64,000 nucleotides of DNA from Streptomyces liangshanensis (GTDB lineage: Bacteria > Actinomycetota > Actinomycetes > Streptomycetales > Streptomycetaceae), in NCBI RefSeq assembly GCF_011694815.1, contig NZ_CP050177.1:5248001-5312000 (forward strand). Reading direction: 5' to 3'. The notes under the pieces were generated by a model. That model had not been told where the DNA came from. It saw nothing but the letters and a program-made list of their open reading frames with translations, and made no database searches. This document shows, piece by piece, positions 1 to 64,000 of this stretch (within the stretch, counting starts at the first letter, position 1; each line of letters begins with the position of its first letter). A program made the translations under genes and the position numbers.

Positions 1-1137
1 GGCGATCAGCATGCGCTGGACCTCGCTCGTGCCCTCGCCGATCTCCAGGATCTTGGAGTCGCGCCACATGCGGGCCACCGGGTACTCGTTCATGAAGCCG
101 TACCCGCCGAAGATCTGCGTGGCATCCCGGGCGTTGTCGACGGCGACCGTCGAGGAGTAGAGCTTCGCCACCGCCGCCTCCTTCTTGAACGGCTCGCCCT
201 GCACCAGGCGGGACGCCGCGTCGCGCCAGCCGATCCGCGCCATGTGCGCGCGTGTCTCCATGTCCGCGATCTTGAACTGGATGGCCTGGTTGGCGCCGAT
301 CGGGCGCCCGAAGGCGTGGCGCTCCTTCGCGTACGTCACCGACTCGTCCACGCAGCCCTGCGCCAGGCCCGTCGCGAGGGCCGAGATCGCGATCCGGCCC
401 TCGTCGAGGATGCGGAGGAACTGCGCGTACCCCCGGCCCTCCTCGCCGAGCAGGTTCGCCACCGGGACCCGGACGTCCGCGAAGGACAGCTCGCGGGTGT
501 CGGACGCGTTCCACCCGACCTTGGAGTAGGGGGCGGCGACCGTGAAGCCGGGGGTGCCGGACGGGACGATGATCGAGGAGATCAGCGGGCGGCCGTCCTC
601 CTTGCGGCTGGTGACGGCCGTGACCGTGACCAGCCCGGTGATGTCCGTGCCGGAGTTGGTGATGAAGCACTTCGTGCCGTTGATCACCCACTCGTCGCCG
701 TCCCGGACGGCCGTGGTGCGCGTCCCGCCCGCGTCCGACCCGCAGTCGGGCTCGGTCAGGCCGAACGCGCCGAGCAGCTCGCCCGAGCACAGCCGCGGCA
801 GCCACTCCCGCTTCTGCTCGTCCGTGCCGAACCGGAAGACCGGCATCGCGCCGAGGGAGACGCCCGCCTCCAGGGTGATCGCCACGGAGGAGTCCACCCG
901 GGCCAGCTCCTCCAGGGCGATGCCGAGGGCGAGGTAGTCGCCGCCCATGCCGCCGTACTCCTCCGGGAAGGGCAGCCCGAACAGGCCCATGCGCCCCATC
1001 TCGCGGACGATCTCGTACGGGAACTCGTGCCGCTCGTAGAAGTCGCCGATCTTGGGCGCGACGACGTCGTGCGCGAACTGCTCGACGGTGCGGCGCAGTT
1101 CCTCGTGTTCGGCGGAGAGCCGGTGGTCCAGGGACAT
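1..1137 (-). CDS. Acyl-CoA dehydrogenase (isovaleryl/short branched-chain type), 3' end cut by window
   Basis: The visible ~379 residues begin MSLDHRLSAEHEELRRTVEQF and run through a complete acyl-CoA dehydrogenase fold: the FAD/substrate motif GAFGLTEPDCGSDAGG, a GTKCFITN segment, and the C-terminal helical domain with FGGYGFMNEYPVARMWRD and EIGEGTSEVQ. Only the last few residues lie beyond base 1. The family oxidises acyl-CoA thioesters to 2-enoyl-CoA and passes electrons to ETF. It is the last visible gene of a leftward operon with HMG-CoA lyase and both acyl-CoA carboxylase subunits, which fits leucine/isovalerate breakdown (isovaleryl-CoA dehydrogenase). Only 8 bases separate its ATG from the lyase stop. 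Family assignment is firm; substrate is inferred from context. Confidence 0.93.
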   Translation of the reverse strand, partial: MSLDHRLSAEHEELRRTVEQFAHDVVAPKIGDFYERHEFPYEIVREMGRMGLFGLPFPEEYGGMGGDYLALGIALEELARVDSSVAITLEAGVSLGAMPVFRFGTDEQKREWLPRLCSGELLGAFGLTEPDCGSDAGGTRTTAVRDGDEWVINGTKCFITNSGTDITGLVTVTAVTSRKEDGRPLISSIIVPSGTPGFTVAAPYSKVGWNASDTRELSFADVRVPVANLLGEEGRGYAQFLRILDEGRIAISALATGLAQGCVDESVTYAKERHAFGRPIGANQAIQFKIADMETRAHMARIGWRDAASRLVQGEPFKKEAAVAKLYSSTVAVDNARDATQIFGGYGFMNEYPVARMWRDSKILEIGEGTSEVQRMLIA

Positions 1138-1145
1138 CGGGGCAG

Positions 1146-2084
1146 TCACTCCTTGTGGGAGAGGGCGCGGACGGTACGGGAAGGGCTGGGGCGGCCCAGC
1201 CGTTCGGCCAGCCACACACTGGTGGCGGTGAGCCGGCCGAGATCGACGCCGGTTTCCACACCGAGGCCGTCGAGCATCCACACGAGGTCTTCGGTGGCGA
1301 GGTTTCCGGTGGCGCTCTTCGCGTACGGGCAGCCGCCCAGGCCGCCCGCCGAGGCGTCCACGGTGGTCACCCCGAGCTGGAGCGCGGCCAGGGTGTTCGA
1401 GAGCGCCTGGCCGTACGTGTCGTGGAAGTGCACCCCGATGGCGTCGGTCGGCACACCTTCCTCGTCGAGCTGGGCGAGGAGGGCCTGGACGTGGCCGGGC
1501 GTGGCGACGCCGATGGTGTCGCCGAGGCTCAGCTCGTCGCAGCCGAGGTCCATCAACGCCTTGGCCACGCGCACCACTTGGCGCACGGGGACGGGACCCT
1601 CCCAGGGGTCGCCGAAGCACATCGACAGATACCCGCGGACGTGGACCTTCTCCTCGCGGGCGCGGGCCACGACGGGGGCGAACATCGCCAGGGACTCGTC
1701 GACCGTGCGGTTGAGGTTGGCCCGGGCGAAGGATTCGGTGGCGCTGCCGAACACGGCGATCCGGCGGGCGCCGAGGGCGAGCGCGCGGTCGAGGCCGCGT
1801 TCGTTCGGTACGAGGACGGGGAGCGCGACGCCGTCGAGGTCGGCGAGCTGGGGGAACAGCTCCTCGGCGTCGGCCAGTTGGGGCACCCACTTGGGGTGCA
1901 CGAAGCTGGTGGCCTCGATGGTGGTCAGCCCGGCGTCGGCGAGGCGGTGGACGAACTCCGCCTTGAGCGCGGTCGGGACGACCGTCTTCTCGTTCTGGAG
2001 GCCGTCGCGCGCGCCGACCTCGTGGATCCGGACCCGGGCCGGCAACCCCGGCGCGGGAACGGCCATGGGCAGTCCTTCGGTCAT
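1146..2084 (-). CDS. hmgL: Hydroxymethylglutaryl-CoA lyase
   Basis: A 312-residue HMGL-like TIM barrel that cleaves HMG-CoA to acetyl-CoA and acetoacetate, the last step of leucine catabolism. Visible family features are [15 protein letters not shown] at the N terminus (substrate- and metal-binding RDGLQNE), [22 protein letters not shown] (metal-binding His pair) and the G-rich [15 protein letters not shown] loop carrying the catalytic Cys. The start at 2084 is chosen because its ATG overlaps the TGA of the upstream carboxylase gene (ATGA coupling). A second in-frame ATG at 2066 has an AAGGA six bases upstream and could also be used. Confidence 0.95.
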
Positions 2085-4114
2085 GACTCCTCCTGCGGGG
2101 TGGCACCGGACGTCGGGACGGCGCCGGACGTCGAGGTGGCACCGGACGGGACCTCGGGCGGAGCGGCCTCCGGCGGCGTCACCACCGCCAGCACCTGGTC
2201 CATCGCGACCGTCGCCCCCGGCGTCACGTCCAGCTCGGTGACCGTGCCGTCGTGCGGGGCGGAGATGACGTGCTCCATCTTCATCGCCTCGACCACCAGG
2301 AGGCTCTGCCCCGTGGTGACCTCGTCCCCGACCGCCACCTTCACCACCGTGACCGTCCCGGGCATCGGCGCCGTGAGCGAGTGCGTCCCGCCCGCCCCGG
2401 CGGCGCCCAGGAGCGCGGCCGTGACGGGGTCGTGGTCCGTCACGTTCCAGCTGTCGCCGTCGCGCCCGAGCCACGTACCCGCCCGGTGGAAGGTGTGGGT
2501 CACGCTGTCGACGGTGACCGTGACCCGGTCCGGCTCCACCCGGAAGCGGTCCGCGGGGAGCGCCTCGTGCAGCGCCGGTTCGAGCCCGGCGACCCGCAGC
2601 GGATGGACGACCGGGGCCGGTGTGCCGCCCAGGCGCCAGCCGCTCGGTACGGAGAAGGGGTCCACCCATCCTCCGGACGCGGGCGGTTCCAGCCCGGCCT
2701 GGCGTACGGCGGCCGCCGCCGCGTACACCTCCGCAGGGACCCCGGCCGGCAGCAGGCCCGCCACCTCCCGCTCCACCAGGCCCGTGTCCAGGTCGCCCGC
2801 CACCACCGACGGGTGGGCCAACAGGCGCCTGAGGAAACCGGCGTTGGTCGTCACACCCAGCGTGACCGTGTCGGCGAGGGCCGCGCGCAGCCGCCGCAGG
2901 GCCGTGGCCCGGTCGGGGCCGTACGCGATGACCTTGGAGAGCATCGGGTCGTACGCGCTGCCGACGTCCGTGCCCTCGCTCAGCCCCGAGTCCGTGCGGA
3001 CGCCGTCGCCCGCCGGCTCGCGCAGCGACAGGACCGTACCCCCGGTGGGGAGGAAGCCGCGCGACGGGTCCTCGGCGCAGATACGGGCCTCCACCGCGTG
3101 CCCGGTGAGCGTGATGTCCTCCTGCGCGAAGGGCAGTGCCTCGCCGGCCGCGACCCGCAGTTGCCACTCCACCAGGTCCAGGCCCGTGACCAGCTCCGTC
3201 ACCGGGTGCTCGACCTGGAGGCGGGTGTTCATCTCCATGAAGAAGTACGACCCCGGGTCGCCGCCCGGCACGATGAACTCGACCGTGCCCGCGCCCGCGT
3301 ACCCGCACGAGCGGGCCGCCTGGACCGCCGCCTCGCCCATCGCCGCGCGCGTCCCCGCGTCCAGCAGGACCGAGGGCGCCTCCTCGATGACCTTCTGGTG
3401 GCGGCGCTGGAGCGAGCACTCGCGCTCGCCGAGATGGATCACGTTCCCGTGCCCGTCCGCGAGGACCTGGATCTCGATGTGGCGCGGGCGGTCCACCCAC
3501 CGCTCCACCAGCAGCGTGTCGTCCCCGAAGGACGAGCGGGCCTCGCGCCGCGCCGCCGCGATCTCCTCCGCCAGCGCGGCTTCCGCCCGCACCAGCCGCA
3601 TGCCCTTGCCGCCCCCGCCCGCCGAGGGCTTGAGCAGCACCGGCATGCCGATCTCAAGGGCGGCGGAGGCCAGCTCGTCGTCCGTCAGCCCGCTGCCCGA
3701 CGACCCCGGAACGACCGGGACGCCCGCCGCCCGTACCGTCTCCTTCGCCCGGATCTTGTCGCCCATCAGCGCGATCGCGTCGGCGGGCGGCCCGATGAAG
3801 ACCAGGCCCGCGGCCGTGCACGCCCGCGCGAACTCCGCGTTCTCCGCGAGGAAGCCGTATCCCGGGTGGACCGCCTGCGCGCCCGTGCGCGCCGCAGCCT
3901 CCAGCAGCCGGTCCACGGACAGGTAGCTCTCCGCGGCCGCGGCGGGGCCGATCCGGACGGCCGTGTCGGCCTCCCGCACATGCCGCGCGTCCGCGTCGGC
4001 GTCGCTGAACACCGCGACCGAGCGCACCCCGAGCCGGCGCAGCGTGCGGATGACGCGCACCGCGATCTCGCCGCGGTTGGCGATCAGAACCGTGTCGAAC
4101 ATTCCCACCCTCAC
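2081..4114 (-). CDS. accA1: Acyl-CoA carboxylase alpha subunit: biotin carboxylase plus biotin carrier domain (methylcrotonyl-CoA type)
   Basis: A 677-residue protein with an ATP-grasp biotin carboxylase in its N-terminal ~450 residues ([20 protein letters not shown] at the start, glycine loop [27 protein letters not shown]) and a biotinyl domain near the C terminus, where VVEAMKMEH carries the biotinylated lysine. It carboxylates biotin, which the beta subunit uses to carboxylate an acyl-CoA. The GTG at 4114 overlaps the beta-subunit stop (GTGA), giving MRVGMFDTV; the ATG at 4102 ([12 protein letters not shown]) is equally possible and matches the usual family N terminus. The C-terminal tail ([15 protein letters not shown]) is a low-complexity repeat. 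Confidence 0.95.
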
Positions 4115-5727
4115 ATCCGGAAGACGCCGAAGCCGGGCTCACCCAGCGGGGCGTTGGCACACGCGGTCAGGGCAAGACCCACCACCTGGCGGGTCTCCAT
4201 CGGGTCGATCACGCCGTCGTCCCAGAGGCGGGCCGTCGCGTAGTAGGCGCTGCCCTGGGTCTCGTACTGGGCGCGGATCGGGTCCTTGAAGGCCTCCTCC
4301 TCGGCGGCCGGCCACTCCTCGCCGCGGCCCTCCAGCTGGTCGCGCTTGACTGTCGCCAGCACGGAGGCCGCCTGCTCGCCGCCCATCACGGAGATCTTGG
4401 CGTTGGGCCACATCCACAGGAAGCGGGGGGAGTACGCCCGGCCGCACATCGAGTAGTTGCCCGCCCCGTACGACCCGCCGACCACGACCGTCAGCTTCGG
4501 CACGCGGGTGCTCGCCACGGCCGTGACCATCTTCGCGCCGTGCTTGGCGATGCCGCCGGCCTCGTACGCCCGGCCGACCATGAACCCCGAGATGTTCTGG
4601 AGGAAGAGCAGCGGGATGCCGCGCTGGTCGCACAGCTCGATGAAGTGCGCGCCCTTCTGGGCCGATTCGGAGAAGAGGATGCCGTTGTTGGCGACGATCC
4701 CGACCGGATGCCCGTGGATCCGCGCGAAGCCCGTCACCAGCGTCGTACCGAACTCGGCCTTGAACTCCGCGAACCGCGAGCCGTCCGTGATCCGCGCGAT
4801 GACCTCGCGGACGTCGTAGGGCGTACGGGAGTCGACCGGCACCGCGCCGTACAGCCCCGCCGGGTCCACCTTGGGCTCCTCGACCGGCTCGACGTCCCAG
4901 GGGAACGCGCCGCGCGCGGGGAGCGTCGAGACGATCGTCCTGACGATGCGCAGCGCGTGCGCGTCGTCCTCCGCGAGATGGTCCGTGACCCCCGACGTAC
5001 GGGAATGGACCTCGCCGCCGCCCAGCTCCTCGGCCGTCACGACCTCGCCCGTCGCCGCCTTCACCAGCGGGGGGCCGCCGAGGAAGATCGTGCCCTGGCC
5101 GCGGACGATGACCGCCTCGTCGCTCATCGCCGGTACGTACGCCCCGCCGGCCGTGCACGAGCCGAGCACGGCGGCGATCTGCGGGATCCCCGCGGCGGAC
5201 ATCCGCGCCTGGTTGTAGAAGATCCGCCCGAAGTGGTCCCGGTCGGGGAAGACCTCGTCCTGCATCGGGAGGAAGGCGCCGCCCGAATCCACCAGGTACA
5301 GGCACGGCAGCCGGTTCTCGAGCGCGATCTCCTGGGCGCGCAGGTGCTTCTTCACCGTCATCGGGTAGTACGTGCCGCCCTTGACCGTGGCGTCGTTGGC
5401 GACGATCACCGCCTCACGGCCGCTGACCCGCCCGATCCCGGCGATCACCCCGGCGGCCGGCGCCGCGCCCCCGTACATCCCCTCCGCCGCCAGCGGCGCC
5501 AGCTCCAGGAAGGGTGAACCGGGGTCCAGCAGCGTGTCCACGCGGTCGCGCGGCAGCAGCTTGCCGCGCGCCGTGTGCCGCGCGCGGGCCTTCTCGCCGC
5601 CGCCGAGCCGGGCCGCCGCCAGCCGGGCGCGCAGGCCGTCGGCCAGCTCTTCGTGGGCGCTCTCGTTGGCCCGCCAGGCCTCGGCGGACGGATCCGCCGT
5701 GCTCGCCAGCACAGGTGCCTGCCGCAT
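4111..5727 (-). CDS. accD1: Acyl-CoA carboxylase beta subunit (carboxyltransferase, methylcrotonyl-CoA type)
   Basis: A 538-residue biotin-dependent carboxyltransferase with two crotonase-like halves. [35 protein letters not shown] and [16 protein letters not shown] are close to methylcrotonyl-CoA carboxylase beta subunits rather than to propionyl-CoA carboxylase, and the adjacent HMG-CoA lyase supports a leucine-pathway role. It is the first gene of the leftward operon accD-accA-hmgL-acyl-CoA dehydrogenase. Its promoter lies in the 88-bp divergent gap shared with the TetR gene, which holds two tandem operators. The same order (accD1A1-hmgL-fadE4) is, as I recall, the AccR target operon described in S. 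avermitilis. Confidence 0.95.
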
Positions 5728-5748
5728 CGCTCGTAGCTCCCTCGCTGG

Positions 5749-5764
5749 GTTAGTGAGCGTTAAC
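5749..5764. promoter_or_regulatory. TetR (AccR-type) operator 1
   Basis: The 16-bp near-palindrome GTTAGTGAGCGTTAAC lies in the gap between the divergent carboxylase operon and TetR gene. It fits the pattern GTTAA-N6-TTAAC with one mismatch. From memory, that is the motif reported for AccR, a TetR repressor of short-chain acyl-CoA metabolism in S. avermitilis. Confidence 0.75.
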
Positions 5765-5776
5765 GTTTTCGTCCAG

Positions 5777-5792
5777 GTTAACGACCGCTAAC
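5777..5792. promoter_or_regulatory. TetR (AccR-type) operator 2
   Basis: A second 16-bp near-palindrome, GTTAACGACCGCTAAC, again one mismatch from GTTAA-N6-TTAAC and centred 28 bp from the first. It lies nearer the TetR start codon (24 bp upstream), so the two sites could control the two divergent promoters separately or bind two dimers on nearly the same DNA face. Confidence 0.75.
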
Positions 5793-5815
5793 ACGTCTGT
5801 CTAGAATGATTTCCC

Positions 5816-6514
5816 ATGAGCACCAGGACCGCGGCCCCGACCCGCCGCGAGCAGATCCTCAAAGAGGCGGCCCGCCTCTTCGCCGAGCGTGGGTTCCACG
5901 GCGTCGGCGTGGACGAGATAGGGGCCGCCGTCGGCATCAGCGGACCGGGCCTGTACCGCCATTTCGCGGGCAAGGACGCCATGCTCGCCGAGCTGCTGGT
6001 CGGCATCAGCGGCCGGCTGCTGGAGGGCGGCAGGCAGCGGGTACGGGGCGCGGGGGCCGCCACCGGGCCGCTCGGGGCGCCCGGCGTGACACCCGTGCCC
6101 GCCGACCCCGCCGCCGTCCTGGCCTCGCTGATCGACGGCCACATCGACTTCGCCCTCGACGACCGCCCGCTGATCACCCTCCACGACCGCGAGCTGGACC
6201 GCCTCAGGGACAGCGACCGCAAGCTGGTGCGCCAGCTCCAGCGCCAGTACGTGGAGCTGTGGGTCGGAGTCGTACGGGAAGTCCACCCCGACGTCCCGGA
6301 GGCCCAGGCGCGCGGCGCCGTCCACGCCGTCTTCGGCCTGCTGAACTCCACCCCGCACCTCGGCTCGTACGGGACAGGCCTGCCGGGCCGCGCGGCGATG
6401 GAATCGCTGCTGCGCCGCCTGGCCCACGGCGCCTTCGCCGCGCTGGGCGAACCGGACGGCGACCTGTCCGACCTGTCCAGGAACCGGGACGAGGGGCACA
6501 GCCCGTACACCTGA
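5816..6514 (+). CDS. accR: TetR/AcrR-family repressor of the adjacent acyl-CoA carboxylase operon (AccR-like)
   Basis: A 232-residue TetR-family protein. The N-terminal HTH domain covers roughly residues 8-60: REQILKEAARLFAERGFHGV, then a recognition helix in the GISGPGLYRHFAGKDAML segment. The rest is the helical ligand-binding/dimer domain. It is divergent from the accD1A1-hmgL operon, and two 16-bp operators lie between them, so autoregulation and repression of the operon are likely. In the AccR system described from S. avermitilis the ligands are short-chain acyl-CoAs; that identity is inferred here from gene order and operator sequence. Translation starts at the ATG at 5816, with little Shine-Dalgarno sequence. 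Confidence 0.85.
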   Translation: MSTRTAAPTRREQILKEAARLFAERGFHGVGVDEIGAAVGISGPGLYRHFAGKDAMLAELLVGISGRLLEGGRQRVRGAGAATGPLGAPGVTPVPADPAAVLASLIDGHIDFALDDRPLITLHDRELDRLRDSDRKLVRQLQRQYVELWVGVVREVHPDVPEAQARGAVHAVFGLLNSTPHLGSYGTGLPGRAAMESLLRRLAHGAFAALGEPDGDLSDLSRNRDEGHSPYT

Positions 6515-6529
6515 CGGCACAATGGGCTT

Positions 6530-7309
6530 ATGCCGATACCGAGCCGCGCCGCCCTTGTCGACCACCTCGTCCGCACCCGGATCGCGGGAGACGTCGCCAC
6601 GCCCCGCGACAACAACCTCTCGCACTACCGCAAGCTCGCCAACGGTGACCGCCACTACTGGCTCGGGCTGGAGCTGGGGGACCGCTGGACCGACGAGCAG
6701 GACGTGCTCGCCGTGATGGCCGAGCGGTGCGGCGTCAGCGACGACCCGGAGCACCGGGCGGGACAGGACACCATCGACCCCGAGCTGACCGTCGACGCCC
6801 TGGAGCGGATGGCGGCGCGCCTGCGCAAGGCGGCCTCGGGCCGGGAGAGCGTCCTCTTCGCCACCGGCCACCCCGGCGGCCTGCTGGACGTCCACCGGCA
6901 GACGGCCGACGCGCTGCGCGGCGCGGGGTGCGAGATCGTACGGATCCCCGGCGGCCTGACCGCCGACGAGGGCATGGTCTTCCAGTTCGCCGACGTGGCC
7001 GTGCTGGAGCGCGGCGCGACCCTGTGGCACACCCACTCGCCCGAGCCGATGCGGGCGATCCTGGACGGCCTGGAGCGCGAGGGGCGTCCGCTGCCGGACC
7101 TGGTCCTCGCGGACCACGGCTGGGCGGGGTGCGCGGGCCAGCGCGGGCTGGACTCGATCGGGTACGCGGACTGCAACGACCCGGCGCTGTTCATCGGCGA
7201 GGCCGAGGGCACGCTCCAGGTGACCGTCCCGCTGGACGACCACGTGACGGACCCGCGCTTCTACGACCCGATGACGGCGTACCTGCTCAACGAGGCCGGC
7301 CTGATCTGA
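6530..7309 (+). CDS. Conserved actinobacterial phosphatase-like protein
   Basis: A 259-residue cytosolic protein beginning MPIPSRAALVDHLVRTRIAG. It starts 15 bp after the TetR stop and may be co-transcribed with it. Visible segments include a FATGHPGGLLDVHRQTADAL loop, a TLWHTHSPEPM segment and DLVLADHGWAGCAGQRGLDSIGYADCND near the C terminus; the His- and Asp-rich loops suggest a metal- or phosphate-binding active site. Proteins of this kind are, as I recall, annotated simply as phosphatase in Streptomyces genomes. Substrate is unknown and the enzymatic call is by memory of the family, not by a diagnostic motif. Confidence 0.6.
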   Translation: MPIPSRAALVDHLVRTRIAGDVATPRDNNLSHYRKLANGDRHYWLGLELGDRWTDEQDVLAVMAERCGVSDDPEHRAGQDTIDPELTVDALERMAARLRKAASGRESVLFATGHPGGLLDVHRQTADALRGAGCEIVRIPGGLTADEGMVFQFADVAVLERGATLWHTHSPEPMRAILDGLEREGRPLPDLVLADHGWAGCAGQRGLDSIGYADCNDPALFIGEAEGTLQVTVPLDDHVTDPRFYDPMTAYLLNEAGLI

Positions 7310-7356
7310 GCCGGGGGAGGGGCGCCGGGCGCGGTCCTCCTCAGGAAGACGCGCGC

Positions 7357-8241
7357 TCAGTCACGCGGCGTGCGGATCAGGCCCTCCTGGATCACCGAGA
7401 TCGCCAGGGCGCCGTCGCGGGTGTAGATCCGGGCCTGCCCCAGCCCCCGGCCGCCGGACGACGACGGCGACTCCTGGTCGTACAGCAGCCACTCGTCCGC
7501 GCGGAACGGGCGGTGGAACCACATCGCGTGGTCCAGGCTCGCGCCCACCACGTCCCCGACCGCCCAGCCGCCCCGCCCGTGGGCCAGCAGGATCGAGTCG
7601 AGCAGGGTCATGTCGGAGACGTACGTGGCCAGGCAGACGTGCAGCAGCGGGTCGTCGGAGAGCTTCCCGGCCGTACGGAACCACACCTGCGAGCGCGGCT
7701 CGCGCGGGGCGCCCACGGAGCCGTACGGAGGCGCGTCCACGTACCGCAGGTCGACCGCCCCCCGCGCCACCAGCAGCCGGTCCACGACGCTCGGGTCGAC
7801 GAACCGGTCCGCGTACCGCGGCAGCATCTCGGCGGCCGTCGGGAGCGTCTCCGGGTCCGGCGCGTCCGGCATCCGCGCCTGGTGCTCCAAGCCCTCCTCG
7901 GCCAGCTGGAAGGAGGCCGAGAGGTGGAAGATCGGCTGCCCGTGCTGGACGGCGACGACCCGGCGCGTGGTGAAGGAGCGCCCGTCCCTGATGCGGTCGA
8001 CGTTGTAGACGATAGGCGCGCCGGGGTCGCCGGGGCGCAGGAAGTACGCGTGCAGGGAGTGGGCGCCGCGGTCCTCGGGGACGGTACGGCCCGCCGCCAC
8101 CAGCGCCTGGGCGGCCACCTGGCCGCCGAAGACGCGGGGGACGACGGCCGACCGGCTCACCCCGCGGAAGATGTCCCGCTCGATCCGCTCCAGGTCGAGC
8201 AGATCGAGCAGGTCCTCCAGAGCGCCGGGCTCCTCACTCAT
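7357..8241 (-). CDS. tesB: Acyl-CoA thioesterase II
   Basis: A 294-residue double-hotdog thioesterase that hydrolyses acyl-CoA to free acid and CoA. The N-terminal hotdog shows VFGGQVAAQALVAAGRTV and HSLHAYFLRPGDP. The C-terminal hotdog holds SDMTLLDSILLAHG, whose Asp matches the catalytic Asp of E. coli TesB, and VIQEGLIR with the conserved Gln. The length is normal for the family. It lies 31 bp downstream of an acyl-CoA dehydrogenase on the same strand, so the pair probably forms an operon. AGGAC seven bases before the ATG at 8241 supports that start. Confidence 0.93.
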   Translation of the reverse strand: MSEEPGALEDLLDLLDLERIERDIFRGVSRSAVVPRVFGGQVAAQALVAAGRTVPEDRGAHSLHAYFLRPGDPGAPIVYNVDRIRDGRSFTTRRVVAVQHGQPIFHLSASFQLAEEGLEHQARMPDAPDPETLPTAAEMLPRYADRFVDPSVVDRLLVARGAVDLRYVDAPPYGSVGAPREPRSQVWFRTAGKLSDDPLLHVCLATYVSDMTLLDSILLAHGRGGWAVGDVVGASLDHAMWFHRPFRADEWLLYDQESPSSSGGRGLGQARIYTRDGALAISVIQEGLIRTPRD

Positions 8242-8272
8242 GGGACGTGTCCTGGGGACTCATGAGCCCTCT

Positions 8273-9496
8273 CTACAGACCCATCGACTTCGCGATGATC
8301 ATCTTCATGACCTCGCTGGTGCCGCCGTAGATGCGGTTCACCCGGTTGTCGGCGTAGAGCCGGGCGATCGGGTACTCGTTCATGTACCCGTAGCCGCCGT
8401 GCAGCTGGAGGCACTTGTCGATCACGCGGTGGGCGACCTCGGTGGTGAAGAGCTTCGCCGACGCGGCCTCGGCGGCCGTCAGCTCGCCCAGGTCGTGGGC
8501 CTCCAGCGCGCGGTCGACGACGGCCTCCGCCGCGTCCACCTCGGCCTTGCAGGCGGCCAGTTCGAACTTGGTGTTCTGGAAGGACGCGACGGTCTTGCCG
8601 AACACGGTCCTGTCCTGGACGTACAACTGGGCGAACCGCACGGCCGCGGCGGCCTGCGCGTACGCGCCCACGGCGATGCCCAGGCGCTCCTGCGGGAGGT
8701 TCTGGCCGAGGTAGGAGAAGCCCTTGTTCTCCTCGCCGAGCAGGTCGTCCACCGGCACCTTGACGTCCGTGAAGGACAGTTCGGCGGTGTCGGACGTCCT
8801 CAGGCCCAGCTTGTCGAGCTTGCGGCCGACCGCGTACCCCTCCGACTTGGTGTCCACGACCAGCAGCGAGATGCCGAAGCGGCGGTCCTCGGGCGTCGCG
8901 GGGGCGGTACGGGCGCAGACGATGACCCGGTCGGCGTGCACGCCGCCGGTGATGAACGTCTTCGCGCCGTTGAGGACGTAGTGCGAGCCGTCCTCGGAGA
9001 GCCGGGCGGTCGTCTTCATGCCGGCCAGGTCGGAGCCCGTGCCCGGCTCGGTCATGGCGATCGCGTACATCGTCCGGCCGCTGACGAAGTCGGGCAGCCA
9101 GCGCTTCTTCTGCTCGTCGGTCGCGTACGCCTTCAAGTACGGCAGGCAGAGCGCGACATGGACGCCGGAGCCGCCGAAGGACACACCCGCGCGGGCGCAC
9201 TCCTCGGAGATGACGGCCTGGAACTTGAACGACTCCTCGCCCGCGCCGCCGTACTCCTCGGGGACCTCGATCCCGAAGATGCCCAGCTCGCCGAGCTTGT
9301 AGTAGAAGTCGCGGGGAGCCTGGCCCGCCGCCAGCCACTCGTCGTGGACGGGAACGACCTCGGCCTCGACGAAGGCGCGGATGGTCTCCCGGAACGCCTC
9401 GTGGTCCTCGTTGTACACGGTACGGCGCACGGCGGGCCCTCCCTCTGCGGCTGCCGCCCCTCGGCGCGGCCCCGACTCAATTCCCTGAGCGCTCAT
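8273..9496 (-). CDS. Acyl-CoA dehydrogenase
   Basis: An acyl-CoA dehydrogenase of about 407 residues with AIAMTEPGTGSDLAGM (FAD/substrate loop), ITGGVHADRVIVCART, the catalytic-base region, and LQLHGGYGYMNEYPIARLYAD followed by YGGTSEVMKMIIAKSMGL. It is distinct from the dehydrogenase at the left edge and resembles the medium/long-chain FadE group. The ATG at 9496 has AGGA seven bases upstream. An in-frame GTG at 9430 (MRRTVYNEDHEAFRE) has a stronger GGGAGGG six bases upstream and gives what I recall as the usual family N terminus, so the first 22 low-complexity residues may not be translated. It probably forms an operon with tesB. Confidence 0.93.
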   Translation of the reverse strand: MSAQGIESGPRRGAAAAEGGPAVRRTVYNEDHEAFRETIRAFVEAEVVPVHDEWLAAGQAPRDFYYKLGELGIFGIEVPEEYGGAGEESFKFQAVISEECARAGVSFGGSGVHVALCLPYLKAYATDEQKKRWLPDFVSGRTMYAIAMTEPGTGSDLAGMKTTARLSEDGSHYVLNGAKTFITGGVHADRVIVCARTAPATPEDRRFGISLLVVDTKSEGYAVGRKLDKLGLRTSDTAELSFTDVKVPVDDLLGEENKGFSYLGQNLPQERLGIAVGAYAQAAAAVRFAQLYVQDRTVFGKTVASFQNTKFELAACKAEVDAAEAVVDRALEAHDLGELTAAEAASAKLFTTEVAHRVIDKCLQLHGGYGYMNEYPIARLYADNRVNRIYGGTSEVMKMIIAKSMGL

Positions 9497-9504
9497 GTCC
9501 GTTC

Positions 9505-9517
9505 CTAAGCGCTTGCT
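9505..9517. promoter_or_regulatory. Candidate TetR-type operator at the acyl-CoA dehydrogenase start
   Basis: CTAAGCGCTTGCT has the perfect 8-bp palindromic core AAGCGCTT and an outer AGC arm on one side only. It lies 9 bp upstream of the acyl-CoA dehydrogenase ATG at 9496. Such AGCAAGCGCTTGCT-like dyads are common TetR-family sites in front of fatty-acid genes; the cognate regulator is not identifiable from this window. Confidence 0.4.
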
Positions 9518-9663
9518 CAATTTAAGTTACCGGGGGGTTCGCGAGGGTGTCCAGGGCGGTCGGGCGCAACGCGCTCCGGGCCCGCGTGAGCCGTGTCACC
9601 ACCCGGCCTGCTTAAGTGGGTGATAGGAGACATTCCACATCAGAGCGACCGAAAAGGACGTCC

Positions 9664-10224
9664 ATGCTGAAGATCGCCGTCATCATCGGCAGCACCCGCC
9701 CCAACCGCGTCGGCGAGATCGTCGGGAAGTGGGTGATGGAGGTCGCGAACAAGCGCAGCGACGCCGCGTTCACCCTCATCGACCTCGCGGAGGTCGGGCT
9801 GCCCCTGCTGGACGAGGGCGCGCCCCCGGCCGTCGCCCAGTACGCCCAGCAGCACACCAAGGACTGGGCCGCGACGATCGCGGGCTTCGACGCGTTCGTC
9901 TTCGTCACCCCCGAGTACAACCACTCGGTCCCCGCCGGGCTGAAGAACGCCCTCGACTTCCTGTACGCCGAGTGGAACAACAAGGTCGCGGGATTCGTGA
10001 GTTACGGCGCCGCCGGCGGGATCCGCGCCGTCGAGCACCTGCGGCTGGCCCTCGCCGAGCTCCAGGTCGCGACGGTCCGCGCGCAGGTCGCCCTCGACTC
10101 GTACGCGGACTTCGAGAACTACTACGTCCTCAAGCCGTCGCCCCGCCGCGAGGAGGCCCTCAACACGGTCCTCGACCAGGTGATCGCCTGGGGCGGCGCG
10201 CTCAAGCCGCTGCGGACGCCGTAG
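9664..10224 (+). CDS. NAD(P)H-dependent FMN reductase / azoreductase-like flavoprotein
   Basis: A 186-residue flavodoxin-like protein of the NADPH-dependent FMN reductase family. The N-terminal phosphate-binding loop is [14 protein letters not shown], and the flavin/active-site segment is [27 protein letters not shown], followed by [15 protein letters not shown]. These are family hallmarks for a cytosolic NAD(P)H:flavin or quinone/azo-compound reductase. The ATG at 9664 is chosen because AAGGAC lies six bases upstream and the beta strand then begins at residue 2; a longer frame upstream lacks such support. Confidence 0.9.
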
Positions 10225-10321
10225 TCCGCTCCGGATTGCGTGGTCCGTCCTTAGGAGGCGGTGCCGGTCGCTTGGTACGGTCGGCCGGCACCCCCCGATC
10301 GTACGAAGAAAGGCATTTCGG

Positions 10322-11308
10322 ATGAGCAGCACCGAGCAGCCGCGCGGCCCCGTCGACTCGTCCCGCATCCCGCGGTACGCCGGGCCCGCCACGTTCGCCC
10401 GGCTGCCGCGGCTCGACGAGGTGGGCGGCCGGGCCGACGTCGCCGTCGTCGGCGTGCCCTTCGACTCCGGGGTCTCCTACCGCCCCGGCGCCCGCTTCGG
10501 CGGCAACGCCATCCGCGAGGCCTCCCGGCTCCTGCGCCCCTACAACCCCGCGCAGGACGCCTCACCGTTCGCGCTCGCGCAGGTCGCCGACGCCGGCGAC
10601 ATCGCCGCGAACCCCTTCCACATCGACGAGGCCGTGGACACGATCGAGGCGGCGGCCGACGACCTGCTCGGGACCGGCGCCCGGCTGATGACGCTCGGCG
10701 GCGACCACACCATCGCCCTGCCGCTGCTGCGGGCCGTCGCCAGGAAGCACGGGCCCGTCGCGCTGCTCCACTTCGACGCCCACCTCGACACCTGGGACAC
10801 GTACTTCGGCGCCGCCTACACCCACGGCACCCCGTTCCGCCGCGCGGTCGAGGAGGGCATCCTCGACACGGAGGCGCTCTCCCACGTCGGCACCCGCGGC
10901 CCCCTGTACGGCAAGAAGGACCTGGACGACGACACCAAGATGGGCTTCGGGATCGTCACCTCGGCCGACGTCATGCGGCGCGGCGTCGACGAGATCACCG
11001 ACCAGCTGCGGCAGCGCGTCGGGGACCGCCCGCTCTACATCTCCGTGGACATCGACGTGCTGGACCCGGCGCACGCCCCCGGCACCGGCACCCCCGAGGC
11101 CGGCGGGCTCACCTCCCGCGAACTGCTGGAGATCGTGCGCGGGCTCGCCTCCTGCCGGCTGGTCTCCGCGGACGTCGTGGAGGTCGCGCCCGCGTACGAC
11201 CACGCCGAGATCACGTCCGTCGCCGCCTCGCACACGGCGTACGAATTGACGACGATCATGTCCCGCCAGATCGCGGAGGCCCGCGACCCGGGCGCGGGCG
11301 CGCTCTGA
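10322..11308 (+). CDS. speB: Agmatinase (arginase/ureohydrolase family)
   Basis: A 328-residue ureohydrolase. The binuclear Mn site is complete: [23 protein letters not shown] and [18 protein letters not shown], and the end of the last motif continues TPEAGGLT. Agmatinases convert agmatine to putrescine and urea; related guanidinobutyrases and guanidinopropionases share these motifs, so the substrate is not certain. Its TGA overlaps the ATG of the following thiamine-diphosphate enzyme by one base (TGATG), so the two are translationally coupled and may act on successive intermediates of arginine-derived guanidino compounds. Confidence 0.88.
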
Positions 11309-13035
11309 TGCACGACCACGACCACGAGACCCCCCGCCTCACCCCCGCCCAGCTCGCCGCCGCGCTCTCCCCGCCCGCCGGCCGCACCGGCGGCGACCTG
11401 GTGACCGAGACGCTGTACGGGCTCGGCGCGACCACCGTCTTCGGTCTGCCGGGACAGCACGCCCTCGCCGTGTTCGACGCCCTGCGCCGCTCCCCGCTGG
11501 CCTACGTCGGCCTGCGGGTCGAGAACAACGCGGGCTTCGCCGCCGACGCCTACGGCCGTACCACCGGCGAGGTCGCCCCGCTCCTGCTCTCCACCGGCCC
11601 CGGCGCCCTCACCTCCCTCGCCGCGCTCCAGGAGGCCGCCGCCGCGTCCGCGCCCGTCCTGGCGATCTCCGGCCAGGTGCCGCGCGCCGGCCTCGGCGGC
11701 GGACGCCACGGCTACCTCCACGAACTGCGCGACCAGCAGGCGTCGTTCCGCGACGTCGTGAAGTCCGTACACCTCGTCCGTACGGCTTCGCAGATCCCGT
11801 CCGCGATCGCCGCCGCCTGGGAGTCCGCGCTCACCGCCCCGCACGGCCCCGTCTGGGTGGAGATCCCGGCGGACGTGCTGGCCGCGCCCACGACCCTGCC
11901 GCCCGTCACCGCCGTCGACGCCACCCCGCGCGAGCTCGTACCGCGCCCCGAACTGACCGCCGTCGCGGCCCACCTGCTGGCCGGCGCGGCCCGCCCGGTG
12001 ATCGTCGCGGGCGGCGGGGTCGTCAGGGCCGACGCGGCGGGCAAGCTGCGCGCGCTCGCGGAGAGGCTGGCCGCGCCGGTCGTCACGACGTACGGGGGCA
12101 AGGGCGCGTTCCCCTGGGAGCACCCGCTGTCCCTGCGGTCCTGGATCGAGGACCGGCACACGACGGACTTCCTGGAGGACGCGGACGTCCTGCTCGTCGT
12201 CGGCTCGGGCCTCGGCGAACTGTCCTCGAACTATCACACGTTCGCCCCGCGCGGCCGGGTGATCCAGATCGAGGCGGACCTCGGCAAGCTGGAGGCCAAC
12301 CACCCCGCGCTGGGCATCCACGCCGACGCGAGGGCCGCGCTGTCGGCGCTTCTGGAGTCCGAACAACTGGAGCCCGCGACCCCGGGGACCGCGCCCCTGG
12401 GGACCGCTTCCCGGCGCGACCCCACCGAGGCGGCCGCGGCGGTCCGCGCGGTCCTCGCCGCGGTGGAGGAGCGGATCGCCGGCCAGCACCTCGAACCGGA
12501 GCGCGCGATCCTCGCGGCGGTACGGGACGCCCTGCCCGCGCGCGCCGCCAGCTTCTGGGACATGACGATCCTCACGTACTGGGCCTGGGCGGCCTGGCCG
12601 GGACCGATGCACTCGGCGCAGGGCTCGGGCGGCCTCGGTTACGCCTTCCCCGCGGCGCTCGGCGCGGCGGCGGCCGACCCCGGGCAACCCGTCCTCGCGG
12701 TCTCGGGCGACGGCGGCGCGATGTACTCGATCGCCGAGCTGGCCACCGCCCGCCAGTACGGGCTGCCGGTCACCTGGCTGATCGTGGACGACGGCGGCTA
12801 CGGCATCCTGCGGGAGTACCTGACCGACGCGTACGGCGAGACCATGGGGACGGACCTCACGGGACCCGACTTCGTGGCGCTCGCGGAGTCCTTCGGCGTC
12901 CCGGCGGTCCGTACGACCCCGGAATCCCTGCGCGAGGACCTGGCCAAGGCCCTGGCGGCGCCCGGCCCCTCGGTGGTGGTGCTCCCGGCCCGCCTGAGGA
13001 TGTTCGCCCCCACGCACACCGACACGGCCCGATGA
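11308..13035 (+). CDS. Thiamine-diphosphate-binding enzyme, acetolactate synthase-like
   Basis: A 575-residue protein with the three-domain layout of the acetolactate synthase/benzoylformate decarboxylase superfamily. The N-terminal Pyr domain (FGLPGQHALAVFDAL, RVENNAGFAADAYGR with the ThDP-activating Glu) is followed by a central FAD/ADP-like domain (PVIVAGGGV) and a C-terminal PP domain with VSGDGGAMYSIAELATA and the metal-binding VDDGGYG region. It is coupled to agmatinase through TGATG and begins [11 protein letters not shown], a His-rich N terminus. The paired agmatinase suggests a 2-oxo acid decarboxylase or carboligase in guanidino-compound breakdown, but the substrate cannot be read from the sequence. 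Confidence 0.85.
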   Translation: MHDHDHETPRLTPAQLAAALSPPAGRTGGDLVTETLYGLGATTVFGLPGQHALAVFDALRRSPLAYVGLRVENNAGFAADAYGRTTGEVAPLLLSTGPGALTSLAALQEAAAASAPVLAISGQVPRAGLGGGRHGYLHELRDQQASFRDVVKSVHLVRTASQIPSAIAAAWESALTAPHGPVWVEIPADVLAAPTTLPPVTAVDATPRELVPRPELTAVAAHLLAGAARPVIVAGGGVVRADAAGKLRALAERLAAPVVTTYGGKGAFPWEHPLSLRSWIEDRHTTDFLEDADVLLVVGSGLGELSSNYHTFAPRGRVIQIEADLGKLEANHPALGIHADARAALSALLESEQLEPATPGTAPLGTASRRDPTEAAAAVRAVLAAVEERIAGQHLEPERAILAAVRDALPARAASFWDMTILTYWAWAAWPGPMHSAQGSGGLGYAFPAALGAAAADPGQPVLAVSGDGGAMYSIAELATARQYGLPVTWLIVDDGGYGILREYLTDAYGETMGTDLTGPDFVALAESFGVPAVRTTPESLREDLAKALAAPGPSVVVLPARLRMFAPTHTDTAR

Positions 13036-13186
13036 CCTACCTCGGTACGGCCCGGTGACGCCCCCCGGCACGGTTCGGTAAAGGGCTCGGGCTTCGTACA
13101 ACCATTCGCCCCCGTCCGGCTGTCATGTCTGCGAGTGCGCCGCACAGCGCGCTCGTACCACGTACAGACGGGGGCGGAACTCTCTC

Positions 13187-14152
13187 ATGACCACCAACCA
13201 TCCAATATCCCGGCGTGCCCGTGCCGCGCTCTCCGTGGCCCTGGCCGCGGGCGTGCTCGTGCCGGTGGCCGCCGCCGCGGCGCCCGCCGCGGCCGCGACT
13301 CCCACGGTCGCCTGCACCTCGGGCAAGGCGGGCCTCGCCGCCAAGCTCTCCAAGGACATCACCGCGGCCCTCAAGGGCCGGAAGTCGACGACCGCCATCG
13401 CGGTGTACGACCGCACGACCAACACGCGCTGCGACCTCCGCGCGACGCAGAAGTTCGACTCCGCCAGCGTGGTCAAGGTGACCGTCCTCGCGACCCTGCT
13501 CTGGGACGCGAAGAAGACGAACCGCCTCCTCACGAAGAAGGAGGTCGACCTCACCACGGCGATGATCACCAAGTCGGACAACGCGGCGACCAGCACCCTG
13601 TGGAAGCAGCTCGGCCTGACGAAGATCAAGGGCTTCCTCAAGGCCGCGGGCATGACCCAGACCACACCGGGCGCCGACGGCTACTGGGGGCTCACGCAGA
13701 TCACCGCCCGCGACGAGCAGCAGCTGCTGACGCTGATCACCGCGAAGAACGCGGTCCTGAGCGACAACTCGCGCAGCTACATCCTGGGCAAGATGAACAA
13801 GGTCGTCGCGTCCCAGCGCTGGGGCGTCCCGGCCGGGGCCCCGGCCACCGCCACCGTCCAGCTCAAGAACGGCTGGCTGTCCCGCTCCACCCACGGGTGG
13901 CGCGTGCACAGCATCGGCGCCTTCACCGGCAAGGGCCACAACTACATGATCACCGTGCTCACGCACGACAACAAGACGATGAACGACGGCGTGAACACCA
14001 TCCAGGCGGTGGCCAAGGCGGTCCACAAGGACCTCAACCCGGCCACCACCACCGCCAAGACCGCGCTCCACTCGGTGCCCTCGACACCGTACGAGGCGGT
14101 CCCGGCCACCCCGGAGAAGGCGGCCCGCGAGGCGGTCCCCGCCACCCGCTGA
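13187..14152 (+). CDS. Secreted serine hydrolase, class A beta-lactamase-like
   Basis: A 321-residue exported protein with a signal peptide ending near AAAAAPAAAAT (residues 1-37) after SRRARAALSVALAAGVLVP. The three penicillin-recognising motifs are present: SVVK (active-site Ser and Lys in FDSASVVKVT), SDN (KSDNAATSTLW) and KNG in place of KTG (VQLKNGW). A clear class A Glu166-type omega-loop motif is not obvious, so true beta-lactamase activity is doubtful and a D,D-peptidase or esterase role is possible. The C-terminal tail (PSTPYEAVPATPEKAAREAVPATR) is a Pro/Ala-rich repeat. A strong hairpin directly follows the stop. Confidence 0.85.
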   Translation: MTTNHPISRRARAALSVALAAGVLVPVAAAAAPAAAATPTVACTSGKAGLAAKLSKDITAALKGRKSTTAIAVYDRTTNTRCDLRATQKFDSASVVKVTVLATLLWDAKKTNRLLTKKEVDLTTAMITKSDNAATSTLWKQLGLTKIKGFLKAAGMTQTTPGADGYWGLTQITARDEQQLLTLITAKNAVLSDNSRSYILGKMNKVVASQRWGVPAGAPATATVQLKNGWLSRSTHGWRVHSIGAFTGKGHNYMITVLTHDNKTMNDGVNTIQAVAKAVHKDLNPATTTAKTALHSVPSTPYEAVPATPEKAAREAVPATR

Positions 14153-14164
14153 CCCGGACGTGAG

Positions 14165-14192
14165 GGGCCGCGCGTCCTAGGACGCGCGGCCC
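14165..14192. terminator. Perfect 14-bp inverted repeat, probable terminator
   Basis: A perfectly self-complementary 28-bp sequence centred on CCTAGG starts 12 bases after the serine hydrolase stop and is followed by ATTTCT. It would form a stem of up to 12 bp with a minimal loop, typical of Streptomyces intrinsic terminators with weak U tracts. Confidence 0.75.
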
Positions 14193-14299
14193 ATTTCTCT
14201 GTTCGAAGGCCGGCGGATTGTTGCGGAGGGATGAAATCCGCGACCGCGCGCGTTGGGCACTCCGGCAGATCAGGTCGGTCGGCCGAACGGGAGGCATCA

Positions 14300-17200
14300 G
14301 TGGCGGCGGCAGTGGCGGCGGAGCGGAGCTGGGCACGGCGGCTCACCGGATACGCGTGGCGGTACCGCCGCAACGTGGTCCTGGCCCTGGGATCGTCGCT
14401 CCTCGGCATGGCCGTGATGGCCTTCGTCCCGCTGATCACCAAGGTCGTCATCGACGACGTCATCGGCGGCGGCCACCGCTCCCTCGGCGTCTGGACCGGC
14501 CTGCTGATCCTGGCCGCGCTCCTCGTCTACGTCTCCGCCTACGTACGGCGCTTCTACGGAGGGCGCCTCGCGCTCGACGTCCAGCACGACCTCCGTACGG
14601 AGATGTACGCCACGATCTCCCGGCTCGACGGGCGGCGGCAGGACAAGCTCTCCACCGGCCAGGTCATCGGCCGCGCCACCAGCGACCTCCAGCTCATCCA
14701 GGGCCTGCTCTTCATGCTGCCGATGACCATCGGCAACGTCCTGCTGTTCCTGATCTCCCTCGGGATCATGGCCTGGCTCTCGCTGCCCCTCACCTTCATC
14801 GCCCTCGCCGTCGCCCCCGCCATCTGGTTCATCGCCCGCCGCAGCCGCACCCGCCTCCACCCCGCCACCTGGTACGCCCAGGCCCAGGCCGCCGCCGTCG
14901 CCGGGGTCGTGGACGGCGCAGTCTCCGGCGTCCGGGTCGTCAAGGGCTTCGGGCAGGAGGACCAGGAGACCGGCAAGCTCCGCGAGGTCGGCCGCAAGCT
15001 CTTCGCCGGCCGCCTCCGTACGATCCGCCTCAACGCCCGCTACACCCCCGCCCTCCAGGCCGTCCCCGCCCTCGGGCAGGTCGCGATGCTCGCCTTCGGC
15101 GGCTGGCTCGCCACCCGGGGACAGATCACCCTCGGCACCTTCGTCGCCTTCTCCACGTACCTCGCCCAGCTCGTCGGCCCCGTCCGGATGCTCGCCGTCG
15201 TCCTGACCATCGGCCAGCAGGCCCGCGCCGGTGTGGAACGCGTCCTGGAGCTCATCGACACCGAGCCCACGATGGAGGACGGCACCAAGGAGCTGCCGGC
15301 GGACGCCGAGGCCTCCGTCGAGTTCGACGACGTGTCCTTCTCGTACGACGACGGCAGGACCGTCCTCGACGGCTTCTCGCTGGAGATGAGCCCCGGCGAG
15401 ACCGTCGCCGTCGTCGGCTCCTCCGGCAGCGGCAAGTCCACGCTCTCGCTGCTCGTCCCGCGCTTCTACGACGTGAACCACGGCGCGGTCCTCGTCGGCG
15501 GCCACGACGTCCGCGAGCTGACCTTCCACTCCCTGCGCGCCGCCATCGGGCTCGTCCCCGAGGACAGCTTCCTGTTCTCCGACACCGTCCGCGCCAACGT
15601 CGCGTACGGGAAGCCCGACGCCACCGACGAGGAGATCTTCCGGGCCACCCGCGCCGCCCAGGCCCACGACTTCATCTCCGACCTGCCCAACGGATACGAC
15701 ACCAAGGTGGGGGAGCAGGGCCTCACCCTCTCCGGCGGCCAGCGCCAGCGCGTCGCCCTCGCGCGCGCGATCCTCACCGACCCCCGGCTGCTGCTCCTGG
15801 ACGACGCGACCTCCGCCGTCGACGCCCGCGTCGAGCACGAGATCCACGAGGCGCTGCGCGGCGTGATGGCCGGGCGTACGACCCTCCTCATCGCCCACCG
15901 CCGCTCCACCCTGAACCTCGCCGACCGGATCGCCGTGCTGGACGGCGGCCGGCTCGCCGACGTCGGCACGCACGACGAGCTCCAGCGGCGCTCCGCCCTC
16001 TACCGGAAGCTGCTCACCGACCCGGACGAGTTGGGCGAGGTCTCCCCGGGGCACGTGCCCGTCCCCGCGGCGGAGGTGCCCGAGGACCGCTCCGTACAGG
16101 AGGAGATCGACGCCGAGTTCGACGCGGAGCGCGGCATCACGCCCGCCCTGTGGGAACGCGACGAGATCGCCGAGGAGTCCGCCGCCCCCGGCGCGACCCC
16201 CGAACTCCTCGCGCAGGTCGAGGCGTTGCCGCCGGCCACCGACCTCCCGGAGATCGACGAGGCGCGCGCGGTGGCCGCCGAGGAGTCGTACGGACTGCGC
16301 AGGCTGCTGCGTGGCTTCGGGCTGCCGCTGCTGGTCAGCCTCTCGCTCGTCGCGGTCGACGCGGCGATGAGCCTGGCCCTGCCCGTCCTCATCCGGCACG
16401 GCATCGACCAGGGCGTCGAGCGCCTGGCCCTCGGCGCGGTGTGGGTCGCCGCCGGCCTCGGCCTGCTGGTCGTCGCCGTCCAGTGGCTCGCGCAGATCGG
16501 CGAGACGCGCAAGACCGGGCGTACCGGTGAACGGGTCCTCTACTCCCTGCGGTTGAAGATCTTCGCCCAGCTCCAGCGGCTCGGACTCGACTACTACGAG
16601 CGCGAGTTGACCGGCCGGATCATGACCAGGATGACCACGGACGTGGACGCGCTGTCCACGTTCCTCCAGACCGGGCTGGTCACCGCGTTCGTCTCCGTCG
16701 TCACCTTCTTCGGCATCCTCGTCGTGCTCCTCGCGATCGACCTGGAGCTGGCGTTGGTGGTCTTCGCGACCCTGCCGGTCCTGTTCGTCGCCACGGTCTT
16801 CTTCCGGCGCAAGAGCGTGAAGGCGTACGAACTGGCCCGTGAGCGCATCAGCGCCGTCAACGCCGACCTCCAGGAGTCCGTCTCCGGGCTCCGGATCGTC
16901 CAGGCGTTCCGGCGCGAGCAGGACGGCGCCGAGCGCTTCGCCGCCCGCAGCGACCACTACCGCGAGGCCCGGGTGCGCGGGCAGTGGCTGATCTCGGTGT
17001 ACTTCCCGTTCGTCCAGCTGCTGTCGTCCGTCGCGGCGGCGGCCGTGCTGATCGTCGGCGCGGGGCGGGTGGAGGCCGGCACGCTGACGACCGGCGCGCT
17101 GGTCGCGTACCTCCTCTACATCGACCTGTTCTTCGCCCCCGTCCAGCAGCTCTCCCAGGTCTTCGACGGCTACCAGCAGGCGAGCGTCTCGCTGGGCCGC

Positions 17201-18040
17201 ATCCAGGAGCTGCTGCGGGAGCCCACCACGACGGCGGCGTCCGAGGCACCGCTCGACGTGCTGTCGCTGCGCGGCGAGATCGCGTTCGAGGACGTGAGCT
17301 TCGCGTACACCGACGAGAGCGGTGAACTGGCCGACGAGGCCGCCCTGATGGGGGTCGACCTGCGGATCCCGGCGGGCCAGACCGTCGCGTTCGTCGGCGA
17401 GACCGGCGCGGGCAAGTCGACGCTGGTGAAGCTGGTCGCGCGGTTCTACGACCCGACGGGCGGCCGGGTCACGGCGGACGGTACGGACCTGCGCGACCTG
17501 GACCTGACGGCGTACCGCCACCGGCTCGGCGTGGTCCCGCAGGAGGCGTACCTCTTCGCGGGGACGATCCGCGACGCGATCGCGTACGGCCGCCCCGAGG
17601 CGACCGACGCGCAGGTGGAGGCGGCGGCCCGGGCGGTCGGCGCCCACGAGATGATCGCCACGCTGGAGGGCGGTTACGTGCACGAGGTGGCCGAGCGCGG
17701 CCGTAACCTCTCCGCGGGCCAGCGCCAGCTGATCGCCCTCGCGCGTGCCGAACTGGTCGACCCCGACGTCCTGTTGCTGGACGAGGCGACGGCGGCGCTG
17801 GACCTGGCGAGCGAGGCGCTGGTCAACCAGGCCACCGACCGCCTCACCGGCCGCCGTACGACGCTGGTGGTCGCCCACCGGCTGACCACCGCGGCCCGCG
17901 CGGACCGGGTGGTCGTGATGGACCACGGGCAGGTGGTGGAGGACGGCACGCACGGCGAACTGCTCGCGCTGAACGGCCGGTACGCCAAGCTGTGGCGCAG
18001 CTTCATCGGCGAGGAGGAGGAGACGGCGGCGGTGGTGTGA
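14300..18040 (+). CDS. Fused heterodimeric-type ABC exporter (TMD-NBD-TMD-NBD)
   Basis: A 1,246-residue single-chain exporter equivalent to two half-transporters. TMD1 is followed by NBD1 (Walker [10 protein letters not shown] near residue 372, signature [16 protein letters not shown], Walker [13 protein letters not shown]), an acidic linker of about 100 residues, TMD2, and NBD2 (Walker [10 protein letters not shown], signature [16 protein letters not shown], Walker [13 protein letters not shown]). NBD1 has Asp where the catalytic Glu should be and NBD2 has LSAGQ, both belonging to the same composite site, so one ATP site should be degenerate. The GTG at 14300 is chosen because GGGAGG lies five bases upstream; the in-frame ATG at 14231 has a Shine-Dalgarno too close to use. 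The substrate is unknown; drug or lipid efflux is plausible. Confidence 0.93.
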
Positions 18041-18115
18041 GGCGGCGGTGGTGTGACGCGGCGGCCCGCGAGGGCCATGGCCTCGCCGGTCCGCCGGGAG
18101 CTCACCGGCCCGTGA

Positions 18116-18523
18116 TCAGCAAAGGATCCACCCGGTCGACGCCGACTTGCCGGCGATGGCCCCGGACGCCCGTACGCACCGGTTCAGCGCGTGGACGGTC
18201 ACCGGCCCCGCGTGCTGCGTGAAGTCCCCGCTGTCCACCACCGGGCCGGCGCCGCGCGCCTGGAGGCTCACCCGCATCGCCCGCCTGGCACCGGGGTGGT
18301 CGGCGACGGTGAGCGCGCACGCGTACCCCCGCGACTTGTAGATCCGCAGCTCACCGCTGTCGAAGGGCACCGTCTTCTGCGGCTGCCCCGAGCACACCGA
18401 GAGCGCCTCGGCGCGGGCCGCGGCGGGACCGGCCAGAGCGAGCGCCGCCAGCGCGACCACGGCTGTCAGCGCCGCGAGACAGCGCGGCAGCGCGCCCTTT
18501 CCATAACCGGTCCCAGCGAACAC
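18116..18523 (-). CDS. Small secreted protein with four cysteines, function unknown
   Basis: A 135-residue protein with a hydrophobic export signal (CLAALTAVVALAALALAGPAAARAE) and a mature part of ~95 residues with four Cys (VCSG, ACAL, RCVR and the final residue), enough for two disulfides. No known domain was recognised; the pattern suggests a small all-beta extracellular protein. The GTG at 18523 is preferred because AGGGG sits five bases upstream; an in-frame ATG at 18553 would add ten residues. It is convergent with the ABC exporter (75-bp gap) and divergent from the S37 peptidase. Confidence 0.65.
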   Translation of the reverse strand: MFAGTGYGKGALPRCLAALTAVVALAALALAGPAAARAEALSVCSGQPQKTVPFDSGELRIYKSRGYACALTVADHPGARRAMRVSLQARGAGPVVDSGDFTQHAGPVTVHALNRCVRASGAIAGKSASTGWILC

Positions 18524-18711
18524 GCATGCCCCTGTCGTCAGTCGGGTGTACATGCGTACGACGCGCGAGGGCCCGGGAAGGTTGCGTCCGCGTTGTCGTC
18601 GGCGGGAGCGGCGGCGGGTGCCGCGGCGGGGGAGGCGGGGCCGGCGGGGCTGGCGGTGCGGGATGAGCACCGCTAGGTTCACCAGGTCTGTCATGAACAC
18701 AAGGAGAGTGC

Positions 18712-20172
18712 ATGCGCAAGACGCTGAGATGGCTGTTGTCGCTGTCGCTGATCATAGGGACGGTGGCAACGGCGGGTGCGGCCACCGCCGCGGACCAGAA
18801 GTCCCCGAGCGGTACGGCCGTCGCGGACACCAAGGACGCCTCGGACACCACCGACATCAAGGACCGTGTCCTGGCGATCCCCGGGATGAGCCTGATCCAG
18901 GAGAAGCCGTACGCGGGTTACCGCTACTTCGTCCTCAACTACACCCAGCCGGTGGACCACCGGCACCCGTCCAAGGGCACTTTCCAGCAGCGCATCACGC
19001 TGCTGCACAAGGACACCAGCCGTCCCACGGTCTTCTTCACCGGCGGCTACAACGTCTCCACCAACCCGAGCCGCAGTGAGCCGACGCGCATCGTCGACGG
19101 CAACCAGGTCTCGATGGAGTACCGCTTCTTCACCCCGTCGCGCCCGCAGCCGGCCGACTGGACGAAGCTGGACATCTGGCAGGCGGCCAGCGACCAGCAC
19201 CGCATCTTCACGGCGTTGAAGAAGATCTACACCAAGAACTGGCTCTCCACGGGCGGTTCGAAGGGCGGCATGACCGCCACCTACTTCGAGCGGTACTACC
19301 CGCGCGACATGGACGGCGTCGTCGCGTACGTCGCGCCCAACGACGTGGTGAACAAGGAGGATTCGGCCTACGACCGGTTCTTCGAGAAGGTCGGCACCAA
19401 GGAGTGCCGCGACAAGCTCAACGCCGTGCAGCGCCAGGCGCTGATCCGGCGGGAGCCGCTGGAGAAGACGTACGCGGAGTGGGCGGCGGCCAACGGCGCC
19501 ACCTTCACGACCGTCGGCTCGCTCGACAAGGCCTACGAGGCCGTCGTCATGGACTTCGTCTGGGCGTTCTGGCAGTACAGCCTGCTGGCGGACTGCGAGA
19601 GCATCCCCGCGGCCACCGCCTCCGACCAGGAGATCTACGACGTCATCGACGCGATCTCCGGCTTCTCCGCCTACACGGACCAGGGCCTCGCGACGTACAC
19701 GCCGTACTACTACCAGGCCGGTACGCAGCTGGGCTCGCCGGACATCAAGCAGCCGCACCTGGGCAAGCTCAGCCGGTACGGCTACCAGCCGCCGCGCAAC
19801 TTCGTGCCGCGCGACATCGCGATGAAGTTCGACCCGCGCGTGATGCCGGACGTCGACAACTGGGTCCAGCACCACGCGGACCGGATGCTCTTCGTGTACG
19901 GGCAGAACGACCCGTGGGGCGCCGAGCAGTTCCGCGTGGGCCGGGGTGCGCGTGACAGCTTCGTGTACGTCGCGCCGGGCGCCAACCACGGCGCCAACGT
20001 GGCCGCCCTGAGCCCCGAGCAGTCGGCGAAGGCCACGGCCAGGATCCTCGACTGGGCGGGCGTCGCGCCGGCGGCCGTACAGCAGGACGCGGCGAAGGCG
20101 AAGCCGCTCGCGCCGTTCGACGCGAAGCTCGACCACCAGAAGGTCGACCGCCGCCAGGCGCTGCGGCCGTAA
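18712..20172 (+). CDS. Secreted S37 (PS-10) family tripeptidyl aminopeptidase
   Basis: A 486-residue secreted peptidase. A signal peptide (LRWLLSLSLIIGTVATAGA) precedes the mature protein. The alpha/beta-hydrolase catalytic triad is visible: nucleophile Ser in LSTGGSKGGMTATYF, Asp in FVYGQNDPWGAEQF and His in APGANHGANVA. This matches the S37 family, which in Streptomyces removes tri- or tetrapeptides from secreted proteins, for example in processing transglutaminase and protease inhibitors. AAGGAG five bases before the ATG at 18712 supports the start. A bidirectional hairpin separates it from the convergent LysR gene. Confidence 0.92.
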   Translation: MRKTLRWLLSLSLIIGTVATAGAATAADQKSPSGTAVADTKDASDTTDIKDRVLAIPGMSLIQEKPYAGYRYFVLNYTQPVDHRHPSKGTFQQRITLLHKDTSRPTVFFTGGYNVSTNPSRSEPTRIVDGNQVSMEYRFFTPSRPQPADWTKLDIWQAASDQHRIFTALKKIYTKNWLSTGGSKGGMTATYFERYYPRDMDGVVAYVAPNDVVNKEDSAYDRFFEKVGTKECRDKLNAVQRQALIRREPLEKTYAEWAAANGATFTTVGSLDKAYEAVVMDFVWAFWQYSLLADCESIPAATASDQEIYDVIDAISGFSAYTDQGLATYTPYYYQAGTQLGSPDIKQPHLGKLSRYGYQPPRNFVPRDIAMKFDPRVMPDVDNWVQHHADRMLFVYGQNDPWGAEQFRVGRGARDSFVYVAPGANHGANVAALSPEQSAKATARILDWAGVAPAAVQQDAAKAKPLAPFDAKLDHQKVDRRQALRP

Positions 20173-20178
20173 GCCCCC

Positions 20179-20214
20179 TCCGCCGGGCCGCCCTTGAGGG
20201 GGCCGCCCGGCGGA
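20179..20214. terminator. Bidirectional terminator between convergent genes
   Basis: Arms TCCGCCGGGC (20179-20188) and GCCCGGCGGA (20205-20214) are perfectly complementary, and the intervening CGCCC-TTGA-GGGGG extends the stem. It sits 6 bp after the S37 peptidase stop and 3 bp before the LysR stop. Confidence 0.75.
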
Positions 20215-20217
20215 CCG

Positions 20218-21144
20218 CTACCCCTCGGCCGAGCCCGGCACGGCGGCCACCTCGGGCCAGTGGCGCCGCAGCGCGGCCACGGTGGCGGTGACGGCGGGCC
20301 GCCGCGCCGCCCCGGCCCGCCACAGGGCGTACAGCCGGCGCGAGGGTACGGGATCGAGCGCCTTGGCCCGTACGCCCGGGGGCAGCGGGCCGCGCCCCAG
20401 CCGGGGAACCATCGCGACGCCCAACCCGGCGGCCACCAGGGCGATCTGGGTGTGGTTCTCCTCGGCCTGGTGGGCGAGCTCGGGCTCGCAGCCGGCGGCG
20501 CGCAGGGTGCGTACGAGCCAGTCGTGGCAGACCGTGCCGGGCGGCTGGCAGATCCACCTGAGCCCGCGCAGATCCGCCCGGCGGACGACGGCCCGCGCGG
20601 CGAGCGGGTGCCCGTCCGGCACGAGCAGATCGCACAGGTCGTCACCGATGACGGCCCGCTCCACCCCCTCGGGGGTGGGCAGCCGGGCGATGTCCCAGTC
20701 GTGGGTGACGGCGAGGTCGATCAGGCCGCGGGCCACGAGGTCGGAGGACAGGTGCGGGTCGATCTCCCGCAGCCGGACGTCCAGGGTGGGGTGGAGCAGG
20801 GCGAGTTCGGCGAGCGCGGGAGGCAGCAGCCCGCGGGCGGAGGAGGCGAACGCCGCGACGACGAGCTGCCCGGTGGGCTGCCCCCGCCGCTCCTCCAGCG
20901 TGGTCTCGGCCCGCTCGACGATGGCGAACAACTCCTCGGCGGTGGCGGCGAGATGCCGCGCCTCGTCGGTGAGCACAACACCGCGCCCGCGCCGTTCGAG
21001 GAGTGTGGTACGGGTCTCCCGCTCCAGCTTGGTGATCTGCTGGGAGACGGCGGAGGGGCTGTACCCGAGGGCGGAGGCGGCAGCACCGACGGAACCATGC
21101 ACGGACACGGCATGGAGGGCGCGGAGGCGGGCTAGGTCGAGGAT
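20218..21144 (-). CDS. LysR-family transcriptional regulator, apparently starting with ATC
   Basis: A complete LysR protein of 308 residues: winged HTH (LDLARLRALHAVSVHGSVGAAASALGYSPSAVSQQITKLE; about residues 2-60) and a periplasmic-binding-protein-like effector domain ending at VPGSAEG. The expected first codon, aligned with the usual M-L-D-L-x-R-L-R start of such proteins, reads ATC at 21144-21142, with GAGGG seven bases upstream. No ATG, GTG or TTG occurs in frame between it and position 21315, which lies inside a neighbouring repeat. Either translation starts at ATC, or it starts inside the repeat and adds 57 residues, or the start has been damaged. The inner GTGs would delete part of the HTH. 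Target genes are unknown. Confidence 0.8.
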   Translation of the reverse strand: MLDLARLRALHAVSVHGSVGAAASALGYSPSAVSQQITKLERETRTTLLERRGRGVVLTDEARHLAATAEELFAIVERAETTLEERRGQPTGQLVVAAFASSARGLLPPALAELALLHPTLDVRLREIDPHLSSDLVARGLIDLAVTHDWDIARLPTPEGVERAVIGDDLCDLLVPDGHPLAARAVVRRADLRGLRWICQPPGTVCHDWLVRTLRAAGCEPELAHQAEENHTQIALVAAGLGVAMVPRLGRGPLPPGVRAKALDPVPSRRLYALWRAGAARRPAVTATVAALRRHWPEVAAVPGSAEG

Positions 21145-21186
21145 GGCGTTTCCCTCGGTGGGTGGGTGGCTGAGCTTGGGCTGGAT

Positions 21187-21541
21187 GTGCGGGTTCAGAC
21201 GAAGACGTAGTCGGGGTCGGCGTTCTTGTGTTGTTTGACGTGGGGGCCGCCCCTTGCTGTTGAGTGTCGCGGTTTCGGGTCGGGCGTCAAGGGCGCTCCT
21301 TCGTCGCGTCGGCAAGCCGATGACCTTCGGTCACCCTTGACTCCCGCCCCGAAACCGCAAGTGAAGGCGAGGGGGGGGCGGCCCGGGGAGGGGTCCCCCG
21401 GGACACTCCGGGGGCGGTTGCGGCTTGCTCCCGGGCTGCGGCTCCGGTTGGGGGTTTGCGCACCACTTGAATGGGGCGGCAGGCCCCGGCTTGGCGGCTA
21501 GCCGGCCGTCCGTTGGCGGGTGCGCAAGCACCGTGTCTGAG
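21187..21541 (-). repeat. Left copy of a ~355-bp inverted repeat
   Basis: Read on the minus strand, this segment is homologous to 22622-22975 over its whole length. It runs from CTCAGACACGGTGCTTG at the inner end to CTGAACCC.CAC at the outer end. Bases 21235-21367 are identical to 22795-22927 (133 bp), while the inner half is clearly diverged. Its outer end lies 43 bp from the LysR ATC codon. It contains a long imperfect hairpin (21269-21358). Confidence 0.95.
21269..21358. repeat. Cloverleaf-like hairpin inside left repeat
   Basis: Two 25-nt arms with two mismatches enclose a 40-nt loop that itself contains TGACC-GAA-GGTCA and TCGGC-TT-GCCGA hairpins. It is the exact inverted copy of 22804-22893. 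Confidence 0.85.
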
Positions 21542-21635
21542 ATCCGTGGTCAGCTGCGGGGTGGCGTGGCCTTGTGTCCTGCGGTGCGTTGGGCGGTTCT
21601 GGGAGGACACATTCGCTTGTTTCGCGCCTGTTGGG

Positions 21636-22451
21636 CTACTGGGTGGGGAGTGGGCCGGTGATGTTGGTGATCCAGGGGCGGTATGCGGCGACCCGGGTGA
21701 AGACGTCGGGGTAGGCCGAGGCGCAGCCCTGTCCGTAGGAGATGATGCCTACGAGGTTCGTTTTGTTGTTGGCCAGCTGTTGTGCGAGGGGGCCGCCGGT
21801 GTCGTGCTGGCAGGGGCCCTTGTCGGGGGTGTGAGTGCACAACTGCTGACTGCCGTCCACGGTGCCGTAGTAGGCATTGCACTGGCTCGTGGTGATGACG
21901 CCGACCTGTGCGCGCTGGAGTTGGGTCGGCTGCTGGCCTCCGTAGGAGAGAGTGCCCCAGCCCATGGCCACGGCGGTTTGGCCTGCGTAGGCGTTGGGCT
22001 GGGTGTTCGCGTCCACCAGGGCCGGGCGCACTCCGACGTTCAGGGTTGCCTTCTTGGCGAGCTGAACGACGGCAATGTCGTTGCGGCTGGTGGTGGGTGT
22101 GTAGGACGGGTGGATGATCCATCGTCCGACCGCATAGAGCGCGGCGAAGTTGGTGTCGGAACCGCTCGCGGTGTCGCGATCACCGAGAAGGACAGCGGTG
22201 GTGCCCGTTGCCTTTCCCCGTACGCAGGATGCGGCCGTCAGTACGTACGTGTCGCTGATCAGCGTCGCCCCGCAGAAGACCTGCCCGGAGTTCGTATCGA
22301 CGAGACCGGCCATGCTGTGCGCGATCGGGGCCGTGGGGCTGTTGCTCACGGCGGTGCCTCCGACGATCGCCTGAGCCGGGGCAATCCCCGGGCCAACCAC
22401 CGCCACCGCAGCGGCCGACACCGCAACCACAAGCTTCCTTAACCACTTCAT
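21636..22451 (-). CDS. Secreted trypsin-like (S1) protein with substituted catalytic residues: probable pseudoprotease
   Basis: A 271-residue exported protein. The signal peptide (MKWLRKLVVAVSAAAVAVV... AQA) is followed at once by IVGGT, the mature N terminus of chymotrypsin-fold proteins. The fold is recognisable throughout (FCGATLISDTYVLTAASC, SRNDIAVVQL, MGWGTLSYGG, GPCQHDTGGPL, GIISYGQGC, YRPWI). The codon for catalytic His57 is TCC, giving TAASC for TAAHC, and the codon for Ser195 is ACC, giving HDTGGP for GDSGGP; only Asp102 is kept. Codon 4 is TTA (22442-22440), a bldA-type codon, and third-position GC is visibly lower than in neighbours. AAAGG six bases upstream supports the ATG at 22451. 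The gene lies between two large inverted repeats. Confidence 0.88.
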   Translation of the reverse strand: MKWLRKLVVAVSAAAVAVVGPGIAPAQAIVGGTAVSNSPTAPIAHSMAGLVDTNSGQVFCGATLISDTYVLTAASCVRGKATGTTAVLLGDRDTASGSDTNFAALYAVGRWIIHPSYTPTTSRNDIAVVQLAKKATLNVGVRPALVDANTQPNAYAGQTAVAMGWGTLSYGGQQPTQLQRAQVGVITTSQCNAYYGTVDGSQQLCTHTPDKGPCQHDTGGPLAQQLANNKTNLVGIISYGQGCASAYPDVFTRVAAYRPWITNITGPLPTQ

Positions 22452-22621
22452 GGGGGACCTTTCGGAGAAGGGCTCGACAGACACCGTCACTGCCGCAGTT
22501 CCCTCCTGCCGGCCTTCCTCAACCATGGGTCTTGTGTGTGGTGTTCCGTTAGTGCGTACCGAGGACCCGTCACCGGCCGGAAGGGGGCGAACTGCCCGCC
22601 CTTCCCCTTCCACCCACCCAG

Positions 22622-22975
22622 CTCAGACACGGTGCTTGTACGCCCGCAGGCAGACGGCCTTCCAGCCGCTGAGCCGAGTGGCACAGCCCCATTCAAGTGG
22701 TGCGCAAACCCCCGTCCGGAGCCGCAGCCCGGAAAGAGACCGCAACCGCTTCCCTACCGTCCCGGGGACCCCTCCCCCGGGCCGCCCCCCTCGGCCTTCA
22801 CTTGCGGTTTCGGGGCGGGAGTCAAGGGTGACCGAAGGTCATCGGCTTGCCGACGCGACGAAGGAGCGCCCTTGACGCCCGACCCGAAACCGCGACACTC
22901 AACAGCAAGGGGCGGCCCCCACGTCAACCAACACAACAACGCCGACCCCAACTACGTCCCCGCCTGAACCCCCAC
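22622..22975 (+). repeat. Right copy of the ~355-bp inverted repeat
   Basis: Inverted partner of 21187-21541, with a 133-bp stretch (22795-22927) of perfect identity. Open frames seen across it on either strand (for example one ending in the STARGGPHVNQHNNADPNYVPA region) have no ribosome site or family match and are treated as a by-product of the repeat. Its outer end extends into the 3' end of the downstream minus-strand gene, supplying that protein's last residues. Confidence 0.95.
22804..22893. repeat. Cloverleaf-like hairpin inside right repeat
   Basis: Arms 22804-22828 and 22869-22893 pair over 25 nt with two mismatches. The 40-nt loop holds TGACCGAAGGTCA, TCGGCTTGCCGA and a weak CGC...GCG pair, so three small hairpins could sit on one long stem. 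Confidence 0.85.
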
Positions 22976-23404
22976 CCCCACGTTCCACTCAGCCGGCAAC
23001 GCACCCCCGCAAAACACACAGAAGAAGTCGTCCTCCCGAACCACGTTGACCTCTCGGCAGTCCGGATCCGTGCCCCCGCCCTCACCCACGCAGCGGCGGA
23101 ACACCACCTCATGAGTGAACCCCCGCAAACGCACCACCCCAGCCCGATCCACCCCGGCCCGCTCCAACGCCGCTGCCACCCACTGCCAGGAGCTGACGTC
23201 CGGGCAATAGCCCGTCGACTGGTTGCTCACCTCGCCGACCACCCACCGGTCGTCCTCCCGCGCCAAGGACATCTCGCCGGCGCTCAGCACCGCCCCGCCG
23301 CCCGCGCAGGCCACGTGTTCGCTGGAGGAACGGATCTCCGTTCCCTCACCACCCGCCCGCACCGACGCGGCTCTGATGTCAACCGGGCCGACGTACTCGT
23401 ACAC
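22952..23404 (-). CDS. Conserved hypothetical protein with C-terminal zinc-ribbon-like cysteines
   Basis: A 150-residue cytosolic protein starting MYEYVGPVDIRAASV. GGAGG six bases before the GTG at 23404 favours that start over an upstream GTG at 23419. Recognisable blocks are DDRWVVGEVSNQSTGYCPDVSSWQ, then LRGFTHEVVFRRC, C-x9-C and CVFCGGALPAEWN, which together could bind one zinc. Similar proteins are, as I recall, widespread in Streptomyces without assigned function. The last residues after GALPAEWN are encoded by DNA that adjoins or belongs to the right inverted repeat, so the original C terminus may have been replaced. Confidence 0.65.
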   Translation of the reverse strand: MYEYVGPVDIRAASVRAGGEGTEIRSSSEHVACAGGGAVLSAGEMSLAREDDRWVVGEVSNQSTGYCPDVSSWQWVAAALERAGVDRAGVVRLRGFTHEVVFRRCVGEGGGTDPDCREVNVVREDDFFCVFCGGALPAEWNVGVGVQAGT

Positions 23405-23455
23405 GTACACCCTCCGCACACACCCCCTGCCCCCTACCCGCCTGCCCCCCTCCCC

Positions 23456-24244
23456 CTACGTCAGCCCCTCCAGATACCCCCGCCCCGCCTCCAACAGCCC
23501 CGGCAGCTCCGCTGCCTTCGGGTACCAGCGCTTCTCGTACTCCCAGCACACCCACCCGTCGTCCCCCTCGCCCGCCAGCAGCGCCACGCACTCCGCCAGC
23601 GGCAGCACCCCCGCGCCCAGGGCCAGCGGAGTGGTGTCCTCGGCCGACGCGATGTCCTTGACCTGTACGTATCCCAGGTACGGCGCCAGTACCGCATGCG
23701 ACGTGATCGGGTCCTCCCCGCCCAGCCAGGTGTGCATCACGTCCCACAACACCCCCACCTGCGGGTGCCCCACCGTCCCGACCACCCGCGCCGCGTCCAC
23801 GCCCGTACGGTGCGAGTCGTGGGTCTCCAGCAGGATCCGTACGCCGAAGTCGGCGGCCACCTCCGCCGCCGCGCCCAGCCGCCGCGCGGCCGTCGCGTCG
23901 GCCTCCGCGGGGTCCCCGTCCCCGCCGCCGGGGAAGACGCGGATGTTCGCGGCGCCCAGGTCCCGGGCGAGCCGGAGGAGGTCGTCGAGTTCCTGGCGTA
24001 CGGCGTCCTCGTCGGTGGTCGTGTCGGCGACCCGTACGTACCCGGCCAGGGTCAGGATCTCGACGCCCGCCCGCTTGAAGTCGTCGACCACCGAGGCGCG
24101 TTCGGCCTCTCCGATGCCGGGGTGGACGGGCTCCTCCGGGTGGGCACGCAGCTCCACGCCCTGGTAGCCGGTGGCGGTGGCGAGTCCGACGACCTCGGGG
24201 ACGGGCAGCCCCGGCACTCCGAGGGTGGAGAAGGCGAACTTCAC
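23456..24244 (-). CDS. Sugar phosphate isomerase/epimerase (xylose-isomerase-like TIM barrel)
   Basis: A 262-residue AP-endonuclease-2-type TIM barrel. Divalent-metal ligands typical of the family are visible in GVELRAHPEEPVHPG, RILLETHDSHRTG, GVLWDVMHTWLGGEDP and YVQVKDIASAED, ending with WVCWEYEKRWYP. Such proteins act as sugar or cyclitol isomerases, epimerases or dehydratases. The GTG at 24244 is chosen for AAGGA six bases upstream. It lies downstream of, and on the same strand as, the LacI regulator and is probably part of the same sugar-catabolic locus as the divergent oxidoreductase operon. The substrate is unknown. Confidence 0.85.
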   Translation of the reverse strand: MKFAFSTLGVPGLPVPEVVGLATATGYQGVELRAHPEEPVHPGIGEAERASVVDDFKRAGVEILTLAGYVRVADTTTDEDAVRQELDDLLRLARDLGAANIRVFPGGGDGDPAEADATAARRLGAAAEVAADFGVRILLETHDSHRTGVDAARVVGTVGHPQVGVLWDVMHTWLGGEDPITSHAVLAPYLGYVQVKDIASAEDTTPLALGAGVLPLAECVALLAGEGDDGWVCWEYEKRWYPKAAELPGLLEAGRGYLEGLT

Positions 24245-24389
24245 GATGGTTCCTTTCCGAACGAGACTCCGAGCAAGACTGCGCACAGGGCATTCCCGGG
24301 CATCAAGCCATCCCACCCCAGTACCCCGTCACCCCCGGGCACACCCCCCACCCGCCCCGGGCACACCCCCACCCGCCCCAGGCCACCCC

Positions 24390-25559
24390 TCACCCCCTCC
24401 CCCCGGAGGGACCCCCCACCCGAGCCGCCCCCGTGGACCCCCGCACCATCAGCTCCGCCCCGATCGTCGCGATCCCGCCCGGCGGCGGCGCCTCCGTGCC
24501 CATCGCCAGCCGCCCCGCCCGCGCCCCCGCCTCGTACAGCGGCAGCCGTACCGTCGTCAGCGCGGGCATCGCGTCCACCGAGAACGGCAGGTCGTCGAAG
24601 CCCGCCACCGAGATGTCCTCCGGGATGCGCAACCCCTGGTCCCGGACCGCCGCGCACGCCCCCAGCGCCACCGTGTCGTTCGCGCCGATCACCGCGGTCA
24701 GGTCCGGCGCCCGGCGCAGCAGCTCCAGCGTCGCTTCGTACCCCGACCGCCGCGTGTACGCGCCGTGCACGGTCAGCACCTCCAGATCACCGAAACCCTC
24801 CCCACCAGCTCCACCAGCTCCACCAGCTCCACCCGCACCTCCCACTCCACCAGCCCCACCAGCCACCAACCCCTCCAACGCCCCGAACCCCTCCAACGCC
24901 CCCCGGTGCCCCTCCAGCCGATGCCGCGTAGTCGTCCGTTCCGCCGGCCCCGCCACGTACCCGATCTTCCGGTGTCCCAGCGCCAGCAGGTGTTCCGTCA
25001 GCCGCCGCCCACCCCCGCGGTTGTCGAACGCCAGCGCCGCCACTATCGCCTCGCTGTCCGGCAGCGGCGGCCGCCCGCACAGCACCACACGCGTGCCCGC
25101 GTCGGCGAGTTTCGACAGTTTCGTGGCCATCGCGGCGATATGGTCCGGGTCTTCGAGGGCCCCGCCCGTCAGGATCACGGCCGCCGCCCGCTGGCGCTGG
25201 AGGAGAGTCAGATAGGTCAGTTCGCGTTCCGGCGAGCCCCCCGTGTTGCACACGACGGCCAGCTTCTCGCCGCCCCCGCGCCCCGTCCCCTCCTGGCCGC
25301 CGATCTCCGTCTGGGCCGCCCCGGCCATGATCCCGAAGAAGGGGTCGGCGATGTCGTTGACGAGGATGCCGACCAGGTCGGACGTGGCGGCGGCGAGCGA
25401 GCTGGCCGGGCCGTTCAGTACGTAGTCCAGCTCGTCCACCGCCCGCAGCACCCGCTCCCGGGTGGTCGCGGCGACCGGGTAGTTGCCGTTCAGCACGCGC
25501 GACACGGTGGCGGGCGACACCCGCGCGCGGGCCGCCACATCCGCCAGGGTGACTGTCAT
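24390..25559 (-). CDS. LacI-family transcriptional regulator with low-complexity glycine insert
   Basis: A 389-residue LacI/GalR regulator. The N-terminal HTH and hinge (TLADVAARARVSPATVSRVL) and the sugar-binding core (VGILVNDIADPFFGIMAG ... TAVIGANDTVALGACAAV ... DISVAGFDDLPFSVDAMPAL) are intact. The protein is longer than the usual ~340 residues because a Gly/Ala tract (VAGGAGGVGGAGGAGGAGG) is inserted between the two core halves, encoded by tandem 9-bp units. GGAGG precedes the ATG at 25559 by six bases. A GAAAGCGCTTGC operator lies in the divergent promoter region, so it probably controls itself and the oxidoreductase-DUF993-isomerase operon in response to a sugar derivative. Confidence 0.92.
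   Translation of the reverse strand: MTVTLADVAARARVSPATVSRVLNGNYPVAATTRERVLRAVDELDYVLNGPASSLAAATSDLVGILVNDIADPFFGIMAGAAQTEIGGQEGTGRGGGEKLAVVCNTGGSPERELTYLTLLQRQRAAAVILTGGALEDPDHIAAMATKLSKLADAGTRVVLCGRPPLPDSEAIVAALAFDNRGGGRRLTEHLLALGHRKIGYVAGPAERTTTRHRLEGHRGALEGFGALEGLVAGGAGGVGGAGGAGGAGGAGGEGFGDLEVLTVHGAYTRRSGYEATLELLRRAPDLTAVIGANDTVALGACAAVRDQGLRIPEDISVAGFDDLPFSVDAMPALTTVRLPLYEAGARAGRLAMGTEAPPPGGIATIGAELMVRGSTGAARVGGPSGGRG
24800..24905. repeat. Minisatellite inside the LacI gene
   Basis: Three perfect CCACCAGCT units (24802-24828) are followed by degenerate CCACC-containing units and two copies of CCCTCCAACGCCCC. They encode the Gly/Ala linker of the regulator in frame, so copy-number change by 9 bp would keep the reading frame. 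Confidence 0.8.
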
Positions 25560-25712
25560 CGCTTTCCTCCGAGGAGTACGAGGGTGGGTACGGAGCCGGG
25601 CGCCAGGCAAGCGCCGCGCAAGCCCCAGGCCGAGCGCCCACGGGACCACGACCGAAGATCCCGGCCCAGCTCTTGTCCGTCCCGGAATCGCAGGCTAGCT
25701 TCATACCCTATA

Positions 25713-25724
25713 GAAAGCGCTTGC
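25713..25724. promoter_or_regulatory. LacI-family operator
   Basis: GAAAGCGCTTGC matches the LacI/GalR-type consensus GnAAGCGCTTnC with its central CG. It lies 24 bp before the oxidoreductase GTG and 154 bp upstream of the divergent LacI gene. Confidence 0.75.
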
Positions 25725-25747
25725 TACGGCCGTATGGAGGGAACTTC

Positions 25748-26899
25748 GTGACACGCAGGACAGTGCGGATCGCCATGAACGGCGTCACGGGGCGGATGGG
25801 GTACCGGCAGCACCTGCTGCGCTCCGTCCTCGCGATCCGCGAAGAGGGCGGACTCGATCTGGGCGGCGGCGAGGTGCTCTGGCCGGAGCCGGTCCTCGTC
25901 GGGCGCCGCGAACACGCCCTGAAGGAGATCGCGGAACGCCACGGTCTCACCGAGTGGTCGACGGACCTCGACGCCGTCCTCGCGGACGACACGATCTCCC
26001 TGTACTTCGACGCGCAGGTCACCTCGGCCCGGGTCGAGGCGATCAAGAAGGCCATCGCGGCCGGCAAGCACATCTACACGGAGAAGCCGACCGCCGCCGA
26101 TCTCGCCGGCGCCCTCGACCTGGCCAGGCTCGCCCGGAGCGCCGGGATCAAGCACGGCGTCGTCCAGGACAAGATCTTCCTGCCGGGCCTGCTCAAGCTC
26201 AAGCGCCTCATCGACGGCGGCTTCTTCGGCCAGATCCTGTCCGTACGGGGGGAGTTCGGCTACTGGGTCTTCGAGGGCGACTGGCAGGACCCCCAGCGCC
26301 CCTCCTGGAACTACCGCGCCGAGGACGGCGGCGGCATCACCGTCGACATGTTCCCGCACTGGGAGTACGTCCTCCACGAGCTCTTCGGCCGCGTCACCAC
26401 CGTCCAGGCCCACATCACCACCCACATCCCCGAGCGCTGGGACGAGCGCGGCAAGCCGTACGCCGCGACCGCCGACGACGCCGCGTACGGCATCTTCCAG
26501 CTGGAGGGCGGCGTGGTCGCGCAGATCAACTCGGCCTGGTCGGTACGGGTCAACCGCGACGAGCTGGTCGAGTTCCAGGTCGACGGCACCCACGGCTCGG
26601 CGGTCGCCGGGCTGCGCCGCTGCCGCGTGCAGCACCGCAGCGCCACGCCCAAGCCGGTGTGGAACCCGGACCTCCCCGTCACCGAGTCCTTCCGCGACCA
26701 GTGGCAAGAGGTCCCGGACAACGGAGAGTTCGGCAACGGCTTCAAGGCGCAGTGGGAACTGTTCCTGCGCCACCTCGCGCTCGACGAGCCGTACCGCTGG
26801 GACCTCCTCGCGGGCGCGCGCGGGGTGCAACTCGCCGAGCTGGGGCTGCGGTCCTCGGCCGAGGGTCGCCGCTTCGACGTACCGGAGCTGAGCCTGTGA
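25748..26899 (+). CDS. Gfo/Idh/MocA-family NAD(P)-dependent oxidoreductase
   Basis: A 383-residue oxidoreductase with an N-terminal Rossmann fold (RIAMNGVTGRMGYRQHLLRSV) and the family EKP motif (GKHIYTEKPTAADL), followed by the C-terminal alpha/beta domain with GGGITVDMFPHWEYVLHELFG. These enzymes oxidise sugars, cyclitols or their keto-derivatives. The GTG at 25748 is chosen because GGAGGG lies six bases upstream. It is the first gene of a three-gene operon; its TGA overlaps the GTG of the DUF993 gene. Expression is probably repressed by the divergent LacI protein. Confidence 0.9.
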   Translation: MTRRTVRIAMNGVTGRMGYRQHLLRSVLAIREEGGLDLGGGEVLWPEPVLVGRREHALKEIAERHGLTEWSTDLDAVLADDTISLYFDAQVTSARVEAIKKAIAAGKHIYTEKPTAADLAGALDLARLARSAGIKHGVVQDKIFLPGLLKLKRLIDGGFFGQILSVRGEFGYWVFEGDWQDPQRPSWNYRAEDGGGITVDMFPHWEYVLHELFGRVTTVQAHITTHIPERWDERGKPYAATADDAAYGIFQLEGGVVAQINSAWSVRVNRDELVEFQVDGTHGSAVAGLRRCRVQHRSATPKPVWNPDLPVTESFRDQWQEVPDNGEFGNGFKAQWELFLRHLALDEPYRWDLLAGARGVQLAELGLRSSAEGRRFDVPELSL

Positions 26900-28065
26900 C
26901 CCTCCGACTGCCCTCACCCGGCGGTGAGTTGCGTACGTACACACCGCGCGCCGAACCGGCCCCCTTCCTCGCCGCGCCACCCCGTCCCGTCCCTCTCACC
27001 TCCCGTACGGTCCTCTCGGCGGCGCACGTCGTCGCCGACCCCTACGCCGACACCAGCCCCGACGCGCCCGCCGCCGTCGACTGGGACGCCACCCTCGCCT
27101 TCCGCCGCCACCTCTGGTCGCACGGCCTCGGCGTCGCGGAGGCCATGGACACCGCGCAGCGCGGCATGGGCCTGGACTGGGCCGGCGCCGCCGAGCTGAT
27201 CCGGCGCTCCGCCGCCGAGGCGAAGGCGGTCGGGGGCCGGATCGCCTGCGGGGTCGGCACCGACCAACTGCCGCCCGGTACGCACACCTTGGGCGAGGTC
27301 AGGGCCGCGTACGAGGAGCAGCTCGCACTGGTCGAGGAGACCGGTTCGCAGGCCATTCTCATGGCGTCGCGCGCGCTCGCGGCGGCCGCGGCCGGCCCCG
27401 AGGACTACCTCGACGTCTACGCGCACCTGCTGCGCCAGGCCGCCGAGCCCGTCGTACTGCACTGGCTCGGACCGATGTTCGACCCCGCACTCGACGGCTA
27501 CTGGGGCAGCGCCGACCTCGACACCGCGACCGAGACGTTCCTCCAGGTCATCGCCGCGCATCCCGACAAGGTCGACGGCATCAAGGTCTCCCTGCTGGAC
27601 GCCCGGCGGGAGGTCGAGCTGCGCCGCAGGCTGCCCCGGGGCGTCCGCTGCTACACGGGCGACGACTTCAACTACCCCGAGCTGATCGCCGGTGACGAAC
27701 AGGGCTTCAGCCACGCCCTGTTGGGGATCTTCGACCCGCTGGGACCGGTGGCGGCCGAGGCGGTACGGGTGCTGGACACCGGTGACACGAAGGGGTTCCG
27801 CGAACTGCTCGACCCCACGGTGGAGTTGTCCCGCCACCTGTTCCGGGCGCCGACCCGCTTCTACAAGACCGGCGTGGTGTTCCTGGCCTGGCTGGCGGGC
27901 CACCAGGACCACTTCGCGATGGTCGGCGGACTCCAGTCGGCGCGCTCGCTGCCGCATCTGGCGCGGGCGTACGAACTGGCCGACGGGCTGGGCCTGTTCC
28001 CGGACCCGAAGGCGGCGGAGGCCCGGATGGGGTCGCTGCTCGACGTGTACGGAGTGAGCCGGTGA
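26896..28065 (+). CDS. DUF993 family protein (DHDPS-like TIM barrel)
   Basis: A 389-residue protein of the DUF993 type, distantly related to dihydrodipicolinate synthase-like aldolases: KVDGIKVSLLDARREVELRR could contain the Schiff-base lysine, and YTGDDFNYPELIAGDEQGFSHALLGIFDPL is a conserved block. It is coupled by GTGA overlaps to the oxidoreductase before it and the isomerase after it, so the three should be made together and act on the same sugar-derived substrate. A retro-aldol cleavage step is a reasonable inference; nothing in the sequence fixes the substrate. Confidence 0.8.
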   Translation: MTLRLPSPGGELRTYTPRAEPAPFLAAPPRPVPLTSRTVLSAAHVVADPYADTSPDAPAAVDWDATLAFRRHLWSHGLGVAEAMDTAQRGMGLDWAGAAELIRRSAAEAKAVGGRIACGVGTDQLPPGTHTLGEVRAAYEEQLALVEETGSQAILMASRALAAAAAGPEDYLDVYAHLLRQAAEPVVLHWLGPMFDPALDGYWGSADLDTATETFLQVIAAHPDKVDGIKVSLLDARREVELRRRLPRGVRCYTGDDFNYPELIAGDEQGFSHALLGIFDPLGPVAAEAVRVLDTGDTKGFRELLDPTVELSRHLFRAPTRFYKTGVVFLAWLAGHQDHFAMVGGLQSARSLPHLARAYELADGLGLFPDPKAAEARMGSLLDVYGVSR

Positions 28066-28907
28066 CCCGAGACAGTGCCCCCGGCCTCGGCCGCTTCAGC
28101 ATCAACCAGATGACCGTCAAACAGCTGTCCCTGCCGGAGCTGACCGAGGCCTGCGTACGGCTCGGGATCCCCGGCGTCGGCCTGTGGCGCGCGCCGGTCC
28201 AGGAGTACGGGGTCGAGGCCGCCGCCAAGCTCGTACGGGAGGCCGGGCTCGGCGTCACCACGCTCTGCCGGGGCGGCTTCCTCACCGCGGCCGACCCCGC
28301 CGGACGCGCGGAGGCGTTGGCCGACAACCGGGCGGCGATCGACGAGGCGGTGACGCTCGGCACCGACACGCTGGTCCTCGTCTCCGGCGGACTGCCGTCC
28401 GGCGACCAGGACTTGGCCGGGGCGCGGGAGCGGATCGCCGACGCGCTGGGGGAGCTGGCCCCGTACGCCGGCGAACGCGGCATCCGGCTGGCGATCGAGC
28501 CGCTGCACCCCATGTTCGCCTCGGACCGGTGTGTGGTCTCCACGCTGGACCAGGCCCTCGAACTGGCCGAGCGCTTCCCGGCGGACCAGGTGGGCGTGGT
28601 CGTGGACACGTACCACGTCTGGTGGGACGACCGGGCGCCCGCGGCCGTCGCCCGCGCCGCGGGCCGTGTCTTCTCCTTCCAACTGGCCGATTGGACGACG
28701 CCCCTTCCGGCCGGGGTCCTGAACGGCCGCGGCCAGCTCGGCGACGGAGCGGTCGACCTGCGGGCGTGGCGCGCGCGGGTGGACGCGGCCGGTTACGACG
28801 GGCCGGTCGAGGTGGAGCTGTTCAACGACGAGCTGTGGGCGCGGGACGGCGTGGAGCTGCTGGAGGAGGTCGTGGAGCGGTATGTGGCGCACGCGCTCCC
28901 GCGATGA
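28062..28907 (+). CDS. Sugar phosphate isomerase/epimerase
   Basis: A 281-residue xylose-isomerase-like TIM barrel, starting at the GTG that overlaps the DUF993 stop. Typical metal-site blocks are RLAIEPLHPMFASDRCVVST, VGVVVDTYHVWWDD, FSFQLADWTTP and PVEVELFNDELWARDG. Third gene of the LacI-controlled operon and the second TIM-barrel isomerase of the locus (with 23456-24244), suggesting two successive isomerisation or epimerisation steps around one oxidoreductase. Confidence 0.87.
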   Translation: MTRDSAPGLGRFSINQMTVKQLSLPELTEACVRLGIPGVGLWRAPVQEYGVEAAAKLVREAGLGVTTLCRGGFLTAADPAGRAEALADNRAAIDEAVTLGTDTLVLVSGGLPSGDQDLAGARERIADALGELAPYAGERGIRLAIEPLHPMFASDRCVVSTLDQALELAERFPADQVGVVVDTYHVWWDDRAPAAVARAAGRVFSFQLADWTTPLPAGVLNGRGQLGDGAVDLRAWRARVDAAGYDGPVEVELFNDELWARDGVELLEEVVERYVAHALPR

Positions 28908-29038
28908 CGGAAGCGCGAGAAAATTACTCTGCGGAATCGTGCAACCATCCCAGCGTGAGATGAGTCGTACAGGTCGGCAAGGTTTTCGGGGGACTGATCC
29001 GGGGGGATCACGAAGCCTTGCCGATGGGGGGAGCGCAT

Positions 29039-29064
29039 GGGGCCCGGTCCTTGGACCGGGCCCC
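29039..29064. terminator. Strong hairpin terminator
   Basis: A 12-bp stem (GGGGCCCGGTCC / GGACCGGGCCCC) with a 2-nt TT spacer lies ~130 bp after the isomerase stop and ~90 bp before recD2. The CCCCTGG half can alternatively pair with CCAGGGG just downstream. Confidence 0.7.
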
Positions 29065-29092
29065 TGGTAGCGCGCCAGGGGCCCAGGGGGAG

Positions 29093-29116
29093 TTGTCCCC
29101 AGGGAAGTTATCCACA
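29093..29116 (+). promoter_or_regulatory. Two DnaA-box-like sequences upstream of recD2
   Basis: TTATCCACA at 29108-29116 is a perfect classical DnaA box, and TTGTCCCCA at 29093-29101 is a one-mismatch version of the TTGTCCACA form preferred in Streptomyces. They lie in tandem 15 bp apart, ~40 bp upstream of the recD2 ATG. Confidence 0.45.
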
Positions 29117-29156
29117 GGCCCGGCACGATGTCGGAGGCCGACGGTAGCGTCGGATC

Positions 29157-31448
29157 ATGTCCAACCGGTCCGCCCAAGACACCCCGACCCCGACCCCGAC
29201 CCACACCCCCGCTCCCGCACTCGCCGTCCTCGAAGCCGTCCTCGAACGGATCACGTACGCCAACGAGGAGAACGGCTACACGGTCGCCCGGGTCGACACC
29301 GGCCGGGGCGGCGATCTCCTCACCGTCGTCGGCGCGCTGCTCGGCGCGCAGCCCGGCGAGTCGCTGCGGATGGAGGGCCGCTGGGCCTCGCACCCCCAGT
29401 ACGGCAAGCAGTTCACGGTGGAGAACTACACGACGGTCCTGCCCGCCACGATCCAGGGCATCCGCCGCTACCTCGGCTCGGGCCTGATCAAGGGCATCGG
29501 CCCGCGCATCGCGGACCGGATCGTGGAGCACTTCGGGCTGGACACCCTGGACATCGTCGAGCGGGAGCCGAAGCGGCTCGTGGAGGTCCCCGGCCTGGGG
29601 CCCAAGCGGACGAAGATGATCGCCGCCGCCTGGGAGGAGCAGAAGGCCATCAAGGAGGTCATGATCTTCCTCCAGGGCGTCGGTGTCTCCACCTCCATCG
29701 CGGTGCGGATCTACAAGAAGTACGGGGACGCCTCGATCTCGGTCGTCAGGAACGAGCCGTACCGGCTGGCCGCCGACGTCTGGGGCATCGGCTTCCTCAC
29801 CGCGGACCGGATCGCGCAGGCCGTCGGCATCCCGCACGACAGCCCGGAGCGGGTCAAGGCGGGCCTCCAGTACGCGCTGTCGCAGTCCACCGACCAGGGC
29901 CACTGCTTCCTGCCCGAGGAGCGGCTCATCGCGGACGCCGTGAAGCTGCTCCAGGTCGACACGGGCCTGGTCATCGAGTGCCTGGCCGTGCTGACCACGG
30001 AGGACGAGGGGGCGGTGCGCGAGCGCGTGCCGGGGCCGGAGGGCGGGGAGCCGGTGAACGGGATCTATCTGGTCCCCTTCCACCGCGCGGAGCTCTCCCT
30101 CTCCGCCCAGGTGCTCCGGCTGCTGCGGACCGGCGAGGACCGGATGCCGGCGTTCCGGGACGTGGCGTGGGACAAGGCGCTGGCGTGGCTCGCGGATCGT
30201 ACGGGCGCGGCGCTGGCGCCCGAGCAGCAGCAGGCGGTCAGGCTGGCGCTGACCGAGAAGGTCGCGGTGCTGACCGGTGGCCCCGGCTGTGGGAAGTCCT
30301 TCACGGTCCGCTCGATCGTGGAGCTGGCGCGCGCGAAGAAGGCCAAGGTCGTGCTGGCCGCCCCGACCGGGCGCGCGGCGAAGCGGCTGGCCGAGCTGAC
30401 GGGGGCCGAGGCGTCGACGGTGCACCGGCTGCTGGAGCTGAAGCCGGGCGGGGACGCGGCGTACGACAGGGACCGGCCGCTGGACGCGGACCTGGTGGTG
30501 GTGGACGAGGCCTCGATGCTGGACCTGCTGCTGGCCAACAAGCTGGTGAAGGCGGTGGCGCCGGGGGCGCATCTGCTGCTGGTGGGGGATGTCGACCAGT
30601 TGCCGTCGGTCGGGGCGGGGGAGGTGTTGCGGGATCTGCTGGCGGAGGGCGGTCCCGTGCCGCAGGTCCGGCTCACCCGGATCTTCCGGCAGGCGCAGCG
30701 GTCGGGGGTGGTCACCAACGCCCACCGGATCAACTCGGGGGTGCATCCGATCACGCAGGGCCTCTCCGACTTCTTCCTCTTCGTGGAGGACGAGACGGAG
30801 GACGCCGGCCGCGTCACGGTGGAGGTCGCGGCCCGCCGTATCCCCGCGAAGTTCGGCCTGGACCCGCGGCGGGACGTGCAGGTGCTGGCGCCGATGCACC
30901 GCGGGCCGGCGGGCGCGGGGGCGCTGAACGGCTTGCTCCAGCAGGCCATCACGCCGGGCCGGCCCGACCTGCCGGAGAAGCGGCTCGGCGGGCGGGTGTT
31001 CCGGGTGGGGGACAAGGTCACCCAGATCCGCAACAACTACGAGAAGGGCGAGAACGGGGTCTTCAACGGCACGGTCGGGGTGGTCACCTCGCTGAACCTG
31101 GAGGACCAGCGGCTGACGGTCCTGACGGACGAGGACGAGGAGGTGCCGTACGACTTCGACGAGCTGGACGAGCTGGCGCACGCGTACGCGATGACGATCC
31201 ACCGCTCCCAGGGCAGCGAGTACCCGGCCGTGGTCATCCCGGTCACGACGGGGGCCTGGATGATGCTCCAGCGGAATCTTCTCTACACGGCGGTGACCCG
31301 CGCCAAGAAGCTGGTGGTGCTGGTGGGCTCGCGCAAGGCCATAGGGCAGGCGGTGCGGACGGTCTCGGCGGGCAGACGCTTCACCGCCCTGGACCACCGG
31401 CTGTCGGGCCTTCCGCTCCCCGACGACCGGCCCGCCGTACGCAACTGA
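29157..31448 (+). CDS. recD2: RecD2-like ATP-dependent DNA helicase
   Basis: A 763-residue SF1B 5'-3' helicase of the RecD2 type, which works without RecBC. After an OB-like N-terminal region come helix-hairpin-helix motifs (IKGIGPRIADRIVEHFG, VEVPGLGPKRTK), Walker A LTGGPGCGKSFT, AAPTGRAAKRLAEL, Walker B VVVDEASMLDLLL, VGDVDQLPSVGAGEVL, LTRIFRQA, and C-terminal YAMTIHRSQGSEYPAV with LLYTAVTRAKKLVVLVG. A Thr-Pro tract (TPTPTPTHTPAPA) fills residues 9-21. The ATG at 29157 has no strong Shine-Dalgarno. DnaA-box-like sites lie upstream. Confidence 0.94.
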   Translation: MSNRSAQDTPTPTPTHTPAPALAVLEAVLERITYANEENGYTVARVDTGRGGDLLTVVGALLGAQPGESLRMEGRWASHPQYGKQFTVENYTTVLPATIQGIRRYLGSGLIKGIGPRIADRIVEHFGLDTLDIVEREPKRLVEVPGLGPKRTKMIAAAWEEQKAIKEVMIFLQGVGVSTSIAVRIYKKYGDASISVVRNEPYRLAADVWGIGFLTADRIAQAVGIPHDSPERVKAGLQYALSQSTDQGHCFLPEERLIADAVKLLQVDTGLVIECLAVLTTEDEGAVRERVPGPEGGEPVNGIYLVPFHRAELSLSAQVLRLLRTGEDRMPAFRDVAWDKALAWLADRTGAALAPEQQQAVRLALTEKVAVLTGGPGCGKSFTVRSIVELARAKKAKVVLAAPTGRAAKRLAELTGAEASTVHRLLELKPGGDAAYDRDRPLDADLVVVDEASMLDLLLANKLVKAVAPGAHLLLVGDVDQLPSVGAGEVLRDLLAEGGPVPQVRLTRIFRQAQRSGVVTNAHRINSGVHPITQGLSDFFLFVEDETEDAGRVTVEVAARRIPAKFGLDPRRDVQVLAPMHRGPAGAGALNGLLQQAITPGRPDLPEKRLGGRVFRVGDKVTQIRNNYEKGENGVFNGTVGVVTSLNLEDQRLTVLTDEDEEVPYDFDELDELAHAYAMTIHRSQGSEYPAVVIPVTTGAWMMLQRNLLYTAVTRAKKLVVLVGSRKAIGQAVRTVSAGRRFTALDHRLSGLPLPDDRPAVRN

Positions 31449-31622
31449 GCGCGTGGACTTTCAGAACGGGTGCGAAGAGGGCAGGATGAACAGGTTCGCG
31501 GCACTGAGTGCCGCGGATAGGCCTAATGGCCGACCCCGAGTGCACTCTCCTGAGCCAAATGGGGGATGGTAGAGACAGTCAGGGCACCTCGAAGAAGAGG
31601 CACTACGTCGGTGAGGGATGAC

Positions 31623-32933
31623 GTGAGCGAGAAACGCGACAACGACGCGAACGACGCGGTAGTACTGCGGTACGGCGACGGCGAGTACACCTATCCGGTG
31701 ATCAACAGCACCGTCGGCGATTCGGGCTTCGACATCGGAAAGCTCCGTGCTCAGACCGGCCTGGTGACACTGGACAGCGGGTACGGCAACACCGCCGCCT
31801 ACAAGTCCGGGATCACCTACCTCGACGGCGAGCAGGGCATCCTCCGCTATCGCGGTTACCCCATCGAGCAGCTGGCCGAGCGGTCCAGCTTCGTCGAGGT
31901 GGCGTACCTGCTGATCAACGGTGAACTCCCGACCGTCGACGAGCTGGCCTCGTTCAAGAACGAGATCACCCAGCACACGCTGCTGCACGAGGACGTCAAG
32001 CGGTTCTACGACGGATTCCCGCGCGACGCGCACCCGATGGCGATGCTGTCCTCCGTGGTCAGCGCGCTGTCGACGTTCTACCAGGACAGTCACAATCCGT
32101 TCGACGAGAAGCAGCGCCACCTCTCGACGATCCGGCTGCTCGCCAAGCTTCCGACGATCGCGGCGTACGCGTACAAGAAGTCGATCGGCCACCCCTTCGT
32201 CTACCCGCGCAACGACCTCGGGTACGTCGAGAACTTCCTGCGCATGACGTTCTCCGTCCCCGCGCAGGAGTACGTGCCGGACCCGGTCGTGGTCGCCGCG
32301 CTCGACAAGCTCCTCATCCTGCACGCGGACCACGAGCAGAACTGTTCGACGTCCACCGTGCGGCTCGTCGGCTCGTCGCAGGCGAACATGTTCGCCTCGA
32401 TCTCCGCGGGCATCAGCGCCCTGTGGGGCCCGTTGCACGGCGGCGCCAACGCCTCCGTCCTGGAGATGCTCGAAGGCATCCAGGCGGCCGGTGGTGACGT
32501 CGACGCCTTCATCCGCAAGGTGAAGAACAAGGAAGACGGCGTCAAGCTCATGGGCTTCGGACACCGTGTGTACAAGAACTTCGACCCCCGGGCGAAGATC
32601 ATCAAGGCGGCGGCGCACGACGTCCTGTCGGCGCTCGGCAAGTCCGACGAGCTGCTCGACATCGCGCTCAAGCTGGAGGAGCACGCGCTGGCCGACGAGT
32701 ACTTCGTCGAGCGCAAGCTCTACCCGAACGTGGACTTCTACACCGGCCTGATCTACCGGGCCATGGGCTTCCCCACCGAGATGTTCACCGTGCTCTTCGC
32801 GATCGGCCGGCTGCCCGGCTGGATCGCCCAGTGGCACGAGATGATCAAGGAGCCGGGATCCCGCATCGGCCGCCCGCGCCAGATCTACACGGGCGAGGTC
32901 CTGCGCGACTTCGTGCCGGTCGAGGGCCGCTGA
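31623..32933 (+). CDS. citA: Citrate synthase (type II)
   Basis: A 436-residue citrate synthase that condenses oxaloacetate and acetyl-CoA at the entry of the TCA cycle. Active-site blocks are LHADHEQNCSTST, GPLHGGANASVLEML, MGFGHRVYKNFDPRA and YPNVDFYTGLIYRAMG, which supply the catalytic His, His and Asp. LDGEQGILRYRGYPIEQLAE near the N terminus is characteristic. The GTG at 31623 is chosen for GAGGG five bases upstream; the family alignment begins around VVLRYGDGEYTYP. A rho-independent terminator follows 50 bp after the stop. Confidence 0.95.
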   Translation: MSEKRDNDANDAVVLRYGDGEYTYPVINSTVGDSGFDIGKLRAQTGLVTLDSGYGNTAAYKSGITYLDGEQGILRYRGYPIEQLAERSSFVEVAYLLINGELPTVDELASFKNEITQHTLLHEDVKRFYDGFPRDAHPMAMLSSVVSALSTFYQDSHNPFDEKQRHLSTIRLLAKLPTIAAYAYKKSIGHPFVYPRNDLGYVENFLRMTFSVPAQEYVPDPVVVAALDKLLILHADHEQNCSTSTVRLVGSSQANMFASISAGISALWGPLHGGANASVLEMLEGIQAAGGDVDAFIRKVKNKEDGVKLMGFGHRVYKNFDPRAKIIKAAAHDVLSALGKSDELLDIALKLEEHALADEYFVERKLYPNVDFYTGLIYRAMGFPTEMFTVLFAIGRLPGWIAQWHEMIKEPGSRIGRPRQIYTGEVLRDFVPVEGR

Positions 32934-32982
32934 CCCCAGCGGGTCCCCGCCGGGTCCCCCCGGCAAGGTTGTGGAGACAGAA

Positions 32983-33029
32983 AAGCGCCCCGCCGCCGAT
33001 CCCCCCACGGGTCGACGAGCGGGGCGCTT
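32983..33029 (+). terminator. Terminator of the citrate synthase gene
   Basis: Perfect 11-bp arms AAGCGCCCCGC (32983-32993) and GCGGGGCGCTT (33019-33029) with a 25-nt loop. The right arm ends in TT then CCC, a short T tract. Confidence 0.75.
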
Positions 33030-33421
33030 CCCATATCCCCGGTGCGGATTCCCCCCACGGGATCCGGCCCGGGCGTCTACGGAAACCACTACGGGCTTCT
33101 CGCGCGCTCTGACCGGGGTACGTACCTGCGGGAGGGCCGCTCAAAGCTCCCCGCGGTGCACGTGCCCCGGTCGATCGCGCCTGTCCGGAACGTCCCCCAA
33201 GACGTCCCATGACATGCCGTCGAACGTCCCCCAAGACGTTCTTCAGCATCGCCTTCTAAGACACGCGAGCTGCCCGAATGGTTACCCCTCAATCTATGTG
33301 ATCTAGATCTCTTTGTGAAGGTCTTGTGGCTCACATGTAGAGCTCAAGGCGATCGGGATCCGAAACCACCGAAACGAGGGTCGTAGGGCGTCTGAACCTA
33401 CGATTATGTGACTGCTGGCGG
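33030..33421. other. Convergent intergenic region without a supported gene
   Basis: About 390 bp between the citrate synthase terminator and the copZ stop. It is AT-richer than its surroundings from 33240 to 33410. It holds the duplicated 18-bp dyad sequence described separately and a GATCTAGATC palindrome at 33300-33309. No frame here has a ribosome site and a family match. A small non-coding RNA is possible but nothing proves one. Confidence 0.5.
33188..33239. repeat. Two 18-bp direct repeats containing a dyad
   Basis: GAACGTCCCCCAAGACGT occurs at 33188-33205 and again at 33222-33239, 34 bp apart. Each copy contains the dyad ACGTC-N6-GACGT, so the pair looks like two operator-type sites even though the region lies between convergent 3' ends. 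Confidence 0.7.
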
Positions 33422-33676
33422 TCAGGCCTGTTCGACCAGTTCGTATCCCGCCTCGTCCACGGCGGCCCGGACGGCGCTCTCGTCGAGTACCGATTCGGAC
33501 ACGACGGTCACCTGGCCGGTCGCGGCGGTGGCCTGGACGGACGTGACGCCCTCGATCGTGGAGATCTCGCCCGAGACGGCGCCCTCGCAATGGCCGCAGC
33601 TCATGCCCTTGACCTGGTAGACGGTGGTGACTGCGCCGGAGGTCCCGGTCGGGCCGGTCGTCGTCTCGGTGGTCAT
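33422..33676 (-). CDS. copZ: Copper chaperone, heavy-metal-associated domain protein
   Basis: An 84-residue cytosolic HMA-domain protein. The metal site is GMSCGHCEGAV (CxxC) and the ferredoxin-like fold runs from TVYQVKGM to AVDEAGYELVEQA. The first 15 residues are a Thr/Gly-rich extension. It should carry Cu(I) to an export ATPase, although no copA is in this window. GAGGAG seven bases upstream supports the ATG at 33676. A CsoR-type operator lies about 50 bp upstream, implying induction by copper. Confidence 0.92.
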   Translation of the reverse strand: MTTETTTGPTGTSGAVTTVYQVKGMSCGHCEGAVSGEISTIEGVTSVQATAATGQVTVVSESVLDESAVRAAVDEAGYELVEQA

Positions 33677-33724
33677 GGCGTTCTCCTCTTCGAGGGCTTG
33701 ACGGACATCGATCTCCTCGAACTT

Positions 33725-33740
33725 TACCCCTAGGGGGTAT
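33725..33740. promoter_or_regulatory. CsoR-type copper operator
   Basis: TACCCCTAGGGGGTAT is a GC-tract dyad flanked by TA/AT, matching the operator type bound by CsoR-family copper repressors. It lies 49 bp upstream of copZ. No csoR gene is in the window, so the regulator would act in trans. Confidence 0.85.
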
Positions 33741-33749
33741 GAAAGCGAA

Positions 33750-33787
33750 GTCGGGCCCCCGCGCCGCGAACGGCGCGAGGGCCCGAC
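33750..33787 (-). terminator. Terminator of the small HTH gene
   Basis: A 17-bp stem with one mismatch (33750-33766 with 33771-33787) closed by a CGAA tetraloop. It lies 66 bp downstream of the HTH stop on the minus strand and just upstream of the copZ promoter, insulating the two. Confidence 0.75.
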
Positions 33788-33852
33788 CGGTGCGTCGCCC
33801 CCTCTGTCTGTTCCTGTCCGTGTGTCAGCCCGTCAGGTCCGGTGCCCCGGGA

Positions 33853-34047
33853 TCATCTCGACCCTCTGTTTCCGGGCCGGTTGGCCACCCAGGTGCGGAC
33901 GGTGTCCGCGTACCAGTACGGCTTGCCGTTCTCCACGTGGTCCGGTGGTGGGAGCAGTCCGTGTTTCCGGTACGAGCGGACGGTGTCCGGCTGCACCCGG
34001 ATGTGCGCGGCGATCTCCTTGTACGACCAGAGCCCTTTGTCCGTCAT
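33853..34047 (-). CDS. Small MerR-like helix-turn-helix protein
   Basis: A 64-residue protein that is essentially one winged HTH: MTDKGLWSYKEIAAHIRVQPDTVRSYRKHGLLPPPDHVENGKPYWY followed by ADTVRTWVANRP. It resembles single-domain MerR-type proteins such as BldC and phage excisionases. AAGGAGG eight bases upstream supports the ATG at 34047 (a GTG at 34056 is in frame). No integrase or recombinase is nearby, so a transcription factor is more likely than an excisionase. Two TTCCGTCACA direct repeats lie about 140-180 bp upstream on its strand. Confidence 0.75.
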   Translation of the reverse strand: MTDKGLWSYKEIAAHIRVQPDTVRSYRKHGLLPPPDHVENGKPYWYADTVRTWVANRPGNRGSR

Positions 34048-34185
34048 CAGTGGCACCTCCTTGCGTCCGCCGCAGGGGCGGCCTGTGGGGCCGTCGGGGG
34101 AGCTGCGGCAAAGACGCTGGCGATCACTCAGCCTGTGCCCGATGAACGACGCAGAGTGATGAGGAGAGTGGGTCTGTCGTCCCCC

Positions 34186-34226
34186 TGTGACGGAAGACCC
34201 GCGTAATGGAGATATGTGTGACGGAA
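34186..34226. promoter_or_regulatory. Pair of TGTGACGGAA direct repeats
   Basis: TGTGACGGAA occurs at 34186-34195 and 34217-34226, 31 bp (about three helical turns) apart, in the ~220-bp gap between the small HTH gene and the IolE-like gene. They could be binding sites on the HTH promoter. Confidence 0.45.
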
Positions 34227-34269
34227 AGGGGATTCTTGTGACACGGCCGGAACATGATCGCCGTGCCTG

Positions 34270-35181
34270 TCAGACCCCGCAGCTCCGCAGGAAGCGCCGG
34301 GTGCGGGCGGCGATCGGGAAGGGCTTGTCCGGCGGGCACGGGTACATGTCCTGCTCGACGATCGCGAAGAGGTCGACGTCCAGCCCCCGCGCCGCCGCCA
34401 GCACCGGTTCCAGCGCCGGGACGCCGGCCGGCGGCTCGCACATGACGCCCCGTCCGACGGCCGGGCCGAACGGCACCTCCTGCGCCACGACCTCGGCGAG
34501 GATCGCCGGGTCGACCTGCTTGAGGTGGAGATAGCCGATGCGCTCGCCGTACGTCTCGATCAGCTTCACGCTGTCGCCGCCGCAGTAGGCGTAGTGCCCG
34601 GTGTCCAGACACAGCGAGACCAGCTCCGGGTCGGTGGCGTCCAGGAAGCGGTTGACGTTCTCCTCGGTGTCGACGTGGGTGTCGGCGTGCGGGTGGACGA
34701 CGATCCGCAGGCCGTAACGGTCCCGTACCTCCCGGCCCAGGCGTTCGGTCTGCTCGGTCAGGTCGCGCCACTGCGCCGGGGTGAGGGTCCGGTCCTCCAG
34801 CACCTCGCCCGTCTTGTCGTCGCGCCAGAAGGACGGGATGACCACGAGGTGGTCGGCGCCCATCGCCCGCGTGAGCGCCGCGATGTCCGACACGTGCTCC
34901 CAGGTCTTCTCCCAGACCGAGGGGCCGTGGTGCAGCCCGGTGAAGACCGTGCCGGCCGAGACCTTCAGCCCGCGCTTCGCGGTCTCCTCGCCCAACTGGG
35001 CGGGGTCGGTCGGCAGATAGCCGTACGGGCCGAGCTCGATCCACTCGTAGCCGGCCTCGGCCACCTCGTCGAGGAAGCGCCGCCAGGGCACCTGACCCGG
35101 GTCGTCGGGAAACCACACCCCCCACGAATCGGGGGCCGACCCGACGCGGATGCGGTTCAGTGGGGGTACGGATGAAGTCAT
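34270..35181 (-). CDS. Sugar phosphate isomerase/epimerase, IolE-like
   Basis: A 303-residue xylose-isomerase-like TIM barrel (GSAPDSWGVWFPDD, IELGPYGYLPTDP, GLRIVVHPHADTHVD, VSLCLDTGHYAYCGGDSVK, IGYLHLKQVDP, FAIVEQDMYPCP) with the metal-binding Glu/Asp/His set in place. It is divergent from the iolC-iolD operon, so inosose dehydratase (IolE) or a related inosose isomerase is the likely role. The ATG at 35181 has GGAAAG nine bases upstream; an in-frame ATG at 35202 would add seven residues. Confidence 0.82.
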   Translation of the reverse strand: MTSSVPPLNRIRVGSAPDSWGVWFPDDPGQVPWRRFLDEVAEAGYEWIELGPYGYLPTDPAQLGEETAKRGLKVSAGTVFTGLHHGPSVWEKTWEHVSDIAALTRAMGADHLVVIPSFWRDDKTGEVLEDRTLTPAQWRDLTEQTERLGREVRDRYGLRIVVHPHADTHVDTEENVNRFLDATDPELVSLCLDTGHYAYCGGDSVKLIETYGERIGYLHLKQVDPAILAEVVAQEVPFGPAVGRGVMCEPPAGVPALEPVLAAARGLDVDLFAIVEQDMYPCPPDKPFPIAARTRRFLRSCGV

Positions 35182-35231
35182 AACGGTCAGCTTTCCGGCC
35201 ATTCGGAAAGAGTGTCAAGCCTTCGTCCGAA

Positions 35232-35276
35232 TGTCAGGACAAAACATTGACAGGGCTCGGGGCTGAGCACTACACC
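35232..35276 (+). promoter_or_regulatory. iolC promoter and overlapping operator
   Basis: TTGACA at 35247-35252 and TACACC at 35271-35276, with an 18-bp spacer, form a plausible promoter for iolC. The dyad TGTCAGGACA (35232-35241) overlaps its upstream edge, and related TGTC/GACA half-sites lie on both sides, as expected for a GntR-type inositol repressor acting on both divergent genes. Confidence 0.5.
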
Positions 35277-35304
35277 TGGGGTGGTCGAGACCGGAGGAAC
35301 ACAC

Positions 35305-36426
35305 ATGCCCGAGCCGTACGAGCCGTACGACGTCATCACCATGGGGCGGATCGGGGTGGACCTCTACCCCCTGCGGACCGGGGTCCCGCTGGCCCAGGTC
35401 GACACGTTCGGGAAGTTTCTGGGCGGCTCCGCGACCAACGTGGCCGTCGCCTCCGCGCGCCTGGGCCGCCGTACCGCCGTCATCACCCGCACCGGCCGGG
35501 ACGCCTTCGGGGACTATCTCCACCAGGCGCTCGGCGAGTTCGCGGTGGACGACCGCTGGGTGACCCCGGTCGACCGGTACCCGACCCCGGTCACCTTCTG
35601 CGAGATCTTCCCCCCGGACGACTTCCCGCTGTACTTCTACCGGCAGCCCAAGGCCCCCGACCTGGAGATCCACCCGCACGAGCTGGACCTGGACGCCATC
35701 AGGGCCGCCCGGATCTTCTGGATGACCGGCACCGGCCTGTGCGCGGAGCCCAGCCGCTCGGCCACCCTCGCGGCGCTGGAGGCGCGCGCCCGGGGCGGGA
35801 TCACCGTCTTCGACCTCGACTGGCGGCCGATGTTCTGGCCTGATGAGGACGGGGAGCCGGGACCGGGGCAGGTCGCCGCCGCCCGCGAGGTGTACGCCCG
35901 GGCCCTGGCCCACGCCACCGTCGCCGTCGGCAACCTGGACGAGTGCGAGGTGGCCGTCGGCGAGCGCGAACCGCACGCCGCCGCCCGCGCGCTGCTCGCC
36001 GCGGGCGTCGAGCTGGCCGTCGTCAAACAGGGCCCCAAGGGCGTCCTCGCCGTCCACCGCGACGGCACCACCGCCGAAGTACCGCCCGTCCCCGTCGACG
36101 TGGTCAACGGACTCGGCGCCGGGGACGCGTTCGGCGGCGCCCTCTGCCACGGCCTGCTGGCCGGCTGGGATCTGGAGCACACCATGAGATACGCGAACGC
36201 GGCGGGCGCGATCGTCGCCGGCCGCCTCGCCTGTTCGTCCGCCATGCCGTACGACGGCGAGGTCGCCCAGGTCCTGGCCGGCGGCCCGATGCCCGCGCAG
36301 CCGGAGCCGGTCGTTCCGACGTCCGCCGACCCGATGCCCGCCGACCCGATGCCCGCCGACCCGAAGCCAGGCGGACCGACGTCCGCCGGCCCGACGTCCA
36401 CCGACCCCGAAAGGGACGCCTCATGA
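35305..36426 (+). CDS. iolC: 5-dehydro-2-deoxygluconokinase
   Basis: A 373-residue PfkB-family sugar kinase. N-terminal ITMGRIGVDLYPLRTGVPL, FGKFLGGSATNVAVASARLG and the C-terminal catalytic VNGLGAGDAFGGALCHG (catalytic Asp) are diagnostic for IolC, which phosphorylates 2-deoxy-5-keto-gluconate in myo-inositol breakdown. GGAGGAA six bases before the ATG at 35305 sets the start. The last ~40 residues (SADPMPADPMPADPKPGG...) are an unusual Pro/Asp-rich repeat beyond the usual end of the kinase. The stop overlaps the next ATG (ATGA). Confidence 0.93.
   Translation: MPEPYEPYDVITMGRIGVDLYPLRTGVPLAQVDTFGKFLGGSATNVAVASARLGRRTAVITRTGRDAFGDYLHQALGEFAVDDRWVTPVDRYPTPVTFCEIFPPDDFPLYFYRQPKAPDLEIHPHELDLDAIRAARIFWMTGTGLCAEPSRSATLAALEARARGGITVFDLDWRPMFWPDEDGEPGPGQVAAAREVYARALAHATVAVGNLDECEVAVGEREPHAAARALLAAGVELAVVKQGPKGVLAVHRDGTTAEVPPVPVDVVNGLGAGDAFGGALCHGLLAGWDLEHTMRYANAAGAIVAGRLACSSAMPYDGEVAQVLAGGPMPAQPEPVVPTSADPMPADPMPADPKPGGPTSAGPTSTDPERDAS
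36326..36370. repeat. 15-bp tandem repeat in the iolC 3' end
   Basis: CCGACCCGATGCCCG is repeated perfectly at 36326-36340 and 36341-36355, and the next 15 bases (36356-36370) are a degenerate copy. Each unit encodes five residues of the ADPMP type, so the tail can change length without a frameshift. Confidence 0.8.
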
Positions 36427-37304
36427 CCCGCGTCGACGTGTCGGAGCTGGTCCGGCTGCGCACCCACCATCCCGAGGCCGTCGCCGAGGCCACCGTCCGG
36501 CGGGTCAGGCGCCCCCTGATCCGCTCCACCGGCCGGCTGATGATCATCGCCGCCGATCACCCCGCCCGGGGCGCCCTCGCCGTCGGCGACGACCGGCTCG
36601 CCATGGCCAACCGCGCCGACCTGCTGGAGCGGCTCTGCCTGGCCCTCTCCCGCCCCGGCGTGGACGGCGTCCTGGCCACCGCCGACATCCTGGACGACCT
36701 GCTGCTCCTCGGCGCCCTGGAGGACCGGGTCGTCATCGGCTCGATGAACCGCGGCGGCCTGGCCGGCGCCGCCTTCGAACTGGACGACCGGTTCACCGGC
36801 CACCGCCCCGAGGACCTGGCCCGCTCCGGCTTCGACGCCGGCAAGCTGCTGCTGCGGATCGACTACGAGGACAGGGCGTCGGTCGACACGCTCCACTCCG
36901 CCGCGCGCGCCGTGGACGCCATGGCCGAGCGCAAACTGCCCCTCTTCGTCGAGCCGTTCATCTGCCGCCGCGAGGACGGCCGCCTCCGTACGGACCTGTC
37001 CGCGGAAGCCGTGACGCGCTCGATAGCCATCGCCTCGGGACTCGGCGGTACCTCCGCGTACACCTGGCTGAAGCTTCCCGTTACCCAGGACCCGGACGAT
37101 ATGGCCCGGGTCATGGAGACCTCGACGCTCCCCGCCGTCCTGCTGGGCGGTGAGATCGGCGACGACCAGGAGGGCGCGTACGAGAAGTGGCGCAAGGCGC
37201 TGCAACTGCCCACCGTGCAGGGCCTGGTGGTGGGCCGCTCACTGCTCTATCCGGTCGACGGCGACGTGGCCGCGGCGGTCGACACCGCTGTCGGACTGCT
37301 CTAG
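36423..37304 (+). CDS. Cgl0159-type (beta/alpha)8 aldolase of the inositol cluster
   Basis: A 293-residue protein coupled to iolC by an ATGA overlap. Recognisable blocks are RLMIIAADHPARGALAVGDD, GVDGVLATADILDDLLLLGAL, VVIGSMNRGGLAGAAFELDD, TSAYTWLKLPV and VQGLVVGRSLLYP, resembling class I aldolases (DeoC/LacD/FbaB) and the Cgl0159-type protein of the Corynebacterium glutamicum inositol cluster. The likely job is the cleavage of 2-deoxy-5-keto-gluconate 6-phosphate (the IolJ step); that is inferred from its place next to iolC. Confidence 0.8.
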   Translation: MTRVDVSELVRLRTHHPEAVAEATVRRVRRPLIRSTGRLMIIAADHPARGALAVGDDRLAMANRADLLERLCLALSRPGVDGVLATADILDDLLLLGALEDRVVIGSMNRGGLAGAAFELDDRFTGHRPEDLARSGFDAGKLLLRIDYEDRASVDTLHSAARAVDAMAERKLPLFVEPFICRREDGRLRTDLSAEAVTRSIAIASGLGGTSAYTWLKLPVTQDPDDMARVMETSTLPAVLLGGEIGDDQEGAYEKWRKALQLPTVQGLVVGRSLLYPVDGDVAAAVDTAVGLL

Positions 37305-37321
37305 GAGGGTACGGACACCCC

Positions 37322-38320
37322 ATGACGAACCATCACGACCGGTTGTCCGACCGCCACGTGAGGGCGGGCGGTGCGGCGCGCGGACCCTACGCGCTGGACA
37401 TCGACCCCGAGCGGGCCGGCTGGACCCACAGCGCGCTGCGGATCCTGGAGCTGCCCCCGGGCGGTTCCCACACCCTGGCCACGGGGGACAGCGAATGGAT
37501 CGTGCTTCCGCTCACCGGCGGTTGTACGGTGCACACGCAGGGCGAGTTTTTTGAACTGCTGGGCAGGGAAAGCGTGTTCGGCGGGGTCACCGACTTCGCG
37601 TACGTACCGCGCGATGCCCATGCGCAGATCGCCTCCGGTGCGGGAGGCCGCTTCGCCCTGGCAGGAGCGAAGTGCGAGCGACGACTCCCCGCTCGCTACG
37701 GCCCCGCGCCGGAGGTTCCGGTCGAGCTGCGCGGCGCGGGGAACTGCTCCCGCCAGGTGAACAACTTCGCCGCCGCCGGCGTCTTCGAGTGCGACCGGCT
37801 CATCGCGGTCGAGGTGCTCACCCCGGGCGGCAACTGGTCGTCGTACCCGCCGCACAAGCACGACGAGCACACCCCCGGCGTCGAATCCGAGCTGGAGGAG
37901 ATCTACTACTTCGAGATCGACCCGGGCGGGAGCACCGGGAGCACCGGGAGCACCGAGGCCGGCACCGACGGGCTCGGGTACCACCGCGTCTCGCCCTCCC
38001 GCCCCGGCGGTACGGACGTCCTCGCCGAGGTCCGTACGGGTGACACCGTCCTCATCCCGGACGGCTGGCACGGCCCGTCCATCGCCGCGCCCGGCCGGGA
38101 CATGTACTACCTCAACGTGATGGCGGGGCCCGGCGCGTCCCGGGAGTGGCTGATCCGGGACCATCCCGAGCACGGCTGGATCCGCGGGACCTGGCCGGAC
38201 CAGCCCGTCGACCCCCGCCTGCCGCTGTACGAGGCCCCCGCCGCGCCGAGCGGCGAACCGCACGCCACCGCGCCCCGCGCGACCCCCGCCGGAAACCGAG
38301 TCGAGGAGGACCCCCGATGA
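37322..38320 (+). CDS. iolB: 5-deoxy-glucuronate isomerase
   Basis: A 332-residue bicupin. The metal site of the C-terminal cupin is visible in SYPPHKHDEHTPGVESELEEIYYFE (two His, Glu, then the later WHGPS). IolB converts 5-deoxy-glucuronate to 2-deoxy-5-keto-gluconate. The segment GGSTGSTGSTEAG after EIYYFEIDP is a small in-frame tandem insert absent from most IolB proteins I know, and the C terminus has an extended Ala/Pro-rich tail. The ATG overlaps nothing upstream (17-bp gap), while the TGA overlaps the iolD ATG. Confidence 0.92.
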   Translation: MTNHHDRLSDRHVRAGGAARGPYALDIDPERAGWTHSALRILELPPGGSHTLATGDSEWIVLPLTGGCTVHTQGEFFELLGRESVFGGVTDFAYVPRDAHAQIASGAGGRFALAGAKCERRLPARYGPAPEVPVELRGAGNCSRQVNNFAAAGVFECDRLIAVEVLTPGGNWSSYPPHKHDEHTPGVESELEEIYYFEIDPGGSTGSTGSTEAGTDGLGYHRVSPSRPGGTDVLAEVRTGDTVLIPDGWHGPSIAAPGRDMYYLNVMAGPGASREWLIRDHPEHGWIRGTWPDQPVDPRLPLYEAPAAPSGEPHATAPRATPAGNRVEEDPR

Positions 38321-40191
38321 GCACGCGCCGTCTCACCGTCGCCCAAGCGCTGGTCACGTTCCTCGCCCGGCAGTACAGCGAGCGGGACGGCCACCGGCAG
38401 CGGCTGATCCCTGCCACCTGGGGCATCTTCGGGCACGGCAACGTGGCGGGTATCGGCCAAGCCCTTGTCGAGTCCCGCGCCGACATGAGGTACTTGCAGG
38501 GACGAAACGAACAGGCCATGGTGCACGCCGCGGTGGGGTATGCCCGCCAGAGCAACCGCCTGTCCGCGCACGCCGTGACCACCTCCATCGGCCCCGGCGC
38601 CACCAACCTCGTCACCGGCGCCGCCCTCGCCACCATCAACCGCCTGCCCGTGTTGCTGCTCCCCGGCGACACCTTCGCCACCCGCCCCGCCGACCCCGTC
38701 CTCCAGCAGCTCGAAGCCCCCTCCTCGGGGGACGTCACCGTCAACGACGCCCTGCGGCCCGTCTCCCGCTACTTCGACCGCGTCAGCCGCCCCGAGGCGC
38801 TGATCCCGGCCGCGCTCGCCGCGATGCGCGTGCTCACCGACCCGGCCGAGACCGGCGCGGTCACGCTCGCGCTGCCGCAGGACGTCCAGGCGGAGGCGTT
38901 CGACTGGCCGGAGGAGTTCTTCGCCGAGCGCGTCTGGCGCGTGCGCCGCCAGGCGCCCGATCCGTACGAACTGGCCGAGGCCGTCCGGCTCGTACGGGAA
39001 GCGCGCCGTCCGCTGCTCGTCGCGGGCGGCGGGGTCCACCACAGCCGCGCCGAGGACGCGCTCGCCGCGTTCGCCGACGCGACCGGGGTGCCCGTCGCCT
39101 CCACCCAGGCCGGCAAGGGCTCCCTGCGCTTCGACCACCCCGCCGACGTCGGCGGCATCGGCCACACCGGCACCGCCACCGCCGACGAACTGGCCAGGAC
39201 CGCTGACCTGGTGATCGGCGTCGGCACCCGCTGGTCGGACTTCTCGACCGCGTCCGCCACCCTGTTCGCCCACCCCGGCGTCCGCTTCCTCAACATCAAC
39301 GTCACCGGCTTCGACGCCCACAAGCTGGCCGCCGACCCGCTGGTCGCGGATGCCCGTACGGCCCTGGAAGAGCTGACCGCGGGCCTCGCCGGCCACCGCG
39401 TCGACCCCGCCTACGCGGTGGAGTACGGCGAGGACAAGGAGCGCTGGGAGCACCGCGTCGACGCCGCCCTGTCCACCGACGAGGAGCTGACCCGGCCCAC
39501 CCAGGCCCAGGTCCTCGGCGCGCTGGACGCGCTGGTGACGGACGAGGACATCGTGATCAACGCGGCCGGTTCGCTCCCCGGCGACCTCCACAAGCTGTGG
39601 CGGGCCCGCTCCCGCGACCAGTACCACGTCGAGTACGGCTACTCCTGCATGGGATACGAGATCCCGGCGGCCATCGGCGTCCAACTCGCCGCCCCCGGAC
39701 GGCCCGTCTGGGCGCTGGTCGGCGACGGTACGTACCTGATGAACCCGACCGAGATCGTCACGGCCGTCCAGGAGCGGCTGCCCCTCAAGGTCGTCCTCGT
39801 CCAGAACCACGGGTACGCCTCGATCGGCGGCCTCTCGGAGTCGGTCGGCGCGGAGCGGTTCGGTACGGCGTACCGCTTCCGGGCCGCGGACGACACGTTC
39901 ACCGGGTCCCCGCTGCCCGTCGACCTCGCCGCCAACGCGGCCTCGCTGGGGATGCGGGTGATCCGCGCCAAGACCGTACGTGACCTGCGCGAAGCACTCG
40001 CGGAGGCGCGGGCCGCCGAGGGCCCCACATGTGTCTACGTGGAGACCGAAACCGCAGACACTGTGTCGGGCGTGCCACCGGCCCAGGCATGGTGGGATGT
40101 TCCCGTGGCCGAGACCGCGACCCGCGCGGCGGCGGTCAAGGCCCGCGAGGAGTACGACCGGCACACCCGGGCCCGGCGCCGCCACCTGTGA
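38317..40191 (+). CDS. iolD: 3D-(3,5/4)-trihydroxycyclohexane-1,2-dione acylhydrolase
   Basis: A 624-residue thiamine-diphosphate enzyme. RRLTVAQALVTFLARQY at the N terminus, PATWGIFGHGNVAGIGQAL, RNEQAMVHAAVGYARQ (ThDP-activating Glu), and the C-terminal ALVGDGTYLMNPTEI and VLVQNHGYASIGGLSESVG are typical of IolD, which hydrolytically opens the inositol-derived ring to 5-deoxy-glucuronate. Its ATG overlaps the iolB stop (ATGA), so it belongs to the iolC-aldolase-iolB-iolD operon. Confidence 0.94.
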   Translation: MSTRRLTVAQALVTFLARQYSERDGHRQRLIPATWGIFGHGNVAGIGQALVESRADMRYLQGRNEQAMVHAAVGYARQSNRLSAHAVTTSIGPGATNLVTGAALATINRLPVLLLPGDTFATRPADPVLQQLEAPSSGDVTVNDALRPVSRYFDRVSRPEALIPAALAAMRVLTDPAETGAVTLALPQDVQAEAFDWPEEFFAERVWRVRRQAPDPYELAEAVRLVREARRPLLVAGGGVHHSRAEDALAAFADATGVPVASTQAGKGSLRFDHPADVGGIGHTGTATADELARTADLVIGVGTRWSDFSTASATLFAHPGVRFLNINVTGFDAHKLAADPLVADARTALEELTAGLAGHRVDPAYAVEYGEDKERWEHRVDAALSTDEELTRPTQAQVLGALDALVTDEDIVINAAGSLPGDLHKLWRARSRDQYHVEYGYSCMGYEIPAAIGVQLAAPGRPVWALVGDGTYLMNPTEIVTAVQERLPLKVVLVQNHGYASIGGLSESVGAERFGTAYRFRAADDTFTGSPLPVDLAANAASLGMRVIRAKTVRDLREALAEARAAEGPTCVYVETETADTVSGVPPAQAWWDVPVAETATRAAAVKAREEYDRHTRARRRHL

Positions 40192-40277
40192 GCACGAGCA
40201 CGAGCCGTGGCCGCGATCTGTGAGCGCGTCCTGCGAGCAGTGCGTCCTGTGAGCGCGATTTCTGAGGGAGTAACGCA

Positions 40278-41777
40278 ATGAAGACCGTCCACCACTGGAT
40301 CGGTGGCAAGACCGTCGAGGGCGCCTCGGGCAACTGGGGTCCCGTCACGGACCCGGCCACCGGAGCCGTCACGACCCAGGTCGCGCTGGCCTCCACCGAG
40401 GAGGTGGACGCGGCGGTCGCCGTCGCGAAAGCCGCGTACGCGACCTGGGGCACGTCGTCCCTCTCCCAGCGGACGGGCATCCTCTTCCGCTACCGCGCGC
40501 TCCTCGACGCCCACCGCGACGACCTGGCCGCGCTGATCACCGCCGAGCACGGCAAGGTCCACTCCGACGCGCTCGGCGAGGTCGCGCGCGGCCTGGAGAT
40601 CGTGGAGCTGGCCTGCGGGATCACCACGCAGCTCAAGGGCGAGCTGTCCACCCAGGTGTCCAACCGGGTCGACGTGTCCTCGATCCGCCAGTCGCTGGGT
40701 GTCGTCGCGGGCATCACGCCCTTCAACTTCCCGGCGATGGTGCCGATGTGGATGTTCCCGCTGGCCGTCGCCTGCGGCAACACCTTCGTCCTCAAGCCCA
40801 GCGAGAAGGACCCGTCGGCCGCCAACCTCCTGGCCGAGCTGGCTTCCGAGGCCGGGCTGCCCGACGGCGTGCTGAACGTGGTGCACGGCGACCGGGTCGC
40901 GGTGGAGGCGCTGTTGGCCCACCCGGACATCGCGGCGGTCTCCTTCGTCGGCTCCACCCCCATCGCCCGCCACATCCACACGACCGCCTCCGCGAACCAC
41001 AAGCGGGTCCAGGCCCTCGGCGGCGCCAAGAACCACATGCTGGTCCTGCCCGACGCCGACCTGGACGCGGCGGCGGACGCGGCGGTCTCGGCGGCGTACG
41101 GCTCCGCGGGTGAGCGCTGCATGGCCATCTCGGCCGTCGTGGCGGTCGGCGCGATCGGCGACGAGCTGGTCGACAAGATCCGCGAGCGCGCCGAGAAGAT
41201 CGTCATCGGCCCCGGCAACGACCCCGCCTCCGAGATGGGCCCGCTGATCACCAAGGCCCACCGCGACAAGGTCGCCTCGTACGTCACGGGCGCCGCGGCC
41301 CAGGGCGCGGAGGTCGTCCTCGACGGCACGGGCCACACGGTCGAGGGCTTCGAGGACGGCCACTGGATCGGCCTGTCCCTCCTCGACAAGGTCTCCACCG
41401 ACTCCGACGCGTACCGCGACGAGATCTTCGGCCCGGTCCTGGTGGTGCTCCGCGCGGAGACGTACGAGGAGGGCATCGCCCTGATCAACGCCTCGCCGTT
41501 CGGCAACGGCACGGCGATCTTCACCCGCGACGGTGGCGCCGCCCGCCGCTTCCAGCTGGAGGTCGAGGCGGGCATGGTCGGCGTGAACGTACCGATTCCC
41601 GTCCCCGTGGGCTACCACTCCTTCGGCGGCTGGAAGGACTCCCTCTTCGGCGACCACCACATCTACGGCAACGACGGCGTGCACTTCTACACGCGCGGCA
41701 AGGTGGTCACCACCCGCTGGCCGGACCCGTCGGAGACCCCGGCAGGCGTGGACCTGGGCTTCCCCCGCAACCACTGA
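40278..41777 (+). CDS. mmsA: CoA-acylating methylmalonate-semialdehyde dehydrogenase
   Basis: A 499-residue aldehyde dehydrogenase. ITPFNFPAMVPMWMFPLAVACGN, KPSEKDPSAAN, VQALGGAKNHMLVLPDAD and the catalytic Cys in GSAGERCMAISAVV identify the CoA-acylating MmsA/IolA group. It converts (methyl)malonate semialdehyde to acetyl-/propionyl-CoA, the last step of inositol breakdown. The 86-bp gap after iolD contains GAGCACGAGCACGAG-like repeats. GAGGGAG six bases upstream marks the start. A hairpin terminator follows. Confidence 0.94.
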   Translation: MKTVHHWIGGKTVEGASGNWGPVTDPATGAVTTQVALASTEEVDAAVAVAKAAYATWGTSSLSQRTGILFRYRALLDAHRDDLAALITAEHGKVHSDALGEVARGLEIVELACGITTQLKGELSTQVSNRVDVSSIRQSLGVVAGITPFNFPAMVPMWMFPLAVACGNTFVLKPSEKDPSAANLLAELASEAGLPDGVLNVVHGDRVAVEALLAHPDIAAVSFVGSTPIARHIHTTASANHKRVQALGGAKNHMLVLPDADLDAAADAAVSAAYGSAGERCMAISAVVAVGAIGDELVDKIRERAEKIVIGPGNDPASEMGPLITKAHRDKVASYVTGAAAQGAEVVLDGTGHTVEGFEDGHWIGLSLLDKVSTDSDAYRDEIFGPVLVVLRAETYEEGIALINASPFGNGTAIFTRDGGAARRFQLEVEAGMVGVNVPIPVPVGYHSFGGWKDSLFGDHHIYGNDGVHFYTRGKVVTTRWPDPSETPAGVDLGFPRNH

Positions 41778-41799
41778 CGCCTCGCACCCTTACAGGCCG

Positions 41800-41832
41800 C
41801 CCCCGCCGGTGCACTCAACTTCCCGGCGGGGG
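41800..41832. terminator. Terminator between mmsA and the convergent hydrolase
   Basis: Arms CCCCCGCCGG (41800-41809) and CCGGCGGGGG (41823-41832) pair perfectly around a 13-nt loop; TTG follows. It lies 22 bp after the mmsA stop and 19 bp before the convergent hydrolase stop. Confidence 0.75.
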
Positions 41833-41851
41833 TTGCCAGTTCATCCCACCG

Positions 41852-42703
41852 TCACGCGGGTGTCGCGGTCTCGGTGGCCAGGAACGGGCGCAGTAGCGTG
41901 AGCAGGGCGCGGGGGCGGTGCAGGGGGATGATGTGGCCGCAGTCCTCGATGACGTGGCCCGTGAGGTTGTCGGTGAGTGGGCGGAGTTGGCGTTCCAGGG
42001 CGGTGCCGACCGGGTGGGCGCCCAGTGCCATCGTCGGGACCGTCAGGCGGGACGTGGTGACCGCCTGTTCGATCTGTGCGGCGCTCTCGGGCAGCGCCCG
42101 GTAGTACGAGAACGCGCGGCTCAACGCCTCGAGGCCGGTGTACGCGTGGACGAAGGCGTCCCGGAGGGCGGGGCGCACCCGGTCGCCGAGCGTGCCGGCG
42201 CGCAGGAACCAGTCGACGTAGTCGGCCTCGTGGCCCTCCAACACGGTCTCGGCGAGACCCTGCGCGGCGGAGTGGAAGCCGAACCACCACGGCGGCCCGC
42301 CGGCGAGGAAGTCCTCGGCGCCGGGCAGCGTGCCCAGGAGGGCTTCCATGACGACCAGGCGCCGGACGAGCCCGGGGCGGCGCAGCGCGAGGAGGAAGGC
42401 CGGAGCCGTACCCGCGTCGATGCCCACCACCGCGGCCGAGGACACGCCGAGCGCGGTGAGGAGCGCCGCGGCGTCCTTGGCGAGGGTGCCCGCGTCGTAG
42501 CCGGTGGCGGCCGGGCCGCTCGCGCCGAACCCGCGCAGGTCCGGTGCGATGACGCGGTAGTGGTCGGACAGGCCGGCCATGACGTCCGTCCACAGCTCCC
42601 AGGTGTGCGGGAAGCCGTGCAACAGCAGGACGGCCGGGCCCGATCCGGCGAGGGCGACGTTGAGTTCGACGCCGTTGACGGGGACGCGCCGCAGTTCGGG
42701 CAT
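41852..42703 (-). CDS. Alpha/beta hydrolase, epoxide-hydrolase-like
   Basis: A 283-residue alpha/beta hydrolase. LLLHGFPHTWELW gives the HGxP oxyanion motif, APDLRGFGASGP the second block, and GIDAGTAPAFLLAL the nucleophile elbow, where the central residue is Asp rather than Ser as in epoxide hydrolases and haloalkane dehalogenases. VIEDCGHIIPLHRP holds the catalytic His. It is divergent from an HxlR regulator with a GTGACCAGGTCAC operator between them, so it is probably induced by a xenobiotic or reactive compound. The substrate is unknown. Confidence 0.87.
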   Translation of the reverse strand: MPELRRVPVNGVELNVALAGSGPAVLLLHGFPHTWELWTDVMAGLSDHYRVIAPDLRGFGASGPAATGYDAGTLAKDAAALLTALGVSSAAVVGIDAGTAPAFLLALRRPGLVRRLVVMEALLGTLPGAEDFLAGGPPWWFGFHSAAQGLAETVLEGHEADYVDWFLRAGTLGDRVRPALRDAFVHAYTGLEALSRAFSYYRALPESAAQIEQAVTTSRLTVPTMALGAHPVGTALERQLRPLTDNLTGHVIEDCGHIIPLHRPRALLTLLRPFLATETATPA

Positions 42704-42736
42704 GGAAAGGCTCCCGTTGGGGTGGGGTGAGGAAGG

Positions 42737-42749
42737 GTGACCAGGTCAC
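42737..42749. promoter_or_regulatory. Candidate HxlR operator
   Basis: GTGACCAGGTCAC is a perfect 5-bp dyad with a 3-bp spacer in the divergent gap between the hydrolase and the HxlR gene, 34 bp upstream of the hydrolase ATG. Confidence 0.55.
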
Positions 42750-42809
42750 GCTAGGGGACTAGGCTGGGCCGCCCAAGACGGCACTTTCCCTTCAGGTGGT
42801 GAGCCCGGG

Positions 42810-43223
42810 GTGACCACGTCGAGGCCCGGTGAGCGCGGCGATCTGCTGGATCCGCTCTGCCCGGTCCGCCAATTGCTCGACCGTATCGGCACCAAGTGGA
42901 CGTCGATGGTGGTCAAGGTGCTGGCCGAGGAGGCGCCGGACGAGATTCGCTTCGCGGAACTGCGCCGCCGTATCCCCGGCATCTCGCAGAAGATGCTGTC
43001 CGTCACCCTCCAGAGCCTGGTCCGCGACGGCCTGGTCGCGCGCCGCGTGGAACCCACCGTGCCGCCCGCCGTCCACTACCGGCTCACCGAACTGGGCCTG
43101 TCCCTCGAAGGACCGCTCTCCGCACTGCGGGACTGGGCCGAGACACACATGCCGGAGATCGACCGCAGCAACCAACTCGCCGACGAGCCGGCCCCCGTCC
43201 TGTCCCCGCTCGGGGAACACTGA
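42810..43223 (+). CDS. HxlR-family transcriptional regulator
   Basis: A 137-residue winged-helix protein. CPVRQLLDRIGTKWTSMVVKVL, RFAELRRRIPGISQKMLSVTL and PPAVHYRLTELGLSLEGPL are the characteristic HxlR blocks, with the conserved N-terminal Cys often used to sense electrophiles. The GTG at 42810 starts the protein. It is divergent from the alpha/beta hydrolase, its likely target, and its TGA overlaps the next ATG by one base. Confidence 0.93.
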   Translation: MTTSRPGERGDLLDPLCPVRQLLDRIGTKWTSMVVKVLAEEAPDEIRFAELRRRIPGISQKMLSVTLQSLVRDGLVARRVEPTVPPAVHYRLTELGLSLEGPLSALRDWAETHMPEIDRSNQLADEPAPVLSPLGEH

Positions 43224-43789
43224 TGCCGCCCGGGACGCCCCCGAACCGGATCCGCGCGCTGCACACCGCTGACACGATCACCGTCTACCAGGCGTACGCG
43301 CCGGCCATCGGGCTGCCCGCCGCCCGCGACGGGCGGTTTCCCGAGGTCTGGAAGCGGGACCGGATGACGTGGGTCAAGCCGTCGTTCCTGTGGATGATGT
43401 ACCGCTGCGGGTGGGGTCTCAAGGAGGGCCAGGAGACCGTTCTCGCCGTGGAGATCTCGCGGGAGGGGTTCGACTGGGCGTTGCGGCATGCGTGTCCGGC
43501 GCGGTACGACCGGCGGGTGTATGCCGACCAGGCCTCGTGGAAGCGGGAGTTGAAGCGGGCGCCCGCGCGGGTGCAGTGGGATCCGGAGCGGGATCTGCGG
43601 CTCTCCGCGCTGCCGTACCGTTCGTTGCAGCTCGGGCTGGTGGGGGAAGCGGCGCGGCGGTACGCGGACGAGTGGACCGTGGGCATCACGGACGTGACGC
43701 CGCTCGCCCGGCGGGTGCACGAGTTGGTGCGGGCGGGTGAAGTGGAGGGCGCCGGTGCGCTGTTGCCGGTGGAGACTCCGTATCCGTAA
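43223..43789 (+). CDS. DUF4291 domain protein
   Basis: A 188-residue protein with the DUF4291 signature: TVYQAYAPAIGLPAARDGRF, RDRMTWVKPSFLWMMYRCGW, then YADQASWKRELKRAPARVQWDPERD and LPYRSLQLGLVGEAARRYADEW. Function is unknown; the domain appears as single proteins in bacteria and fungi. It is translationally coupled to the HxlR regulator (TGATG), so it is made with the regulator rather than with the hydrolase. Confidence 0.88.
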   Translation: MPPGTPPNRIRALHTADTITVYQAYAPAIGLPAARDGRFPEVWKRDRMTWVKPSFLWMMYRCGWGLKEGQETVLAVEISREGFDWALRHACPARYDRRVYADQASWKRELKRAPARVQWDPERDLRLSALPYRSLQLGLVGEAARRYADEWTVGITDVTPLARRVHELVRAGEVEGAGALLPVETPYP

Positions 43790-44071
43790 GTACGAGACCT
43801 TCGGCGCCGCTAGGCATTGCCTTTCGTGACGGCGCATCGCGGATAATATTCTTCACGCTCCTCGGGCGCCCCGTTCGGAGTAGCAGAGAAACGAAACTTC
43901 CGAGGCGTATCGTAAGGACATAGTAAAGTCACGGATGTCCCTGTGACCTGCTGCATTTGATCAAACGGGTACTGCCTTCCCGATTTGTTTTACTACTCCT
44001 TGAATCTCTGGAACATTTGAGATCAGAGACGTCGGCCGACGCGCGGCCGCGTTCTTGACTGAGGAGAGCGC
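43790..44071. other. AT-rich leader region of the PEP-mutase-family operon
   Basis: This 282-bp gap is strikingly AT-rich for the replicon (for example GGATAATATTCTTCACG and GATTTGTTTTACTACTCC). It contains the dyad GTCACGGATGTCCCTGTGAC (43928-43947) and the perfect palindrome TTTGATCAAA (43956-43965), both possible operator sites. No coding frame in it is convincing. Confidence 0.6.
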
Positions 44072-44938
44072 ATGCAGTACGGAACGAACTTACGCGAGGC
44101 CGTCGGGGCGCCCGGGACGACACCCCTCATCGGGATCTACGACATGTATTCGGCCTCCATCGCGGCCCAGCACTACGACGGATTCTTCGTCTCCGGATTC
44201 GGTTTCGCCGCCTCGCACTACGGGTTGCCGGACATCGGGTTCATCGCGTGGCCCGACATGGTCGAGTTCACCGAGCGGCTGCGCCTGGCGTTCCCCACCC
44301 ACCACCTGCTGGTCGACATCGACGACGGGTACGTGGACCCCGAAGTGGCCTGCCACGTGGTGCAACGCCTGGAGCGGGCCGGGGCGTCGGGCGTGATCCT
44401 GGAGGACCAGAAGAGACCCCGCAGGTGCGGGCACGCGGACGGGAAGCAGATCCTGCCCCTGGAGGAGTACCTGGAGAAGCTCGACCTCGTGCTGGAGAGC
44501 CGCCAGGACCTCCTTGTCGTCGCGCGTACCGACGCCACCGAGGAATCCGAGATCATCCGGCGGGCCGCCGCGCTGGCGGAGACGGACGCGGACGTCGTTC
44601 TTGTCGACGGGGTCCGCAGCGTGGAATGGATCAGCCGCATTCGCGAGGTCGTCGGCGGCAAACCGTTGCTGTTCAACCAGATCGCCGGCGGGAAGTCGCC
44701 GCGCCTTTCCCTCACGGAACTGACCGACCTCGCCGTCGACGTCGCCATTTACAGCACCCCGTGCCTTTTCGCCGCGCACAGCGCGATCGACAGCGCGCTG
44801 CTCGAACTGAAAGCGGCCGACGGCCGGCTCCCGGCGATGGCCCACACCGGCGCCGTCGGGGTGAAAGCCGCGACGGAACTGCTGGAGAAGAACATCAGCA
44901 GGCACCACGAGCGCCGCGCGCCGGTCTCGGCCCTGTGA
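44072..44938 (+). CDS. Isocitrate lyase/PEP mutase superfamily enzyme, with TTA codon
   Basis: A 288-residue cytosolic (beta/alpha)8 enzyme. Substrate and Mg2+ blocks are LVDIDDGYVDP and GVILEDQKRPRRCGHADGK; the RRCGH core matches the KKCGH/KRCGH loop of C-C lyases such as 2-methylisocitrate lyase and oxaloacetate hydrolases rather than the loop of true PEP mutases, so a 2,3-disubstituted malate-type lyase is most likely. GAGGAG six bases upstream marks the ATG. Codon 7 is TTA (44090-44092), which in Streptomyces needs the bldA tRNA, so expression is probably tied to development or secondary metabolism. Its stop overlaps the next GTG. Confidence 0.87.
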   Translation: MQYGTNLREAVGAPGTTPLIGIYDMYSASIAAQHYDGFFVSGFGFAASHYGLPDIGFIAWPDMVEFTERLRLAFPTHHLLVDIDDGYVDPEVACHVVQRLERAGASGVILEDQKRPRRCGHADGKQILPLEEYLEKLDLVLESRQDLLVVARTDATEESEIIRRAAALAETDADVVLVDGVRSVEWISRIREVVGGKPLLFNQIAGGKSPRLSLTELTDLAVDVAIYSTPCLFAAHSAIDSALLELKAADGRLPAMAHTGAVGVKAATELLEKNISRHHERRAPVSAL

Positions 44939-45381
44939 ATCCGTTACGATCCCGCGGCGGCCGCCCAGGTCTCCCCGGCGAGCCGGGCGGCGCCCTCACC
45001 CTGGCGTCCGCGACCGGACTCCTCGTCATGGCGACCGCGAGCCTGCTGTGCGGCACGGTCGCCGCGCACGCCGCCGACACGGCGCCCCCTCCCGTCGCCC
45101 CCCAGTCCCTCGCCGAGGCCGACGGCGACGACGACGATGACGAGTCGGAGGACCGGGCGCGGCCCGGCCAGACCATCGGGCTGCTGGTGGTCGACAACTC
45201 GTCCCGGGACTCGATCCTTGAAGTCGACCGGACCTTCAACACGCTGTTCCGCAGCAAGGGCACGGCGGGCAGCGACCACGACGGGGGCGGCGGCGCCATC
45301 GACGTACAGTCCCAGGAGGAGCCCGGTCCCGGCACGGCCGCGGTCGGGCATCCACCCTGGCAGGGCGAGGGCAGTGAGTGA
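44935..45381 (+). CDS. Secreted or membrane-anchored acidic protein, function unknown, with TTA codon
   Basis: A 148-residue protein coupled to the lyase gene by a GTGA overlap. A hydrophobic export or anchor segment (LTLASATGLLVMATASLLCGTVAAHA, about residues 21-46) is followed by an Asp/Glu tract (ADGDDDDDESEDRARPG) and then TIGLLVVDNSSRDSILEVDRTFNTLF. No known domain was recognised; the acidic tract could bind calcium. Codon 4 is TTA (44944-44946), a second bldA-type codon in the operon. The start is fixed by the overlap; the next gene begins at or just before this stop. Confidence 0.65.
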   Translation: MNPLRSRGGRPGLPGEPGGALTLASATGLLVMATASLLCGTVAAHAADTAPPPVAPQSLAEADGDDDDDESEDRARPGQTIGLLVVDNSSRDSILEVDRTFNTLFRSKGTAGSDHDGGGGAIDVQSQEEPGPGTAAVGHPPWQGEGSE

Positions 45382-45382
45382 G

Positions 45383-46474
45383 ATGACGTCGCCGGCCCCG
45401 CGCCCCGAACCCCCGGCCGCGCGCCCCGAACCCTCGCCCCCGGGCGCCTCCCGGCCGCGCCGCCTGCCGAAGCTGGTCGACCCGTACGTCGCGATGCTCC
45501 TCGGTACGGTCGGGCTGGCCGTGCTCCTGCCCGCCACCGGCCGGGGCGCCACGGTCGCGGAGGGCACGGCGGACGTCGCCATCGCCCTGCTGTTCTTCCT
45601 GTACGGCGCGCGGCTCTCCACCCGCGAGGTGGTGGACGGTCTGCGGCAGTGGAGGCTCCACCTCACCGTGGGGGCCAGCACCTTCGTGCTCTTCCCGCTC
45701 CTCGGGCTGGCGGCGGGCCTCTTCGTCCCCCACCTCCTCGGTGAGCGGCTCTACCTCGGCCTGCTCTTCCTCTGTGTGGTCCCCTCGACCATCCAGTCGT
45801 CCATCACGCTGACCTCCACCGCGCGGGGCAACGTCCCGGCAGCCGTCTGCGCGGGCACGTACTCCAGCCTGTTCGGGATGATCGCCACCCCGCTGCTGGC
45901 CGCCTGGCTCGTCGGCTCCGAGGTCGGATTCTCGCCCCACGGGCTGCTGTCCATCGCCGGCCAACTGCTGCTGCCCTTCCTGGCGGGGCAGTTGGCGCGC
46001 CGCTGGATCGGCGCGTTCGTCGGCCGCCACAAGAAGACGCTCGGCGTCCTGGACCGGGGAGTGATCCTCCTCGTGGTCTACACGGCGTTCAGCAGGGGCA
46101 TGGCCCAGGGCATCTGGCACCAGGTGACCCCTGGCCGGCTGATCGCCCTGTTCTGCCTGACCGCACTCCTGCTGGCCGTGGCCCTCAGCACCACGTCCTT
46201 CGCGGCGCGGCGGCTGGGATTCGGCCGGGAGGACCGTGTCACCGTCGTGTTCTGCGGCTCCAACAAGAGCCTCGCGACGGGACTGCCCATGGCGGCGGTG
46301 CTGTTCGGGGGATCGGCCGGGCTCGTGATCCTGCCCCTGATGCTCTACCACCAACTCCAGCTCGCGGTCTGCTCGGTGATCGCGAACCGCTGGTCCCGCG
46401 TGCCCCCACTCTCACCCGCCCCCGGCTTTCCCTGCGGGGAGGATCTGCGACGAGTCAAGGACTCTTTTACGTGA
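45383..46474 (+). CDS. Bile acid:sodium symporter-like transporter (SBF/BASS family)
   Basis: A 363-residue integral membrane protein with about ten transmembrane helices after a Pro-rich cytoplasmic N terminus. FFLYGARLSTREVVDGLRQW, CVVPSTIQSSITLTSTARGN and VVFCGSNKSLATGLPMAAVLF (helix-break motifs) place it in the SBF-like branch of the BASS family, which imports organic anions with Na+. The ATG at 45383 lies one base after the previous stop; an in-frame GTG at 45374 would overlap it. As third gene of the TTA-codon operon it probably moves the substrate or product of the lyase. Confidence 0.87.
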   Translation: MTSPAPRPEPPAARPEPSPPGASRPRRLPKLVDPYVAMLLGTVGLAVLLPATGRGATVAEGTADVAIALLFFLYGARLSTREVVDGLRQWRLHLTVGASTFVLFPLLGLAAGLFVPHLLGERLYLGLLFLCVVPSTIQSSITLTSTARGNVPAAVCAGTYSSLFGMIATPLLAAWLVGSEVGFSPHGLLSIAGQLLLPFLAGQLARRWIGAFVGRHKKTLGVLDRGVILLVVYTAFSRGMAQGIWHQVTPGRLIALFCLTALLLAVALSTTSFAARRLGFGREDRVTVVFCGSNKSLATGLPMAAVLFGGSAGLVILPLMLYHQLQLAVCSVIANRWSRVPPLSPAPGFPCGEDLRRVKDSFT

Positions 46475-46508
46475 AAGTTCACACAGATGGCACATAAGGG
46501 GTGTACTG

Positions 46509-46545
46509 GTTGAATTAGCAACATATACCGCTCTCGAACGGATAT
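46509..46545. promoter_or_regulatory. Two dyads upstream of the DoxX-like gene
   Basis: GTTGAATTAGCAAC (46509-46522) is a GTTG/CAAC dyad typical of MarR-type sites, and directly after it ATATACCG...CGGATAT (46523-46545) is a second dyad that ends 5 bp before the start codon. Together they fill the short promoter region. Confidence 0.5.
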
Positions 46546-46550
46546 GCCCC

Positions 46551-47153
46551 ATGGCAACTCTGACCCGGCCCCCAGCGCCAGGACCGCTGGGATCCACGCG
46601 GACTCCGCATCCCTCGTCCCCAGGGCTGCGCAGACTCCACGGCGCCGCCGTCGTGCGGATCGGCTTCGGCCTCCTCTGGGCCGCCGACGCCACGTTCAAG
46701 TGGCTGCCCGGCTTCATTCACGGGCAGACCATCGGCGCGGACCTGGGCGCGGCCGCGACCGTGCACACGCCCGTCATCCATCAGTGGCTCGACTTCTGGA
46801 ACACCGTGGGCTCCGCCCACCCCATGCTGTTCGCCGTCGGCACCGCGATCGTGGAGAGCTTGATCGCGCTCGGTCTGATCTTCGGCGCGTTCAGCAACCT
46901 GGTCTTCGTGGGCAGTGCGATCTTCTCCCTCGGGATCTGGTCGTCCGCCGAGGCCTTCGGCCTTCCCTGGAGCCCCGGGACGACCGATCCGGGCACGTCG
47001 ATCGGCTATGTCTTCGCGTCGCTGGCGCTCTTCTACGCGGTCGCCGGCGCCACGTGGAGTCTCGATTCCCGAATCCGGCCGAAGCTCGGCCGCCTCCGCC
47101 GGCTCAGCAGCCGGGTCCCCGAGGCCGCCGAGCCGACAGGCATCGACGCCTGA
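46551..47153 (+). CDS. DoxX-like membrane protein
   Basis: A 200-residue protein with four predicted membrane helices (AVVRIGFGLLWAADATFKW, PMLFAVGTAIVESLIALGLI, LVFVGSAIFSLGIWSS, GYVFASLALFYAVAGATW), the pattern of DoxX/DoxD-type proteins. A second hallmark is the early VRIGFGLLW. Function is unclear; relatives are linked to thiosulfate or redox metabolism. It stands alone between the TTA-codon operon and the convergent subtilisin gene, with operator-like dyads directly upstream. Confidence 0.75.
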   Translation: MATLTRPPAPGPLGSTRTPHPSSPGLRRLHGAAVVRIGFGLLWAADATFKWLPGFIHGQTIGADLGAAATVHTPVIHQWLDFWNTVGSAHPMLFAVGTAIVESLIALGLIFGAFSNLVFVGSAIFSLGIWSSAEAFGLPWSPGTTDPGTSIGYVFASLALFYAVAGATWSLDSRIRPKLGRLRRLSSRVPEAAEPTGIDA

Positions 47154-47213
47154 CCGTGCCCCGAAGGACCCGCGCGAAAGGCGGGTCCTTCGGGGTGAAC
47201 GGCCGGGGCGGGC

Positions 47214-48392
47214 TCAGAACAGCGAGTACAGCAGCTTGTTCGGCGAGCCCGTGCGCGGATCGATGACCTTGTTGTTCGTCGCGCCGGCCACCAGCGCGTC
47301 CCTGACCTGCTGCGGGGTCGCCGTCGGGTGCGTCGCCAGGTACAGCGCGCCCACGCCCGCGGTGTGCGGGGTGGCCATCGAGGTGCCGGAGATCGTGTTC
47401 GTGGCGGTGTCGCTCGTCCGCCAGGCCGACGTGATGCTCACGCCCGGTGCGAACAGGTCGAGGCACGTACCGAAGTTGGAGAACGACGCCCGGCGGTCGG
47501 CGCTGTCCGTCGCTCCCACGGTGATCGCCTCCGCGACCCGCGCGGGCGAGTAGTTGCAGGCGTTCTGCGGAGTGCCGAAGGCGTTGCCGTTGCCCGCGGC
47601 GATCGCGTACGTGATGCCGCTGGCGATCGACCTTCGCACCGCGTTGTCGAGGACGGTGTCCGCGCCGCCGCCCAGGCTCATGTTGGCGATGGCGGGCTTC
47701 ACGGCGTTGGCCGTCACCCAGTCGATGCCGGCGGCGACCCCGGCCGTCGTACCGGACCCCTGGCAGTTCAGGACCCGTACGGCGATGAGCTTGACGCCCT
47801 TCGCGACCCCGTACGTACCGCCGCCGACCGTTCCCGCGACGTGCGTGCCGTGGCCCTGGCAGTCCTGGCCGTTCTGACCGCCGCCGACGGTGTCCGTACC
47901 GACCGACGCCCGGCCGCCGAACTCGCTGTGCGAGGTCCGGATCCCGGTGTCGATGATGTACGCGTTCACGTTCGACGCCGTCGTGTTGTACGTGTACGAG
48001 GCCGACAGCGGCAGGTCACGCTGGTCGACGCGGTCGAGGCCCCAGGTCGGGTTCGCCTGCGTGGCGTTGAGCTGGACGGTCGCGTTCTGCTCGACGTACG
48101 ACACACGCGGGTCGGCGGCCAGCTTCCGCGCCGAGGCCGTGGACATCGTCGTGGAGAAACCCTTGAGCGCCGTGCGGTAGACGTGCTGGGGGGTGGCGCC
48201 GAGATCCGCAGCGCTGGTGGAACCGTCCTTGAGGACCACGATCCAGCTGTTCTGGACCGCCGTCCCGGCGGCGGCGAGACGGACCTCGCCGGTGGGCGCG
48301 CTCTGGGCGGCGGGGGCCGCGGCGAACTGGAGGCCGGCGGCGAGGGCGATCACGGGGATCAGCGCGCCGAAGCGGCGGACAGAGGAGGGCAT
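47214..48392 (-). CDS. Secreted subtilisin-like serine protease (S8, proteinase K type)
   Basis: A 392-residue secreted protease. It has a signal peptide (ALIPVIALAAGLQFAAAPAAQSA), an inhibitor I9-type propeptide (VQNSWIVVLKDGS...VSYVEQNATVQL) and a catalytic domain with Asp in AYIIDTGIRTSHSEF, His in CQGHGTHVAGTVGG and Ser in TISGTSMATPHTAGV. Cys pairs and order match the proteinase K/aqualysin subfamily. All catalytic residues are present, in contrast to the trypsin-like protein at 21636-22451. The ATG at 48392 gives a standard signal peptide; AGGT lies eight bases upstream. Confidence 0.94.
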   Translation of the reverse strand: MPSSVRRFGALIPVIALAAGLQFAAAPAAQSAPTGEVRLAAAGTAVQNSWIVVLKDGSTSAADLGATPQHVYRTALKGFSTTMSTASARKLAADPRVSYVEQNATVQLNATQANPTWGLDRVDQRDLPLSASYTYNTTASNVNAYIIDTGIRTSHSEFGGRASVGTDTVGGGQNGQDCQGHGTHVAGTVGGGTYGVAKGVKLIAVRVLNCQGSGTTAGVAAGIDWVTANAVKPAIANMSLGGGADTVLDNAVRRSIASGITYAIAAGNGNAFGTPQNACNYSPARVAEAITVGATDSADRRASFSNFGTCLDLFAPGVSITSAWRTSDTATNTISGTSMATPHTAGVGALYLATHPTATPQQVRDALVAGATNNKVIDPRTGSPNKLLYSLF

Positions 48393-48700
48393 TGTCGTGC
48401 ACCTGACCTTTCGTTGTCCGGATTGCGGGCAAGTACGGGGTGCGGGGTGCGGGATACGTGGTGCGGGATACGTGCTGCGCGGGCCTGGGGCGCCGCAAGG
48501 TGCGTGACGTACGGGGTGGGGATGCGCGCCAGCGTCTCGCGCGGCCGGGGGGCGCACAAGACGCGAATATCGGCCGCCGTTTGCGCGCCATCACTACTAC
48601 GGCTGCTGTACGGCGGCGCCGTGACGTAATACCAAAGGAGGTCATCCGGCTCAGACCGGCGTCAGCGGCGGATTCCCCAAGGCGCGCTTAGGGTTCCTGT
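48393..48700. other. Divergent promoter region with tandem repeats
   Basis: The 308-bp gap between the subtilisin and the hydrolase-ABC gene contains GGTGCGGGATACGT twice in tandem (48446-48473) and related GCGGGG units before them. AAAGGAGGTC at 48634-48643 resembles a perfect Shine-Dalgarno but has no ATG, GTG or TTG at a suitable distance. No gene is supported here. Confidence 0.5.
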
Positions 48701-51340
48701 ATGGAGACCCCACCCCCACGTCGCGGGCCCCGGCCGCGTGCACGCTGGCTCGCGGGCGCGGCCGCCGTCCTGGTGCTGGTAGGCGCCGGCACCTGGACCG
48801 CCGTCGCGTCCGGCGAAGAGCCCACCGTGCGCCGGCAAGACCAGATCATGCAGATGCCCGGCGCCACCATCGACACCTCGTACTTCACCAGCGGCACCGG
48901 GCGCAGACCCGCCGTGCTGATCGGGCACGGCTTCGGCGGCGACAAGGACGACGTACGGGCGCAGGCGGAGAGCCTGGCCCGCAACGGTTTCGCCGTCCTG
49001 ACCTGGTCGGCGCGCGGCTTCGGGAAGTCCACCGGCAAGATCGGGCTCAACGACCCCGACCGTGAGGTCAAGGACGTGTCCCGGATGATCGACTGGCTGG
49101 CGAAGCGGCCGGAGGTGGAGCTCGACAAGGCGGGCGACCCCCGGGTCGGGATGACCGGGCAGTCGTACGGCGGCGCGGTCTCGCTGCTCGCCGCGGGCCA
49201 CGACAAGCGGGTCGACGCGATCGCCCCCCAGATCACCTACTGGAACCTCGCCGACGCCCTCTTCCCCGACGGGGTCTTCAAGAAGCTCTGGGCCGGCATC
49301 TTCTTCTCCGCGGGCGGCGGTGGCTGCGCCTCCTACGAGAAGCAACTCTGCGACATGTACGAGCGGGTCGCCGTCTCCGGCACCCCGGACGCCGCCGCCC
49401 GTACCCTGCTCGAACAGCGCAGCCCCTCCGCCGTCGGCGACCGCATCGACGTACCCGCGCTGATCGTCCAGGGACAGAGCGACTCGCTCTTCCCCCTCGG
49501 CCAGGCCGACGCGATGGCGAAGGCCATCAGCGCCAACGGCGCGCCGGTCGACGTCGACTGGAAGCAGGGCGGCCACGACGGCGGCGACCCCGAGACCGGA
49601 CGCGTCCAGAGCCGGATCACGTCGTGGTTCGACCGCTACCTCAAGGACGACAAGGGCGCCGACACCGGACCCGCGTTCCGCGTCACCCGGACCGGCGGCG
49701 TCGATTCCACCGACGGCGTGGCCGTGTTGCGCGGCGCGAGCAGCACCCGCTACCCAGGCCTGGAGAGCGGCGGCACCGACGTGCCGCTGCGCGGCCGCGC
49801 CCAGACCTTCCACAACCCGCCGGGGGCCAGCCCGCCCGCCATCTCCACCGTCCCCGGTCTCGGCGGCGGACTCTCCCAACTGTCCTCGTTCGGCCTCGGG
49901 TTCTCCCTCGACTTCCCCGGTCAGTACGCGAGCTTCGACTCCCGGCCGCTCGGCGAGGCGCTGCGGATCACCGGCTCCCCGACCGTCCGGGTCACCGTCA
50001 CCTCCGACACCGGGGATGCCGTGCTCTTCGGCAAGGTCTACGACGTCGGCCCCGACGGCAGACAGCAGGTCCTGCCCTCCCAACTCGTCGCACCTGTCAG
50101 GGTCGAGGGCGCCCGCCAGGGCAAGGCCGTCGAGCTGACCATGCCCGCCGTCGACCACGAGGTCGACGCCGGCCACCGGCTCCGGGTCGTCGTCGCCGCC
50201 ACCGACCTCGGCTTCGCCTCCCCGGTCGCCCCCGCCACCTACCGGGTCTCCGTGGACAGCCCGCTGACCGTCCCGACCGTGCCCGGCCTCATCACCGCCG
50301 CCGCCGGGACGCCCTGGTGGGTCTGGGGATTCCCGGTCATCGGCCTCCTCGTCGCCGCCGGCCTCCTCCTCACGGCCAGGCGCCGCACCGACGCGCCCGC
50401 GCCCGACCCGGCACTCGCCGCCGTGCCCCTCCTGATCACCGGCCTGACCAAGCGCTACGCCAAGTCCGCCGACCGCTACGCCGTCCGTGACCTCTCCTTC
50501 CAGGTCGAGAAGGGCCAGGTGCTCGGCCTGCTGGGCCCCAACGGCGCCGGCAAGACCACCACCCTGCGCATGCTGATGGGGCTCATCGCCCCGGACGCCG
50601 GTGAGATCCGGGTGTTCGGCCACGCGATCCGGCCGGGCGCGCCGGTGCTCTCGCGGGTCGGCTCGTTCGTCGAGGGCGCGGGCTTCCTCCCGCACCTGTC
50701 GGGACGCGAGAACCTGGAGCTGTACTGGCGGGCGACCGGCCGCCCCGTCGAGGACTCCCACATCGAGGAGGCCCTGAAGATCGCCGGGCTGGGGGACGCG
50801 CTCTCCCGGGCCGTACGCACCTACTCGCAGGGCATGCGCCAGCGGCTCGCCATCGCGCAGGCCATGCTCGGTATGCCGGACCTCCTGATCCTGGACGAGC
50901 CGACCAACGGCCTCGACCCGCCCCAGATCCGCGAGATGAGGGACGTCATGATCAGGTACGCGGCCGGCGGCCGGACGGTCATCGTCTCCAGTCACCTCCT
51001 CTCCGAGGTCGAACAGTCCTGCACCCATCTCGTGGTCATGCACCAGGGCCGGCTGGTCCAGGCCGGTCCGGTCGCCGAGATCACCGGCTCCGGTGACACG
51101 CTGCTCGTCACGACCGCCGAGCCGGTGTCAGAAACCGTCCTGGAGAGGATCACCGCGATGCCGGGGGTCGCCTCCGCCGTCCTGACGGACAACGGCCTCC
51201 TGGTCGCCCTCGGCGGAACGCTGTCGACGGGCGCGCTCGTCACCGAACTGGTCCGGCTCGACGTGTCGCTGACGAGCGTCGGACCGCACCGCCGCCTCGA
51301 GGACGCGTTCCTCACCCTGATCTCCGGAGGCACCGCATGA
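48701..51340 (+). CDS. Membrane-spanning fusion: extracellular S15-type alpha/beta hydrolase plus cytoplasmic ABC ATPase
   Basis: An 879-residue fusion. Residues 16-37 form a membrane anchor (WLAGAAAVLVLVGAGTWTAVA). Residues ~45-530 are an exported X-Pro dipeptidyl-peptidase/S15-like hydrolase: GHGFGGDKDD oxyanion loop, Ser155 in MTGQSYGGAVS, Asp261 in QGQSDSLFPL, His292 in QGGHDGGDP, then a beta-rich PepX_C-like domain. Residues ~539-560 are a second helix (WWVWGFPVIGLLVAAGLLLTA). The remainder is an ABC-2-type ATPase with Walker A GPNGAGKT, signature YSQGMRQRL and Walker B LLILDEPTNGLD. The ABC permease is coupled downstream by ATGA. The catalytic residues of both halves look intact. The substrate is unknown; the layout suggests hydrolysis outside coupled to transport. 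Confidence 0.9.
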   Translation: METPPPRRGPRPRARWLAGAAAVLVLVGAGTWTAVASGEEPTVRRQDQIMQMPGATIDTSYFTSGTGRRPAVLIGHGFGGDKDDVRAQAESLARNGFAVLTWSARGFGKSTGKIGLNDPDREVKDVSRMIDWLAKRPEVELDKAGDPRVGMTGQSYGGAVSLLAAGHDKRVDAIAPQITYWNLADALFPDGVFKKLWAGIFFSAGGGGCASYEKQLCDMYERVAVSGTPDAAARTLLEQRSPSAVGDRIDVPALIVQGQSDSLFPLGQADAMAKAISANGAPVDVDWKQGGHDGGDPETGRVQSRITSWFDRYLKDDKGADTGPAFRVTRTGGVDSTDGVAVLRGASSTRYPGLESGGTDVPLRGRAQTFHNPPGASPPAISTVPGLGGGLSQLSSFGLGFSLDFPGQYASFDSRPLGEALRITGSPTVRVTVTSDTGDAVLFGKVYDVGPDGRQQVLPSQLVAPVRVEGARQGKAVELTMPAVDHEVDAGHRLRVVVAATDLGFASPVAPATYRVSVDSPLTVPTVPGLITAAAGTPWWVWGFPVIGLLVAAGLLLTARRRTDAPAPDPALAAVPLLITGLTKRYAKSADRYAVRDLSFQVEKGQVLGLLGPNGAGKTTTLRMLMGLIAPDAGEIRVFGHAIRPGAPVLSRVGSFVEGAGFLPHLSGRENLELYWRATGRPVEDSHIEEALKIAGLGDALSRAVRTYSQGMRQRLAIAQAMLGMPDLLILDEPTNGLDPPQIREMRDVMIRYAAGGRTVIVSSHLLSEVEQSCTHLVVMHQGRLVQAGPVAEITGSGDTLLVTTAEPVSETVLERITAMPGVASAVLTDNGLLVALGGTLSTGALVTELVRLDVSLTSVGPHRRLEDAFLTLISGGTA

Positions 51341-52260
51341 GCGCGCTGACCGAACCGGCCACCGGAACCGCCGGGCCCGTCGGCCCCGCGGGGGAGCCGG
51401 CCACCGAATCGGCCCCCGGCTACCGCTCCCGCCACACCCTGCCGTTCCGCGTCGAGGCACTGCGCCAGCTCAAGCGGCGGCGCACGCTGGTGATGGGCGC
51501 CATCCTCGGCCTCCTTCCCTTCGTCCTCGTCGTCGCCTTCGCCGTCGGTGGCACCGCCGCCGACAACAACAGCGGGGAGGTCGACGACCACCTCAACCTG
51601 ATGGACACCGCGACCGCCTCGGGCGCCAACTTCGCCGCGACCTGCCTCTTCGTCTCGGCGAGCTTCCTGCTCGTGGTGCCCGTCGCGCTCTTCCACGGCG
51701 ACACCGTCGCCTCCGAGGCCAGCTGGTCCTCGCTGCGCTACCTGCTCGCCGCGCCCGTGCCGCGGGCCCGGCTGCTCTGGAGCAAGCTGGTGGTCGCGCT
51801 GGCGATGAGCGCGGCGGCGATGGTTCTGCTCCCGCTGGTCGGCCTGGCCGTGGGCACGGTGGCCTACGGGTGGGGGTCGTTGAAGCTGCCGGCCGGCGGC
51901 TCCCTGGCCGCGGCCGACACCGCGCCCAGGCTGGCGCTGGTGGTCGTGTTCATCTTCGTCTCCCAACTGGTCACGGCGGCGCTCGCCTTCTGGTTGTCGA
52001 CCAAGACCGACGCCCCGCTGGGCGCGGTCGGCGGTGCGGTGGGGCTCACGATCATCGGCAACGTGCTGGACGCCGTGACCGCGCTCGGGTCGTGGCGGGA
52101 GTTCCTCCCCGCGCACTGGCAGTTCGCCTGGGCCGACGCGCTCCAGCCGCAACTGGAGTGGGGCGGCATGCTCAAGGGCACGGTGATCTCGGTGACGTAC
52201 GCCGTCGTGCTGTTCGCCCTCGCCTTCCGGGGCTTCTCCCGCAAGGACATCGTGTCCTAG
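51337..52260 (+). CDS. ABC-2-type transporter permease, partner of the hydrolase-ATPase fusion
   Basis: A 307-residue membrane protein overlapping the fusion gene by four bases. Six membrane segments are apparent (VMGAILGLLPFVLVVAFAVG, FAATCLFVSASFLLVVPVAL, LVVALAMSAAAMVLLPLVGL, LALVVVFIFVSQLVTAALAF, GGAVGLTIIGNVLDAV, VISVTYAVVLFALAF). SEASWSSLRYLLAAPVPRARLLWSKL is typical of ABC-2 permeases. It would dimerise and pair with the ATPase half of the upstream protein. Its TAG overlaps, on the other strand, the TAG of the convergent LuxR gene. Confidence 0.9.
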   Translation: MSALTEPATGTAGPVGPAGEPATESAPGYRSRHTLPFRVEALRQLKRRRTLVMGAILGLLPFVLVVAFAVGGTAADNNSGEVDDHLNLMDTATASGANFAATCLFVSASFLLVVPVALFHGDTVASEASWSSLRYLLAAPVPRARLLWSKLVVALAMSAAAMVLLPLVGLAVGTVAYGWGSLKLPAGGSLAAADTAPRLALVVVFIFVSQLVTAALAFWLSTKTDAPLGAVGGAVGLTIIGNVLDAVTALGSWREFLPAHWQFAWADALQPQLEWGGMLKGTVISVTYAVVLFALAFRGFSRKDIVS

Positions 52261-53171
52261 ATCCACCCACGACGAGCCGCTTCCGCGCCCGCCCGGAAGC
52301 GGCTCGTCGTGCCGAGGGCGGTGAGCAGGTCGCACACCCGCCGGCTGTACGTGCGCCCCGACATGCCCAGGCGCGTCGCCGCCGCCTCGTCCGTGAGGCC
52401 CGCGAGCAGCGCCTCCAGCACCGGTCGCAACGACTCCGGCAGCAGGCCCGGCGCCGACATCGAGAGCGTGTCGGCGGGCAGCTCCTCACCCGTCTCCCAC
52501 CACAACTGGTGCGTACGGACCAGGGCCTGGACGATCACGGGGTCACGGATCAGCAGCACACCGTTGTAGTGGAGCTGGAGATCCAGGGGGACGGCGGCGA
52601 CCGCGCGGTCCACCAGGACCATCTTGAACGGGATCGAGTCCGTCTGCCTGGCCCGGCCCGGCAGCGGCCACGGCGCCGGTATCGGCAGCCCCGCCAGGCC
52701 CTGCCTCGGCACGATCCGCCGGACCGTCACGGCGGGACCCCGCGCCGGGGCACGGCCCCCGGAGCCGCCCCCCGCGCCCGGCACGTCACCCCGCGGCAGC
52801 CGCTCACCCGCCGCCCGCACGCACGAGTCCGCGAACTCGAGGAACTGCTCCGGGATGCCCTGCCCCAGGCAGCTCCCCGGATCGTCGAAGATCAGGAACT
52901 CCCGGCGGGCCGAGCGCACCAACGCCGTGAGCGCGGCCGTCACTTCCCGTATGCCCCGGATCGCCCGGCCCGGCGTCCTGAGCGGATCCATCCCTGCGGA
53001 CATGGCTGCCACGCCCATCACGCCCGTCTTGCCCGCCTGCGTGATGCTCCTCGTCACGACGCCCTTCGACAGTGACAGCGCGGACCGACTGAGAACCGCG
53101 CCTGAAACCTCCGCCACGGCTGACCACCCCCGCATCCCCTCGGAGCCGTACGCCACTCCATGTACGCACAT
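52257..53171 (-). CDS. LuxR-type HTH regulator
   Basis: A 304-residue regulator with a C-terminal LuxR HTH (LTDEAAATRLGMSGRTYSRRVCDLLTALGTTSRFRAGAEAARRGWI). The central block DSIPFKMVLVDRAVAAVPLDLQLHYNGVLLIRDP is shared by a group of Streptomyces regulators without a known ligand; it resembles a phospholipase-D-like/TrmB sensory fold. The N-terminal ~60 residues are uncertain: the ATG at 53171 has GGAG seven bases upstream, but later GTG starts are possible. Its stop codon overlaps that of the convergent ABC permease. Confidence 0.82.
   Translation of the reverse strand: MCVHGVAYGSEGMRGWSAVAEVSGAVLSRSALSLSKGVVTRSITQAGKTGVMGVAAMSAGMDPLRTPGRAIRGIREVTAALTALVRSARREFLIFDDPGSCLGQGIPEQFLEFADSCVRAAGERLPRGDVPGAGGGSGGRAPARGPAVTVRRIVPRQGLAGLPIPAPWPLPGRARQTDSIPFKMVLVDRAVAAVPLDLQLHYNGVLLIRDPVIVQALVRTHQLWWETGEELPADTLSMSAPGLLPESLRPVLEALLAGLTDEAAATRLGMSGRTYSRRVCDLLTALGTTSRFRAGAEAARRGWI
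52269..52310. terminator. 16-bp perfect hairpin inside the LuxR 3' end
   Basis: ACGACGAGCCGCTTCC and its exact complement enclose a 10-nt loop. It begins 8 bp after the permease stop, so it can terminate the ABC operon, yet it is also codons of the LuxR C-terminal HTH (SRFRAGAEAARRG). Confidence 0.7.
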
Positions 53172-53284
53172 GATTGCGCTCCGTGACAAGTGCCAGTTCA
53201 GAGAGTGGCGACTCCATGCCAGTGGCATGCTCGCGTCTTCGAAAAGTGCTCAAGAACCGCACCGGCGTGACCACGTACTGCGAC

Positions 53285-53755
53285 ATGATGGTCGCCATGG
53301 CCACCTTGCTGCTCGCCCTGTCCGCGATATCCACCGGTCTGTTCGCGGGTTACTTCCTGATCTTTCAGACCGGCATCATGCCCGCCCTGGGCCAGTTGAC
53401 GGATGAGCAGTTCGTCCCCGCCATGCGCCGGGTGAACCAGTACGTGCCGCGCCCGGTGTTCCTGCTGACCTTCTTTGCCATCGTGGGCTTCCCGGCGGCC
53501 GCGCTCGCCGTCCCCGTCGACGGCCGCTCGGACAACCAGAAGTGGCTGCTCGTGGCCGGACTCGTGTGCGCGGTGATCAACCACCTGGTGACCATCGGCG
53601 GCAACGTCCCGCTCAACAACGCCCTGGAGTCGTCCCCGGCGCCGGCCCGCGCGGCCCGCCTCGCCTTCGAGGGCCGCTGGAACGCGTTCCACCGCGTCCG
53701 CACGCTGTTCTCCGTGGCGGCCTTCGTCCTGGTGGTCAGCGCGACGCTCTCCTGA
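53285..53755 (+). CDS. DUF1772 membrane protein
   Basis: A ~156-residue protein with four membrane helices (TLLLALSAISTGLFAGYFLIF, PVFLLTFFAIVGFPAAALAV, WLLVAGLVCAVINHLVTI, RTLFSVAAFVLVVSATLS) and the DUF1772 blocks FQTGIMPALGQL and NVPLNNALES...RWNAFHRVRT. Function is unknown. Starts at 53285, 53288 or 53297 are all ATG and none has a clear Shine-Dalgarno. The gene is divergent from the LuxR regulator, and the long 5' frame overlaps that regulator's start region. Confidence 0.8.
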   Translation: MMVAMATLLLALSAISTGLFAGYFLIFQTGIMPALGQLTDEQFVPAMRRVNQYVPRPVFLLTFFAIVGFPAAALAVPVDGRSDNQKWLLVAGLVCAVINHLVTIGGNVPLNNALESSPAPARAARLAFEGRWNAFHRVRTLFSVAAFVLVVSATLS

Positions 53756-53812
53756 CGCGCCCGTATCCCAGGACCCCGCCGCCGTACCCGTACCCCCGCA
53801 CCCCGTACAGCA

Positions 53813-53854
53813 GAGTCCGCTGACCGGCCCCCCGTGGCGTCGGTCAGCGGACTC
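53813..53854 (+). terminator. Terminator after the DUF1772 gene
   Basis: Perfect 14-bp arms GAGTCCGCTGACCG and CGGTCAGCGGACTC with a 14-nt loop, 58 bp after the stop. Confidence 0.75.
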
Positions 53855-53940
53855 CGATGGTTCACGCCGAGGCGCGGTTCATGGGGAGGGTGGCACGCGC
53901 TCACTATGCGGGCTGAGACTATCCACTCGCAACTGATCGC

Positions 53941-53955
53941 TCTGATAATTTCAGA
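53941..53955. promoter_or_regulatory. Promoter-region dyad of the XRE gene
   Basis: TCTGATAATTTCAGA is a 5-bp dyad around TAATT. It contains a GATAAT-like -10 element, 78 bp upstream of the XRE gene, in an AT-rich stretch. It could be the regulator's own operator. Confidence 0.45.
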
Positions 53956-54032
53956 ATGCGTCCTACCGCACTGGTTCGTGCCCCGGCCAGCTGTCAGAAT
54001 CGCCGCAATGAGTCGGCGTCAGGAGGCGGCAC

Positions 54033-54893
54033 GTGAGTGACTCCCGTACGGGAACCGCTCCCACGGTCCTGCGTATGGTTCTCGGTAAGCGACTCGGTGC
54101 TCTGCGTGAGAAAGCGCGGGTGACCCGCGAGACGGCGGCCGGAATCCTGGACGTGACCCCCCTCACCGTCCGGCGCATGGAAAATTCCGAAGTAGGCCTC
54201 AAACTCCCCTATGTCCGGCTGCTCCTGGCCGCGTACGGTGTCGCGGACGCCGAGGCCGAGGAATTCGTCGAGCTGGTGAAGGCGGCCAACAAGCCCGGCT
54301 GGTGGCACCGTTACCGCGACGCCCTGCCGAGCTGGTTCAGCGCCTACGTCAGCCTGGAGGACGAGGCCCGTCTGATCAGGACGTACGAACCGCACTACGT
54401 ACCAGGGCTGTTGCAGACGGAGGACTACGCCCGCGCCGTGCTGCGGGCCGGCGCGCCCCGCAATCCCGCCGAGCTCGAACGGCGCGTGGCGCTGCGCGCC
54501 AAACGCCAGCAGTTGCTCACCAAACCCGACGCGCCGATTCTCTGGATCCTCATGGAGGAAGCGGTGTTGCGCCGGCCCGTCGGCGGAGTGGACGTCATGC
54601 GCGGGCAGATCGACCGGCTGATCGAGGTGGTCGCCCGGCCCAATGTGACACTCCAGATCATGCCGTTCTCGATCGGTCCGCATCTGGGCGCGTTCGGACC
54701 GTTCCATCTCTTCCGGTTCGATCTCGTCGACCTGCCGGACATCGTCTACACCGAGAATCTCACCGGCGCGGTCTATATGGACCAGCGCCCCGATGTCGCC
54801 GCCTATCTGGAGGTTCTGGACAACATGTCGGTCCGGGCCTCGGGGGTGGACGGAACAAGAGACTTTCTCCAAGGAATACGCAAGGAGTTCTGA
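54033..54893 (+). CDS. XRE-family regulator with DUF5753 domain
   Basis: A 286-residue protein of the large Streptomyces HTH/DUF5753 family. The HTH (LGKRLGALREKARVTRETAAGILDVTPLTVRRMENSEVGLKLPYVRLLLAAYGV) spans residues ~17-70. The DUF5753 part shows WWHRYRDALPSWFSAYVSLEDEA, YEPHYVPGLLQTEDYARAVL and VTLQIMPFSIGPHLGAFGPFHLF. GGAGG six bases before the GTG at 54033 marks the start. The next gene encodes a DUF397 protein (TGATG overlap), the usual partner, as in BldB/WhiJ-like pairs that influence development. Confidence 0.92.
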   Translation: MSDSRTGTAPTVLRMVLGKRLGALREKARVTRETAAGILDVTPLTVRRMENSEVGLKLPYVRLLLAAYGVADAEAEEFVELVKAANKPGWWHRYRDALPSWFSAYVSLEDEARLIRTYEPHYVPGLLQTEDYARAVLRAGAPRNPAELERRVALRAKRQQLLTKPDAPILWILMEEAVLRRPVGGVDVMRGQIDRLIEVVARPNVTLQIMPFSIGPHLGAFGPFHLFRFDLVDLPDIVYTENLTGAVYMDQRPDVAAYLEVLDNMSVRASGVDGTRDFLQGIRKEF

Positions 54894-55129
54894 TGATCCG
54901 GGACATATTCAACGGGATGCCGGCCGACGCCCTCGGGACCGAGGGCTGGGAGCGGCCCTGGAGCGGTCCCAACGGCGGCAGTTGTGTGGAGGCCAAGCGG
55001 GTGGACGGCGGGCGCGTCGCGGTCCGCCAGTCCTCGGACCCCTCGGGTCCCGCGCTGATCTGCACGGTGGCCGCCATGGCGGGCTTCGTCGAAGGGGCGA
55101 AGAACGGCCTCGCCGACTTCCTGCTCTGA
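54893..55129 (+). CDS. DUF397 protein (WhiJ-associated small partner)
   Basis: A 78-residue protein coupled to the XRE gene. The DUF397 core is visible as WERPWSGPNGGSCVEAKRVDGGRVAVRQSSDPSGPALICTVAAMAGFVEGAKNG, and the N-terminal 10 residues are MIRDIFNGMP. Such proteins are thought to antagonise or modulate the neighbouring HTH/DUF5753 regulator. AAGGAG lies eight bases upstream within the end of the regulator gene. Confidence 0.9.
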   Translation: MIRDIFNGMPADALGTEGWERPWSGPNGGSCVEAKRVDGGRVAVRQSSDPSGPALICTVAAMAGFVEGAKNGLADFLL

Positions 55130-55222
55130 GCCGACCTCCGAGCCGATCTCTGAGCAGATCCTTGAGCCGATCTCTCAGCCGACACCCCGGCCAGGGCCGC
55201 CGCCCGAGAAACGGATGGATCC

Positions 55223-56059
55223 ATGACGGACCTCGACCCGCCCCCGGCCGGTGACTTCGACGGCGCGGCGGACCTCGACACCGCACGCCCGCACGCCGCC
55301 CGTATGTACGACTACTTCCTCCGCGGCAAGGACTACTACGAGGTCGACCGCCTGGCCGCCGCCCGCGTGGAGGCCATCGCCCCCGGCGCCAGGACGGCCG
55401 CCACGATCAACCGGCTGTTCATGCACCGGGCGACCCGCTGGCTGGCCGGCGAGGCGGGCGTCCGCCAGTTCCTGGACATCGGTACGGGCATCCCCGCCAG
55501 CCCCAACCTCCACCAGGTCGCCCAGGAGACCGCCCCGGACGCGCGCGTCGTCTACGTCGACAACGACCCGGTCGTCCTGCGGCACGCCGAGGCCCTGATG
55601 CACAGCACCCCCGAGGGCCGCACGGCCTTCGTCCACGCCGACTTCCGGGATCCGCGGAGCATCATCGAGTCGGCCCCGCTGCGCCGCACCCTGGACCTGA
55701 GCCGCCCGGTCGCGCTGTCGCTGAACGCGCTGCTCCACTTCGTCCCCGACACGGACCGGCCGTACGACGCCGTACGGTTCCTGCTCGACGCGCTGCCCTC
55801 CGGCAGCTACCTCGGACTCTCGCACTGCACCCCGGACTTCGACCCGGAGCGGTGGGTGGAGATCCTCGACGTCTACCACAGCAACGGCATCCCCGGGCAG
55901 GTCCGCTCCCGTGACGAGATCCTCCGCTTCTTCGACGGCCTCGACCTCGTCGAACCGGGCGTGGAGGTCCCGCACCGCTGGCGTCCGGAGGGCGAGCCTC
56001 CGGAAGGTGCCACCGACGGTGCGGTCTCCCTCTACGCGGGCCTGGCCCGCAAGCCGTAG
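55223..56059 (+). CDS. SAM-dependent methyltransferase of the DUF574 family
   Basis: A 278-residue S-adenosylmethionine-dependent methyltransferase-like protein. ARMYDYFLRGKDYYEVDR at the N terminus and QFLDIGTGIPASPNLHQVAQE (SAM-binding loop) with VVYVDNDPVVLRHAEALM are diagnostic of the Streptomyces-rich DUF574 family. It lies 93 bp after the DUF397 gene; the gap contains tandem GAGCCGATCTCT-like units. XRE-DUF397-DUF574 forms a plausible functional trio, although the methylation target is unknown. Confidence 0.9.
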   Translation: MTDLDPPPAGDFDGAADLDTARPHAARMYDYFLRGKDYYEVDRLAAARVEAIAPGARTAATINRLFMHRATRWLAGEAGVRQFLDIGTGIPASPNLHQVAQETAPDARVVYVDNDPVVLRHAEALMHSTPEGRTAFVHADFRDPRSIIESAPLRRTLDLSRPVALSLNALLHFVPDTDRPYDAVRFLLDALPSGSYLGLSHCTPDFDPERWVEILDVYHSNGIPGQVRSRDEILRFFDGLDLVEPGVEVPHRWRPEGEPPEGATDGAVSLYAGLARKP

Positions 56060-56907
56060 GCCGGTCGCGGTACGGCCCGGCCGACCCCGCCGCCCTGTCC
56101 CGCCCGCTCACCGGCGAGCGCGAGGGGAAGGCGGTGGACCGGTGGGTGGTCGACGTCGAGTTCCGGCCGCCAGGTGGTGAGGATCTGGGCGGACGGTACG
56201 AACAGCGGGCTGGGCAGCTCGTCCGTCCCCACCCACCGCCACTCGGCGATCGACTCCGGCTCCGCCGCGAACGGGACCCCTTCGTACGCGGTGACGACGG
56301 CCGCCATCGTGACGCGTGTGAGGCCGGCCGTGGTGTCGTGGAGCATCGCGAAGACGGTCACGTCCCGCTCCTGGGCGCCCAGCCCGGTCTCCTCGCGCAG
56401 TTCGCGCACGGCCGCCGCGGCGACGGACTCGCCGGGCTCCAACTTGCCGCCCGGCAGCTCCCACGTCCCGCCGCGGTGCAGGCCGAGGAGGATGCGGCCG
56501 GTCCGGTTCCGCACGATCACGCCGACGCCGATCGTGGAGTGCGCCCGGGGCGGCGCCGCGGCGCGCGCCCGGCTGGTGACGCGCGGGCGCGGGAGCGCCA
56601 GGCGCCGGCGTGCGCGGATCAGCCGGCAGAGCACCGGAGCGCCCTGGTCGAGGACGCTGACCGGCACGATCTCGTCCACGATGAAGCCCGCCTCGACGAG
56701 GAGGTCCTCCCACAGCTCCTGGGTGAGTTCCCCGGTCCGTACGGTCAGCTCCAGCCGGCCGCCCGGCGGGATCTCGGCGGCCAGGCGCGGGAGCAGCCGC
56801 GCCGGGTCGACGGGGTCGGGCGGGCCGCCGGCCGTGTCGACCGAGGTCACGGCGCGATCGCGCGCTGACCCCTCGTGGTCGGTCACTGTCCCCTCGTGAT
56901 CGCTCAT
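56032..56907 (-). CDS. Nudix hydrolase with N-terminal extension
   Basis: A 291-residue protein. The Nudix box is complete (GGKLEPGESVAAAAVRELREETGLG) in the C-terminal domain, which starts around STIGVGVIVRNRTGRILLGLHRG. The N-terminal ~125 residues (RLLPRLAAEIPPGGRLELTVRTGELTQELWEDLLVEAG) look like a methyltransferase-derived or anamorsin-like segment of unknown role. It should hydrolyse a nucleoside diphosphate derivative. The ATG at 56907 overlaps the stop of the phosphotransferase gene (ATGA), and the 3' end overlaps the convergent methyltransferase gene by 28 bp. Confidence 0.88.
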   Translation of the reverse strand: MSDHEGTVTDHEGSARDRAVTSVDTAGGPPDPVDPARLLPRLAAEIPPGGRLELTVRTGELTQELWEDLLVEAGFIVDEIVPVSVLDQGAPVLCRLIRARRRLALPRPRVTSRARAAAPPRAHSTIGVGVIVRNRTGRILLGLHRGGTWELPGGKLEPGESVAAAAVRELREETGLGAQERDVTVFAMLHDTTAGLTRVTMAAVVTAYEGVPFAAEPESIAEWRWVGTDELPSPLFVPSAQILTTWRPELDVDHPPVHRLPLALAGERAGQGGGVGRAVPRPAYGLRARPA

Positions 56908-57803
56908 ACGAAGAGCCCCCGCTCCAGCCGCTCCAGCGTCCGCGTTCCCCGCGCCGTGACCTCGTCGTCCCCGTGCGCCGGCCCGTACGCCAGGCCGCTC
57001 ACCGCGTCGAGCGCGGCCAGACACGTCAGCGCCTGGCGCTCGGAGTCGGTGAGGTCGCGCCCGTACCCGTGGAAGAAGGCGTCGCGCAGGTCGGGGCGGT
57101 CCTGCCAGGGACCGCAGGCCAGCCGTACGAAGTCCTGCACGGCGGGCGCGTACCGGGACCGCCCGAAGTCGACGACGGCCAGTCGGCCGGATCCCGCGGC
57201 CGTCCACAGGGCGTTCCGTTCCCGCGCGTCGCCGTGGATGTGGGCGGGTACGAGCCGGTCGGTCAGCTGGAGGAGATGCTCGGCCGCGCGCCGTACGAGC
57301 GCCCGCCGGTGCCCGGTCAGCAGAGCCCCGGCCCGTACGAGATGTGTCTCGACCTCCGTGGTCGCCGTGTGCTCGACGGCCTCCGCCGCGGCCCGGCGGC
57401 CCGGGCCCGGCATTCTGTCGCTGCCGTGCAGCCGCCGCAGCAGGGCCCCGAACTGCCGGTGCGCCGACCGGTGCGCGGCCGTGGTGAGGGTGAGCCGGGA
57501 GAGCGGGGTGCCCGGTACGGCGGTCAGGAGCAGCGCCAGGTCGCGGGCGTCGCTGGCCACGAGCCGGGGGGCGCCGCCGAAGCCGAGGGCGGGCACGGCC
57601 GACTGGTAGCCGAACGTCTCGCACGCGTAGGACGCGGGTGTCGGTGACTGTTTGACGAAGAAGTGCCGGCCTTGTGCGTCCGTGATGTCCCAGACCCGCG
57701 AGTCCGCGCGGGGGTGCGAGGCGTCCTGTACGGCTCCGAGGGGGCCGACGGAGCGTTCCGCCCACGCCCGCAGGGGCGGCGGAAGTGTCTTGGCGAGGTT
57801 CAT
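56904..57803 (-). CDS. Aminoglycoside phosphotransferase-like kinase
   Basis: A 299-residue APH-fold kinase. The catalytic loop AHIHGDARERNALW (HGDxxxxN) and the DFG-like VVDFGRSRYAPAVQDFVRLACGPW are intact, and the N-terminal lobe holds the VKQ lysine in GRHFFVKQSPTPASYACETFGYQ. It could phosphorylate an antibiotic or a small metabolite. GGGAGGG five bases upstream supports the ATG at 57803. It is translationally coupled to the Nudix gene, so the two probably act in one pathway. Confidence 0.88.
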   Translation of the reverse strand: MNLAKTLPPPLRAWAERSVGPLGAVQDASHPRADSRVWDITDAQGRHFFVKQSPTPASYACETFGYQSAVPALGFGGAPRLVASDARDLALLLTAVPGTPLSRLTLTTAAHRSAHRQFGALLRRLHGSDRMPGPGRRAAAEAVEHTATTEVETHLVRAGALLTGHRRALVRRAAEHLLQLTDRLVPAHIHGDARERNALWTAAGSGRLAVVDFGRSRYAPAVQDFVRLACGPWQDRPDLRDAFFHGYGRDLTDSERQALTCLAALDAVSGLAYGPAHGDDEVTARGTRTLERLERGLFV

Positions 57804-58490
57804 GCATCCCTCCCCGGTGTCGGTCGTGATGCCAGGGCCGCGCGGCGGGCGGGGACGTCAACACGACGGGCCGCGGCGAGGGGCGTCGTACCGCCGTTCT
57901 CGAACGCGGGATGACCGGGAACAGGGCGGGCGGGAGCGGGGACAGGTCGCATGATTCCTCCGGAGGGCGCGGGGTGATGAGCGGGCGCCCGGACAACGGC
58001 CCTGATCAAGGGCCTGTAACGGGGGGCGCCGGGGGAATCATAGAACAAACGTTCGAGTCGGGTCCGGGACCCGTGCGGGGTGGGCGTCAGCGGCTGTGAT
58101 GGTGCGTTCGAACCACCCGTGAGGTGGGTGGGCACTCTATCGGGGGATTGCGCGGCTGGGTCCGGGTGACGGTACGGGTCCGGCCACGCCCCCGGCGGCC
58201 CCGGCGGAGATTGGCCGGATCGCGCGCGCGAGGCGCGGCCTCGCGGGGGCGCGCGGCCCACCCGTACCTCGCCCGTGCCCCGTCCGCGCCCAGCCCGGAC
58301 CCTGCCGTTTCGTTGACTTTTCGCGGTGAATGATCAGGAGTTTGTGATCGGCCGTACAGAAATTGCACGCACTCATCTTGTCCGTGCGTTGTCATGTCCA
58401 TATGTTGTCGGCGAGCGGCGGTCCGCCGGGACGCGGGCCGCCGCTCGTACTCCCCGACCGGTACGCCGAGCCGACAGCGAGGAATCCCCC
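57804..58490. other. Long non-coding region upstream of the phosphotransferase and glycoside hydrolase genes
   Basis: About 690 bp with no supported gene. It contains a GGCCCT-GATCA-AGGGCC hairpin (57998-58014), an SOS-box-like dyad (58043-58054), a GTTCGAAC palindrome (58107-58114) and an alternating ACCACCC/GGTGGGT hairpin near 58114-58131. Divergent promoters for the flanking genes should lie here. Confidence 0.5.
58043..58054. promoter_or_regulatory. LexA (SOS) box-like dyad
   Basis: GAACAAACGTTC, flanked by G on the right, matches the actinobacterial LexA consensus CGAAC-N4-GTTCG except at the first base. On the minus strand it is followed by TATGAT, a good -10 sequence, so a leftward SOS-controlled transcript reading toward the phosphotransferase/Nudix pair is possible. 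Confidence 0.5.
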
Positions 58491-60197
58491 ATGGCCATCT
58501 CCAGACGCTCCGTCATCGTGTCCGCACTCGCCGGGACCGCCACCGCGGGACTCGGCGGACTGCCGGGCACCCTCACCCAGGCCGCCGCCGCCCCCACCGC
58601 CCCGGCCGCCTCCCCGCCCGGCGACGTGGTCGGCAAGGTGACGGTGGGCTACCAGGGCTGGTTCGCCTGCATCGGCGACGGAGCGCCCATCAACAGCTGG
58701 TGGCACTACAGCCGGAACGCCGGGCAGCCGCCGTCGCCGAGCAACACCACCCTCGTGTCGTGGCCCGACATGCGGGAGTACACGCGGAGTTACCCGACCG
58801 CGTACCCGAACCTCGGCAACGGCCAGCGCGCCACGCTGTTCTCGTCCTGGGACCAGCAGACGGTCGACACGCACTTCCGGTGGATGCGGGAGAACGGCTG
58901 CGACACCGCGGCGCTCCAGCGCTTCAACCCGTTCGGCGCCGAGGGCCCCACGCGGGACGGGATGGCCCAGAAGGTACGGCAGTCGGCGGAGGCGTACGGC
59001 CGGAAGTTCTACATCATGTACGACGTCACCGACTGGACGAACATGCAGTCGGAGATCAAGCAGGACTGGACGACCAAGATGCGGGCGTACACGGCGTCGA
59101 GCGCGTACGCCGTGCAGAACGGCAAGCCCGTCGTCTGCATCTGGGGCTTCGGATTCAACGACCCGGGACGGCCGTTCGCGCCCGCGCCCTGCAAGGACGT
59201 CGTCGACTGGTTCAAGGCGCAGGGCTGTTACGTGATCGGCGGGGTGCCCACCCACTGGCGCAACGGCATCAACGACTCACGCCCCGGCTTCCTGGACGTC
59301 TACCACTCGTTCGACATGATCTCGCCCTGGATGGTCGGCCGGATCACCAACGTCAGCCAGGCCGACCAGTTCTACCGGGACCTCAACACCCCCGACCAGG
59401 CGGACTGCGACGCGCGCGGCATCGACTACCAGCCCTGCGTCATCCCCGGCGACCTCCAGTCGGGGCACCGCGCGCACGGCGAGCTGATGTGGCGTCAGTT
59501 CTACAACCTCTGCCGGGTGGGGGTGCAGGGCTTCTACATCTCCATGTTCGACGAGTTCAACGAGGGCAACCAGATCGCGAAGACGACAGAGACGAGCGCG
59601 GAGGTGCCCGCGGGGTCCGGCATCCGTGCGCTGAACGAGGACGGGACGGCCTGCTCCGCCGACTACTACCTCCGGCTCACCGCCGACGGCGGGCGCATGC
59701 TCAAGGGGCAGTTGGCGCTGACGGCCGTACGGCCCACCGTGCCGTTCCCCGGGGGCGGCGGGCCGACGCAGCCGACCGGTGACCTCGCGCTGAACCGGCC
59801 CGCCACGGCCAGCAGCGTCACGCAGAACTACGGCGCGGGCAACGCGGTCGACGGGAACGGTTCGAGCTACTGGGAGAGCGCCAACAACGCCTTCCCGCAA
59901 TGGATCCAGGTCGACCTGGGGGCGGCGTCGGCCGTCAAGCGTGTGGTGCTCTCGCTGCCGCCGAACCCGGCCTGGGGGAGCCGTACGCAGACCGTGGCCG
60001 TACTGGGATCCACCAACGGCTCGGACTTCAGCACCCTTTCGGCCGCCGCGGGCCGCACCTTCGACCCCGCGTCGGGGAACACCACCACGGTGACCCTCGC
60101 GACGGCCGCCAACGCCCGTTACGTACGGCTCCAGTTCACCGGGAACACGGGCTGGCCGGCCGGACAGCTGTCGGGCTTCAGCGTGTACGCGTCCTAG
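58491..60197 (+). CDS. Tat-exported glycoside hydrolase (GH99/71-like) with C-terminal discoidin (CBM32-type) domain
   Basis: A 568-residue exported enzyme. The Tat signal is MAISRRSVIVSALAGTATAG. The catalytic region (~residues 45-415) has YQGWFACIGDGAPINSWWHY, WPDMREYTRSYPTAYPNLG, and SMFDEFNEGNQIAKT, in which the Glu-x-x-Glu pair resembles the catalytic EWxE-type motif of GH99-like enzymes. After the GGGGPTQPTG linker comes an F5/8 type C domain (LALNRPATASSVTQNYGAGNAVDGN...SGFSVYAS). It probably acts on a mannan or other alpha-linked glycan outside the cell; the exact bond is not known. AGGA seven bases upstream supports the ATG at 58491. Confidence 0.85.
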   Translation: MAISRRSVIVSALAGTATAGLGGLPGTLTQAAAAPTAPAASPPGDVVGKVTVGYQGWFACIGDGAPINSWWHYSRNAGQPPSPSNTTLVSWPDMREYTRSYPTAYPNLGNGQRATLFSSWDQQTVDTHFRWMRENGCDTAALQRFNPFGAEGPTRDGMAQKVRQSAEAYGRKFYIMYDVTDWTNMQSEIKQDWTTKMRAYTASSAYAVQNGKPVVCIWGFGFNDPGRPFAPAPCKDVVDWFKAQGCYVIGGVPTHWRNGINDSRPGFLDVYHSFDMISPWMVGRITNVSQADQFYRDLNTPDQADCDARGIDYQPCVIPGDLQSGHRAHGELMWRQFYNLCRVGVQGFYISMFDEFNEGNQIAKTTETSAEVPAGSGIRALNEDGTACSADYYLRLTADGGRMLKGQLALTAVRPTVPFPGGGGPTQPTGDLALNRPATASSVTQNYGAGNAVDGNGSSYWESANNAFPQWIQVDLGAASAVKRVVLSLPPNPAWGSRTQTVAVLGSTNGSDFSTLSAAAGRTFDPASGNTTTVTLATAANARYVRLQFTGNTGWPAGQLSGFSVYAS

Positions 60198-60648
60198 GGC
60201 GCCCCGGCGGGTCCTTCGATGTGGGGTCCTGTGGCGTGACGTCCTGCGGCGTCGCGTCCTGGGGCGTCGCGTCCTGAGGGGTGCGGTCGCAGGCGCGGAA
60301 CAGCCGCAGCAGCTCCTGGGCGGGCGGGCTGTCCGCGTCGAAGCCGACGAGGCGCCGGTGCTCCTCGGGCACGGCGGGTCCCCACATCCGGAGGTTGTGG
60401 CACTGGAAACAGAAGGCGATCTCGAAGAGCGGGCCGTCCGCGCCGTGCGCCCTGATTCCCCAGCCGGGGAAGAAGCAGCGGTGCATGTCCCGGTCCGGCA
60501 GGCCGGCGATCAGCGCCAGGGCCTGCCGGACCTCGTCCGCCGCCCAGACCTCCAGACCGTCGCCGGTCAGGCTGTCGGGCATCGGCGCGCCGCTGAGCCG
60601 GACGACCTCGATCAACTCGGTGTGCTCGTGACCCGGTGGCAGATGCAT
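60178..60648 (-). CDS. Conserved hypothetical protein with repeat-encoded C terminus
   Basis: A 156-residue cytosolic protein with the conserved blocks IEVVRLSGAPMPDSLTGDG, CFFPGWGIRAHGADGPLFEIAFCFQCHNLRMWG and RRLVGFDADSPPAQELLRLFRACD. A CxxC (CFQC) suggests metal or redox binding. I do not recognise a function. The C-terminal TPQDATPQDATPQDVTPQD is encoded by four 15-bp units and reaches 20 bp into the 3' end of the convergent glycoside hydrolase gene. The ATG at 60648 is the first start that leaves the conserved region intact. Confidence 0.65.
   Translation of the reverse strand: MHLPPGHEHTELIEVVRLSGAPMPDSLTGDGLEVWAADEVRQALALIAGLPDRDMHRCFFPGWGIRAHGADGPLFEIAFCFQCHNLRMWGPAVPEEHRRLVGFDADSPPAQELLRLFRACDRTPQDATPQDATPQDVTPQDPTSKDPPGRPRTRTR
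60226..60285. repeat. Four 15-bp tandem repeats at a gene 3' end
   Basis: Units beginning GTCCTG recur at 60226, 60241, 60256 and 60271, each differing at one to several bases. They encode the TPQDA repeats of the minus-strand protein. Confidence 0.85.
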
Positions 60649-60760
60649 GCCCCCAGGATCCCCCGGCGGCCGCCCCCGGTGCGCCCGGGGATTTCCCCGC
60701 GCCCGCCGGGAGCTGCTGTACTTCGGGATGATTGGGGCGAAACGCGGCTGGAGGCATGGA

Positions 60761-61612
60761 GTGGGACGGTTCGAGATCGCGGGCGCGAGCGCCGACGACA
60801 TCAGGACGCTCGGCGCGTGGGCGGCCGACGAGGGCTGGAATCCGGGGGACTCCGACGGGCAGGCGTTCTTCCCCGTGGACCCGGAGGGCTTCCTCTTCGG
60901 CCGGCTGGACGGCGAGCCCGTGGCCTCGATCTCCGCCGTGCGGTACGGGACGGACTTCGGCTTCGTCGGGTTCTACATCGCCCGCCCCTCCGTACGAGGC
61001 CAGGGGTACGGGATCCAGCTGTGGCGCGCGGGCACGGCGCGCCTGGCCGGGCGGAACGTCGGGCTCGACGGGGTGATCGACCAGCAGGACAACTACCGTG
61101 CGTCCGGGTTCCGCCGGGCCTGGAACAACATCCGGTACGAGGGGGTGCCGTCGAGCGGGGGCGTCCCGCAGCGTGACGACGTCACGCTGCGGGACGCCCG
61201 TACCGTACCGATCGCCCAACTCGCCGCGTACGACCGGCGGTTCTTCCCGGCACCCCGGCCCGGCTTCCTCGCCTCCTGGGTGGGGCTGCCCGACCGGACC
61301 GCGCTGGTCGCGGTCCGGGACGGCCGGCTGGACGGCTTCGGCGTCCTGCGCGCCTCCCGGGGCGCCTCCCGCGTCGGCCCCCTCTACGCGGCGTCGCAGG
61401 AGGTCGCCGCGGCGCTGGTGAGCGGCTTGGCGGCGGCCTCCCCGGGGTCGCCGGTGGCGATCGACGTCCCCGACGTCAACACGCGATCCGTCGAGCTGAT
61501 GGAACGACTGGGGCTGCGACCGTCGTTCGAGGCGGCACGGATGTACACCGGCCCCACCCCGGCCGTGGACCTCACCGGCCTGTACGCCGTCACGAGCCTG
61601 GAGCTGGGCTGA
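60761..61612 (+). CDS. GNAT-family N-acetyltransferase with C-terminal extension
   Basis: A 283-residue acetyltransferase. The GNAT acetyl-CoA loop RPSVRGQGYGIQLWRAG and GFVGFYIA strand lie in the N-terminal half; the C-terminal half (YDRRFFPAPRPGFLASWVGLPDRTALVAVRDGRLDGFGVLR ... NTRSVELMERLGLRPSFEAARMYTG) is the GNAT-related second domain found in many two-domain family members. GGAGG six bases before the GTG at 60761 supports that start. The substrate is unknown. Confidence 0.9.
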   Translation: MGRFEIAGASADDIRTLGAWAADEGWNPGDSDGQAFFPVDPEGFLFGRLDGEPVASISAVRYGTDFGFVGFYIARPSVRGQGYGIQLWRAGTARLAGRNVGLDGVIDQQDNYRASGFRRAWNNIRYEGVPSSGGVPQRDDVTLRDARTVPIAQLAAYDRRFFPAPRPGFLASWVGLPDRTALVAVRDGRLDGFGVLRASRGASRVGPLYAASQEVAAALVSGLAAASPGSPVAIDVPDVNTRSVELMERLGLRPSFEAARMYTGPTPAVDLTGLYAVTSLELG

Positions 61613-61702
61613 GGGGGCGGTCCTGCGGCGCTGTCCCAAGGCCGCCGGCTGACGGCCGCCGTCGCGCGGCCGCCGACTTCACGGCCGCGGACGGCCGCAG
61701 GC

Positions 61703-63079
61703 TCATGGCCACAGGAGTTGCTTTGCCCAGACCTTGCCCTGTCGGGCGTACTGGAGGCGGGTGTGGTTGCGTTGTTGGTCGCCCTGCCAGAACTCGACCT
61801 GTTCGGCGCGCAGGGAGTACAGCGTCCACTCCGGCGTCACCAGTCCCGGTTCCCGCTCGACGCGTTCCAGGGACGCGGCCGTCGCCGCGTCGCGGGCCGC
61901 GAGATCCGTCAACGGGCGGCTCTGGAAGCCGAGCAGTGCCTCCGCCCTGGCCTCGGGGGAGCGGGCGAGGAAGTCGGCGGCACTGCGCTCGGCCGGCTCG
62001 GCGGTCACCGGGCCGCGTACCCGTACCTGCCGGGCCAGTTGGGGCCAGTAGAAGGTGAGCGCGGCCCTGCCGTGGGCGGCGAGGTCCCGGCCCTTGGGGC
62101 TGGCGGCGTGCACGGCGAACTGCCAGCCGTCCGCGTCCACGTTCTTGAGGATCAACACCCGGGCGTCCGGGTTCCCTTCGGGGTCGACGGTCGAGAGCGT
62201 CATCGCGTGCGGTTCGCGCACGCCCACGTCCACGGCCTCGAACAGCCAGTCCACGAAGAGCGGTTCGGGGTCCGAGGGGGCCGTGTGCGGCTCGAAGGAG
62301 GGGAGTTCGCCCGCGAACACGTCGAGTGCGCGCAGGGTCTCGCGCAACGACTCGCGGGGAGGGGGCGTGTGGGGGGCGGGGTCGGCTGCGGTGTCGGGGG
62401 CGTCGGGGGCGGCCGCCGTGACGAGGGCCAGGGCGAACCCGTCGTACCCCTTGCTTCCCACCGTCTGGATCGCGGTCGCGCTCAACCGGGGCTCGGACGC
62501 GACGAGTTCGGTGAAGCGCCGTACCCCCTGGACCTTGGGATCGGGGCTCTCCGGGTCGATCACCTCGCCGGCGCGCACGACGTTGTCCGTGATGATGACG
62601 CTGCCGGGCCGGGACAGCGCCAGGGCCCAGGTCAGGTACTCCGGATTGCTGGGCTTGTCGGCGTCGATGAAGATCAGGTCGAACGGCCCGTGTCCGGCCT
62701 CCGCCAGCCGGGGCAGCGTCTCCAGCGCCGGACCGGTGATCACCTCGACCGTGCCGGCCAGCCCCGCGCGCTCGATGTTCGCGCGGGCCACGTCGGCGTG
62801 GGCCGGGTCGGCCTCCAGGGTGATCAGCTTGCCGCCGGCGGGCAGGGCGCGGGCGAGCCAGATCGTGCTGTACCCGCCGAGTGTGCCGATCTCCAGCACC
62901 GTCCGCGCGCCGTGCACGCGGGCCAGCAGGTGCAGCAACTTGCCCTGGACGGGCGCGACATGGATGGCCGGCAGCCCGGCGGCCGTACTGTCCGCGAGTG
63001 CCTGGTCGAGGGCGGGGTCGCTGCCCACCAGACGATCACCGAAGTACCGGTCCACATCGGTCCACAGGTTCTGGTCCAC
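61703..63079 (-). CDS. Fusion of an O-methyltransferase and a pyridoxamine 5'-phosphate oxidase-like flavoprotein
   Basis: A single 458-residue frame with two enzyme domains. Residues 1-~220 form a class I (family 3) O-methyltransferase: VLEIGTLGGYSTIWLARAL (SAM motif I), LITLEADPAHADVARANIERAG, DLIFIDADKPSNPEYL and IITDNVVRAGEV. After an Ala/Pro-rich linker, residues ~245-458 form a PNPOx-like domain: LFVDWLFEAVDVGVREPHAMTLSTVD, RVLILKNVDADGWQF, HGRAALTFYWPQLARQVRVRG and RLQYARQGKVWAKQLLWP. There is no stop between the halves. Both domains keep their key motifs. The ATG at 63079 has AGGAGCA upstream. Pathway unknown. Confidence 0.88.
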   Translation of the reverse strand: MDQNLWTDVDRYFGDRLVGSDPALDQALADSTAAGLPAIHVAPVQGKLLHLLARVHGARTVLEIGTLGGYSTIWLARALPAGGKLITLEADPAHADVARANIERAGLAGTVEVITGPALETLPRLAEAGHGPFDLIFIDADKPSNPEYLTWALALSRPGSVIITDNVVRAGEVIDPESPDPKVQGVRRFTELVASEPRLSATAIQTVGSKGYDGFALALVTAAAPDAPDTAADPAPHTPPPRESLRETLRALDVFAGELPSFEPHTAPSDPEPLFVDWLFEAVDVGVREPHAMTLSTVDPEGNPDARVLILKNVDADGWQFAVHAASPKGRDLAAHGRAALTFYWPQLARQVRVRGPVTAEPAERSAADFLARSPEARAEALLGFQSRPLTDLAARDAATAASLERVEREPGLVTPEWTLYSLRAEQVEFWQGDQQRNHTRLQYARQGKVWAKQLLWP

Positions 63080-63179
63080 GGTGCTCCTTCTTCTCAGCTG
63101 TCCGGCTGCCGTACGCCTACTAAGTTCCGCGACTAAACATACTCCCGGGGCGGCCCGGAGCGCCGGATATCATCCAGCC

Positions 63180-63584
63180 GTGCTTCCTTCCCCCGCCGCC
63201 CTGGTCCGTGAATTCCACCAGGCCTTCGGCCTCGACGCCCGTACGACCCCGGCCGAGGTCCCCGCACAACTCGCCGCACACCGGCAGGAGTTGCTGGACG
63301 AGGAGGTCGGCGAGGTCGCGGAGGCCTCTCGGGAGGGGGCCCTGGACCATCTCGCCCACGAGCTCGCGGACGTCGTCTACATCGCGTACGGCACCGCCCT
63401 GGTCCACGGGATCGACCTCGACGCGGTGATCGCCGAGATCCACCGGGCCAACATGACCAAGCTGGGGCCGGACGGGCGGCCGGTCCTGCGCGCCGACGGG
63501 AAGGTGCTCAAGGGGGAGCACTACCGGGCCCCGGACGTGGCGGAGGTGCTGCGCCGGCAGGGCTGGGCGGGCGGGGAGGGGTAG
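63180..63584 (+). CDS. MazG-like nucleotide pyrophosphohydrolase
   Basis: A 134-residue all-alpha NTP-PPase. The metal-binding pattern is seen in ELLDEEVGEVAEASREG (ExxE) and HLAHELADVVYIAYGTALVHG (ExxD), followed by VIAEIHRANMTKLGPDGRPV. It should cleave non-canonical or phosphoribosyl nucleotides to monophosphate and PPi. The GTG at 63180 (MLPSPAALVREF) has only a weak ribosome site. It is divergent from the methyltransferase-oxidase fusion. Confidence 0.87.
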   Translation: MLPSPAALVREFHQAFGLDARTTPAEVPAQLAAHRQELLDEEVGEVAEASREGALDHLAHELADVVYIAYGTALVHGIDLDAVIAEIHRANMTKLGPDGRPVLRADGKVLKGEHYRAPDVAEVLRRQGWAGGEG

Positions 63585-63650
63585 GGGCGCCGCGCCTGGG
63601 TGAGGGGTGGCCACTCCCCGGCGGTGGCGCCGCTCCCGCACGGAGGGCGC

Positions 63651-64000
63651 CTACGGCCGGTCGACGTGCACGTTGGTCGACTTCACCCGGGCCGTGACGG
63701 TCACCCCGACCTCGATCCCCAGCTCCTCGACGGCCTCGCGGGTCACCAGCGACACCAGCCGGTGCGGCCCCGACTGGACCTCCACCTGGGCCACGACGTC
63801 GTCCAGCACCACCCCGGTCACGATCCCGGCGAAGGAGTTGCGTACGGACGTGGACACCTCACCGGGCACCGGGTGCAGCCCCACGGCCCGGTCCTTCGCG
63901 AAACCGGCGAGGCTGACCCCGTCGATCACGCGGTTCCCGGTGCCGTCCCGCTCCATGCGCAACTGACCCCCGTCGGCCCAGCGACGGACGGTCTCCGAAC
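63651..64000 (-). CDS. HTH-TOBE molybdate-binding protein (ModE/Mop-like), 5' end cut by window
   Basis: The visible ~116 residues begin within a MerR-like HTH (ETVRRWADGGQLRMERDGTGNRVIDGVSLAGFA) and continue into a single TOBE/Mop domain (SVRNSFAGIVTGVVLDDVVAQVEVQSGPHRLVSLVTREAVEELGIEVGVTVTARVKSTNVHVDRP). HTH-TOBE proteins of this kind bind molybdate or tungstate and usually precede modABC transporter genes. The N-terminal ~15-20 residues lie beyond the window. Likely function: molybdate-responsive regulator or molybdate store. Confidence 0.88.
   Translation of the reverse strand, partial: SETVRRWADGGQLRMERDGTGNRVIDGVSLAGFAKDRAVGLHPVPGEVSTSVRNSFAGIVTGVVLDDVVAQVEVQSGPHRLVSLVTREAVEELGIEVGVTVTARVKSTNVHVDRP

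Follow-up and report, generated by a model that had tools for sequence, protein, structure and literature searches.

The window analyzed here, a stretch of 64,000 nucleotides from the Streptomyces liangshanensis genome, contains a trypsin-family gene enclosed by two inverted arms (Table 1). Alignment of 21187-21541 with 22622-22975 showed 87.6% identity over 356 columns, and an exact check showed that 21235-21367 is the reverse complement of 22795-22927 over 133 bp. The inverted arms, their mismatch-free core and a single enclosed gene with a TTA codon had been claimed in an earlier, sequence-only reading of this DNA, and all three were borne out; TTA is codon 4 of the gene at 21636-22451 (minus strand), whose third-position GC is 0.84. 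The similarity of the arms is far above chance, as the other 15 arms in the same genome are 85 to 90% identical to the left arm. An Rfam search of 20000-24200 found no match.

Table 1. Parts of the element in the window
Feature	Position	Strand	Remark
Left arm, terminal inverted repeat	21181..21541	+	terminus ..GTGCGGGTTCAGACG
Left cloverleaf core, predicted stem with three small hairpins	21265..21363	+	model R1, 98 bits
A-type inner end, common to other elements	21530..21564	+	
Passenger gene, trypsin family, 271 aa	21636..22451	-	sole gene recognized between the arms
B-type inner end, common to other elements	22501..22633	-	81-83% to L034, L038 and L032
Right arm	22622..22981	-	holds TAG stop (22952-22954) of neighboring ORF 22952-23419 (-)
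Right cloverleaf core	22799..22897	-	identical to left core

The sequence-only reading had suggested a copy-number search, and the S. liangshanensis genome (7.72 Mb, one contig) was queried with the left arm of the window. We found 16 full or nearly full arms, which form 8 inverted pairs at separate places, each in the order '+' then '-' and with 477 to 1209 bp between the two arms. Each element has one A-type and one B-type inner end; in L038, the A end is displaced. Five of the interiors (L032 and L034 to L037) have non-coding repeats of one kind in common, and the L035 interior shares 93% identity with that of L037, which lies elsewhere in the chromosome. Genes are held by two interiors, the window element (L031) and L038 (DUF3224 and RibD_C genes), while the interior of L033 resembles the others at its ends only and has no assigned gene. 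The arms look like mosaics of one another. A partial, diverged solo arm was also seen at 4375548-4375799, with no partner found and a complete pair 5 kb away.

The perfect half of the repeat beside a diverged half had been taken to imply recent gene conversion. However, the mean core identity was 94.6% between elements and 94.0% within elements, and three arms from other elements differ from the window core at one position. The 133-bp core is thus perfect because the core is conserved throughout the family, and recent conversion is not needed to explain it. In the outermost 48 bp, the similarity was 0.76 within elements and 0.65 between elements, and some exchange at the arm tips is possible.

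A possible phase-variation switch was also proposed, in which the arms would recombine and thereby invert the segment with the trypsin-like gene. An identical 133-bp stretch in inverted orientation would suit such a switch, and inversions between IS terminal repeats are reported in bacteria (PMC3004938). However, the cassette includes the region upstream of the passenger gene, at least five of the eight copies in the genome have no gene to flip, and the core identity is family-wide. A Pfam search of the eight flanking ORFs in 14231-27957 found no recombinase; three had no family, and the families found were ABC transporter, S37 peptidase, LysR, TIM-barrel isomerase-like and LacI type. We therefore regard a switch as very improbable, while passive inversion by homologous recombination between the arms is possible.

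Each arm contains an imperfect palindrome of about 150 bp, whose nearly invariant apex is predicted to fold into three small hairpins atop a long stem. An alignment of 35 cores from this and other genomes showed that the apex is almost invariant and the stem variable, and in other Streptomyces genomes the arm similarity is mostly limited to about 80 to 150 bp. In the 35 core rows, 156 cells were altered on both sides of the stem and none on one side only. We also aligned 119 hairpins (105 of them distinct) from 68 chosen loci with a model; this alignment, A3, was fitted to the structure and is thereby biased in its favor. In A3, 84.8% of cells were paired, with 450 double-changed cells compared with 166 in shuffles, and the covariation was 0.274 compared with 0.082 in shuffled and at most 0.086 in slid versions. 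Further pair types showed no excess (41 versus 44.4 in shuffles), as was also the case for pair types in the 35-core alignment, and no excess was counted for pairs with double changes (19 versus 17.0, with 9 of 500 shuffles reaching 19).

The two strands of the stem differ in their mismatches. Over 17 stem pairs (1785 cells, 76% Watson-Crick), the strand with its 3' end pointing outward had 70 G.T, 200 G.A and 124 G.G mismatches, while the opposite strand had 3, 4 and 1, respectively. In the apices, C-GNA-G triloops were found 358 times on the outward-3' strand and never on the other; the count covers the GNA kind only, and the window's own loop, CAAG, falls outside it. The outward-3' strand also folded better in 104 of 105 hairpins with DNA parameters and in 99 of 105 with RNA parameters. 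The compensated stem changes, together with the strand-biased mismatches and loops, indicated that the folded strand is the one with its 3' end pointing outward. Since GNA triloops, like G.A pairs, are characteristic of stable hairpins in DNA, the sequences would favor single-stranded DNA over RNA as the folded form. Templated repair of quasi-palindromes could be the source of part of the strand bias.

The sequence-only reading had also called for a search of other Streptomyces genomes. An exact search with the apex pattern AAGGGCGC-N(20-50)-CACCCTTGA gave at least one match in 113 of the 392 Streptomyces genomes sampled, including 39 with 4 or more, and no match in the remaining 279. Since the control pattern, read backward, matched 12 of the 392 genomes once each, some of the single apex matches are due to chance. 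In a class-wide sample, 26 of 394 genomes matched; some belong to other families and have recognizable apices, while others are chance matches. In viral contigs, 116 stretches fitted the pattern and 80 became loci, among which L427 alone looked real by eye and scored 50 bits by model. The window arm had no match in phage records and one weak match, in a single record, among plasmids. The arm of genome G379 matched nine plasmid records, and the six examined comprised two with clear single arms (NBC_00158 and NBC_01136) and four with weak ones (25 to 37 bits); no second arm was found within the stretches of these six records that were examined.

Pairing was analyzed in six genomes with at least 167 apices (for G405, the matches listed), with positions in the S. 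liangshanensis genome taken from model hits and G456, G476 and G134 lying outside the sample. Among the matches listed, neighboring apices within 5 kb were '+-' in 68 cases and '++' in 1, with no '-+' or '--'. Another 31 apices lacked a strict partner. When 20 of these were examined (19 from G431 and 1 from G486) with a covariance model, 18 had an opposite partner: 16 inside a 6-kb stretch, three of them weak (48 to 60 bits), and 2 that pair with each other at a distance of 9.8 kb. For the remaining two, no partner was found within about 14 kb upstream. A set of 86 pairs was chosen for further analysis because the two apices lay close, and it is therefore uninformative on the frequency of pairing. 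Their apex-to-apex span was 478 to 3744 bp (9.8 kb in the one further pair), and the arm identity within pairs was 75 to 99% in 85 of the 86, with no arms detected for L154.

The elements favor the 3' ends of genes. At the 86 pairs, genes were called by ORF length and codon-position GC, and the termini were set by alignment in 61 pairs and estimated from the apex in 25. A neighboring gene was predicted at 150 of the 172 element ends; 111 of these genes face the element with their 3' end and 39 with their 5' end, and the stop codon lies within 60 bp of the terminus for 58 of the 111. In the 67 fully called pairs, the flanking genes were convergent in 32, tandem in 34 and divergent in 1.

Element L034 of S. 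liangshanensis sits between nnrD (Pfam Carb_kinase/YjeF_N) and alr (alanine racemase). We compared this site with the nnrD-alr loci of other, named species, using up to about 9.5 kb per locus. The apex was absent, by regular expression and by model, from all 80 loci examined, the best 80 of 237 related ones; the best chance match scored 21 bits, compared with 66 to 105 bits for the arms. Element L034 was therefore either gained in the S. liangshanensis lineage or lost in all 80 species. A spacer of less than 140 bp with the same box before alr is retained in 13 of the 80 loci; the comparison was possible on one side only, and no exact empty site was obtained. At the window locus, no clean empty junction was found among eight relatives with a LysR match; three of them carry the isomerase gene close by, separated by a further gene. 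In L069, L072 and L073, a membrane-protein gene that looks EamA-like by eye lies between the LysR and isomerase-like genes. In the window (20218-24316), this EamA-like gene is missing, and the element and ORF 22952-23419 fill its place.

Flanking target duplications, which the sequence-only reading had proposed to look for, were not detected: a flank permutation test of 61 elements in six groups showed no excess at 15 or 40 bp, although the test rests on automatic termini and duplications under about 5 bp would be missed. The terminus of the G486 elements was cut inside conserved sequence, and their 15-bp window therefore says little. Direct repeats exceeded the expectation in G379 at 100 bp. 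Inverted similarity of the flanks was significant in G379 at all widths (some of its elements have longer ends) and in G006 at 15 bp (p 0.03). In L205, L215, L218 and L219, the inverted ends run about 44 to 105 bp past the terminus set automatically, and longer variants of the ends may therefore exist.

The hairpins may act at the RNA level, as terminators or 3'-end stabilizers selected at gene ends, with the pairing serving transcripts from both sides. Their stable folds and location would agree with this, an outward transcript of a passenger gene would have the more favorable fold at its 3' terminus, and REPs elsewhere share the location preference (PMC3733652). However, flanking genes enter the arm on its less stable strand, and G.A and G.G mismatches outnumber G.T. 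GNA triloops belong to DNA-type hairpins, the absence from nnrD-alr in 80 of 80 species and the lack of an Rfam match in 20000-24200 do not fit an RNA element, and the interiors and passengers are left unexplained. We consider an RNA-level role unlikely.

The passenger gene of the window matched PF00089 with an E value of 4.4e-44, and the start of its product resembles a signal peptide by eye. Alignments to two solved peptidases showed that the catalytic His is replaced by Ser (TAASC) and the catalytic Ser by Thr (HDTGGP). The same two residues are absent from all five close homologues (39 to 92% identity), indicating a small family of inactive homologues. The window passenger, judged by its residues, is a trypsin look-alike that has lost its catalytic His and Ser. 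Distant matches were found in 18 further genomes; at the 11 loci examined, ten had active motifs and one was unclear, and no apex was found within about 3.8 kb.

Interior genes were predicted in 18 of the 86 pairs. Repeats occurring singly and without cargo, together with one fixed orientation in long reads, had been named as findings that would refute the sequence-only reading. The repeats are mostly paired, yet 68 of the 86 pairs are geneless by our filter, which also misses the trypsin gene of the window. The interior genes encode HAD hydrolases, GNAT, NUDIX, CYTH, SnoaL and DUF3224 proteins, an aminoglycoside-adenylyltransferase-like domain, NmrA with an APH-family protein, two GntR regulators, a GDSL lipase with GGACT, MarR beside a weak polyketide-cyclase match, one transposase and unknowns. 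In G379, 10 of 11 pairs have interior genes, and 6 of the 11 (L129, L130, L216, L218, L219 and L221) encode a conserved protein of about 84 residues (..YVPHRLLRRRVRDIASG..) with no Pfam or NCBIfam family. It has 413 homologues and, by the names listed, several copies per genome in some species, which we take to be members of the S. lavendulae group. The best of five structural models was beta-rich with a pLDDT of 82 (others 53 to 72) and had no match at E<=0.001 among viral or PDB structures.

IS-type transposase genes of different families were seen inside L486, L495 and L489 of G431 and L220 of G379. L486 and L495 share the same 551-residue IS4-type transposase, L489 has an IS5-type enzyme, and L220, the one case among the 18 gene-bearing interiors, has an NF041680 (IS701-like) transposase flanked by its own 20-bp repeats. 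The elements behave as if they were tolerated landing sites for IS. In L503 of G431 (1244-11187), the apices are 9.8 kb apart and the arms about 90% identical; the DNA between them has a lower GC content and carries genes for phage capsid and small terminase proteins. L503 is a phage remnant or satellite within an element; as regards an autonomous copy, Pfam found no recombinase among the 10 ORFs scanned.

The family may be an ordinary MITE family of a DDE-type IS, with an autonomous parent that is lost or unsampled and palindromic ends that are transposase binding sites only. Inverted ends, many copies and the lack of a transposase of its own would agree with this, MITE parents are often missing, and few-base target duplications are compatible with the flank test. 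On the other side, no target duplication was seen in the six groups at 15 or 40 bp, and the transposases inside elements belong to three families; the gene examined is bounded by 20-bp ends of its own, and its family is absent from G006, which has 20 pairs. An ordinary MITE family is thus a doubtful explanation, though one of some weight. The resident NF041680 IS, whose family is present in 102 of 199 genomes, was rejected as the mover on account of its own 20-bp repeats in L220 and the absence of its family from G006. Spread by the host, through template switching or homologous recombination at the palindromes and with no dedicated enzyme, would agree with the mosaic-like arms and with the finding of no mobility gene. 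However, the termini recur within a genome, the '+-' arrangement is fixed, and inner ends A and B are distinct, so that host-driven spread seems quite improbable.

We consider it probable that the window element belongs to a family of non-autonomous mobile cassettes whose movement is driven in trans. That the repeats mark the ends of such a cassette was the second proposal of the sequence-only reading, and it is supported by the 8 dispersed pairs, the absence at the L034 site in 80 of 80 species and the passengers in other species. An enzyme supplied in trans probably moves the family, and we infer that it acts on the folded outward-3' strand. The enzyme, encoded elsewhere, would recognize the arms as folded single strands with the 3' end pointing outward and would insert the whole unit, mostly beside the 3' ends of genes. 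The inactive trypsin homologue and other passengers would take the place of the original interior and travel with the unit, and the constraint of recognition would preserve the core while the remainder of the element drifts.

A literature search, with a coverage lying mostly outside subscription journals, found no description of this Streptomyces element family, and the paired hairpin family is widespread in Streptomyces and apparently undescribed. Among described systems, inverted REP dimers come closest, although they differ in the size of the unit, the spacer, the cargo and the transposase. REP dimers (BIMEs and REPINs) are likewise dispersed inverted pairs of palindromes at favored convergent or tandem intergenic sites, and REPs have 20 to 40 bp, spacers of mostly 20 to 100 bp and a GTAG or CGTC tag (PMC3733652). 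In contrast, the palindromes here have about 150 bp, with arms often of 300 to 450 bp, apex-to-apex distances of 0.5 to 3.7 kb and sometimes genes. Unlike in the REP/RAYT system, no Y1 transposase (PF01797) was found in 17 of 25 apex-rich genomes (7 to 40 matches), and a Y1/RAYT transposase was rejected as the mover. These 17 include the six richest genomes tested, namely, S. liangshanensis, G006, G431, G456, G486 and G379; PF01797 was present in 8 of the 25 rich genomes and 4 of 25 zero-match genomes, both groups being chosen by hand.

Other known systems share some features with the family. MITEs and mobile insertion cassettes, the latter being passenger genes between IS ends, also have inverted ends, no transposase of their own and passenger genes, whereas here no target duplication was detected, no matching IS was found, and the ends are long structured palindromes. 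In integrons, a gene cassette couples a small accessory gene to an imperfect palindrome that folds, preferably on one strand. Accessory genes with a strand-preferring folded palindrome are found here too, but each unit has two inverted sites where an integron cassette has one, and the units are dispersed rather than arrayed in one orientation. Parvovirus-type terminal hairpins are inverted palindromic ends with small apical hairpins that fold better at 3' ends. The ends described here are similarly inverted, palindromic and tipped with hairpins, whereas their apex orientation is fixed, with no flip/flop (68 '+-', 1 '++' and no other).

The family may, more tentatively, represent a new class of gene cassette, a proposal that we hold with less than even confidence. 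A recombinase would read the inverted DNA cloverleaves as single strands and insert the units that they bound at the 3' ends of genes, with no duplication of the target; the units could thus acquire accessory genes and spread them across Streptomyces and other actinobacteria, and the multicopy 84-residue protein of one clade may be part of the system. To our knowledge, integrons are not known as gene-carrying elements in Streptomyces. If the proposal is true, the best-studied antibiotic producers would have one more kind of mobile element that carries genes, the strand-specific DNA structure would be a defined starting point for a recombinase hunt, and hairpins behind Streptomyces genes may be mobile DNA rather than terminators.

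Elsewhere in the window, 406-523 and 8696-8813 form a direct repeat of 71% identity, 8.3 kb apart, which possibly reflects paralogous genes, and a degenerate 9-bp tandem repeat (ACCAGCTCC) lies at 24786-24863.
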